Source: a virus. From it: a stretch of 32,706 bases of DNA. The stretch spans positions 1 through 32,706 of the IMG/VR virus record IMGVR_UViG_3300037247_000451; one strand, 5' to 3'. A model generated the notes under the pieces. It was not told the DNA's origin, did no database searches, and worked only from the letters and a program-made list of their open reading frames with translations. The translations under genes and the position numbers were made by a program. This document shows, in pieces, positions 1 to 32,706 of this stretch (position 1 is the stretch's first letter; each line of letters begins with the position of its first letter).

Positions 1-79
1 TTGGGTCATCCCCCTCATAGTGGCAAGGGTCGCCGTCGGGACACGGGCAGTATGGGTCATCACCGTAAGGACAGGTCAT
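1..79 (-). CDS. Cysteine-rich miniprotein, truncated by the window edge
   Basis: An ATG at 79 overlaps the stop of the upstream gene (TGATG) and opens a frame that runs off the window after 26 codons. The visible part begins MTCPYGDDPYCPCPDG and has four cysteines (positions 3, 11, 13, 19) and many Asp/Gly/Pro residues. This suggests a small metal-binding protein like others in this operon. The C-terminus is missing, so family and length cannot be judged. Confidence 0.55.
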   Translation of the reverse strand, partial: MTCPYGDDPYCPCPDGDPCHYEGDDP

Positions 80-342
80 CACAGTACCCGGAACTCCACT
101 CGCCGGTTGCTGGTCCTGCTCCTTCGTGGTTGGTCTCGGTCGTTGTATCCCTCCGGTGCGTCGGCCGAAGCGAGGTCTATGATCCGCTTCTCCACCCAGC
201 CTGCCTTGACCTGACGGCGGAGACTGGTGTATACGGTCTTCTCGGGTTGGTGACATTCCATCGCCAATTGCGCTGCGGTCAACCAGCCGCCGTCGAGGGA
301 GAGGCGCTCGTAGGCTTGGGTGCGAGGGAGGTAATGGGTCAT
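79..342 (-). CDS. Winged helix-turn-helix-like small protein
   Basis: This frame encodes 87 residues starting MTHYLPRTQAYERL. The first half (about residues 8-55) reads like a winged-helix domain: YERLSLDGGWLTAAQLA, then a second helix pair with KTVYTSLRRQVKAGWVEKR, the usual pattern of recognition helix followed by a wing. The C-terminal third is basic and polar. The ATG at 342 forms an ATGA overlap with the stop of the upstream membrane-protein gene. A DNA-binding regulator of the early operon is likely, but the target is unknown. Confidence 0.7.
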   Translation of the reverse strand: MTHYLPRTQAYERLSLDGGWLTAAQLAMECHQPEKTVYTSLRRQVKAGWVEKRIIDLASADAPEGYNDRDQPRRSRTSNRRVEFRVL

Positions 343-560
343 CGGTGGTGGTGGTCCCATAGGATTGTACGTACTAACTCCACCAGAACCGGAGCTAGCC
401 AGAAAGCGAATAGGACGATACCTGTGACTACCACTGCCACCACTGCCAGTATGCCTACCGCCAGAGCGGCGGCCTTAAACCCGTCTAAGATCCTCTGTCT
501 TCGACTGTGACGGCGCACCCGCTCGATCAGTGCTCTGTTGGCCGCCTCAGTAGGGCTCAT
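339..560 (-). CDS. Small membrane protein
   Basis: The product is 73 residues. A charged N-terminus (MSPTEAANRALIERVRRHSRRQR) precedes one or two hydrophobic segments at about residues 28-65, rich in Ala, Val, Leu and Ile, and it ends in a His-rich tail (WDHHHR). The ATG at 560 was chosen because GAAGGGA lies four bases upstream; a TTG at 572 would extend it by four residues. It overlaps its neighbours on both sides. No family is recognised; an inner-membrane location is likely. Confidence 0.65.
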   Translation of the reverse strand: MSPTEAANRALIERVRRHSRRQRILDGFKAAALAVGILAVVAVVVTGIVLFAFWLAPVLVELVRTILWDHHHR

Positions 561-816
561 GTGTCCCTTCAACGCTCTCAGGTATCAAGAAACGATGCGT
601 CACCAGCTCACAAGTAACCGGTGAATCGGTCAGACTGGCAAGCCACGCTGTAGGATCATCGTCTAATCCACCGTCCTTTGGTAGAGGCACCCCCGGACAG
701 ACCGACTGGTAGACCTTCTCACCCCACGCCCATCGTCCCTCAAGAAATGGTTGCACCGATACCTCCATAATTCGGCCATGATCGGCACAGGCGGTCACCT
801 TCAAAGACTCAGTCAC
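547..816 (-). CDS. Hypothetical phage protein, GTG start
   Basis: This 89-residue protein has no recognised family. The GTG at 816 was chosen because it forms a GTGA overlap with the stop of the upstream 45-residue gene and has AAGGAG eleven bases upstream. An in-frame ATG at 849 would instead overlap that gene by 37 bases. The sequence is mixed, with four Cys residues spread along it and the phrase DDDPTAWLASLTDSPVTCE near the C-terminus. It lies in the leftward early operon. Confidence 0.6.
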   Translation of the reverse strand: MTESLKVTACADHGRIMEVSVQPFLEGRWAWGEKVYQSVCPGVPLPKDGGLDDDPTAWLASLTDSPVTCELVTHRFLIPESVEGTHEPY

Positions 817-950
817 CGCGCACCACACTCCTTGGCCGCTACCCGCCATGGTGCCTTGCCGATGCAAATCCAAGTGGCGCCGGTGCGGTAATGGGTGCGA
901 TCGCGGCGACAGGTGCGGCAAAGGCGAATGGTGTAGGCGAGGATGGTCAT
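813..950 (-). CDS. Cys/Arg-rich miniprotein (45 aa)
   Basis: A 45-codon frame starts with ATG directly after the TAA of the upstream gene and ends in a TGA that overlaps the next GTG start. It contains CRTCRRDRTHYRTG, a CxxC pair followed by basic residues and a His, then two further cysteines (positions 29 and 42). A small zinc-binding fold is plausible. The junctions on both sides support translation. Function is unknown. Confidence 0.55.
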   Translation of the reverse strand: MTILAYTIRLCRTCRRDRTHYRTGATWICIGKAPWRVAAKECGAR

Positions 951-1544
951 TTAGGTGCCCCGCTTGGCCGCGTCACAGTATGAACAGTTTTCATGGTCAA
1001 GGAACTCAGATGTGGAAGGAGGAATGGGGTCCTTGTAGGATTCGGTTCGGGTGTTCTCCTCGTTCCAAACCCATTCGGCATCATCTGGAATGGGCCACAT
1101 GAGAAGATGCGGATTGTATGGCAGATCCTCCAACGCTTTCGATATGACCTGATCCCGATCCCCCATCCTTAAAGCAATCTTGGGATCAGTCTGCCCCTTA
1201 TAAGCGAATGCCGCTACAAACCACACTTGGTCCGAATCAATAGACTCATCAGAAGCGTCAAACGAGCCGTGGAAGCGCACCGACCCAACGTCGTCTTCCT
1301 TTGATGGACCCAACGGGCCTGTCCATCGCAGATGGCCGCTCATATGGGCTTCACGGGTAGCTTGGGTCAACGCAGGGGCTAGCTGTTCCAAGGCGGTGGC
1401 GATACGGTCCAGGGCTGCGAGAAGAGGTTTGAGGATGGTCAATGCTTGCTCCTTCGCCAAGATAAGGCCGTGCGGACTTGTTGGCCGGGGATAAGCCTGT
1501 CCCCGAGCCGAAACCGCCTGTATGCGATCTTCAGGAGAAGCCAT
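951..1544 (-). CDS. Hypothetical phage protein (197 aa)
   Basis: The product has an N-terminal helical stretch (about residues 28-68, ILAKEQALTILKPLLAALD onward, then TALEQLAPALTQATREA) that could form a coiled coil. A mixed alpha/beta region follows, and the C-terminal tail carries a CSYC pair (HENCSYCDAAKRGT). The start lies 22 bases after the upstream stop with only a weak ribosome-binding site. No family is recognised. It is the longest unknown in the left third of the early operon. Confidence 0.65.
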   Translation of the reverse strand: MASPEDRIQAVSARGQAYPRPTSPHGLILAKEQALTILKPLLAALDRIATALEQLAPALTQATREAHMSGHLRWTGPLGPSKEDDVGSVRFHGSFDASDESIDSDQVWFVAAFAYKGQTDPKIALRMGDRDQVISKALEDLPYNPHLLMWPIPDDAEWVWNEENTRTESYKDPIPPSTSEFLDHENCSYCDAAKRGT

Positions 1545-1566
1545 CGTAGCTTTAGGGGGAATCGGC

Positions 1567-1818
1567 TCACTTGGTGTCTCCTGGAGGGTCGATCAGCAAC
1601 TTGGGCACGATGTCACATCGAAGATGACCCATACCTATCGCGTCTGACAAGAGGCATTCTGTCTCATCGACCGCCCTAGCCTCATGAAAAGCGCACCACA
1701 AGATTCTGTTGTCAAGAGAGGCGACACGCTCCAAGATGTCAATTACATTCCAGGCTTGCGGTTCGTCCCAAACTTCCTTTGATCCCATCCAATCGAGGGC
1801 GTTGGTGATGAGGCTCAT
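1567..1818 (-). CDS. Hypothetical phage protein (83 aa)
   Basis: The ATG at 1818 makes an ATGA overlap with the upstream membrane-protein gene, which selects MSLITNALDW as the N-terminus over upstream in-frame starts. The protein is soluble and acidic, with three Cys residues (WCAF, ECLL, RCDI) that do not form an obvious metal site. Function is not recognised. Confidence 0.65.
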   Translation of the reverse strand: MSLITNALDWMGSKEVWDEPQAWNVIDILERVASLDNRILWCAFHEARAVDETECLLSDAIGMGHLRCDIVPKLLIDPPGDTK

Positions 1819-1982
1819 TCGGTGTCCTTCCATTGTGCTGCCAATACCAACCCGATCCATACCACCCCTAGAGCCCACGAGCCATATATCCAGATCCTCA
1901 GTAGGGACGGAGGGTCAAAGGCCAGCCAGAGGAGGAAACCGGCTACCAGGGCCGTTACCAGGCGCACTATGTGAGGCATCAT
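1815..1982 (-). CDS. Small membrane protein (55 aa)
   Basis: The sequence has two predicted membrane spans, about residues 6-22 (VRLVTALVAGFLLWLAF) and 30-48 (IWIYGSWALGVVWIGLVLA), joined by a short loop, and ends in a charged QWKDTE tail. The ATG at 1982 forms an ATGA overlap with the upstream HTH gene. Its role is unknown. A second holin is possible, but it lies far from the lysis cassette and among early genes, so I do not favour that. Confidence 0.65.
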   Translation of the reverse strand: MMPHIVRLVTALVAGFLLWLAFDPPSLLRIWIYGSWALGVVWIGLVLAAQWKDTE

Positions 1983-2185
1983 GGCTCCTTGACGAGGGTG
2001 TAGACCGTCTGCGGTGACCGATGACGATGGTAGGAAATCCGGCACCGTTCCGACGAGATCCAGTACCCCTTGTTACGCAGTTCGTGAATCCGAGCGGCAT
2101 AGCGGGGGATGTGGTAATTGAGAAAGGTGGTACCACAGACCGGCCCGTCTGACAGTTCGTAGAGGATGCGTTCTTGTTGGGTCAT
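1979..2185 (-). CDS. Phage helix-turn-helix protein, HTH_39-like
   Basis: This 68-residue protein begins MTQQERILYELSDGPVCGTT and continues through NYHIPRYAARIHELRNKGYW to a basic HRHRSPQTVYTLV end. That layout matches a small winged-helix family common in phages, in which a glutamine/arginine-rich first helix is followed by an IPRY-ARIHELR recognition helix and a wing ending in VY-LV. The ATG at 2185 makes an ATGA overlap with the upstream gene. It is probably a DNA-binding regulator or recombination accessory factor. Confidence 0.8.
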   Translation of the reverse strand: MTQQERILYELSDGPVCGTTFLNYHIPRYAARIHELRNKGYWISSERCRISYHRHRSPQTVYTLVKEP

Positions 2186-2535
2186 TCCTGTTCTGACGCT
2201 CCCCATGCCACAAAATGTGACCATGGCCATTTAGGCGTAGCTGGTGATACTGTCCGATCCTCATCCATCCAACCGTCCTTTAGTGGATGACAGGCATATC
2301 CTTTCGCCACGGCAATACAATCGGCTATGAAATGGATGATCTGTCCTGGTGTCGTATCTGTTGCAATGTCAAGCTCTAAACGGTGGTCCAGCGTAAGAGT
2401 CACTCCCGCTGATGTATTGCGGGCTTCTAAATGGGGCACGGTCCATTCATTGACCACAACAGGGAACCGTTGGAATGGCCCGATCGACTGAACACGGAGC
2501 AAATCATCACGAAACTCTTGTTGCTCACTACTCAT
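2182..2535 (-). CDS. Hypothetical phage protein (117 aa)
   Basis: The start MSSEQQEFRDD is fixed by an ATGA overlap with the upstream LexA-like gene. The central part alternates in a beta-strand pattern (SAGVTLTLDHRLELDIATD). A helix, GQIIHFIADCIAVAKGY, precedes the acidic C-terminal region with KDGWMDEDRTVSP. No catalytic motif is visible and no family is recognised. Confidence 0.65.
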   Translation of the reverse strand: MSSEQQEFRDDLLRVQSIGPFQRFPVVVNEWTVPHLEARNTSAGVTLTLDHRLELDIATDTTPGQIIHFIADCIAVAKGYACHPLKDGWMDEDRTVSPATPKWPWSHFVAWGASEQE

Positions 2536-2873
2536 TCTGCCACCTCCATCAGTCGGATGGCACGAGGTCCGACCCGTTCTATTAGACCGGCGTCCTCCAA
2601 CACACCGAGTCGGCTGTTCATGGTCGCTGTAGACGACACGCCAAGCGTTTGGGCCATCTCTCGGACTGTTGGCGCGAACCCCCACAATCGAATGGCAGCG
2701 GTGAGCACTTCCAGCGTCTCGGTGTGAGGCTGGAAGTCATCAAGACGGAATACGACACACCGGCACCTACCCCGCGCACGAAGCCCCTCACAGAGTCCGT
2801 CCTCGTGAGCGCGGTAAAGATGACGACAGGTACAGCGGGCAACCGGTGAGATCGTGTCAGTTCTCATTGTCAT
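2532..2873 (-). CDS. Zinc-motif plus LexA-like winged-helix regulator
   Basis: The protein has two parts. Residues 14-39 contain CTCRHLYRAHEDGLC followed by GRCRC, a Cys/His spacing that looks zinc-binding. Residues 52-108 form a winged helix resembling the DNA-binding domain of LexA: GFAPTVREMAQTLGVSSTAT, then a helix SRLGVLEDAGLIER and a short wing. The LexA autoprotease domain is absent, so SOS-type self-cleavage is not expected. The ATG at 2873 overlaps the end of the upstream gene by 17 bases. It probably binds DNA and controls phage transcription; the operator is unknown. Confidence 0.75.
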   Translation of the reverse strand: MTMRTDTISPVARCTCRHLYRAHEDGLCEGLRARGRCRCVVFRLDDFQPHTETLEVLTAAIRLWGFAPTVREMAQTLGVSSTATMNSRLGVLEDAGLIERVGPRAIRLMEVAE

Positions 2874-3066
2874 CCTCTGGGTCGATCAACTCATGCCATT
2901 CGTCGTGTCGTTGCTGGTCGGCAAGTAACGAACCACAGACTTCGCATACCGGAAACACAAACGACAATCCTTGAGTCCACAGTCGACTAGGGCGACTGAC
3001 ATGCACCCGTTCGGCTAGCCCCTCGTAGGGGTAATCCTGTTGGTTGGGTTCAATCGGTGCCATCAT
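2857..3066 (-). CDS. C2H2-like zinc miniprotein
   Basis: The product (69 aa from ATG 3066; an ATG at 3078 with GGAGGAGG upstream is also possible) carries CEVCGSLLADQQRHDEWH. This CxxC pair plus two spaced histidines is typical of a single zinc finger. The N-terminal half is Pro/Arg rich and the tail is very acidic (IDPEDDNEN). It overlaps the preceding miniprotein gene. It could bind nucleic acid or host protein; nothing more specific is visible. Confidence 0.65.
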   Translation of the reverse strand: MMAPIEPNQQDYPYEGLAERVHVSRPSRLWTQGLSFVFPVCEVCGSLLADQQRHDEWHELIDPEDDNEN

Positions 3067-3202
3067 CGGTCTCCTCATGGTGGTGTCCTCCTCCGGTCCA
3101 GTTTCGGTAAACCTGATGACCTGCGGGGCAGAGTTCGGCGGGTTTGCAGCCTCGATCGGTGCATTCGGCGGTTCGGTAGGCGCAACCCTCATGGTTAGTC
3201 AT
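3050..3202 (-). CDS. Cysteine-rich miniprotein (50 aa)
   Basis: The start MTNHEGCAYRTAECTDRGCK is set by an ATGA overlap with the upstream gene. Four cysteines (C7, C14, C19, C25) lie in the first half, followed by CPAGHQ and a His/Glu/Asp-rich tail. It appears to be a compact metal-binding protein of unknown role, one of several in this operon. Confidence 0.6.
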   Translation of the reverse strand: MTNHEGCAYRTAECTDRGCKPAELCPAGHQVYRNWTGGGHHHEETDDGTD

Positions 3203-3471
3203 GCTGATGATCCTCTGGGATGCTTCCGGCAATAGACATATGAACCAATCTGATCCCATTCGCAGTTGTGGTGACAGTTAATGGTATGAGCCTCCAAAAC
3301 AGCCCCTAAGGACTCCCCAGGAGTTGGGGCATGTGCGTGGTTCTCGCTCACCTCGTCAAGCCAAAGGCGAAGCGACTCTCGGTCGGGAATATCCAGATAA
3401 TTGAGAAGTCGATCAAGCAGGCGTGCGGCCATCAGATTGTTAACGGCGTCGCCGATCTCACCCAGCTTCAT
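3199..3471 (-). CDS. Hypothetical protein with C-terminal Cys/His cluster (90 aa)
   Basis: An N-terminal helical half (MKLGEIGDAVNNLMAARLLD, then RLLNYLDIPDRESLRLW) is followed by a C-terminal INCHHNCEWDQIG segment and then YCRKHP, a possible zinc site using three Cys and His residues. Two adjacent ATGs (3474, 3471) lie behind a GGAGGAGG site inside the end of recT; I took the second for its better spacing. Its position just after recT suggests an accessory recombination role, but this is only context. Confidence 0.6.
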   Translation of the reverse strand: MKLGEIGDAVNNLMAARLLDRLLNYLDIPDRESLRLWLDEVSENHAHAPTPGESLGAVLEAHTINCHHNCEWDQIGSYVYCRKHPRGSSA

Positions 3472-4228
3472 CATTGGCCTCCTCCTCCACGCTCGCTTCC
3501 AACGCCACCAACCCAGCCAGGTCAGGCACCAACTCACGAGGAGTGGACCCATCCACAGCCATCGCGGTGCGAAACTCGACCGACATCGGCAGTTGACGGC
3601 ATAGCTTGGCAGTAACCGTCTTGCGGGCCATCTCTGGCTCCTGATCGTTCCATGCCTTCGATTTGGACCAGTCAGGTACATAACGGTTGCGATGGGCCAA
3701 AACCTCGGCCTTGGACATCACCTCGAACGGCTCGGCGCCGGTTACGAGCTTGGCGGTGCAATAGACATCGGTCCAGTCCCGATCCGGCACTCCGGTCGGC
3801 TTGTGCGTCCAATTGGCACCACCACGACCGAACCCGAAGTCGAACTCATCACCGTCGTGGACGATGCGCGCCTCGATCAACGAGACCCGATCGGATCGAT
3901 AAGCGAGTTGTCGCAGACCTTGATAACCAAGTTGAAACGAGGCCTCCTGCCGGCCTTTGTTGCGGCGTGGAATGATCCATGACAGTCCGAGCGGTGGACC
4001 GGGTTCGAGACCCATTTGTGCCGACATCAGCACCGAGGCGATGAACGACAACGGGTCCACATTGAGGAGTGCGGGAGTGGCCCGGACGAGGTTGATGCAA
4101 ACGCTCTTGAATCGTCCCGGCGTGTACCCCTCGGGGAGAGCGGCAGCCAGATCGTCGCTGTACTGCTTCAACAGGGCAACGATAGGCGGATCGTCTTTGC
4201 GACGCTCAATGGTGGCCTGGTCAGTCAT
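3458..4228 (-). CDS. recT: RecT-family single-strand annealing protein
   Basis: The 256-residue product matches the RecT family: SVCINLVRATPALLNVDPLS, then FIASVLMSAQMGLEPGPPLG, the conserved helix pair before the GLEP turn. A core strand region with YQGLRQLAYRS and a C-terminal KSKAWNDQEPEMARKTV follow, the latter the family's conserved end motif. RecT proteins anneal single strands left by a partner exonuclease, here the YqaJ-type enzyme encoded just upstream. The ATG at 4228 has AGGAGG ahead and overlaps a 38-codon gene by eight bases. The acidic C-terminal tail (VEEEANDEAG) may interact with a single-strand binding protein. Confidence 0.93.
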   Translation of the reverse strand: MTDQATIERRKDDPPIVALLKQYSDDLAAALPEGYTPGRFKSVCINLVRATPALLNVDPLSFIASVLMSAQMGLEPGPPLGLSWIIPRRNKGRQEASFQLGYQGLRQLAYRSDRVSLIEARIVHDGDEFDFGFGRGGANWTHKPTGVPDRDWTDVYCTAKLVTGAEPFEVMSKAEVLAHRNRYVPDWSKSKAWNDQEPEMARKTVTAKLCRQLPMSVEFRTAMAVDGSTPRELVPDLAGLVALEASVEEEANDEAG

Positions 4229-4337
4229 TATCAACCTCCTGGAACCAATCGCATCCGCAGATGGCACACGAGTCGTCGTCGTTATGGTCCTGCCACCAAT
4301 GTGAGCAGGTGCAAATACGTTGTCTATCTTCAGTCAT
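4221..4337 (-). CDS. Zinc-motif miniprotein between exonuclease and recT (38 aa)
   Basis: A 38-codon frame lies between the exonuclease and recT genes, overlapping each by eight bases. It encodes ICTCSHWWQDHN followed by CAICGCDWF, giving CxCxH-x4-H ... CxxCxCxxF. The spacing closely resembles the N-terminal module of the LexA-like regulator at 2532-2873. The tight overlaps and an in-frame AGGAGG for recT near its end argue that it is translated. It may hold zinc and act as an adaptor for the recombination proteins, but function is unproven. Confidence 0.65.
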   Translation of the reverse strand: MTEDRQRICTCSHWWQDHNDDDSCAICGCDWFQEVDND

Positions 4338-5175
4338 CTAATCCTTCCCCTTTCACGAGAAATCGTCGGCCTTTGCCGTTGTTCCGCCAGGTGGCGATCA
4401 CCTGCTGGTCTACTACCGCGGTGTCAGCATCACCAAGCGTCGCCTTGATAGCCGCCTCAGCAGCGTCTCTACGCCCAGAAGCCACCTTGTCGGCACTCCT
4501 GGCCTCATAAAGCTCTACGGCAGCGTCAGGGCTGATCTCCACGGCCTGTTCGACGTGTGACGGCCACAGCGACGCCAGGAGTGGGTTGTCTGCACCGTCG
4601 GTAGGGGGAGGTTCGTTATCCTCCACAAATATCCAGAACTCATCAGCAGCGAGCATCTGAGCCGTCTGGTAGTCCATGTCGGCCTTGATCTCGAAGGTTT
4701 CCAGGTGACGGCCGGCGAACAGCACGATCAGGTAGCCAAGAGCGAAAGAGGTGACGGCTAGTTGCCATTGCACCTGTGCGTAGTAATACTCGGGAACGGA
4801 GTCCCAGGACCATTCGCTACGGTTCTTCGCCTCGGCCACGGTCGGCAATCCGTATGGTGTAGTGGTGAAGCCGTCCGGCGTCGCCATCATGATCGGAGTC
4901 TCTACAGATCGGATTAGACGACCTCGGTTGGTTACGAAACGATTTTCTTTGGCCCATTCATCAAGGATGACGTTCTCAAGGACACGGCCCCACTTCATCG
5001 ATTCGCTGCCCTCATCATCGGGAACATCGGACACCTTGGAAGCCCACACCTGGAACGGGGTAGACCAAGGGGAGATACCCATGATGGCGGCAATGTCGGA
5101 GGCTCCGATGCCTGCTCGGCGGGCCTTGAGCCATTCGGCCCGGTTGGCGGTTTCGATAGTCTCAAAGCTCATCAT
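4330..5175 (-). CDS. YqaJ-type (lambda Exo-like) exonuclease
   Basis: The 281-residue protein shows the YqaJ recombinase fold in order: GIGASDIAAIMG at residues 22-33, an RVLENVILDEWA helix with Glu67, TPDGF with Asp101, AEAKNRS with Glu115 and Lys117 as the PD-(D/E)xK catalytic core, and YYAQVQWQLAVT at 131-142. Such enzymes resect double-stranded DNA 5' to 3' and work with RecT, whose gene follows. The C-terminal third (residues 210-281) is helical and specific to this protein. Two adjacent ATGs (5175, 5172) follow a GGAGGAGG site; I chose the first. Confidence 0.9.
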   Translation of the reverse strand: MMSFETIETANRAEWLKARRAGIGASDIAAIMGISPWSTPFQVWASKVSDVPDDEGSESMKWGRVLENVILDEWAKENRFVTNRGRLIRSVETPIMMATPDGFTTTPYGLPTVAEAKNRSEWSWDSVPEYYYAQVQWQLAVTSFALGYLIVLFAGRHLETFEIKADMDYQTAQMLAADEFWIFVEDNEPPPTDGADNPLLASLWPSHVEQAVEISPDAAVELYEARSADKVASGRRDAAEAAIKATLGDADTAVVDQQVIATWRNNGKGRRFLVKGEGLDD

Positions 5176-5348
5176 TCCTCCTCCAGTATCAAAGACGGGT
5201 CATCTATATAGAACCGTGGAGGCGTCGGGAGAACACGTTGCATGATCTTCATAAAGGCCGTCGTCCAATTCTGTCCGAGTATTGATGCCTGCTCATCGGT
5301 CAGATATAGACTCATTTTCAATTGATACCATTGGCGATCCTCCGCCAT
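5172..5348 (-). CDS. Hypothetical miniprotein (58 aa)
   Basis: A 58-codon frame starts with TAATG against the upstream stop and ends in ATGA against the exonuclease start. It reads MAEDRQWYQLKMSLYLTDEQ and ends in an acidic ILEEE whose codons supply the ribosome-binding site of the exonuclease. No family is recognised. Coupling to the exonuclease suggests an early role. Confidence 0.65.
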   Translation of the reverse strand: MAEDRQWYQLKMSLYLTDEQASILGQNWTTAFMKIMQRVLPTPPRFYIDDPSLILEEE

Positions 5349-5557
5349 TACAGCACCTGGAAGGTCTTGATCTCGACCAGATCAGGCTTGATGACCTTGA
5401 CCTTGTCGTACTGCGAGCCTTCGGTGAGCCGGAAGGCATCCTCGGGACCAGTGATCTCAGAGTAGAAGGCCGTCCGAATGTCGCCAGCTTGGAAGATGCG
5501 AGCGGGATAACGGATAGGGAGTCTGTCCCCAGGGACTTCGATGGTGATTGTGTTCAT
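5348..5557 (-). CDS. Hypothetical protein (69 aa)
   Basis: The start MNTITIEVPGDRLPIRYPAR is fixed by an ATGA overlap with the upstream gene. The whole sequence alternates in a beta-strand manner, ending DKVKVIKPDLVEIKTFQVL, and has no Cys. It is probably a small beta-barrel or sandwich. A single-strand DNA-binding (OB) fold would fit the recombination neighbourhood, but I see no diagnostic motif. Confidence 0.6.
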   Translation of the reverse strand: MNTITIEVPGDRLPIRYPARIFQAGDIRTAFYSEITGPEDAFRLTEGSQYDKVKVIKPDLVEIKTFQVL

Positions 5558-5778
5558 GCTCTTACCCCCATTGCCTCTGTCCATTCTCTGATCTCGCGGT
5601 CGATGCGAGCCAGATCGCTGGCGAGGGCGTCCATGTCGATGTGACGGTGATTGAGCTGATTGTCGGTGACGCTCCGAATGGCGGCGACTCCGAGGGCGAT
5701 GGATTCGATAGCGGCCTTGTTGGGATTCTTGACCGCACTATTCAGGGAACCGAATCGATTGAGTGACGTTGTGCTCAT
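5554..5778 (-). CDS. Hypothetical helical protein (74 aa)
   Basis: The protein is mostly helical, with KAAIESIALGVAAIRSVTDN and then DALASDLARIDREIREWTEA, a possible coiled coil. A strong ribosome-binding site (GGAGG) lies seven bases before the ATG. A gap of 21 bases separates it from the upstream zinc miniprotein. Function is not recognised. Confidence 0.65.
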   Translation of the reverse strand: MSTTSLNRFGSLNSAVKNPNKAAIESIALGVAAIRSVTDNQLNHRHIDMDALASDLARIDREIREWTEAMGVRA

Positions 5779-5799
5779 TGCTTACCTCCTACCTTCAAT

Positions 5800-5970
5800 C
5801 TACACGCTCAGGTGTTCGGTGTCAAGGGGAAGGCGCATTATTTCTCCGCAACGATCACAACGATCACAACGAGCGAAGACGACGTTGGTGAGATGGCCCT
5901 GAGGTCGGAGGAACCAAGACGGATCGGGTATCTCGATCAGGTTGCCGCCACAGTTGTAGTGAGTGAACAT
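5800..5970 (-). CDS. Zinc-ribbon-like miniprotein with CDRCDRCG (56 aa)
   Basis: A 56-codon frame begins in a TGATG overlap with the upstream gene and ends in TAG. It carries a Cys at position 7 (YNCGGN) and CDRCDRCGEI at residues 35-44, a zinc knuckle followed by a beta-hairpin-like end. The CDRC segment is encoded by a tandem 9-base repeat. It resembles the zinc ribbons of small phage proteins. Partner and function are unknown. Confidence 0.65.
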   Translation of the reverse strand: MFTHYNCGGNLIEIPDPSWFLRPQGHLTNVVFARCDRCDRCGEIMRLPLDTEHLSV

Positions 5971-6476
5971 CAGACCGAGGCCAACTGCCGTATGAACTCT
6001 GCCGCCACTCGAACCGAGAGCTCAAACGAGAACTCCTCATTCCATGCGAAGCGTTCCCGACGTCCATCGGCGATCCTGCCCACAGCCGCCAAGATCTGAG
6101 CCGAGACATAGGGCGACCCCTCGTCCTTGACGTTGCCGAAATCCATCGTCCCGTTGTCATCGACCCCGAACGGCACCCGGCAATGGTGGATCTCGGTCTC
6201 CGATTTGACCACCATCAGTTCGATGATTGCTAGCTCACGATGCTTCCACCCCGAGAGATCAAGGACCAGGATCGAGGTGCCGATTTCAGGAACCAGGACG
6301 AAAGGAATCAGAGCAGCGAAGGCTCCGTTGGCCTGACCATCATCAGGCGTCACCAGACCAATCTCGCCACATTCCTCATTCCAAATGTTGAAATGGTCGG
6401 CCCACACGGTTGGTCTTCGATCGATGTTGGCCCGGTCACAGGCTGCGGAGTAGCTCGCCAGGGTCTCAGCGATCAT
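5970..6476 (-). CDS. Hypothetical phage protein (168 aa)
   Basis: This is a soluble alpha/beta protein. It starts MIAETLASYSAACDRANIDR and has a central beta region (FVLVPEIGTSILVLDLSGW, then LAIIELMVVKSETEIHHCRV). A C-terminal helix region includes SAQILAAVGRIADGRRERFAW. No catalytic motif is evident. The ATG at 6476 overlaps the stop of the first gene of this operon, so it is probably expressed early. Confidence 0.65.
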   Translation of the reverse strand: MIAETLASYSAACDRANIDRRPTVWADHFNIWNEECGEIGLVTPDDGQANGAFAALIPFVLVPEIGTSILVLDLSGWKHRELAIIELMVVKSETEIHHCRVPFGVDDNGTMDFGNVKDEGSPYVSAQILAAVGRIADGRRERFAWNEEFSFELSVRVAAEFIRQLASV

Positions 6477-6646
6477 GCCTGCCCCTCGATCGACACATCA
6501 TGGTGGTGATGGTCCGGTGCGTCGGCGTCAGGTGGTTCGGTCAGTTCCCATTGATTCCGACCGTCCTCATCAATACCGGCGAAGTAGCCATGAACCTCGA
6601 CGGTGGCCTGGCAGTCATAGCAGAACGCTTGCAATGTTTCGGCCAT
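6473..6646 (-). CDS. First gene of the leftward early operon; CxxC miniprotein (57 aa)
   Basis: The product starts MAETLQAFCYDCQATVEVHG and ends with DHHHHDVSIEGQA, so it has one CYDC pair and a His cluster. The ATG at 6646 has GGAGG seven bases upstream. A sigma70-like promoter lies just ahead of it (6665-6693), making it the leading gene of the run down to position 1. Metal binding is plausible; function is unknown. Confidence 0.7.
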   Translation of the reverse strand: MAETLQAFCYDCQATVEVHGYFAGIDEDGRNQWELTEPPDADAPDHHHHDVSIEGQA

Positions 6647-6664
6647 GTGCTTACCTCCACTGTG

Positions 6665-6693
6665 ACCATACAGACCGAACATCTGAGTGTCAA
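6665..6693 (-). promoter_or_regulatory. Sigma70-like promoter of the leftward early operon
   Basis: On the minus strand, TTGACA (6693-6688) is followed after exactly 17 bases by TATGGT (6670-6665). Transcription would begin near 6658, about a dozen bases before the start codon of the 57-codon gene. This is the best-matching -35/-10 pair I saw in the window. It lies directly downstream of a stem-loop after the lysis genes. Confidence 0.75.
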
Positions 6694-6700
6694 TAACCTT

Positions 6701-6727
6701 CACCCCCGGAGTATCAGTCCGAGGGTG
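6701..6727 (-). terminator. Stem-loop between lysis genes and early promoter
   Basis: CACCCTCGG, a nine-base loop and CCGGGGGTG form a nine-base-pair stem with one G-T pair. It lies after the holin gene and ends eight bases before the -35 box of the next promoter. No U-run follows, so it is not a classical intrinsic terminator. It could be a weak or Rho-assisted terminator, or an operator beside the promoter. Confidence 0.45.
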
Positions 6728-6781
6728 AGGGCCGGTAAGCATGCACGGTTTTCACCGCCACACTCTGTCAGCGTACCAGAG

Positions 6782-7003
6782 TCAGTCGATGGCGCTAGGC
6801 GAGCCAGTCGCACCCACACGAATAGTCGTCAGTGAGGTCAGCACCGAAAGCAAGCCACCGGCGCCGGCCGCTCCCAGTAACAGCATGAAGTCCATCGCGA
6901 ACAGGTCGAGGACTTCCGATGCACCAAGAGCAAGGATCACCGCTTGGGCTCCGCTCTTAATCGCCCGTTCGCTGGTCTCTCGCCAGAATCTCCAAGTGAA
7001 CAT
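6782..7003 (-). CDS. r1t-type holin
   Basis: The 73-residue product starts MFTWRFWRETSERAIKSGAQ and has two hydrophobic segments, about residues 17-36 and 39-57 (LLLGAAGAGGLLSVLTSL). It ends with a short polar tail. The FW-E-ERAIK-AQ opening and the AA--GGLLSVLTSL helix are typical of the r1t holin family. It would form membrane lesions that release the endolysin. The ATG at 7003 has AAAGGAGAG just upstream; a GTG at 7075 would add 24 residues but has a poorer site. Confidence 0.85.
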   Translation of the reverse strand: MFTWRFWRETSERAIKSGAQAVILALGASEVLDLFAMDFMLLLGAAGAGGLLSVLTSLTTIRVGATGSPSAID

Positions 7004-7081
7004 TATTCTCTCCTTTGATTGTGTGCTCGGATTCGTTCCGAACAGGACTCTGTAAAGTTTCGGTCCCCGGACCACGGGTCA

Positions 7082-7486
7082 TCACCTATCACCGAGGCCG
7101 ACGAAATCTCGGAGAGCGTCGATCCGTTCCTTTAATACCGTGCTCTGGACGATGGCTTCAGAACGGATCAGATTTCCTTGCGCTCGAAGTTCACCCTCTA
7201 GAGCATCCAGTTGATTTTGGAAAGATTCTCCTTGACTCTGGTCACGTTCTGCGCTGAGAGCGTCGGCTGCCTCAATGAGTACTTTGAGAGTGGCATCTTC
7301 AGTCTGCAACTGCTTGTCCAGGGTTTCCAACTGGCGTTCGATGACCATGATTTCCCGATCCAGGCGGTCACCTAGAGCATCAATCGAACCCTGAATCGGA
7401 AGGATGATCGCTCCAATGCCACTGATGAGAGCCACCAGCCCGATGATGCTGCCGATGATACGGGTACCGTTGGATGTCTCAGCCAT
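7082..7486 (-). CDS. Membrane-anchored coiled-coil protein of the lysis cassette
   Basis: The 134-residue protein has one N-terminal membrane segment (about residues 9-31, RIIGSIIGLVALISGIGAII). A long heptad-patterned region follows, containing DREIMVIERQLETLDKQLQT and LEGELRAQGNLIRSE. Such a layout resembles accessory lysis proteins (XhlA-like) or spanin-like factors, but I cannot assign a family. It is coupled to the endolysin gene by a TGATG overlap and lies between endolysin and holin. Confidence 0.7.
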   Translation of the reverse strand: MAETSNGTRIIGSIIGLVALISGIGAIILPIQGSIDALGDRLDREIMVIERQLETLDKQLQTEDATLKVLIEAADALSAERDQSQGESFQNQLDALEGELRAQGNLIRSEAIVQSTVLKERIDALRDFVGLGDR

Positions 7487-8337
7487 CAGGGAAGTTCCAC
7501 CTCACCAGTAATGACCAGCTTACCTGATGGTCCTCTCGGTCCCTTGGGGCCAGTCGCACCTTTGGCTCCGGCATCACCCTTCGCTCCAGTCGTACCCTTG
7601 GGCCCAGGGTCGCCTTTGTCGCCCTTGGGTCCCTGGGCACCGCTGGCGGCTATGAACTTGACGTTGAGAGAGAGGGCTTCGCCAGGTCCGATGACGGGAT
7701 CACCGGGACTGAACTTGGCTAAGACCCTGGCGGTCTCGTCACCGAACTTGCCGTACCCGTCGGTGCCAGCAGGGTTGAAGGTCGGGTCAAGGGTTTTGAG
7801 GATACGCTGCCAGTACTCAACCCAAGGACCTTTGTCGCCTTTCTTTATGAACATGTCATCTTCTCCTAGTGTTATCGAGGTTTGAGTTCCTATGTCCCAA
7901 GGGGTGTCATCGGTCTGGTTGATCCGGTAAACGGAAACGTGGACATGAGACGAATGCGGATTCGGGCCCGAGTAGGAACGCCACGTATAGGGAAGCCCGT
8001 TGGGGTGGTTGTACGACGAGTACATGCGCTCCTCGTGGATCACGTATTTGATCCTCGGGTCACGGGACAGCCTGACGGCTTCTGCCACAGTAAAAGCGTC
8101 ATCTTCGATCACTTCACCAATATCCCCGGCACGCACGTCGCCATTCGCATCGGGGGTGTGATCCGATTTGGGACTGTTGAGATAGTGGCCTTGACCGGCG
8201 GCGGTCCCGTCCGCCGGATGACTAACCGGATAGGCAGTGTCCACTTGAATGAGCAGTTGGGTAAGTGAAGGGACGGTCTGCCACGCCCGTCGAACATCGT
8301 CCGTGTAGGTGACTGTACCAGTGAGTCGCCATCTCAT
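7486..8337 (-). CDS. Endolysin: M15-like peptidase, peptidoglycan-binding domain, collagen-like tail
   Basis: Three parts are visible in 283 residues. Residues 25-140 look like a VanY/M15-type metallopeptidase: SDHTP with His60, VRAGDIGE with Asp72, and PHSSHVHVSV with His131 and His133 as zinc ligands. Residues 162-210 form a peptidoglycan-binding module (KKGDKGPWVEYWQRILKTL, then YGKFGDETARVLAKF). Residues 233-270 are an uninterrupted run of about 13 Gly-X-Y triplets (GPKGDKGDPGPKGTTGAKGD), a collagen-like segment, before a short end. The enzyme would cleave cell-wall peptides. It overlaps its neighbours at ATGA and TGATG junctions. The collagen-like tail is atypical for an endolysin; a virion-associated lysin is an alternative. 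Confidence 0.85.
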   Translation of the reverse strand: MRWRLTGTVTYTDDVRRAWQTVPSLTQLLIQVDTAYPVSHPADGTAAGQGHYLNSPKSDHTPDANGDVRAGDIGEVIEDDAFTVAEAVRLSRDPRIKYVIHEERMYSSYNHPNGLPYTWRSYSGPNPHSSHVHVSVYRINQTDDTPWDIGTQTSITLGEDDMFIKKGDKGPWVEYWQRILKTLDPTFNPAGTDGYGKFGDETARVLAKFSPGDPVIGPGEALSLNVKFIAASGAQGPKGDKGDPGPKGTTGAKGDAGAKGATGPKGPRGPSGKLVITGEVELP

Positions 8338-8846
8338 TTCAATAGTTCTGCTTGTGTCATGGTGCAGGTGACTTCGATACTGGCGTTGGCTGTTCCCAGT
8401 TGACCAGTGAGTACAAAGGTGAGGGCGTCGGACGTCATTTCTGTGGCTGTGCCATAGCCGGTAACTATTTCACCATCAGTGCTGTGGTTAGCGAATGTTT
8501 CCGCGTCGGCGTCTGATATTTGGAGGGTGCCTCTGATTCGTTGGGTATCTGCTGCTGTTGCCAGGAGTTCGACTTCCATATCCCATTTGCGTCGGTTGGC
8601 GCTCTGAGCCAACGACAACGCTGCTGTGGTGAGAATGGTGGTGGTTCCCAATTTCACTTTGAAGGTAAGGGTCGCCGCCGCTCCGGTGTTGTTGAGGAAT
8701 TCGCCGGCCATTTTGACCCTTATCGACTGTTCTGCGAACTCCAGGCCGTAGGCGGGAACGTCGAAGTTGACCAGGTCAGTTTCGGTGATCGAATTATTGA
8801 TCGTGACCGTGGCGATCTTCGACACGAGTTTTATTACGTTGCTCAT
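8334..8846 (-). CDS. Virion structural protein, jelly-roll-like (170 aa)
   Basis: The sequence is almost all beta: IATVTINNSITETDLVNFDV, then EQSIRVKMAGEFLNNTGAAA and the C-terminal SIEVTCTMTQAELLK. This alternating pattern with Ala/Thr/Gly-rich turns is common in phage tail-tip appendage or fibre-head proteins. It is the last gene before the endolysin and the end of the tail module. No receptor is identifiable. Confidence 0.65.
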   Translation of the reverse strand: MSNVIKLVSKIATVTINNSITETDLVNFDVPAYGLEFAEQSIRVKMAGEFLNNTGAAATLTFKVKLGTTTILTTAALSLAQSANRRKWDMEVELLATAADTQRIRGTLQISDADAETFANHSTDGEIVTGYGTATEMTSDALTFVLTGQLGTANASIEVTCTMTQAELLK

Positions 8847-9562
8847 AAGACGCTCAGGGTGAAGTCGTCACCGTCGATGTAAGTGGCGGCAATATCGCCT
8901 ATGTCGTATGTCCATGATGCGGTGCAATAGACAGTATCAGCCGGGGCGACCATTTGAATAGTGTGGAGGACATAGGAGGTGGTCATTACTAGACCGTTGC
9001 CTGTCACCTGGCCGTTGAACCCGCCGTCTTTGTCTTTGAGAGTGAGCGTGAGATCTACAGTCGGTGGGGTCCCGCCGATGTCGCTGGCTGTGAAGTAACC
9101 GCCCCAAGTGACAAGATCACTGGGGTCGACTCGCGCGGTGTACTGCCGTGAGATCCACGCGGCGAAACCCAAGTCGCACATTTCGTCTTGCAGCCAGTGA
9201 GCAGACAAACCGGGGGAAACAGATGCTTTGGTGCCATCATCGTCCTGCCACCGGAGATGGTAGGTGTCTGACCTGGAGTTGGAACTGGAAACGATACATT
9301 CGATGCTTGAGATGGGTGGACCCTGTAACCACAGGTTCGACCCAGGTGCTCCTGAACTATCAGATGGCCATATCGGTCCGGCGGTGACGTAAGTTGGGAT
9401 TTCGTCGCCGTTGGGTCCGCCAGTATGAACCGATATTTGGCTTTCTAATCCGGGGTCGCTGATGGTCTCCCCAGTGAACCGCGGTTTGCTACACGGCGCT
9501 CCTCTCCGTGGCGGTGTCGAAGCGAAGGACGGAGTCCCGACCCGGAGACGAGTGAACGTCAT
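8843..9562 (-). CDS. Minor tail protein (239 aa)
   Basis: The start MTFTRLRVGTPSFASTPPRR is set by an ATGA overlap with the upstream tail gene. The body is beta-rich, with Trp-containing strands (LVTWGGYFTASDIGG) and repeated Asp/Gly turns, as in tail-tip or baseplate accessory proteins. Position after two other minor tail genes supports a role in the tail tip. No enzyme motif is seen. Confidence 0.6.
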   Translation of the reverse strand: MTFTRLRVGTPSFASTPPRRGAPCSKPRFTGETISDPGLESQISVHTGGPNGDEIPTYVTAGPIWPSDSSGAPGSNLWLQGPPISSIECIVSSSNSRSDTYHLRWQDDDGTKASVSPGLSAHWLQDEMCDLGFAAWISRQYTARVDPSDLVTWGGYFTASDIGGTPPTVDLTLTLKDKDGGFNGQVTGNGLVMTTSYVLHTIQMVAPADTVYCTASWTYDIGDIAATYIDGDDFTLSVL

Positions 9563-10668
9563 GCTACTGTCTCCCAATTCACATAGCGGGTCAGGTCTAT
9601 CCAGTCATCTGACGTGGACGTAGTATCGGGCCGGTAGTAGATGCCCATGCCGTCGGCGACCGGCCATGACGCTTCCAGGAGCCTGGTCTTTTTCGGCCAT
9701 ATTGTCTGACCCCGAAACCAGACTTCGTTGCTGGTATCGACAAACCCTGACGGTGGGTCATAAATCCAGAACATGTCACCCACCTCAAGGTTGCCGCCGG
9801 TTATTTCGTACTGATCGGTATCGACCTCCTGCTCGTCATTGACTGCACGAAGGGCGAGTTCGTTGGTCATATAGTTGGTGACGGACACAGTCGCAGTGCT
9901 CGGTTTTGACACAACAGCGGAACGAAGGAGAGCATTACCGTGGATGTCCTGATACGAATGTGCAATGGTGGTCGAATCAACCAAGGTGAACGTACCATCA
10001 GGCTGTTCGTCAAGGATCAGGAGCTTGGTGGCGAATTCGTAGGCGTCGCGGCGAGTGACTAACCGTCGGGAAGGTACCCCATCATATGTGGGATCTGAAC
10101 CCCAGTCTTGACGGACGACTACTACGGTCGGTGATGTGTAGACATACACTTCGTCTCTGGTCGTTTTGGAAGCGTCGATGGTCCCGTTGGGGTTGACCCG
10201 AAAGTGGGCGTCGAGGTCAGTCATCACCGTTCGAATCACGGAAATCGGGGTTTCCCATTGGAACAGCCCGGTATAACTATTGAGGCCGGTGGTAGTAATG
10301 GTCCCTTGAATGATCGCGTCGGGTAAGACACCGGTCGTGGTTTGGAGCACAGCGGACAAGGCTGCTGAACTGAACGACTTTTCTGTTTCGATGATCGGCC
10401 CTTTACCGTCGGTGTCGCCTAGATACCAACCCATTCCCTGCCCACGGATGAACAGTCCACCGTCCATCCACTCTGTCTCTAGGACCACACCGGCATACCG
10501 GGCGGCTGACAGAAGATTGGCGTCAGCCACCAACGCTGGCGGATTGACATGCTGTGGGGTGATAACCAGATTGCCGAATTCGGCGATCTGTTCTAACAAG
10601 TCGTAAGGAGCCGATGTTCTGAGGGGAACGTGAAATGAGCCGGGATTCATGTAATGCTCAGTAATCAT
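9559..10668 (-). CDS. Tail tip/hub protein (siphovirus Gp37-like)
   Basis: The 369-residue product starts MITEHYMNPGSFHVPLRTSA and contains LLSAARYAGVVLETEWMDGG, LFIRGQGMGWYLGD and RTVMTDLDAHFRVNPNGTID. These read like the siphovirus Gp37-like (ReqiPepy6-type) tail family, which forms the hub below the distal tail protein. The latter part has YEITGGNLEVGDMFWIYDPP, typical of a late beta domain of that family. An ATGA overlap with the upstream gene sets the start. Assignment is from sequence pattern and position. Confidence 0.65.
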   Translation of the reverse strand: MITEHYMNPGSFHVPLRTSAPYDLLEQIAEFGNLVITPQHVNPPALVADANLLSAARYAGVVLETEWMDGGLFIRGQGMGWYLGDTDGKGPIIETEKSFSSAALSAVLQTTTGVLPDAIIQGTITTTGLNSYTGLFQWETPISVIRTVMTDLDAHFRVNPNGTIDASKTTRDEVYVYTSPTVVVVRQDWGSDPTYDGVPSRRLVTRRDAYEFATKLLILDEQPDGTFTLVDSTTIAHSYQDIHGNALLRSAVVSKPSTATVSVTNYMTNELALRAVNDEQEVDTDQYEITGGNLEVGDMFWIYDPPSGFVDTSNEVWFRGQTIWPKKTRLLEASWPVADGMGIYYRPDTTSTSDDWIDLTRYVNWETVA

Positions 10669-11921
10669 CTGCGCACGGCTCGAACTACTTCTGCGAACGC
10701 TCCCAAATACTGGAGACACTGGTCGGCTGCTTGATCGTTAGATGATGCTCCCGACCCGCCGATTTCGCTGCCTAAGAAGAAGTCGAAAGTCTTGGTGGAG
10801 GCGAAGTCCAGCCCTCCGTTTGTGGTGTCTTTCGTCGTGGATTTTGATGAGCCCATGACGTATCGGTTACCATCACCGTCGTTGCTGGTGGCTCGCAACG
10901 CCACCGCTGAGGAAGCTCCAGTGGGAGTGATGGCTGTGGACGATTCACTAGAATCTCGATCTAATGACCATGTGGTAGCTGGCCCACTCCAAGTGAAATA
11001 GGCGGAGACGGACAGCGAACCGCGACGGAGAGTCAGGTCGAGGACATGACGGTGGACAGTGGCCGGGGATTCGTCGGCATCACGCACCAGCCGAATGGTG
11101 ACCACTTCAGCAGTGTTGCGGATGATCGACACATAGTGCCATTCGGGGATGCGGTCGGTGGTGGCGTATTTGATGTTGTAGGTGACCGCGTCGTATGCGG
11201 ACCCATCCCAGTGGGAGACGATGATCCGCCCGTCTGAACTGCCGCCACCGCCAGGTGTCACCTTTACCAGCTTGTTGCCGATTTCCCAGGTGCCCGGCGT
11301 GTTCGGAGCATCGAGACCGGAACGGGTATAGCTGTTGACACTGATATAACAGCCGCCGTCGTAGTAGTTGCCAGGGTCTATTGCCCACTTCGGATCGACC
11401 GTAGTATCCAGGTCCAGAATCACCGGGATCGCTCCGTCTTCCGTGGTGCGGGTCCACGCAGTTGGAGACCCGGATGACCCACCGTCATAGGCAAGCGCAC
11501 CGAATGGAGGCGAATGCCAGAATTGGACTTCACCAACGACGAGTCCGTGATTGTTGGCGATGAGAGCGCCAGTTAGCAGCGACTGATGCTCGACTTGTCC
11601 GGTTCCGCCGACTCGGCGAGTACCGAGGCTGAATGGAAGGTAACCATCAGCGATAAGCGATCCTCGTGATGCTCTGATCTGCACCATGTTGATTTCATAG
11701 AAACCGTCAAGCGACGACTCTCCTGTGTAGGTGATAGGGACGAGAAGTCCAACCTGTTGTTCGAGTTCAGTCCGTATGTACAGGGCGTCGGCCAACGTCG
11801 CTTGTCCTATGTGCCCTGTAATGGTATGTCCAAATTCTCCGACCGTCGCCGATGTTTGCCATCTGGTCGGGGCTGCGAGGGTGGCTTCGACACCGACACG
11901 GCCCACGGTGAGAGTACCCAT
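10665..11921 (-). CDS. Minor tail protein, distal-tail-like (418 aa)
   Basis: This gene directly follows the tape measure gene (TGATG overlap), the place of distal tail proteins in siphoviruses. The N-terminal 120 residues have EFGHTITGHIGQATLADALY and IRTELEQQVGLLVPITYTGE, typical of a distal-tail beta-sandwich preamble. A middle domain of about 230 residues is LamG-like (EWHYVSIIRNTAEVVTIRLV). A Ser/Gly/Thr-rich end follows, and the extreme C-terminus is helical. It may combine tail-tip assembly with glycan binding. Confidence 0.6.
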   Translation of the reverse strand: MGTLTVGRVGVEATLAAPTRWQTSATVGEFGHTITGHIGQATLADALYIRTELEQQVGLLVPITYTGESSLDGFYEINMVQIRASRGSLIADGYLPFSLGTRRVGGTGQVEHQSLLTGALIANNHGLVVGEVQFWHSPPFGALAYDGGSSGSPTAWTRTTEDGAIPVILDLDTTVDPKWAIDPGNYYDGGCYISVNSYTRSGLDAPNTPGTWEIGNKLVKVTPGGGGSSDGRIIVSHWDGSAYDAVTYNIKYATTDRIPEWHYVSIIRNTAEVVTIRLVRDADESPATVHRHVLDLTLRRGSLSVSAYFTWSGPATTWSLDRDSSESSTAITPTGASSAVALRATSNDGDGNRYVMGSSKSTTKDTTNGGLDFASTKTFDFFLGSEIGGSGASSNDQAADQCLQYLGAFAEVVRAVRR

Positions 11922-13837
11922 CAGCGGACTAGGTCACGGGAACGACGGGTCAACATCCGCTCGATTTCAACGGCCAGTTGCACTGCATCCCCGACGAACC
12001 CGTTGACGGTAATGCTGATAGGCGGGTCTGCTGGGGCGTCATCGATGACGGTACTCGCTCCGTTGCCTCCCTGGTCATGAGCCGGGTTGCGGATCTCCTC
12101 ACCACCGAGAACCCTGGCTAATACCTCTTGGCCTCGGGGAGCGTTGATCCGACCGCCGGTGTGTCGAGTAAGGCGGGGATGTGCAGGGTCAGGAATTGGT
12201 CCGGTCAATCCCAGCCACTCCGCACGGACATCAACGGAGAACAATCTATCGCTGAGGTTGGCTTGGATCGTATCGAAGACACCGAAGATCTCATCAATAA
12301 CATCATCGGGAACTCCCAACCCCCGAAACATGTTTCTCGCTGCTTCTCCGGTCGGGTTGATCCCCTCCGCTACTAGCTCATCGAAGGTGGTCCTCAGATC
12401 GAAAAGGACATCAGCCCGTTCCATGACTGCATCTACAAACTCAGGCGAATCCCGGGTGAATTTATCCTCAGCTTCAATGACGGCTTGCTCGGCTTCTTCT
12501 AGGTCTCGGGTGAGTCTGGTGATTCTGAACAGCGGGTTATGGACTTCAAGAAGAGCATCACGTTTGCGTTTGACGGCCTCTGCCGCCTCATCCAACGCCT
12601 CGGCTTGTTCCTTTTCGGCCTCAGTTAATTCTTCTGCTGCATCGGTAGTTTCTTCGGTAGCCCCAGCAAGACGACCTTGTTGAGCAGCCAGACGTCTGGC
12701 TTCCGCTCTGAGTTGAGCTGCTGACTTCTTCTGATCGTTGAGAATGCCCGTCAAGGTTTCGGCTTGAGCCCCGGTTAGCTTACCCTCCTCGCGGAGACGA
12801 GCCACGTTGTCGATGAGTTGGTCAAGTTCCTCGTTAGTCAGTTCCGACTCTTCCATGATTGCTCGGATACCTTCAGCGAAGCTGCCACTAGGACCGAATG
12901 GGAGAGCCCGGAGGATCGAGCCGAAGAAACGAGTGGATTCGGAAAGGTCGGTGATCGCTTTGTCGGCCAGCTCAACGCTACCAACTTCAAAACCAGTCAC
13001 CCCCGAGAGTCGTTGCAGTTCGCTGATCTGGCCGAAAAGAACTGGGATGTCACGGGCCAACGATGCCAACACAGGCAGAAGTCCCATGCCGATGCTCTCA
13101 GTGATCTCATCGAATGACCGAGCGATCTTGTCCGAATCGTCCGCAGCAGCTTTCGCAGTCCCACCAAGTTGAGACTCCAACTCACCAAGGATGATCGTCT
13201 GCGCCTCAAGCAAGTTGCCTGATCGGGCCAGATCCTTAATCATGTCCTGCTGAGATTTGGAGAAGGTCAATCCAGCACGAGACAGCGCACCCATTTGACT
13301 GATCGGATCGTTGAGAGCCTTGCCCAATTGGAGAGCACCCGATTTGGCATCGGTACCCATCGTCGCTGAAATGTCCAACACCAGAGCAGCCGTTCGATCG
13401 AAAACGTCATTACCCTCACCGAGTTCGTTACGCAGATTCTTGAAGGTGAGCAACACATTTTGCGATTCGGTGACCAGAGCCTTGTCGAACCCGGTGAGGA
13501 TTGACGATTGACGAGCCATCTCCTTCAATTCCTCGGCGGTGACGTTGGCGGCCCCGCCGGTCTGTTTGATGACTTGTTCGGTGATGGCGTACGCCGAGTT
13601 CATCCGCTCGGCTCGGTCAATAGCAACCTTGGCGATAGCTCCCATCGCCACTGCGGCAACCGTCACCCCGATCCTGATCTTGGCGGCGTTGGCTCGTAGG
13701 CTCTGAGTCATCCGTGAACCAGAAGTCTTGACCTCCTTCTCGGACGCTCTGAGTTTTTTGTCCAGGTCGGTCTTGTCGCCAACGATATGAACCTTGACCC
13801 GGTTGGTACCACCACCACCGAATCCGCCGAAGACCAT
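11921..13837 (-). CDS. Tail tape measure protein
   Basis: The 638-residue protein begins MVFGGFGGGGTNRVKVHIVG, has a hydrophobic helix at about residues 55-77 (VTVAAVAMGAIAKVAI) and a phage tail tape-measure core (FKNLRNELGEGNDVFDRTAA, then LGKALNDPISQMGALSRAG). A long coiled-coil section follows (residues about 400-440, ELTEAEKEQAEALDEAAEAV). By the usual rule of about 0.15 nm per residue the tail would be near 95 nm. It starts in a TAATG overlap with the chaperone gene. No muralytic domain is visible. Confidence 0.92.
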   Translation of the reverse strand: MVFGGFGGGGTNRVKVHIVGDKTDLDKKLRASEKEVKTSGSRMTQSLRANAAKIRIGVTVAAVAMGAIAKVAIDRAERMNSAYAITEQVIKQTGGAANVTAEELKEMARQSSILTGFDKALVTESQNVLLTFKNLRNELGEGNDVFDRTAALVLDISATMGTDAKSGALQLGKALNDPISQMGALSRAGLTFSKSQQDMIKDLARSGNLLEAQTIILGELESQLGGTAKAAADDSDKIARSFDEITESIGMGLLPVLASLARDIPVLFGQISELQRLSGVTGFEVGSVELADKAITDLSESTRFFGSILRALPFGPSGSFAEGIRAIMEESELTNEELDQLIDNVARLREEGKLTGAQAETLTGILNDQKKSAAQLRAEARRLAAQQGRLAGATEETTDAAEELTEAEKEQAEALDEAAEAVKRKRDALLEVHNPLFRITRLTRDLEEAEQAVIEAEDKFTRDSPEFVDAVMERADVLFDLRTTFDELVAEGINPTGEAARNMFRGLGVPDDVIDEIFGVFDTIQANLSDRLFSVDVRAEWLGLTGPIPDPAHPRLTRHTGGRINAPRGQEVLARVLGGEEIRNPAHDQGGNGASTVIDDAPADPPISITVNGFVGDAVQLAVEIERMLTRRSRDLVR

Positions 13838-14181
13838 TACTCCTCCTCCAATGACTCAGAGGCAGCAGCGAGCGAAGTTTCCATTTCAGGATCTAGCTCG
13901 ACCATGAACTCGGATAGCTCGCCCCAATCGAGATCGACATCATCGAAGGCGAACGGCGGGTTATCCCAATCAGGAGACCCGTCGGCCAAAGCACGAATCA
14001 GATTGACGTAGAGGATCGCTTTGGCCGCAGCGATGACCCACTCGCCGTCACCAAGACGGGCGAGGGCATCCGCCCCGCACAGGTTGATAACCCTCGCCAC
14101 GTCAAGAGGATCAGTAAGGGCAAGCCCTACATCGATCCGACGAGTCTCCCCGTCGGCCTCTATGTCAAGAACCAACTCCAT
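13837..14181 (-). CDS. Tail assembly chaperone
   Basis: The acidic 114-residue protein lies between the major tail genes and the tape measure gene, the invariant place for tail assembly chaperones. It has an N-terminal beta part (MELVLDIEADGETRRIDVGL), a central helical part with VARVINLCGADALARLGDGE, and an acidic C-terminus (LAAASESLEEE). Most siphoviruses make a longer form by ribosomal frameshift; here the tape measure start overlaps the stop codon, leaving no separate downstream frame for one. Confidence 0.75.
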   Translation of the reverse strand: MELVLDIEADGETRRIDVGLALTDPLDVARVINLCGADALARLGDGEWVIAAAKAILYVNLIRALADGSPDWDNPPFAFDDVDLDWGELSEFMVELDPEMETSLAAASESLEEE

Positions 14182-14187
14182 TCGGCA

Positions 14188-14595
14188 TCATGCCCAAGTG
14201 GGTACGACACCAGTTGCCAGCACGCCAGGCGCCGAGAACGTAAACGACCCATCACCGGCACGAGTCAAGGCGTAATCGGTGAACAGGTATTCACCGGGCA
14301 ATGTCTGACTGGACACGGTGAGTGTGACAGTACGGACCACCGAAGTAGAGGGGACTGTCTTAAACACATCGTGAGACTGGTCGGCTGCGGGGTTGAAGAC
14401 TCCGTTGAGGTCCACCGAGGCATCCGCCAAAAGCAGCAACCTCTCCATTGCCGACTTGTCGATACCGGTCACATCCTGTACCCCACGAGGGGTCGAAATC
14501 GAGATGTTGGTGAAGTCGTTTTTGATGGTCTTGGGGGCTCCTGCTGAGTCGTCTACTGTGGCTGCCGTCCAGCCTAAGCCTGTTTCCTTTGCCAT
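14188..14595 (-). CDS. Second, shorter major-tail-like protein
   Basis: The 135-residue product shares a diagnostic segment with the 253-residue tail protein at 15056-15817: VTGIDKSAMERLLLLADASV here against VTGIDKSAVERLGGKRDGGM there, then FNPAADQSHDVFKTVPS against FNVATDQAHPTLSTLPT. It lacks the C-terminal extension of about 110 residues. It is therefore a paralogue, perhaps a tail-tube subunit or minor variant. A ribosome-binding site AAAGGAG precedes the ATG. Confidence 0.75.
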   Translation of the reverse strand: MAKETGLGWTAATVDDSAGAPKTIKNDFTNISISTPRGVQDVTGIDKSAMERLLLLADASVDLNGVFNPAADQSHDVFKTVPSTSVVRTVTLTVSSQTLPGEYLFTDYALTRAGDGSFTFSAPGVLATGVVPTWA

Positions 14596-14608
14596 TTCTG
14601 GCTCCTTT

Positions 14609-15055
14609 CTATTGTCGTCTTGCTAGTTGATCTTGGTGCTCACCGAAGTCGTTGACCCATGAGTCAGGCGACCCGTGAGTGAACCGTTCCCCGATCCGTT
14701 GCCGCCAGTCGCCTCGCTGCACCATGAAGAACGCCTCACGGTCCAACGGGATACGATGGGCTTCATCACCAGACGAGAAACAGGTCTGACCGGCTCCGAA
14801 GGTGAACTCGGTGATGCCGTGTTCGTTGAACGTCTCGGTGAATCCTCGGCCTGACTCCCGACGGATGTAGTACGCCTGAGCTTGTCCCTTGTCGTCTGAT
14901 TCGTCAACGAAGGTCTGCCATCCGCTGATATGAGCCTGGCATTCGACCTCCTCACAGGTCGCTTTGCGCCAGTGGGTCGCCATCGGACGGGCAATCTCGT
15001 AGGTCTTGTATGCAGAGATCGGGCCTTGAGGCTGGATGCGGTTGAGAGGTTTCAT
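14609..15055 (-). CDS. Conserved phage protein between the two tail proteins (148 aa)
   Basis: The product starts MKPLNRIQPQGPISAYKTYE and includes MATHWRKATCEEVECQAHIS, a Cys pair with His and Trp, and then GITEFTFGAGQTCFSSGDEA. It resembles a conserved family of actinophage proteins in the tail region with a HWR-ATCEEVEC signature; I know no function for it. Four Cys residues could bind metal. It starts directly after the stop of the longer tail gene. Confidence 0.65.
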   Translation of the reverse strand: MKPLNRIQPQGPISAYKTYEIARPMATHWRKATCEEVECQAHISGWQTFVDESDDKGQAQAYYIRRESGRGFTETFNEHGITEFTFGAGQTCFSSGDEAHRIPLDREAFFMVQRGDWRQRIGERFTHGSPDSWVNDFGEHQDQLARRQ

Positions 15056-15817
15056 CTAAAAGACCACGCTCGTCTCGTTCTTCACTACTTGCACAGCGAA
15101 CACCAGATCAGAGAACCCGCCCGACGTGGTGGTGCTAACCCGGAGGTAACGGTCCACGGTCTCGGTACGAGATGCCGTCTGTATCCGCTCTGCTTTGTTG
15201 GCCCCACCAAGAACCGACACTTCGGTGAATGACATCAGGGTCACCGCCGAGAAATCAGAGGTGGAGTCCTCGATGGTGATGGTGGCGTCGGCGCCGGTGA
15301 AAGCGAAGACGTGCAGATAAGCCTGCGCGCCGAACAAGGTCTGACCGATGGTCGCCCCGTAATCCAAGGTGGCCCCGGCGGTGGCTCCTGTGTCGGTGCG
15401 TTTGCCAACTGTCAGCGACTCGCCCCATTCCAGACCAAAACCGTTGGCGAGAGCCTGAGTGGTGAACGTCAGCGACCCGTCGTTGCCCCGTGTCCCGTCG
15501 TAGTCGATCTGTTTGCCGATCAATGATGCCACCTCATCGCCGATCGCCGTCGTCCGGTGGTAGTAGGTGACGATTCGATCGGCGGTAGGCAAGGTGGATA
15601 GCGTTGGATGAGCCTGGTCAGTGGCGACATTGAAGAACGCTTGAAACGACATGCCGCCATCTCTTTTGCCACCGAGCCGTTCTACTGCCGACTTGTCGAT
15701 ACCGGTCACAATGAGAGGCGATGGCCCCCCCTTGATGCCGTCCATCTGTCCAATGTCGCCAGAGAGGTCAGTGCCCGAAACGTAGAGAGCGGCACCAAGG
15801 CCAGATGACTTAACCAT
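15056..15817 (-). CDS. Major tail protein with C-terminal extension
   Basis: The 253-residue product has a tail-tube domain in its first about 140 residues (GLGAALYVSGTDLSGDIGQM, then the VTGIDKSAVERL segment and LTFTTQALANGFGLEWGESL). A C-terminal domain of about 110 residues is beta-rich (GADATITIEDSTSDFSAVTL, then DRYLRVSTTTSGGFSD), such as an immunoglobulin-like or carbohydrate-binding decoration. Its position after the tail terminator and before the chaperone and tape measure agrees. A second related gene follows nearby. Confidence 0.8.
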   Translation of the reverse strand: MVKSSGLGAALYVSGTDLSGDIGQMDGIKGGPSPLIVTGIDKSAVERLGGKRDGGMSFQAFFNVATDQAHPTLSTLPTADRIVTYYHRTTAIGDEVASLIGKQIDYDGTRGNDGSLTFTTQALANGFGLEWGESLTVGKRTDTGATAGATLDYGATIGQTLFGAQAYLHVFAFTGADATITIEDSTSDFSAVTLMSFTEVSVLGGANKAERIQTASRTETVDRYLRVSTTTSGGFSDLVFAVQVVKNETSVVF

Positions 15818-15966
15818 CAGATTCCCTTCTGTCGGTTGACTCGCTCACCGCGAGTGTCGTGGATCTTCTTGATGATCTTGTCTTTGTCGAACCGACCTAC
15901 AGAGACACGAAGCGACTCAGCGTAGGCCACCCATTTCTTCTTACTGTCTGTTGGTTTGGGTTGCAT
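15817..15966 (-). CDS. Small SAP-like protein with a WVAYAESL motif (49 aa)
   Basis: A 49-codon frame has a perfect AGGAGG six bases before its ATG and ends in a TGATG overlap with the major tail gene. It encodes KKKWVAYAESLRVSVGRFDK then DKIIKKIHDTRGERV. The WVAYA-SL segment followed by a short loop and K-IIKKI helix resembles a SAP- or Rho-N-like helix-extended-loop-helix, and matches the C-terminal end of the gene at 20591-20788. Role is unknown; it could help assemble the head-tail region. Confidence 0.7.
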   Translation of the reverse strand: MQPKPTDSKKKWVAYAESLRVSVGRFDKDKIIKKIHDTRGERVNRQKGI

Positions 15967-15976
15967 ATCAGTCCTC

Positions 15977-16435
15977 CTATGGAGCCTGAGTGAACACGTC
16001 GTTGACGATTATCGGGATGGTGATATCCATCGAGCGGTACATGGTCTGGTCGATGGTGATGTAACCAGCTCGTGCTGATAGCGCCTCACCGGTCATGCCC
16101 AACAGATCGATGTTGCGGACGTTGCCACCGAGCTCGAAGTCGCCGGAGAAGGCTTCCATAAGAGTATCGGTGGCGGCGATGATGGTGGGGTCAATCAATC
16201 CCTGTGGTTCCTGAAACCCTGGCAGGTAGATTCTCGCCATGATGGTCAAAACACCGGCAGATGTAGCCAGACCGCTTCCGGTGGGGACGGGTCCGAGCGT
16301 GGAAACATAGATCGCACAGTGAAGGTTGCCGCCAGGAGCCGACTTCGGTTCGTGAGTATTGACCGAATCAAATAGCCCCGATGCCTTGGCGTGGGACTCG
16401 ATGGCATTGAATAGGGTTTGCGCTCCGAAGGCCAT
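15977..16435 (-). CDS. Probable tail terminator protein (152 aa)
   Basis: The protein starts MAFGAQTLFNAIESHAKASG, then FDSVNTHEPKSAPGGNLHCA, a beta core ending in ITIPIIVNDVF. The pattern of N-terminal helix, beta strand, and a long loop before paired strands is that of gpU/tail terminator proteins. Its position between the head-tail completion gene and the major tail gene agrees. It starts in a TGATG overlap with the upstream gene. Confidence 0.65.
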   Translation of the reverse strand: MAFGAQTLFNAIESHAKASGLFDSVNTHEPKSAPGGNLHCAIYVSTLGPVPTGSGLATSAGVLTIMARIYLPGFQEPQGLIDPTIIAATDTLMEAFSGDFELGGNVRNIDLLGMTGEALSARAGYITIDQTMYRSMDITIPIIVNDVFTQAP

Positions 16436-16848
16436 CAGTCACCCAACTTATGTATCAGTTGGCGAAAGGTTGAAATCACGGTCTGGTGAGCCAACTTCTC
16501 CATGCGTTGGGAGGCTTTGCGCCAGTGTGTGTAGCCCTTGAACCTGGTCACCGGAGCGTTGCGAGAGCCGGTGCCAGCTAACCAGGGACCGTAGATCACA
16601 CCAGAGTCATGGACTACCACATCAGGAAGGGTTCGACCCACACCAGATCGTACCGTCGATGAAATCTGAGAACGGTAGAACCCGGTCGGGTTTTGGAGTA
16701 CCACGTCGAGCTCCTGTTGAACAGCATCCTCGGCCAAGTTGGCAATCAATGCCAGGTTGGCCTTCATGTACTCATCGAGGATTATCGGTGCTCGACCTTC
16801 CAGTAATGGACCGGAGAATTCGACCAGTTCATGTGTTCCTGCTGCCAT
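16435..16848 (-). CDS. Head-tail joining (HK97 gp10-like) protein (137 aa)
   Basis: The 137-residue product has an N-terminal helix (ANLALIANLAEDAVQQELDV), a core with NPTGFYRSQISSTV and VVHDSGVIYGPWLAGTGSRN, and a C-terminal helix (RKASQRMEKLAHQTVI). This is the usual order of HK97 gp10-like neck proteins. It follows the connector gene by two bases. The role would be closing the head-tail interface. Confidence 0.65.
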   Translation of the reverse strand: MAAGTHELVEFSGPLLEGRAPIILDEYMKANLALIANLAEDAVQQELDVVLQNPTGFYRSQISSTVRSGVGRTLPDVVVHDSGVIYGPWLAGTGSRNAPVTRFKGYTHWRKASQRMEKLAHQTVISTFRQLIHKLGD

Positions 16849-16850
16849 GA

Positions 16851-17861
16851 CTACACCGCCACCAGGCGACGCCGCTTGTAGATGCCGGCCATCTTGCGGG
16901 CATCCTTGAGGCCTGCGCCACTGGCCTCACGTTGCCCCTCACCAGAGCCTACGGTACGACCGTAGGCCGACTGCTCCTGCTGGAACAGGACCAAGGCTTC
17001 AGCGATGCACAGGCTGGTGATCGGTGCCGGTGGGGCGTTCTTGGTGAGGGCAGCAGCATTGGAGTGAGTGGCGGCAGTGGTGCCGACCGATCCACGTTCT
17101 ACGGTCAACCTGCGTGGGGCCCATACGTTGATCCCGGTGGAATGAGCGGCCAGAGTGGAGCCGTCCCAGGCTCGCTTCACGGTGAGGTCGTTGGACGAGA
17201 TCGAGATGGTCTTCATCCGTTCCGAATCCAAGGTGAGAACTTCACCAGCTTTGACCTGAGTGGCATCGTCCAGGGTCACCGTCTCGTCAGAGACATCGGC
17301 GGTCAGGGTGTCGTTGAGGTCGGCGGTAGTGTCCAGTAGGACTGCCTCGGTTACCACCATTTGCTCAGAGTCGGCAAGGATCATGTCACCGGGTCCGACC
17401 AGCGATGAGTCGGTGACATCAACTTCGGTCTCGGATGTGTCGAGGGCTTCGGCTAAGGCACCTGCTGGAGTGGTGTCAGCGGAGTACCCCCATACCCCAG
17501 TGAGGACTATGGTCTGACCCGTTAGCGAAACCCATGAGTAGGGAGATCCATATTGTGGGGGCCACAGGTCGATATCACCCACGGTCTGCGATGCGTCGTC
17601 CACTGTGGCCGCGGTCAGGGAACGTAGGTCTCGTTCCATGAAGAACCCTGAGCCGTACCCGGAGGCAATGACTGACAACTCAGGTGACTCAAAAGTGACG
17701 GCTTCGGTGAGAGGGTAGAAGTGGCGGTGATAGGTCTGGTCAATGCCACGAGAAGCAGATTGCAGGATACGGTCGATGGTCGCCGACAGGTTTGCGGGAG
17801 TATGAATATCCGCAGCAGTCATAAACGCCTGACGAGAGACGTAAGTAGGCAGCACCATCAT
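16851..17861 (-). CDS. Head-tail connector protein with internally repeated insert
   Basis: The product (336 aa from ATG 17861; ATG 17858 is equally good, behind AAGGA) starts with helices (SRQAFMTAADIHTPANLSAT, then ILQSASRGIDQTYHRHFYP) typical of gp6-like connectors. It ends with a helix-rich segment (ITSLCIAEALVLFQQEQSAY) that such proteins keep. Between them lie about 130 extra residues with two related units (VDVTDSSLVGPGDMILADSE and VTLDDATQVKAGEVLTLDSE), making a beta-rich insert. A motif shared with the portal and protease genes lies 37 bases upstream. Confidence 0.7.
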   Translation of the reverse strand: MMVLPTYVSRQAFMTAADIHTPANLSATIDRILQSASRGIDQTYHRHFYPLTEAVTFESPELSVIASGYGSGFFMERDLRSLTAATVDDASQTVGDIDLWPPQYGSPYSWVSLTGQTIVLTGVWGYSADTTPAGALAEALDTSETEVDVTDSSLVGPGDMILADSEQMVVTEAVLLDTTADLNDTLTADVSDETVTLDDATQVKAGEVLTLDSERMKTISISSNDLTVKRAWDGSTLAAHSTGINVWAPRRLTVERGSVGTTAATHSNAAALTKNAPPAPITSLCIAEALVLFQQEQSAYGRTVGSGEGQREASGAGLKDARKMAGIYKRRRLVAV

Positions 17862-17897
17862 CAATCCTTGCTTTCTCGGATCTGCTTATCGACTTAG

Positions 17898-17917
17898 ACC
17901 TTACCAGAATTTGGCAG
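17898..17917 (-). promoter_or_regulatory. Recurring late motif, copy 3 (upstream of connector)
   Basis: CTGCCAAATTCTGGTAAGGT (minus strand) in the 65-base gap between the LamG-like gene and the connector gene. It matches the copies upstream of protease and portal with one inserted base. It may be a late promoter with TAAGGT as the -10 box, or an operator. Confidence 0.55.
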
Positions 17918-17926
17918 AGGAAGGAA

Positions 17927-18613
17927 CTATATGATGCCGAGCAGTAGCGGATCTCGCCAAGTTTGGAGTTCCAAACCGGCTTGGGCCACCTCAGCGGGTG
18001 TGAGGGCCGGTGGCCGCCAGAGGACCACATCGAAAACATCAACAGCGGAATAGTTGCCGGGGCTGCTCGACGCCCCAATATTCAAGGTGAGGGCGTTAGC
18101 GAGGGTGACTGTTGTCGCGTCAGTAGTCGGCGATCCCGAACCTACTCCATCAACGAACACTTCGATGTCGTCGTCGCCCGTGTTCCGCACACCAGCGGCA
18201 ACAAATATCACGTCATTGATAAGAGATGCGCCTTTGGCGTCATTGGATGACACAGCCCCGTCAGCAATCCGGAAGTTCATGGTACCAGTGGTGGCTAGCA
18301 TGATGTTATAACCCGCTCCTGCACCGGTTGTCCCTAATTTCTTCGCTAACAGAATGGAGTCGCTAGCCGGAGTCACGTCCGCAGTCCTAGCTCTCACCAT
18401 CACCGTCAGGTCGTCAGTTTCGGCGAAGTCGAGACCAGCAGCGTCAGCAACAGTGAAATGGTCGGTCCCATTAAGAGTGAAATAGGTATCGTTGAAGGTG
18501 GGCGAACTGACCGGGGTGGCATCGTGGCCGTTGCCCGACTCGTCCAGCCAGTTACCCGATCCCGAATAGTTCTTTGCCCGTAGCAGCAGCTCGCCGCGGC
18601 CGATGACGCTCAC
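17927..18613 (-). CDS. LamG/concanavalin-like jelly-roll protein
   Basis: This 228-residue protein has the pattern of a LamG-type domain: NWLDESGNGHDATPVSSPTF, then YFTLNGTDHFTVADAAGLDF, LTVMVRARTADVT, the glycine-rich GYNIMLATTGTMNFRIADGA, FVDGVGSGS and the closing VDVFDVVLWRPPALTPAE. Such domains bind carbohydrates or proteins. The start is a GTG that overlaps the stop of the beta-helix gene (GTGA). It is the last gene of the cassette between capsid and connector, so it is probably a virion decoration or adhesin. Confidence 0.8.
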   Translation of the reverse strand: MSVIGRGELLLRAKNYSGSGNWLDESGNGHDATPVSSPTFNDTYFTLNGTDHFTVADAAGLDFAETDDLTVMVRARTADVTPASDSILLAKKLGTTGAGAGYNIMLATTGTMNFRIADGAVSSNDAKGASLINDVIFVAAGVRNTGDDDIEVFVDGVGSGSPTTDATTVTLANALTLNIGASSSPGNYSAVDVFDVVLWRPPALTPAEVAQAGLELQTWRDPLLLGII

Positions 18614-19422
18614 AGATAAATGCCCTCGCTGAAGTGAGTGACCTGACCCCCAAGATCGATGGTGTCAGGACCCGCATCTTTGAACACAGCGTTGCTGAGG
18701 TCGAGACCATCTACTGGTCCGACCGCTTTGATGACAACATGAGGATCTGATCCGACCTGCCACGCACCGTAAGTACCAGCGAACCGGAAGCCATATCCTT
18801 CGATTTCAAACCCGGTGCCGTGTCCAACATCGCCGTGCCATACTTGGAAAGTGACCGAGCGAAGCGGGTCCGTATGTCCCGGGCTGAGACGCAACACCTG
18901 ATCCAGTCCGGCGTTGGATTGGGGATCGCCGGTCGACGGCCCGATGTTGCCCTGGACGTACCAGGCGTTGCCGGCGTCCATGATGTGAGTCCGATTCCGC
19001 CACCAGAGGCAACGGTGAAAAGAGGCTGTATTGCAGAACGATCCCGGTCGTCGGCCCTGTACTCCGACAAGATTGCGGACTATGTGAACGTCGGTCAAGG
19101 CGGGGATTTCCGCGGCGTCCAGGTCAACACCGAGAGCAGTGGCGTTGAATTCAGAGATGCCACCCACATACACGTTATGGATTTGAGGGAACAGCACACC
19201 ACGAGCGTCGATGAGTGTGCCTGTAAATTGCGGCTCGCCGTCGGCTTTCCAATGCCGCACCTGCACATCCTTCAATTGCGACCGATCAGAGAACGTGATG
19301 AATGACCCGTCCAGCGTCGTCGGGAACAGTCGAGTTTGGCCTACTCCCGCGCCCCGGTAGGTACGTTCCGGGTCAAGGGTGAATGGATCAAGATAATGAT
19401 CCCCAGATCCCCAATCAGTCAT
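18610..19422 (-). CDS. Beta-helix-like structural protein (270 aa)
   Basis: The ATG at 19422 has GGAGA just upstream. The product starts MTDWGSGDHYLDPF and then has a tailspike-like PERTYRGAGVGQTRLFPTTL, followed by repeated short strands with V-V-N and G-E patterns (VYVGGISEFNATALGVDLDA, then FEIEGYGFRFAGTYGAWQV). This looks like a right-handed parallel beta-helix of pectate-lyase type. No catalytic pair is evident, and the helix is short. It is probably a glycan-binding or glycan-degrading virion part. Confidence 0.65.
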   Translation of the reverse strand: MTDWGSGDHYLDPFTLDPERTYRGAGVGQTRLFPTTLDGSFITFSDRSQLKDVQVRHWKADGEPQFTGTLIDARGVLFPQIHNVYVGGISEFNATALGVDLDAAEIPALTDVHIVRNLVGVQGRRPGSFCNTASFHRCLWWRNRTHIMDAGNAWYVQGNIGPSTGDPQSNAGLDQVLRLSPGHTDPLRSVTFQVWHGDVGHGTGFEIEGYGFRFAGTYGAWQVGSDPHVVIKAVGPVDGLDLSNAVFKDAGPDTIDLGGQVTHFSEGIYL

Positions 19423-19462
19423 GATTCTCCTCACTTTCCAAGCCGTTTCGCGGATGCGCCAC

Positions 19463-19822
19463 CTACTTTCCCCAAGCGACAAAGAGGACGATTTGTCCTA
19501 CCTTGGCATCTCCCGCATTAGCAATGGTCACCGTACAGGTGCCTTCGTGATAGACGTGTGTGGTGGCTAGACCACCAGCCAATAACACATGCTCGGTGTT
19601 GGTGTCATCCCGGTCGGCTCCCTGACCGTTGAGAAGGTCGAGTCCGAATTCGTCTATCACTGTCACGTCGTAGTTGTCGTCGGGAGCGGTGGCACCAGGG
19701 TCGGTGATGAGACGAACGATCACTCCATCAATCTCAACTGACTGGGTGGCATCTCCCGAGGACGATGTCCAGTCAACGGTGATCCTGCGTAGTTTGTTGG
19801 AACCTCCGTATGTAACAGCCAT
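19463..19822 (-). CDS. Conserved virion-associated protein (119 aa)
   Basis: The protein is beta-rich: KLRRITVDWTSSSGDATQSV, then IVRLITDPGATAPDDNYDVT, VIDEFGLDLLNGQGADRDDT and a closing strand set ending FVAWGK. The DPG-APDDNYDV-V-DE-G-D-LNG-GA-R segment is a signature I associate with small structural proteins of tailed phages. It belongs to the capsid-adjacent cassette. Its precise place in the virion is unknown. Confidence 0.65.
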   Translation of the reverse strand: MAVTYGGSNKLRRITVDWTSSSGDATQSVEIDGVIVRLITDPGATAPDDNYDVTVIDEFGLDLLNGQGADRDDTNTEHVLLAGGLATTHVYHEGTCTVTIANAGDAKVGQIVLFVAWGK

Positions 19823-19825
19823 CAG

Positions 19826-20050
19826 CTAATCCTTTGGTAGATTGGGTGAACGGTAGTGCTTGGCTCCCCAACGTGGACAATTCCAGACTTTTCCATTGGT
19901 CTCCAGCACTTCGCCACAGACCGGACAGTCAACCCGATCCTGCGGCTTGAGTCGTCCATCGATAACGGCCTGCAAAGAATCCCACCCGCCGGTGACCAAG
20001 GTGGTACCACCAAATCCTTGGGAGAACCCGGAGGAGAATCCGCCGCTCAT
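19826..20050 (-). CDS. Zinc-ribbon protein with glycine-rich N-terminus (74 aa)
   Basis: The N-terminal 16 residues are Gly/Ser/Phe rich (MSGGFSSGFSQGFGG). The C-terminal half has CPVCGEVLETNGKVWNCPRW followed by GAKHY, a zinc ribbon with C-x2-C ... C-x5-H spacing. It overlaps the upstream gene by ATGA. A zinc ribbon inside a structural cassette is odd; it may stabilise a virion protein or be an assembly factor. Confidence 0.7.
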   Translation of the reverse strand: MSGGFSSGFSQGFGGTTLVTGGWDSLQAVIDGRLKPQDRVDCPVCGEVLETNGKVWNCPRWGAKHYRSPNLPKD

Positions 20051-20598
20051 GTCGGCATCGTCATCGCTTGGATATTGGCTACTTCAAGGGTCACATTGTT
20101 GGAACCAGTGGCGTTCCGCACCCACAAGCTCAGGTAGTCGCCAGTGGAGAGTGTGGTGACCAGATGGAGTGCAGTCGAACCAACGTCGGCGCCAGTTCCG
20201 ATCTTGCGTTGTACTTCCGACGCCTCATCAGTGGTCCCGGTTTTCCCGATCCGCCAGTGTGTCACCTGATTGTTCGAGCCAGAGGTCATCGAAATGGTGC
20301 AGGCGACATGCATCACAAGCGGCACGATGCCGGTATAAGTGAGACGTCCATCCCCGCCGGACTCATCAAAGAAGTGTGCCCCTGATGATAGGGTCCATGT
20401 CGGGTTTGTCGCTTCAAAATAGGAGGATGTGTCGGAGATAGTGATGGCGGCAGCATCACCTGCGGCGACATAGATTTGACCATGACCGTTTCGCCATGAC
20501 ACAAAGGCATCCCGAATGTCCTGTTCGCTGATCTGCCCGTTGGAGTTGTCGGTAAGCAGGGCGAGGATCGCCGAAACAGAGCGCTGCGTGTCAGCCAT
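20047..20598 (-). CDS. Virion appendage protein with jelly-roll-like end (183 aa)
   Basis: The N-terminus RSVSAILALLTDNSNGQISE then QDIRDAFVSW is a motif typical of the start of phage tail-fibre or appendage proteins. The rest is beta-rich and ends LVTTLSTGDYLSLWVRNATG followed by SNNVTLEVANIQAMTM, a layout like C1q/TNF-type jelly-rolls of phage appendages. Placed beside capsid genes rather than tail genes. A capsid fibre or trimeric decoration protein is a reasonable inference. Confidence 0.7.
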   Translation of the reverse strand: MADTQRSVSAILALLTDNSNGQISEQDIRDAFVSWRNGHGQIYVAAGDAAAITISDTSSYFEATNPTWTLSSGAHFFDESGGDGRLTYTGIVPLVMHVACTISMTSGSNNQVTHWRIGKTGTTDEASEVQRKIGTGADVGSTALHLVTTLSTGDYLSLWVRNATGSNNVTLEVANIQAMTMPT

Positions 20599-20788
20599 TG
20601 GTCACCCTGGCGATGATCTGGCCTTTGGTACCGGTAGCATCCACCCCAAGAGACTTGGCGTAGGCCACCCACACTGATTTGAGCGCCGACCGCGGCGGCG
20701 GTACCTCGGGCTCAGGCGCTCGTGGTGGTACCTGAGCCACGATATCGAAGCGGCTGGTAGGTGCTCGGAGGCGGTGAATCTTCGGCAT
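20591..20788 (-). CDS. Small protein with C-terminal SAP-like motif (65 aa)
   Basis: The N-terminal part is Pro/Arg rich (VPPRAPEPEVPPPRSALK). The C-terminus, SVWVAYAKSLGVDATGTKGQ then IIARV, is a helix-extended-loop-helix of SAP-like type, also seen in many phage head proteins. It is clearly similar to the 49-residue protein at 15817-15966. The start overlaps the upstream paralogue by TGATG. It may tether another virion protein to the head. Confidence 0.65.
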   Translation of the reverse strand: MPKIHRLRAPTSRFDIVAQVPPRAPEPEVPPPRSALKSVWVAYAKSLGVDATGTKGQIIARVTNG

Positions 20789-21231
20789 CAGGTTGTGTTA
20801 TCGGTAGCAGCGGTGAAGTACATCTCGGACCATTGCGACCCATCGTAGACCAGAATGAGTGTCCCTCCCGGGGCCACCGCCCGTTGTGCCGCCGCCAGGT
20901 TGATAACGTCATCATCGAAGGTGATGGTGTTCGTCGCCGGGATGTGAATGAACAGAACATCTCCGGCCTGTACTCCGGACATGACAATCGAATCCACCTG
21001 ATCGGCAGCATCCGTTTCAGGCTGAGGGTCCACGAACGAACCGGTCACAGTGAGCACACCGGTGGCGATGGTCGGAGTAGTCAACGGGCTGAATCCAAAG
21101 AACTTATCGATCTGAACTCGGTTATCTGCTGGGTCGAAGGTCAGTAGATCGACGTTGTTGGACTTGGATCGAAAGGCCAATGCACCAACCGAACTGATCT
21201 TGGAACCGACCAGGCTGTTGAACCGTCCCAT
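20788..21231 (-). CDS. Tandem paralogue B, small virion-like protein (147 aa)
   Basis: It is closely related to its neighbour at 21231-21671 along the whole length: VGSKISSVGALAFRSKSNNV, FDPADNRVQIDKFFGF, LTTPTIATGVLTVTGSFVDP, PATNTITFDD, INLAAA and VAPGG are identical or nearly so. The two stand in a direct tandem with a TAATG overlap. The sequence is beta-rich and resembles small phage structural proteins. It may be a capsid decoration subunit; two copies could form a hetero-oligomer. Confidence 0.7.
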   Translation of the reverse strand: MGRFNSLVGSKISSVGALAFRSKSNNVDLLTFDPADNRVQIDKFFGFSPLTTPTIATGVLTVTGSFVDPQPETDAADQVDSIVMSGVQAGDVLFIHIPATNTITFDDDVINLAAAQRAVAPGGTLILVYDGSQWSEMYFTAATDNTT

Positions 21232-21671
21232 TAGGTGTTATCAGTGGCAGCAGTGAAGAACATTTCCGACCACTGAGTACCGTCGTACACCAGGAGGATT
21301 GAACCTCCTGGAGCCACAGCTCGTGTCGCCGCCGCCAGGTTGATAGAAGCGTCATCAAAGGTGATGGTATTGGTGGCCGGGACATGGATAAACAGCAGGT
21401 CACCAACCTGGACCCCGGACATAGAAATGGAGTCCACCGTGTCGGTAGTGCTGGTCTGTGGCTGAGGGTCGACAAAAGACCCGGTCACAGTGAGCACACC
21501 GGTGGCGATGGTCGGAGTAGTCAGGGTGCCGAATCCGAAGAACTTGTCGATCTGGACCCGATTGTCTGCTGGGTCGAATTGGAGAAGGTCAACGCTATTG
21601 GTCTTGGACCGGAATGCTAGGGCCCCAACTGAGCTGATCTTGCTTCCGACTCTGCTTACAAATCTTCCCAT
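21231..21671 (-). CDS. Tandem paralogue A, small virion-like protein (146 aa)
   Basis: The first copy of the tandem pair; differences from copy B lie mostly at the N-terminus (MGRFVSRVG here, MGRFNSLVG there) and in the middle after SFVDPQP (TSTTDTVDSISMSGVQVGD here against TDAADQVDSIVMSGVQAGD). The last strands (VYDGTQWSEMFFTAATDN) are conserved. A ribosome-binding site precedes the ATG at 21671 (GGAGTG). Role as for copy B. Confidence 0.7.
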   Translation of the reverse strand: MGRFVSRVGSKISSVGALAFRSKTNSVDLLQFDPADNRVQIDKFFGFGTLTTPTIATGVLTVTGSFVDPQPQTSTTDTVDSISMSGVQVGDLLFIHVPATNTITFDDASINLAAATRAVAPGGSILLVYDGTQWSEMFFTAATDNT

Positions 21672-21743
21672 GTTTCACTCCTTGTTCCAGGTGAGTGGTA
21701 GGCCGGAGCCAGGGGGCAACCCCGACCTATCCGTTGCTGTGGT

Positions 21744-22250
21744 TTACGCGTTTGGCTGCACCAGGTTCTGTGGACTTCTCTGCACCTTGAGGTTGTGCAT
21801 GATGGCAAAGACACAGCCGATGTGGGCGGTGCTGAGTGAAGCGACATCAACCGACACCCATTCGTAGCCATCGCTCAACTGCTCGGCGCGAACTTTGAAC
21901 GCCACGATCACCTGATTGGCGTCGTCCCAAGTGGCGTCGGTGACTTCCGATGCTGCGGTCTGAGTGACCCGTGTCCAGGTCTCGTCACCATCGAGGATGG
22001 CTTCCTCTTTCTTCCAGTACTCATCGATGATGTCGAGGTCTTGAGAGGTCCCACCGGTCAGGGCGTTTGCCTCTTTCAGGTCAAAGACCGGATTCTCCGC
22101 ACTGGTGCCGGTTGTTATGTAGCCGACAAAGGTGACCGCTCCGTAGTTCTTCAGGTGGATTCGGTGGCCGGTGTTGGTCCCGTCTGCAATGTCGACGGGA
22201 ACGATTACCGATCCGATGTCGAAGTTGGCTCCGAGTCCTAGATTGCTCAT
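21744..22250 (-). CDS. Virion-like protein directly after the capsid gene (168 aa)
   Basis: The product starts MSNLGLGANFDIGSVIVPVD and is beta-rich (RIHLKNYGAVTFVGYITTGT), then more helical (DEYWKKEEAILDGDETWTRV), ending ETWTRV, VIVAFKV and CVFAIMHNLKV. Such proteins often follow the major capsid gene in siphoviruses and are usually abundant structural or decoration proteins. AAAGGA lies eight bases before the ATG. The family is not identified. Confidence 0.6.
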   Translation of the reverse strand: MSNLGLGANFDIGSVIVPVDIADGTNTGHRIHLKNYGAVTFVGYITTGTSAENPVFDLKEANALTGGTSQDLDIIDEYWKKEEAILDGDETWTRVTQTAASEVTDATWDDANQVIVAFKVRAEQLSDGYEWVSVDVASLSTAHIGCVFAIMHNLKVQRSPQNLVQPNA

Positions 22251-22295
22251 GTTCTATTCCTTTCTGAGAGGGTGTTAATGCCCCCAGGGTTTCGA

Positions 22296-22334
22296 GGGTG
22301 GCGGGGTCCCCGTTAACCGGGTCTGCCGCCACCC
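22296..22334 (-). terminator. Stem-loop between major capsid gene and downstream cassette
   Basis: On the minus strand GGGTGGCGG pairs perfectly with CCGCCACCC across a 21-base loop that itself contains CCCG-GTTAA-CGGG. No U-run follows, so it may act as a partial terminator or an RNA stability element controlling capsid to cassette ratio. Confidence 0.55.
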
Positions 22335-22350
22335 ACTAGGTTGTCAATTG

Positions 22351-23847
22351 TTAGGCAGCAAGGCTCACAACTGGCGAGATTGTGTCCCCATTCACCGGCG
22401 TCAATGCACTCTGAATCCACGGTCTGCCATCGACACGTTCGATGATCCGGAGCTCGAACTCGTCCTGCATGAAGCGGGAGTGCGGGCTGGTGTCCATCGA
22501 CACTGCCTGGCGATCACCGAGAAGGTAGTAACCGAAGTCAAGGAAGTTGACGTCCTGTGCCGAACCCAATGCAGCCACCTTCTCGGTGATGATGATGGGA
22601 CGACCCAGCAATGACATGAACGGTGTATCGCCGATCTGTTGGATGAGACCAATGGCGGAACCGCCAGTGCCAACATCGATGGTCAGCGACAGCAGTTGCG
22701 GTAGCGTCGTCTGGTTCACCACCCATACCGCCGAGCCGAGCGACTGTGGCAGCATCCGGGCGTACATGTTGAAGATGTCCGCCGAGTTGACCTGCGACCC
22801 GGTATCACGGGTCACCGCGATATCCGCAGCAGAACCGACAAACCCGAGGGGTTCGCCTACACCTGATCCAGTGAGGAAAGCCTGATCCTCATAGTGGGCC
22901 AGACCCTGCGGGACTGCCATGTTGAGCCACGACCCAAGAGCCGGAGCGTCGCTCAAAAGCTCGTTGGGAATGCGGGCACCACCGGTCAGCTTGTTGGCTT
23001 CAAGACGGACCCTGCCGAACTTGGCTTCAGTTGACTGGATCGTTCCCGACTCCTCAGTCCAGTAGAAGATCATCCCACCGAACAGCGACCCGGAATGAGT
23101 AGTCACATCGACGTAAGGAATGTCCAGAGTCTTTGATGTCAGGGTGATAACCGAGGCACGGCTCCGGACCACCGACTGCTCCAAAGCAAGCTGGAGAATC
23201 TCAGAGCGTAGCGTCTCCGGAATCAGGAACCCGGCCGCTCCGGGATCGTCCGAGGCGTACTGCGCTTGGACCTTGCGAAGCTGGTCGAACATCACAGTCT
23301 CGTCGTCATTGAGCGTCTGAGATGTGATGGTGCCTTTCATCACCAACTGAGCGAGCTGGCCGACGCTGTTGACATCGATGTGATCGCCACGAGCACCGGG
23401 AGCCAACGGGTTGTACATCGCTGACGCCTTGCCACCGTTGGCAATGGCAGTCGGAACCAGTTTGGCTACATCAGCCTTTGACGGCAGGTCGGTGATACCG
23501 TATTCCTTGAGTTCCTTGGTCAACTCGGCGAACAGTTGCTCTGCAACCTGCTTGGCGATGGCGTCACCCTTATTGGTCATCTTCTGATACGCGTTGAGCA
23601 CTTCCTTGGAAAGCTCACCATCGGCAAACGCCTTGACCCGCCACTCATCGTCGGCGAGCGCCTCGGCGAAAGCCTCCGGCGTGTCGGGAATGGTCAGCGT
23701 GTCGCCGTCGCCATCACCGTCTCCATCGTTGAAGGTCATCCCGTGATAGCGGTCACGCAGCGTTGCCACAGCGTTGCTGTACGGCGAGGTGTGAGGCTTG
23801 GCCGGATCGCCAAGGTAGGGGTACGAGAGGGTTCGTTTCGGTGTCAT
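22351..23847 (-). CDS. HK97-type major capsid protein with N-terminal scaffold
   Basis: The 498-residue product has an N-terminal part of about 150 residues rich in charged helices (AEQLFAELTKELKEYGITD), as in HK97 delta/scaffold domains. From residue 200 onward it is an HK97 capsid: GAAGFLIPETLRSEILQLAL, then LEANKLTGGARIPNELLSDA, SGVGEPLGFVG, ADIFNMYARMLPQSLGSAVW and FGYYLLGDRQAVSMDTSPHS. Residues 41-49 are a DGDGDGDGD run. It overlaps the protease gene (ATGA), and the protease probably removes the scaffold domain. Confidence 0.92.
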   Translation of the reverse strand: MTPKRTLSYPYLGDPAKPHTSPYSNAVATLRDRYHGMTFNDGDGDGDGDTLTIPDTPEAFAEALADDEWRVKAFADGELSKEVLNAYQKMTNKGDAIAKQVAEQLFAELTKELKEYGITDLPSKADVAKLVPTAIANGGKASAMYNPLAPGARGDHIDVNSVGQLAQLVMKGTITSQTLNDDETVMFDQLRKVQAQYASDDPGAAGFLIPETLRSEILQLALEQSVVRSRASVITLTSKTLDIPYVDVTTHSGSLFGGMIFYWTEESGTIQSTEAKFGRVRLEANKLTGGARIPNELLSDAPALGSWLNMAVPQGLAHYEDQAFLTGSGVGEPLGFVGSAADIAVTRDTGSQVNSADIFNMYARMLPQSLGSAVWVVNQTTLPQLLSLTIDVGTGGSAIGLIQQIGDTPFMSLLGRPIIITEKVAALGSAQDVNFLDFGYYLLGDRQAVSMDTSPHSRFMQDEFELRIIERVDGRPWIQSALTPVNGDTISPVVSLAA

Positions 23848-24578
23848 ACAGACTCCTTGATAGGGGACGACCACTCGAAATCATCGGGGTCGGTGTTGAA
23901 CAGGTCAGCGAAATCAGTAGGTGCGGCGGTGACAGGCTCGGGTGCCTTGGCATCAGTCTTGGTCTTAGGTGTGACCACCTCGTCGGCGAGACCCTCCGAA
24001 ACCGTCTCCTTAGCGGAAAACCAGGTGCCCATATTGGAGGCACCGGCACGCATCAGGGTGAGGAAGTGAGCCTTGGATCGTCCGTCGCCTTTGCGCTTGG
24101 CGTAGATCTCGGCGATCTTGGTGGTCTGGTTATCGAGGATCTCAGCGAGTTCCCGCATATCAGCAGCAGTGGCACCAACAGCAATACCGGTAGCATCGTG
24201 GATCATCATCTCCGTAGAGTCCAACATGATTCGATGGTCGCCGGCCTGAACGATCACCGACGCAATCGAGGCAGCAATGGAATCCACTTGAGTAATGATC
24301 TCAGCGGGGTGGGCTCGAAGGGCGTTGAATATGGCGATACCCTCGAACACCGAACCGCCTAGTGAATTGATCCGAACATTGATCTTTTCGGCGGTGATGT
24401 CTTTCAGTTCGTTTACCAGCTCGTCGGCGCTGGCTCCATACCAGGCGATGTCATCGTAGATGTAGACAGTCGCCTCATCATCGGCTTTGTCTTTGATCTC
24501 ATACCAGTTGTCACGGGTGACGATGCCCGCCTTGTTAACAAGCTGAGAGAAGGCTTCCCTATCCCGCAGGAATTCCAT
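23844..24578 (-). CDS. ClpP-like prohead maturation protease
   Basis: The 244-residue protein is a ClpP/crotonase-fold S14-type head protease: an NSLGGSV oxyanion loop at 71-77, DSIAASIASVIVQAGDHR with catalytic Ser104, MMIHDATG with His127, and an Asp candidate in LDNQTTKIAEIYAK (Asp149). The C-terminal 50 residues are acidic and Pro/Ala rich. The ATG at 24578 follows a gap holding a shared promoter-like motif. It would cut the scaffold domain of the capsid protein encoded next. Confidence 0.9.
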   Translation of the reverse strand: MEFLRDREAFSQLVNKAGIVTRDNWYEIKDKADDEATVYIYDDIAWYGASADELVNELKDITAEKINVRINSLGGSVFEGIAIFNALRAHPAEIITQVDSIAASIASVIVQAGDHRIMLDSTEMMIHDATGIAVGATAADMRELAEILDNQTTKIAEIYAKRKGDGRSKAHFLTLMRAGASNMGTWFSAKETVSEGLADEVVTPKTKTDAKAPEPVTAAPTDFADLFNTDPDDFEWSSPIKESV

Positions 24579-24585
24579 AGAAAGT

Positions 24586-24604
24586 ACCTTACAGGATTTG
24601 GCAG
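24586..24604 (-). promoter_or_regulatory. Recurring late motif, copy 2 (upstream of protease)
   Basis: CTGCCAAATCCTGTAAGGT on the minus strand, in the 50-base gap between portal and protease. TTGAAG (24614-24609) stands 17 bases upstream of TAAGGT (24591-24586), the expected spacing for a -35/-10 pair. AAGGTAC occurs twice, 21 bases apart, in the same gap. Confidence 0.6.
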
Positions 24605-24628
24605 GTACCTTCAACCTCTTGTAGAGGG

Positions 24629-25891
24629 TTAGGCTTGGCCTCCGTCGGAATCCCCGTCGTCCCCTTCTGGTTCTCTTTCGGGAGCGTCGGGCCGACCGAC
24701 CCAAGGAATAGGCGGGAATCCGAATGATTCCAACACGCCGGCAGGGTCAAATCCTTCCCTCACGAATGAAGCGGCAGACAATGACCTAGCTCTCAAGGAT
24801 TGACGTTCCTCTTCGGCATCGCCAGGAACGGGCGAATCATAATCGAACTCGTAGCCTTCACCCAAGCCCCCGAATTTAGGCAGCAGCTTGGTGTTGAGTA
24901 GCTTCTTCCACCGTTCCAGACGGGGTACCATGATCCGTTCGGCAAATACCGCCCGCTGGGCAAAGGCATTGGCTCGGTTGACATCTTCGACGTGGCCGAG
25001 CATTGCTTTGGAGATCCGCCATGCCTCCATCATCGCCTCACGGCTGAAGTTGCGCAGGTCAACGAACTCCATGTCACGCTGTGACATCTTGCGCTCACTG
25101 AACTTGCCCATCTCCATGACCGCGATCCGGTGAGCGTTAGACACTCCCTGATGCTGCGACCGCCATCGAGCCGTCCATGCTTCCCACTCCTGATCTGAGA
25201 GCAAGGTCTCCCGATCCAGTTCGAGAACACCACCAGGAACCGCTCCGTTGATGAAGAAGTTGAAGTTGTAGGCAGCGGCGGCTCGCTCGCCTTCGATGTC
25301 CATCATCAGCGACGCAATCGGGGAGAGTCCACGCCACGGATCGAGCGGGTTCTGTCGCTTCTCGAAAATCACCTGATTGAGTTCAAGGGGGATCTTCTCA
25401 CCGCCGATGGAGTAGACATAACCGGAAAGGAATGACTCACGAGACTTCACCGGAGCCATCCGGTCGGGTCGCACCGGCCACATATCGGTAACACCAGACA
25501 GTCGGCCCATCGTCTTGGTTTCGAGGACGGTCCACATCTCGCCGGTCAGCTCGTAATGCTGTTGCTCGGCCTCGATGAACTCATCTTGTGAGTAGATGGT
25601 TTGACCATCCACGGTGGCCGGGTTCTCCCACACCACTAGGGCAGGATGATCGAAGACTTCGACACGTTCCGCCTCGGGTCTGCCCGGTTGGCGGTAAAGA
25701 TGCCAGTCAACCCCAGCGACGGAGGTGGCGATCAGATCAGAAATGGAGAACAGAGTCGCTACCCGCTCCATCTGTGAAAGCTGGTCTGTTTTACTGGCGG
25801 TGACACCACCTGATGCCAGATCAAAGGAGCGACCGCGGGCGGTGTGAGGAACAGGGGAACGGTTGGCGAGGGTCTGCAATGGGCCGGCCAT
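24629..25891 (-). CDS. Portal protein (HK97 family)
   Basis: The 420-residue product shows the HK97 portal family order: SDLIATSVAGVDWHLYR near residue 50, then WPVRPDRMAPVKSRESFLSG, LNQVIFEKRQNPLDPWRGLS, FFINGAVPGGVLELDRE, the DVNRANAFAQRAVFAERIM helix and FDYDSPVPGDAEEERQSLRA near the C-terminus. The tail is acidic (EREPEGDDGDSDGGQA). The ring would form the DNA entry point of the head. The ATG at 25891 lies just after a conserved motif. Confidence 0.92.
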   Translation of the reverse strand: MAGPLQTLANRSPVPHTARGRSFDLASGGVTASKTDQLSQMERVATLFSISDLIATSVAGVDWHLYRQPGRPEAERVEVFDHPALVVWENPATVDGQTIYSQDEFIEAEQQHYELTGEMWTVLETKTMGRLSGVTDMWPVRPDRMAPVKSRESFLSGYVYSIGGEKIPLELNQVIFEKRQNPLDPWRGLSPIASLMMDIEGERAAAAYNFNFFINGAVPGGVLELDRETLLSDQEWEAWTARWRSQHQGVSNAHRIAVMEMGKFSERKMSQRDMEFVDLRNFSREAMMEAWRISKAMLGHVEDVNRANAFAQRAVFAERIMVPRLERWKKLLNTKLLPKFGGLGEGYEFDYDSPVPGDAEEERQSLRARSLSAASFVREGFDPAGVLESFGFPPIPWVGRPDAPEREPEGDDGDSDGGQA

Positions 25892-25898
25892 GCCCTCT

Positions 25899-25917
25899 AC
25901 CTTACAAGATTTACCAG
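25899..25917 (-). promoter_or_regulatory. Recurring late motif, copy 1 (upstream of portal)
   Basis: CTGGTAAATCTTGTAAGGT on the minus strand, ending seven bases before the portal ATG. It aligns without gaps to the protease copy (16 of 19 identical by eye). TAAGGT may serve both as a -10 element and, here, as a ribosome-binding region (AAGG). Confidence 0.55.
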
Positions 25918-25919
25918 TC

Positions 25920-26183
25920 TCATGTACGTCTACCCAACGCTACCAGCCAAGCAGCACCCAACCCGGCGCCACCAGCAACATAAGCCCCGGCTATCGGATG
26001 GATGATCCAAGTGGCCGTAATCACCACCACCACGCCGACCGTGGCCAACACTTCCGGCAGGTTTGCGAAAAGAAACCGACCTAATGGACGGCGCCATGCG
26101 GTGACACGACGGACACCACGACGAGTGACGACCAGGATCTCGGGTGTGGCCTGGCGGATCTGAGACCAGGGGGATTTAGACAT
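25920..26183 (-). CDS. Membrane protein with basic N-terminus (87 aa)
   Basis: The product starts MSKSPWSQIRQATPEILVVT, continues with a run of Arg residues (RRGVRRVTAWRRPLGRFL) and has two hydrophobic segments, about residues 45-60 (LATVGVVVVITATWII) and 64-82 (AGAYVAGGAGLGAAWLVAL). The start overlaps the methyltransferase end by eight bases. No family is recognised. A membrane link of the packaging stage, or superinfection control, are speculative. Confidence 0.65.
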   Translation of the reverse strand: MSKSPWSQIRQATPEILVVTRRGVRRVTAWRRPLGRFLFANLPEVLATVGVVVVITATWIIHPIAGAYVAGGAGLGAAWLVALGRRT

Positions 26184-27636
26184 GGACTTCGAGGAACAGT
26201 GGACCGACACGGTCTCGGGCTAGTTCGGCGGATCGTTCGTCGATGTCGATGCCGATGGCATCTCTGCCGTGGCCGTGGGCTACTGCGAGAGTCGTCCCGG
26301 TCCCCGCAAATGGATCAAGCACGAGGCCGGGGCGGTAGTTGTCGTGACCACAGTCCGACCAGACGTCAGGCGCGTGGCGGTCTTTGCGTGCTGGTAGTCG
26401 GTTGTAGATCCGTCCGGTGGCGTCTTGGGTGGTGCCGCTTGGGTGGTCGTTGATGTGTTCGTATTCGATCAGTGACCGGTTTTCATATATGAGAGGGTCG
26501 AAAGTCTCAGATACTCCGATGGCGTCCTTCAGTATTTCCCAGTCTTGGGGGGTTGGGATGTTCTTCCCTCGTTCCCAATTGCTGAGCTGGGCTGTGATGC
26601 TGTCGCCGTTCTTGTAATGAGGTAATAGGGGGATGAAGTCGGCGCGTGTCATGCCAGCCTTCTCCCGTTGCGCTTCGATGTGTTCCGCTAACCCGTCGAA
26701 GTTTTGAGCGTTGGATACGATGCGTCGTCGTGGTTCCCCACACTCCCGGCACACCTCTTTGGGGCACATCGCTTTTATCGGTTTGACACACAGTTCGGAC
26801 GGCCAGACCGCGTAGTGGGCGCCTGCGTATCCTTTGGGGCTGATTTTCCACCAGTCGAGCGGCGGCGCACCGGCAGGATTCATCAGGCCGTTACTTGGTA
26901 GTTCATCCCATCCGTGACTTGGGTTATGGCTCACACGAGGGGCTTGGAGGTGTGCCTCTTTCTTGGGTGGTTCTCTAACTGCGTCCAGATCGAACCACCG
27001 GTCCTTCGACGTGGCAGCCACCACCAGTTCGGAGGTAGCAGGACGGAACTTGTCGCCGAGAGCTCCGACCGGCGGGTTGGGTCGCACCCACCGGATGACG
27101 TTGCGTATCCGCCATTGCCCCGCGGGGGAGGGTTGGCCGGTGTGGGGGTTGATGCCGTAGGCGAGAGCGAAACGATAGGCTTCGGGGATGAGGGTGAGGG
27201 ATTTAGCCAGAGGCCAACCAGGACCGCCGCCTTGAACCTTGTTGTTCCGATTCTGTATTGGTGGGCCAATGGCAGAGTCGTGCACGCGTTGGTGTTTCAT
27301 AGAGCCATCAAAAGGTTCTTGACTCTCACGCCAACCGCCAGCCGTGTAGTCGCTTCCCGCCCCTCCACTACCAGCAAACGTGTCACCTAACTCGACAACT
27401 AGCGACCCATGCGGTGCCAAAAGTCGTCGCCATTCGGCGGTCAACCTCAACATCACGTCGATGTATTCGGCGGGGGTGGCTTCCGACCCGATCTCCTTGT
27501 CCTTGTCGGGGTGGTCGCTGGGCAGATAAGAACGGAGGGCGAGGAAGGGGGGACTGGTCAAGACGAGATCAACCGATTCATCATCGAGTTCGGCCATACG
27601 GGTGAACACGTCGCCGATGAGGTATTGGACGGTCAT
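26176..27636 (-). CDS. DNA methyltransferase with inserted XRE-like helix-turn-helix
   Basis: The 486-residue protein has motif IV first (LTSPPF, residues 26-31) and the AdoMet-binding motif I last (DPFAGTGTT, 441-449, then IGIDIDE), the order of beta-class N6-adenine or N4-cytosine methylases. Between them are PNPPV at 187-191, typical VVAATSKDRWFDLDAVRE, and a Cys set CPKEVCRECG (C291, C296, C299) with another Cys at 429. Residues about 312-376 form a helix-turn-helix of XRE type (LAEHIEAQREKAGMT, then AQLSNWERGKNIPTPQDWEI). The start overlaps the previous gene by ATGA. It probably protects phage DNA from restriction. Confidence 0.88.
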   Translation of the reverse strand: MTVQYLIGDVFTRMAELDDESVDLVLTSPPFLALRSYLPSDHPDKDKEIGSEATPAEYIDVMLRLTAEWRRLLAPHGSLVVELGDTFAGSGGAGSDYTAGGWRESQEPFDGSMKHQRVHDSAIGPPIQNRNNKVQGGGPGWPLAKSLTLIPEAYRFALAYGINPHTGQPSPAGQWRIRNVIRWVRPNPPVGALGDKFRPATSELVVAATSKDRWFDLDAVREPPKKEAHLQAPRVSHNPSHGWDELPSNGLMNPAGAPPLDWWKISPKGYAGAHYAVWPSELCVKPIKAMCPKEVCRECGEPRRRIVSNAQNFDGLAEHIEAQREKAGMTRADFIPLLPHYKNGDSITAQLSNWERGKNIPTPQDWEILKDAIGVSETFDPLIYENRSLIEYEHINDHPSGTTQDATGRIYNRLPARKDRHAPDVWSDCGHDNYRPGLVLDPFAGTGTTLAVAHGHGRDAIGIDIDERSAELARDRVGPLFLEVHV

Positions 27637-27773
27637 CGGTTCAACCATCGGCGCAGCCACCGAGGCCACTTGTATTTAGCCAGGAGGGCGGGATGAGGTA
27701 CGCCCCCCGCTTCCTCAATGCAGTCACCGTCACAATAGAATCTGAGACTGGTGGAAGAGATTTTCAAACTCAC
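27633..27773 (-). CDS. CxxxC miniprotein between terminase and methyltransferase (46 aa)
   Basis: The frame starts at a GTG overlapping the terminase stop (GTGA) and ends overlapping the methyltransferase start (ATGA), so both junctions support translation. It encodes SLRFYCDGDCIEEAGGVPHP and a Trp/Arg/Lys-rich C-terminus (KYKWPRWLRRWLNR), which is amphipathic and basic. It may bind metal or nucleic acid. Function is unknown. Confidence 0.65.
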   Translation of the reverse strand: MSLKISSTSLRFYCDGDCIEEAGGVPHPALLAKYKWPRWLRRWLNR

Positions 27774-29113
27774 ATGTACCTCACTGACGGCAACTTCTGG
27801 CCCAACGGGTCCAAATGCGCCACAATATAACGGGCACAATCCAAGCCGTGGTCATCCTTCTTGATCGGCTCCTCCTTGGGTGGTTTGCCTGGCCGCTGAT
27901 CCCAAACGTAGGCCCCGATCTCCTCGACAAAGCTTGTCGGCTTGGTGGCTTCGACCAATAGCGGGTCACGTTCGATCAGAGCATCACGCATCACAAATAG
28001 CCGTGGTTTGCCGTCACCGGCTACCTTGAGACGGGCCTTGACCGCCTGAATGCCGTCAGCGACCGCCTTCTTGGCCGTCACGGTGCCGATACCAAGCGCG
28101 TGAACCAGTTGCGCCCTACCTTCGGCGTCGTGGTCACAGATGATGGCTCGTGGCTTAGGTTCGATCCATTCTGTGTTGTCGTAGGTTGCGGTGACGGCCG
28201 CCGAAATAGCGGTGACGTGTTCGGAGACCAGCCATTGCGTCCGATACCACTCCCGATAGAGGTACAAACGTCCGTCGGGGTCTTCGGCCCACCATTGACA
28301 GACAAAAGGGTTGGTGAATCCGAAGTCGATTGACCAGTACCTTGGCCAGTCGTCGGGAACCTCGAATGGGTCGATCAGATGGACCGCCGAATCCCACTCC
28401 TCGTAGACCACACCTTCCGCTGATGACCACTCGCCAAGTCTCAGACGCCGATAACGGACTCCGGTAAGGGCATCCAATTTGGCGATGTAGGCCGCTCCTT
28501 TCTCAGTCAGTTCACCGTCATCGTCGTAGAGGAGAGGATTGTCTTCATGACGTGAATGGAGGATGGCGGTATTGTCGGCGTCACATCGTTTCTTCAGCCA
28601 ATGGGTATCTTCTGCGGGGTTGGTGTCACCGATGATCTGCTGGAAGGAGACCACATCATTACGCAACCGGGTGGTGAGTGATTCCCAATCGTCCAGGGTG
28701 AGTTCGATGGCCTCTTGGACGAATATCACATCGTAATCGGTACTCATGATCTTCGAGGCTTTATCCATGCCACCGAGGACGATGGCTGAGCCGTTGGCGT
28801 AGCGGTACTGTGCCGGTTCCTCCCGGCTGCCGCCGTAGTATTCGACCGCTCCGACCTCGATCAGTTCGGGGATGACATAACGTTTCCAAGTGACCAGACC
28901 CGACGAGGTGAACGAAACCCCCGTTTTGCGGAGCATCAACCCTCGCATACCGGGGTTCTCCAAGGCCATTACGTTGATCTTCTCAAGGACCGCCCTACTT
29001 TTGCCGGTGCCGGCGGGGCCACTGACCAGTATCTCGGGATCGTGGCGGGCGAATAGCTCTAGGGCCGCTCCGCGGGGCTTGTAGAAGTGTTGCGGCGGTG
29101 CCTCGACAGTCAT
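27770..29113 (-). CDS. terL: Terminase large subunit
   Basis: Counting from the ATG at 29113 (447 aa), an ATPase domain holds Walker A GPAGTGKS at 32-39, a Walker B-like YDVIFVQEA at 127-135 and the coupling motif GDTNP at 162-166. The nuclease domain has SIDFGFTNPF (Asp263), AIICDHDAEGRAQL (Asp327) and KKDDHGLDCARY (Asp420, Asp421, Asp425). These residues cut and translocate DNA during packaging. The ATG forms an ATGA overlap with the nuclease gene upstream. No small subunit gene is recognised nearby. Confidence 0.94.
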   Translation of the reverse strand: MTVEAPPQHFYKPRGAALELFARHDPEILVSGPAGTGKSRAVLEKINVMALENPGMRGLMLRKTGVSFTSSGLVTWKRYVIPELIEVGAVEYYGGSREEPAQYRYANGSAIVLGGMDKASKIMSTDYDVIFVQEAIELTLDDWESLTTRLRNDVVSFQQIIGDTNPAEDTHWLKKRCDADNTAILHSRHEDNPLLYDDDGELTEKGAAYIAKLDALTGVRYRRLRLGEWSSAEGVVYEEWDSAVHLIDPFEVPDDWPRYWSIDFGFTNPFVCQWWAEDPDGRLYLYREWYRTQWLVSEHVTAISAAVTATYDNTEWIEPKPRAIICDHDAEGRAQLVHALGIGTVTAKKAVADGIQAVKARLKVAGDGKPRLFVMRDALIERDPLLVEATKPTSFVEEIGAYVWDQRPGKPPKEEPIKKDDHGLDCARYIVAHLDPLGQKLPSVRYM

Positions 29114-29457
29114 GCCAGCACATCCTCGATCTCGGCTATATCCGAAGGACGCCACACGTACACCTGGTGACTGTCGTATTCTGACTGCAACGCTGGATTG
29201 CCGATCCACGGTTCATCGTACAATACACTTAGCCACTCCTTCTGTGCCTTGGTCAATCTCCCCTTCTCGGATTTGACCTCAACGAACAGCACTCGGCCAT
29301 CCCGAGCGAGTACCAAATCTGGAAAACCGGCAGCAGAATGGCGAGAGTTATAGGTGTGGTACACCAGCCATCCGAGAGCCCTGGCCCGGTCGATAATCCG
29401 CTGCTGCAATTCCTTCTCGCTGAGTTGGAGTATCAGATCTGCCGCCTTCATGCTCAT
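29110..29457 (-). CDS. VRR-NUC domain nuclease
   Basis: The 115-residue protein starts with a helix (LSEKELQQRIIDRARALGWL), then SRHSAAGFPDLVLARDGRVL with the catalytic Asp in GFPDL, then FVEVKSEKGRLTKAQKEWL carrying the Glu-x-Lys pair. This is the PD-(D/E)xK VRR-NUC fold, a structure-specific nuclease group. It precedes the terminase in many phages and may resolve branched DNA before packaging. It overlaps the terminase by ATGA. Confidence 0.9.
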   Translation of the reverse strand: MSMKAADLILQLSEKELQQRIIDRARALGWLVYHTYNSRHSAAGFPDLVLARDGRVLFVEVKSEKGRLTKAQKEWLSVLYDEPWIGNPALQSEYDSHQVYVWRPSDIAEIEDVLA

Positions 29458-29699
29458 TGGTGTAGGTATAACCGGATGCGATTGCCATAGGTTCTATTAG
29501 ACATCAACTGCAATAAGGGTGCTGAATCACCCCGTACCGCTTGCAGTAAAACATGGTGAATGTGCTGTGGCTGATGACGGTGTTTCCATCGCCAGTAACG
29601 GACTAGCCGCCATTGCGACGGCATCATCATCCAGGAAATAGTTTTAGCCTTGACCAGCCACCATTCCTCGACGTCGTTCATAGTCATATATAAGCTCAT
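29454..29699 (-). CDS. Hypothetical basic protein (81 aa)
   Basis: This Trp/His/Arg-rich protein starts MSLYMTMNDVEEWWLVKAKT and includes RLVRYWRWKHRHQPQHIHHV. It is positively charged in the middle and may touch nucleic acid. The start and the end both form ATGA overlaps. I recognise no family. Confidence 0.6.
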   Translation of the reverse strand: MSLYMTMNDVEEWWLVKAKTISWMMMPSQWRLVRYWRWKHRHQPQHIHHVLLQAVRGDSAPLLQLMSNRTYGNRIRLYLHQ

Positions 29700-29713
29700 C
29701 GCAAATCCTCCAC
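29696..29713 (-). repeat. Shared VEDL/ribosome-binding junction, copy 1 of 3
   Basis: GTGGAGGATTTGCGATGA on the minus strand. The same 18 bases, with up to three changes, recur at 29899-29916 (GTGGAGGACTTGCGATGA) and 30090-30107 (GTGGAGGACTTGAAATGA). Each encodes the last residues VEDLR or VEDLK of one gene, its GGAGG site and the start codon of the next. Confidence 0.8.
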
Positions 29714-29902
29714 AGTCTTAGGCCAAATCACGAACCCAAGCGGATTGACTTCACAAGTGACCTTATCAAACACCGGTTGTCCCGGTGCTCCGTCGATGAT
29801 CTGAGTCAGATCCGTGACAATAGGGAAGTCCAAGGTCCGAGTCTCATCGGGTATCTCAATGATTTTGCCGTCCATAGGACCTCCAAGGATCTCGACCTTC
29901 AT
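29696..29902 (-). CDS. Conserved small phage protein (68 aa)
   Basis: The sequence MKVEILGGPMDGKIIEIPDE matches a small phage protein family with an LGGPMDG opening that occurs widely in phages of actinobacteria; its function is unknown to me. The C-terminal VEDLR residues are encoded by the same segment that provides the ribosome-binding site for the next gene. Both junctions are ATGA overlaps. Confidence 0.75.
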   Translation of the reverse strand: MKVEILGGPMDGKIIEIPDETRTLDFPIVTDLTQIIDGAPGQPVFDKVTCEVNPLGFVIWPKTVEDLR

Positions 29903-29916
29903 CGCAAGTCCTCCAC
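29899..29916 (-). repeat. Shared VEDL/ribosome-binding junction, copy 2 of 3
   Basis: Second copy of the junction segment; see 29696-29713. It joins the end of the membrane-protein gene to the start of the LGGPMDG gene. Confidence 0.8.
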
Positions 29917-30093
29917 GTCTACTCGATCATAAAGCCTCTTGTACCGCCAGACCGTAAAAGCCAGAGCGAGCACCGCCGAAACCCAGAGTAGGTTCATGAG
30001 GCTTGTGACGAACCACCCGACTCCGTAGCCGACGAGCACCATCTCTACGCCCCAGCGTGTGCCCATCAATGAGAAGAGGGCCTGATGCTTCAT
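29899..30093 (-). CDS. Small membrane protein (64 aa)
   Basis: The product has a hydrophobic segment at about residues 19-48 (LVGYGVGWFVTSLMNLLWVS, then AVLALAFTVW), followed by a basic YKRLYDR and the tail VDVEDLR. One or two membrane passes are likely. The end and start overlap neighbours by ATGA. Function is unknown. Confidence 0.65.
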   Translation of the reverse strand: MKHQALFSLMGTRWGVEMVLVGYGVGWFVTSLMNLLWVSAVLALAFTVWRYKRLYDRVDVEDLR

Positions 30094-30107
30094 TTCAAGT
30101 CCTCCAC
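30090..30107 (-). repeat. Shared VEDL/ribosome-binding junction, copy 3 of 3
   Basis: Third copy of the junction segment; see 29696-29713. It joins the 102-residue gene to the membrane-protein gene. Confidence 0.8.
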
Positions 30108-30398
30108 GTCAACCCCTACGATTTTGACCTCGATCGACCCTGACACGTCCATGTGGTCGTCAAGCATCCCCGAATCCTTCGCCAGCATCTCAAGCGCCTT
30201 GTTCGCCGCTGAGGGTGAACCGAAACGGAGCACCACAGGCTCACCGTCTAGGGAGTGCAGGGTCTCGTAACGGGGCCAATTGACCACGACGGACTGCATC
30301 AGCATGGAACGGATGAGCTGAGGGGGCACCTTGACGTCAGCGGATTCGACCTCACGGGCGGTATCAAGCCAGGTGGCTAGTTCTGTGGATGTGCTCAT
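30090..30398 (-). CDS. Hypothetical protein (102 aa)
   Basis: The protein starts MSTSTELATWLDTAREVESA and has a central beta-like section (PVVLRFGSPSAANKALEMLA). It ends with SIEVKIVGVDVEDLK, matching the ends of the two downstream proteins in the VEDL residues. A function in DNA packaging is possible because it lies upstream of the terminase, but no small-terminase signature is seen. Confidence 0.6.
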   Translation of the reverse strand: MSTSTELATWLDTAREVESADVKVPPQLIRSMLMQSVVVNWPRYETLHSLDGEPVVLRFGSPSAANKALEMLAKDSGMLDDHMDVSGSIEVKIVGVDVEDLK

Positions 30399-30700
30399 TC
30401 CGTGCCAAATGTCAAAGTCATAGCGGCCTTATGACCTACGAGAGCTTCGGCCTCTGTGGAATAGCGCCACTGCCCCTCGTCGTGTTCCCCGCCAAAGATC
30501 ATGGTTTCGAAGATGAGCGGTGGACCATCACCATACTGGTGGTTTAGTCCGAGAAACACGGTTGACACTCGGATGTCATCTCGTTCTTCAAGGGCTACTC
30601 GGTATTCCTTATCCCAGTCATAGCCAGAGTCCTTCCATCTTTCGAGCCTTTGCTCAAAGGTGATCGGATTACCTTGTCGGTCGTAATAGAAGTCGTCCAT
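30395..30700 (-). CDS. Conserved phage protein of unknown function (101 aa)
   Basis: The sequence MDDFYYDRQGNPITFEQRLE and RVSTVFLGLNHQYGDGPPLI then FETMIFGGEHDEGQWRYSTE, closing with EAEALVGH, is a family I recognise as widespread in phages of actinobacteria and proteobacteria. It has no known activity. The ATG at 30700 overlaps the upstream stop (TGATG); a GTG one codon earlier is also possible. Confidence 0.8.
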   Translation of the reverse strand: MDDFYYDRQGNPITFEQRLERWKDSGYDWDKEYRVALEERDDIRVSTVFLGLNHQYGDGPPLIFETMIFGGEHDEGQWRYSTEAEALVGHKAAMTLTFGTE

Positions 30701-30924
30701 CACCCCACTAACTCCCTTCGCCAGCGGTACAACGTGGACACCGTGACCTCTACCTCGGTCTGAGCGTCCAACGCTGCCGCCAACTGCTCAGGCGAGAAGT
30801 CACCACCCATCGCCATCAGCGCTTCATCGATGTTGGTGAGGCGGTGATCCTTGTGTGAACCGACCGTCAGGGGCTCCAATGCGAGGAGTCTGTTTACTAG
30901 GGGTCTTTGACTTCGTGTAGGCAT
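30700..30924 (-). CDS. Small HTH-like protein, first gene of the leftward operon (74 aa)
   Basis: The C-terminal half, LTNIDEALMAMGGDFSPEQL then AAALDAQTEVEVTVSTLYRW, and RRELVG at the end, looks like a helix-turn-helix: two helices and a turn before a recognition helix TVSTLYRWRREL. It is the first gene after the divergent promoter region and may regulate it. A small terminase role is an alternative, as such subunits carry an HTH, but 74 residues is short for one. Confidence 0.6.
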   Translation of the reverse strand: MPTRSQRPLVNRLLALEPLTVGSHKDHRLTNIDEALMAMGGDFSPEQLAAALDAQTEVEVTVSTLYRWRRELVG

Positions 30925-30934
30925 GATGTATGAT
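30907..30934 (+). promoter_or_regulatory. Rightward sigma70-like promoter
   Basis: TTGACT (30907-30912) and TATGAT (30929-30934) are separated by 16 bases. Transcription would begin near 30941, so the message starts only a few bases before the ATG at 30947 and would be nearly leaderless. It drives the WhiB operon. Confidence 0.7.
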
Positions 30935-30949
30935 ACTATACACATCATG
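30922..30949. repeat. Inverted repeat spanning both start codons
   Basis: CATGATGT (30922-30929) and ACATCATG (30942-30949) are perfect inverted repeats with a 12-base spacer. The arms contain the start codons of both divergent genes, and the spacer holds most of the two -10 boxes. It looks like an operator for a dimeric regulator; which protein binds is unknown. Confidence 0.6.
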
Positions 30950-30962
30950 GCCGATAATCCAA
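30935..30962 (-). promoter_or_regulatory. Leftward sigma70-like promoter, back-to-back
   Basis: On the minus strand TTGGAT (30962-30957) and TATAGT (30940-30935) are separated by 16 bases. The -10 box abuts that of the rightward promoter. Transcription would start near 30928, four bases before the ATG at 30924, again nearly leaderless. The two promoters cannot easily be occupied together. Confidence 0.65.
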
Positions 30963-31273
30963 GTACCGACCTCCAAGACGCACTCGACCGATGGGATTCG
31001 GAACGAAGTGAACACGTCATACGTCGGCAACGAGGCAGCGACGACGTTGACCTCTTTGTGGAGGCGGCGAGGCTGGTAGCCGATGGGATACCGACATATC
31101 TGGTGTTCACCCGAAACGATGACGTTGAATATTTGGGCCACATTTATCAGGGCAAAGAAGCACAGCGAATGGCAGACAACCCGAATCTGCCTGGCGAGTG
31201 GCTAGTTGTCATCGAACCTCTAGGAGACACCGATGAGCGACCGAACGAGGTATCGCTTGGGAGACCAACATGA
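30947..31273 (+). CDS. Hypothetical protein, first gene of the plus-strand operon (108 aa)
   Basis: The ATG at 30947 was preferred to one at 30923, which would lie inside the promoter. The protein starts MADNPSTDLQDALDRWDSER and has DLFVEAARLVADGIPTYLVF, then NDDVEYLGHIYQGKEAQRMA. Its EAARLVA segment is encoded by the same 21 bases as in the next gene. Function is not recognised. Confidence 0.7.
   Translation: MADNPSTDLQDALDRWDSERSEHVIRRQRGSDDVDLFVEAARLVADGIPTYLVFTRNDDVEYLGHIYQGKEAQRMADNPNLPGEWLVVIEPLGDTDERPNEVSLGRPT
31061..31081 (+). repeat. 21-base direct repeat, copy 1
   Basis: The bases from GAGGCGGCGAGG through CTGGTAGCC occur identically at 31061-31081 and 31429-31449, in the same frame, encoding EAARLVA in two neighbouring genes. 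A shorter part (CTGGTAGCCGATGG) recurs at 32507-32520. Confidence 0.85.
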
Positions 31274-31608
31274 AGTTCTATCCGAAAAGCCTTGTTACCC
31301 AACTAGAAGACGCAAAGGCCGACCCGCCAGAATTACAAGAACACATCGACCACTGGGAAACGTGGCTGGCATCAGCACACGGATGCGACTTCGACCATGA
31401 CACCATGCAAGCAATCCTGCATGTGAATGAGGCGGCGAGGCTGGTAGCCAACCTGCTCACTCCCGAAGAAATCAGCGAAATCATCAATTCTCAAACAGTC
31501 GAAGATGGTTGGTTCAACCCATTCCACGCCCAAGCTGTTCTTCTGACTATCGGCATGGGCGACAAACGATGGTCTCGGAGTATTGACACCGAGAGAGAGC
31601 ACCGATGA
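31270..31608 (+). CDS. Hypothetical protein (112 aa)
   Basis: It overlaps the first gene by ATGA. The sequence is helical, MKFYPKSLVTQLEDAKADPP and then HVNEAARLVANLLTPEEISE, and shares the EAARLVA stretch with its neighbour. The rest of the two proteins differs. It may be a diverged partner of the first gene. Function is unknown. Confidence 0.65.
   Translation: MKFYPKSLVTQLEDAKADPPELQEHIDHWETWLASAHGCDFDHDTMQAILHVNEAARLVANLLTPEEISEIINSQTVEDGWFNPFHAQAVLLTIGMGDKRWSRSIDTEREHR
31429..31449 (+). repeat. 21-base direct repeat, copy 2
   Basis: Second identical copy of the repeat described at 31061-31081, in the gene at 31270-31608. The surrounding bases differ, so the identity is local. Confidence 0.85.
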
Positions 31609-31814
31609 GTCTGGTAGAGATTCTTATAGGAGTGAGTGTTACCACTGGCACATCAGGGGTCCTCTCTACGAATTACGATAACTGGACCCCAGACCAGCCG
31701 CCATACCTAACAACAGGCTGGTGGATACCTGGCTGGTGCTATCAGATCGGATGCGTCTATCGCCGCTGGCGAATAAGGCAGCTCGTCCGTAAGATTCTCT
31801 CAAACACCCAATGA
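31605..31814 (+). CDS. Hypothetical Trp-rich protein (69 aa)
   Basis: The protein begins MSLVEILIGVSVTTGTSGVL, which could be a membrane anchor or a weak signal, and then PYLTTGWWIPGWCYQIGCVY followed by RRWRIRQLVRKI. The Trp and basic residues suggest a membrane-associated peptide. It overlaps the previous gene by ATGA. Confidence 0.6.
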   Translation: MSLVEILIGVSVTTGTSGVLSTNYDNWTPDQPPYLTTGWWIPGWCYQIGCVYRRWRIRQLVRKILSNTQ

Positions 31815-31834
31815 CTCGACGTGAGGACCCCTGA
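31811..31834 (+). other. Seven-codon minicistron linking two genes
   Basis: ATG at 31811 overlaps the previous stop (ATGA), encodes MTRREDP and stops in TGA at 31832-31834, which overlaps the next ATG (TGATG). It may carry ribosomes across the 19-base gap between the two genes rather than make a useful peptide. Confidence 0.45.
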
Positions 31835-32013
31835 TGAGGAGAGCGAAGGATAGAACCAAGGTCGCCATGATCCGTCTAAGGGATGAATTGTCAGATGTCG
31901 CCGTTGTCGGGATGTTCGTTGAGGTCCGCGAGGGCGAATACGACGGTGCTACCTACGAGCTAATCGAGCAAGTAGATGATGGGACATGGAAGGTGCGCAA
32001 GGTTGTCACATGA
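31834..32013 (+). CDS. Hypothetical small protein (59 aa)
   Basis: A 59-codon frame between the Trp-rich gene and whiB. It starts MRRAKDRTKVAMIRLRDELS and has a beta-rich end (DGATYELIEQVDDGTWKVRK). Its TGA overlaps the WhiB start (ATGA). It could be a small OB-like or SH3-like barrel. No family is recognised. Confidence 0.65.
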   Translation: MRRAKDRTKVAMIRLRDELSDVAVVGMFVEVREGEYDGATYELIEQVDDGTWKVRKVVT

Positions 32014-32345
32014 GAACAGAGGCCCAGGTCCCCAAATCATCACATGGACCACCGGGGATACCTGGGTCTCGCGCTATCACCAATGATAGCACCCAAATGA
32101 CCTGGCGTTCTAACGCCGCCTGTCTCGGCTCTGACCCCGATCTGTTCTTCATCACCCATCCCGGCCGGCGGGGAGGTGTCGCATTGGGAATCACCAAGCC
32201 GGCAATGAGACTGTGTTCCCGTTGTCCGGTGACCGGTGAATGTCTCTCCTACGCCATGGCGACACCGGAGGGCAAAGACTTTGGGATCTGGGGTGGGATG
32301 ACGGAGCGGCTCAGGCTGAGACGAACTAGGATTTCATACTCGTGA
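32010..32345 (+). CDS. whiB: WhiB-family transcription regulator
   Basis: The 111-residue product has all marks of WhiB: SNAACLGSDPDLFF with Cys38, LCSRCPVTGECLSYA with Cys69, Cys72 and Cys78, then the GIWGG turn (residues 92-96) and a basic tail RLRLRRTR. The four Cys hold an iron-sulfur cluster and the tail contacts DNA; WhiB proteins bind the host primary sigma factor. The family is confined to Actinomycetota and their phages, so it indicates the host group. The start ATG at 32010 overlaps the upstream stop. It may reprogramme host or phage transcription. Confidence 0.95.
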   Translation: MRTEAQVPKSSHGPPGIPGSRAITNDSTQMTWRSNAACLGSDPDLFFITHPGRRGGVALGITKPAMRLCSRCPVTGECLSYAMATPEGKDFGIWGGMTERLRLRRTRISYS

Positions 32346-32530
32346 CCACCAAATGGGGCACCACCGATCGTGTCTACTACTGCGAAGTCCATGACTCCAT
32401 GATCCGCAAACTGACTGTGGAGTTATCCGACGAGCCTCAGTGTGATTGGGCGTTGGCATCTCACATCCCGTCATTTGTGGAGCCGTGTGTGATAGCAATT
32501 ATGAAGCTGGTAGCCGATGGATCAGGCTGA
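32342..32530 (+). CDS. Hypothetical small protein (62 aa)
   Basis: The start is GTG overlapping the WhiB stop (GTGA). The protein begins MTTKWGTTDRVYYCEVHDSM and ends PCVIAIMKLVADGSG. Its LVADG end resembles the shared segment of the first plus-strand gene. Three Cys residues are present. No family is recognised. Confidence 0.6.
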   Translation: MTTKWGTTDRVYYCEVHDSMIRKLTVELSDEPQCDWALASHIPSFVEPCVIAIMKLVADGSG

Positions 32531-32675
32531 GACGGGCTATGACTCTGGTCTGGTGAATCCAACAAGAATCCCCTGGTGGATCTGGCGGCCGATCTGCCGT
32601 CTCCTTGGCCATCGCTGGTATCCGTTCAACCCGGCCGGATGGTCATACTGCCGCTGTAGTCGTCCACTAAGGTAA
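32517..32675 (+). CDS. Small Trp/Cys protein (52 aa)
   Basis: A 52-codon frame overlapping the previous gene by 14 bases. It reads NPTRIPWWIWRPICRLLGHR, then PAGWSYCRCSRP, so Cys residues flank a GHRW turn, similar to small actinophage proteins with a CRLxGHRW ... CRxC pattern. A small zinc site is plausible. Function is unknown. Confidence 0.6.
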   Translation: MDQAETGYDSGLVNPTRIPWWIWRPICRLLGHRWYPFNPAGWSYCRCSRPLR

Positions 32676-32677
32676 GG

Positions 32678-32706
32678 ATGAGTTCCCTTGGTCGGGTGCT
32701 CAAAAC
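32678..32706 (+). CDS. Possible gene start cut by the window end
   Basis: An ATG at 32678 follows AAGGTAAGG and stays open for nine codons (MSSLGRVLK) to the window edge. The good ribosome-binding site and the run of plus-strand genes support it; the length seen is too short to judge. Confidence 0.3.

Follow-up and report, generated by a model that had tools for sequence, protein, structure and literature searches.

A conserved capsid-adjacent gene slot of variable content that may encode head-surface proteins in siphophages

Explanations of phage attachment usually centre on tail proteins. The head spikes of RcGTA, consisting of a jelly-roll base on the capsid pentons (Rcc01079) and a fibre (Rcc01080), bind capsule polysaccharide (PMC7296036), and the phi29 head fibre gp8.5, T4 Hoc, T5 pb10 and SPP1 gp12 are head-surface proteins thought to bind carbohydrate and to aid adsorption (PMC7602432). 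Among actinobacteriophages, Patience gp15 and gp29 and Rosebush gp17 are accessory capsid proteins, one of which forms a large protrusion suggested to help host recognition (PMC7150772). We analysed a 32,706-nucleotide viral sequence (IMG/VR record IMGVR_UViG_3300037247_000451, hereafter the window) with a slot of nine genes between its capsid and connector genes. Its capsid protein is 39% identical to that of Streptomyces phage Dagobah, a siphovirus by TEM (PMC7650747). We found no published description of the slot.

The interval between capsid and connector

The slot genes and their borders all lie on the minus strand. On the left the slot is bordered by the HK97-type major capsid gene (22351..23874; phrog_10 major head protein, E 1.2e-44), and on the right by a gene (16851..17864) whose product matched no family, is 38% identical to Dagobah gene 16 and has homologues in 74 loci; from its position and the gene order we read it as connector-like. 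From capsid to connector the tightly packed genes are w168, w146, w147, w65, w183, w74, w119, w270 and w228, so that the nine genes of the preliminary description are indeed nine minus-strand ORFs, all with positive in-frame codon scores. Seven of them score as well as core phage genes. The two shortest, w65 and w74, score weakly, with one wrong frame slightly higher, and yet both have homologues in kin. We therefore attach next to no probability to the nine genes being misassembled or spurious: no point in support was found, and this explanation is contradicted by the codon scores, the ribosome sites, the dN/dS of a duplicated pair, the synteny in kin and a second contig of different length that carries the identical sequence in a close-relative scan.

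The gap directly after the capsid gene (22251..22350) holds the stem-loop noted earlier, a perfect, GC-rich 9-bp stem without a T-run. Of 64 kin, 42 also have a perfect stem at this place, one that no more than 1 of 20 shuffles equalled. The recurring promoter-like motif reported beside the cassette did not exceed chance: a promoter scan of 14000-30500 found 2 sigma-70-like sites where 6.7 were expected, and no convincing intergenic word was shared among the loci.

A synteny search, proposed in the preliminary description as a check, found the capsid-connector block with variable contents in 74 loci where the capsid gene and the connector gene each have a homologue. These are viral contigs and prophages, mainly of Streptomyces; besides the window they include sequences of related phages or prophages, at least 73 in number. 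The interval spans 925-5477 bp (sd 1101) and varies far more than the next two intervals (sd 165 and 148). Called genes per slot range from 1 to 8 (median 4), counts that are approximate and tend to be low because the simple purpose-written caller missed w74 in the window. The expectation that none or one or two genes usually stand here thus does not hold for the present family. We also rejected the view that nine genes are a freak, because the window is only sixth of the 74 loci by slot length.

Turnover of slot contents among kin

The gene content and synteny of the slot, the homology of its domains, its turnover and its modular fusions are observed. Slot proteins fall into 62 sequence clusters (single-linkage BLAST groups) across the 74 slots, many of them small and without known function, and phages with at least 80% identical capsids, in pairs that are not independent of each other, mostly differ in their variable slot genes. 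Dagobah (MT711977, genes 11-15) has the same module order, with homologues of w168, of the N-terminus of w146/w147 and of w74, but its slot is only 1.7 kb long with five small genes, and it lacks a LamG or w183-like protein.

Known domains in these slots include Laminin_G_3 in four loci (L027, L038, L091 and L108), DUF4082 in L005, polysaccharide deacetylase in L051 and L127, and Gp80 fibre and K1-lyase_C matches; a phrog_3758 protein, annotated as head and packaging, occurs in two kin. An NCBIfam search gave nothing useful. It could be argued that accessory genes of mixed kinds land in the slot without a common function, and that adhesion-like domains sit there by chance. The endonuclease VII in L082 and the glycosyltransferase-like and methyltransferase-like genes in L006-L008 are clearly no adhesins, and along with the many small unknown proteins they agree with such a view. 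However, most of the longer variable proteins with a recognisable domain are lectin-like, fibre or polysaccharide-active, and anchor-like modules recur, so that we regard a landing site of this kind as quite improbable.

Proteins of the slot

The first gene, w168 (21744..22250), is the constant member of the slot, with a homologue in 74 of 74 loci. Structure prediction, another check proposed earlier, gave a confident all-beta AlphaFold model for w168 (pLDDT 92.4, from 55 sequences) but failed to do so for w228 (pLDDT 30, from two sequences). The w168 model matches an uncultured-phage protein (E 9.8e-10, TM 0.71-0.74) and, in Foldseek, weakly resembles the jelly-roll spike proteins G of microviruses (E about 5e-3). 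A PDB sequence search with w168 returned no solved structure; against PDB folds every match of the model had E above 1e-3, and no solved decoration protein was matched. Conservation directly behind the capsid gene, where the w168 family supplies the first core gene in every slot, is a trait that is typical of decoration proteins, though not strictly defining, and w168 is likely a decoration or base protein sitting on the capsid.

Next come w146 (21231..21671) and w147 (20788..21231), which bear out the reported tandem duplication. They are 84% identical, with dN 0.11, dS 1.6 and dN/dS about 0.07; hence both copies are maintained and the pair is under purifying selection. Each has an N-terminal GALxFR motif, common to Dagobah gene 13, and a depolymerase-C-like beta domain, whose Phage_depo_C matches (E 1.5e-4 for w146, 7.6e-4 for w147) fall below the Pfam curated cut-off. 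A w146 homologue lies in the slot of L097; tblastn against phages gave no match to w146, and the close-relative scan gave nothing beyond the identical contig.

The small protein w65 (20591..20788) resembles SAP/Rho-N proteins (phrog_12035, E 4.5e-5; phrog_2322, E 1.3e-3), and its homologues occur in the slots of L034-L037; its SAP_new25 match (E 0.0095) is below the cut-off, which leaves the SAP-like call weak. In w74 (19826..20050), of a family found in 30 slots, the glycine-rich N-terminus of the proposed zinc ribbon is present together with a Cys-knuckle, but the four ligands in two CxxC-type knuckles are absent. Since w74 has only three Cys and most family members have two Cys and an Asp, we rejected a canonical four-ligand ribbon and regard the domain as a degenerate knuckle. 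It is fused, across a linker within single proteins, to LamG in L038 and L108 and to DUF4082 in L005. The small protein w119 (19463..19822) recurs in the slots of L028, L049, L088, L091 and L108 (E 1.5e-8 to 3.2e-10). The orphan w270 (18610..19422) more likely starts at the ATG at 19422, behind the ribosome site GTGAGGAG (270 aa), than at an earlier TTG at 19482 (290 aa). It had been called beta-helix-like by eye; no homologue turned up in kin slots, in phages by tblastn or among families, and the call is unsupported.

The last gene, w228 (17927..18613), matches phrog_8510 (E 8.5e-8) in the stretch of that profile which the Laminin_G_3 domain of L091 also covers, and is 36% identical to L002 inside the Laminin_G_3 domain of the latter. 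Both of these kin proteins score above the Pfam cut-off, and the earlier LamG-like assignment of w228 is thus supported by transitive homology, w228 itself giving no match to the Laminin_G_3 profile even at E 10. The close-relative scan found only L002 besides the identical contig, tblastn against phages and a PDB sequence search gave no match, and hhalign against the kin LamG proteins, which were badly aligned, gave nothing.

The protein w183 (20047..20598) combines a DISxQD-type N-terminus, which in L036 is followed by another C-terminus, with a C-terminal domain that links it to marine phages. The end of w183 first described as jelly-roll-like does have homologues, the jelly-roll being a putative fold. 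This domain lies between the capsid and adaptor genes in Pseudoalteromonas phages HS1 and H105/1, Roseobacter phage CRP-5 and Vibrio phage 1.015.O, and also, linked via CRP-5, in Methylophilales phage MEP401. It is common to HS1 gp11, H105/1 gp30, CRP-5 gp45 and, via CRP-5, SIO1 gp29, all of which adjoin the capsid gene and precede the adaptor gene where annotated. A relative of the CRP-5 N-terminus is found in Klebsiella phage KpnP_VR7901 near lysis genes rather than the capsid gene. With w183 itself, the close-relative scan gave nothing beyond the identical contig and the PDB sequence search no match.

A head-surface locus and its relation to known systems

On balance, we think it somewhat likelier than not that this conserved and exchangeable locus encodes proteins of the head surface, in which w168 is constant and accessory appendages, several of them putatively glycan-binding, are swapped. 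The capsid-side adhesion cassette first proposed fits the conserved hypervariable slot and the position of the w183 domain well; capsid location, anchoring roles and glycan binding are inferred, gene position being no proof of virion location. Points against this reading are the lack of a solved structure matching w168, the KpnP_VR7901 relative near lysis genes, the slot genes that are no adhesins and the orphan state of w270. Mucus, one of the targets once suggested, is an unnatural guess for largely Streptomyces kin.

Alternatively, only w168 may be a capsid protein, and the variable genes may encode tail or neck fibres and spikes at a permissive junction of the head and tail modules. Slot proteins do have matches among PHROGs that bear the names tail protein or tail fibre, and in certain pairs the similarity between connectors is far lower than that between capsids (98% for capsid and 60% for connector in L028/L049), which places the slot at a recombination joint between modules. 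But tail-side candidates also stand where they are normally expected in the window (w418, w386, w244, w170 and a collagen-repeat protein), Dagobah has a 1278-aa carbohydrate-binding protein after its tape measure, and the w183 domain stays capsid-adjacent in siphoviruses and podoviruses whose capsid proteins are unrelated. We consider the tail or neck origin unlikely.

In the head-surface arrangement, the all-beta w168 would sit on the capsid as a decoration or base protein, and the remaining genes would be accessory appendages exchanged between phages. Several of these may carry glycan-binding or fibre domains, namely the LamG of w228 and the fibre-tip-like beta domains of w183 and w146/w147, and short shared modules, namely the Cys-knuckle of w74 and the N-termini of w183 (DISxQD) and w146/w147 (GALxFR), probably tether appendages to the virion. 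By analogy with the RcGTA head spikes, the likeliest use would be that the head binds polysaccharide of the cell surface or the environment, weakly and multivalently, before the tail meets its receptor. The hosts of this group of siphophages, where known, are actinobacteria. The changing slot contents, with sugar-binding, fibre-like and sugar-cutting proteins, suggest that adhesion of these viruses to their surroundings or hosts may involve the head in addition to the tail. More tentatively, and short of an even chance in our estimate, actinobacterial siphophages would possess a dedicated hypervariable head-side adhesion locus, with a universal capsid-bound w168-family base and interchangeable lectin, fibre or polysaccharide-cleaving modules on reusable anchors, letting head binding evolve apart from tail receptor-binding proteins.

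If the slot does encode adhesins of the head surface, then a large phage group, most of it unstudied, possesses on its capsids a second binding layer that evolves separately and in some members includes sugar-cutting enzymes. The slot also gives functional hypotheses for more than 60 groups of mostly hypothetical proteins, and its anchor modules could serve display on actinophage capsids.

The slot is a variation on known head-fibre and decoration systems. The RcGTA head spikes, with a base and a separate fibre, are a plausible functional model for w168 and the variable appendages. No sequence link of RcGTA to slot proteins was found: the (I/L)-G (Leu-Gly) N-terminal repeat with which its fibre binds the base occurs in no ORF of the loci, in a motif screen that used simple patterns only, and RcGTA is absent among the 50 Foldseek matches listed for w168. 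The proteins phi29 gp8.5, T4 Hoc, T5 pb10 and SPP1 gp12, with no detected homology to slot proteins, are single genes, whereas in the slot as many as eight further genes, their domains swapped, follow one constant gene. The Patience and Rosebush decoration proteins are likened to the slot by description only, and the portion of their source used here describes no variable multi-gene locus. The marine-phage counterparts in SIO1, CRP-5, HS1 and H105/1 share the w183 domain and its place beside the capsid gene, but as a single gene rather than a cassette, and with other capsid families and hosts.

Gene order and coding content

The 32.7-kb virus record, to which a second IMG/VR contig is identical across the stretch in common, reads on its minus strand from terminase (phrog_2) through a DNA methyltransferase (26176-27669, with terminase on one side and portal on the other), portal and ClpP-type protease to the capsid gene (phrog_10, 22351-23874). 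Then follow nine small genes (17927-22250), a connector-like gene (16851-17864), a gp10/Neck1-like gene, small tail genes, two related tail-tube-like proteins, the tape measure and the distal tail genes. The products of the nine minus-strand genes in the capsid-connector slot, named by their length in amino acids, are in order w168, w146, w147, w65, w183, w74, w119, w270 and w228. All nine ORFs have positive in-frame codon scores under a model trained on the core genes, seven of them within the core-gene range; the scores of w65 and w74 are low and slightly exceeded by those of a wrong frame, and both have homologues in related loci. For the 290-aa ORF, ATG 19422 is the most likely start, which gives 270 aa instead (w270). 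w146 and w147 have diverged at the majority of synonymous sites and little in protein (dN 0.11, dS 1.6), indicating that both copies are kept by selection.

The stem-loop claimed in the preliminary description is real and directly follows the capsid gene (22251-22350). In 42 of 64 relatives the same position has a perfect stem that no more than one of 20 shuffled sequences equals. The stem-loop therefore probably has a function; it may reduce expression of the genes behind the capsid gene or shield the capsid mRNA. Another stem-like sequence is found at 21672-21743. The recurring promoter-like motif also proposed was not supported: a promoter scan of 14000-30500 gave no signal above chance.

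Elsewhere in the window, the two tail-tube-like proteins (15056-15817 and 14188-14595) are paralogs, 38% identical over 99 aa. Streptomyces phage Dagobah also has the pair, as its genes 18 and 20, so two tube-type proteins may be in use across many phages of the group. Among the tail genes, a 49-aa SAP/Rho-N-like protein (15817-15966) resembles w65 and has the motif KxxWVAYAxSL in common with it. At 7486-8337, a peptidase-like N-terminus (judged by eye) is followed by collagen repeats.

A conserved but variable slot

We sampled 80 viral loci by a capsid-profile scan and 35 genome loci by a second scan, most of the latter from Streptomyces or other actinobacteria, and derived slot statistics from the 74 loci in which both border genes are present. 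Slot length ranges from 925 to 5477 bp (median 2091, sd 1101), while the sd is 165 for the next interval (connector to w152) and 148 for the following one. With 4487 bp the window's slot is the sixth longest, and its relatives hold 1-8 genes (median 4; approximate counts that tend low, from a simple caller), so the nine genes were overstated as unusual. The w168 family occupies all 74 slots. Another family, about 155 aa long and absent from the window, occurs in 54 loci; 37 loci have SAP-like proteins, and 30 have members of the w74 knuckle family. w119 is common to five other slots, and w270, a suspected beta-helix protein in the preliminary description, is an orphan. Even phages whose capsid proteins are at least 80% identical differ in most cases in their variable slot genes. 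L046 and L104, for instance, are 95% identical in the capsid, yet one has a 288-aa fibre-like protein and the other a 157-aa SAP/knuckle protein. Gene exchange is therefore locally concentrated in the slot. As such, head fibres and decoration proteins are already known; in the literature searched, largely outside subscription journals, we found no description of a conserved hypervariable multi-gene head-protein slot in actinobacterial siphophages.

The nearest isolated phage found is Dagobah, a siphovirus by electron microscopy (PMC7650747), whose capsid is 39% identical to that of the window and whose head-to-tail module is collinear with it throughout. Dagobah has five small genes between capsid and connector, whereas the window has nine; they include homologues of w168 (29% identity, E 1e-9), of the w146/w147 N-terminus and of w74. 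The w168 homologue of a metagenomic phage, L005, is 47% identical. In three more distant relatives (L006, L007 and L008), a small beta protein that can be aligned loosely to w168 follows the capsid gene, and behind it, in the same interval, are genes that by eye are glycosyltransferase- and methyltransferase-like.

Folds and domains of the slot proteins

The AlphaFold model of w168 (55 sequences; pLDDT 92.4, pTM 0.89) is all beta. Its fold matches in the PDB are weak (best E 1.4e-3) and include jelly-roll proteins, for instance Ena pilins, EphA receptor domains, a CBM22 and spike protein G of microviruses; the top match in viral models is a 160-aa phage protein, itself uncharacterised (E 9.8e-10), and further matches include the ends of collagen-type fibres. 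The LamG-like call for w228 is supported through intermediate homologues: no direct Pfam match was found for w228, but it aligns to L002 within a Laminin_G_3 domain, and it matches the same stretch of phrog_8510 as the Laminin_G_3 domain of L091. For w146/w147, a Phage_depo_C match falls slightly under the cut-off.

Among the variable proteins of other slots, Pfam finds Laminin_G_3 in L027, L038, L091 and L108 (best E 1.6e-20), as well as DUF4082, the Gp80 fibre family, the K1-lyase C-terminal domain, Rho_N, a weak match to hyaluronidase (HylP) and, in one, endonuclease VII. Polysaccharide deacetylase domains occur in slot proteins of L051 (10313-11884) and L127 (3718-5100); the interval from capsid to connector is an unusual location for a sugar-active virion enzyme. 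PHROG matches are chiefly to tail fibre, tail protein and virion structural protein, and also include polysaccharide deacetylase, endonuclease VII and, for L005 and L036, phrog_3758 (head and packaging). In L038, L108 and L005, a lectin-like domain, a linker and a knuckle form a single protein (in L005, 314 aa with DUF4082 and a w74-like knuckle), and in L036 a w183 N-terminus of the DISxQD type is fused to another C-terminal part. Such fusions point to a small number of attachment modules that are reused with exchangeable binding domains, and the modules would attach the slot proteins to the virion.

Proposed head appendages and known systems

Alternatively, the variable proteins could be tail or neck fibres whose genes sit at a joint where head and tail modules recombine. 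This main rival is made less likely by tail-side candidates in their usual place and by the capsid-adjacent position of the w183 domain across morphotypes. The C-terminal domain of w183 is encoded between capsid and adaptor genes in Pseudoalteromonas HS1 and H105/1, Roseobacter CRP-5 and Vibrio 1.015.O, and close to the capsid genes in Pseudoalteromonas H103; in Ruegeria phage Tedan, the w183 N-terminus is in a protein encoded between the capsid gene and a gp10-like gene. Flavobacterium elemo phages have a w183-related protein too. The family reaches SIO1 and Methylophilales MEP401 via CRP-5, and a relative of the CRP-5 N-terminus is encoded near lysis genes in Klebsiella KpnP_VR7901.

Among SIO1 (gp29), CRP-5 (gp45) and their Zobellviridae kin (L014, L019-L025), most of those examined, the Klebsiella citrovirus excepted, encode between the capsid gene and the adaptor gene a protein whose N-terminus they have in common. 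Its C-terminus differs in several, and the protein seems to be a head appendage that has gone unrecognised.

The slot would be best accounted for by w168 as a constant protein bound to the capsid, with exchangeable head appendages. Of the capsid-decorating adhesion system originally proposed, the place was right and the kind of protein broadly so, while some of the fold calls fail. We found no sequence membership in the RcGTA spike, phi29 gp8.5, Hoc, pb10 or SPP1 gp12 systems, and a PDB sequence search with w168 gave no match; the RcGTA fibre has a Leu-Gly repeat, whereas simple patterns found none in the ORFs of the loci. In function, the appendages may act like the head spikes of RcGTA, which attach reversibly to the capsule prior to tail engagement (PMC7296036), or as do the head-protein precedents phi29 gp8.5, Hoc, pb10 and SPP1 gp12 (PMC7602432).
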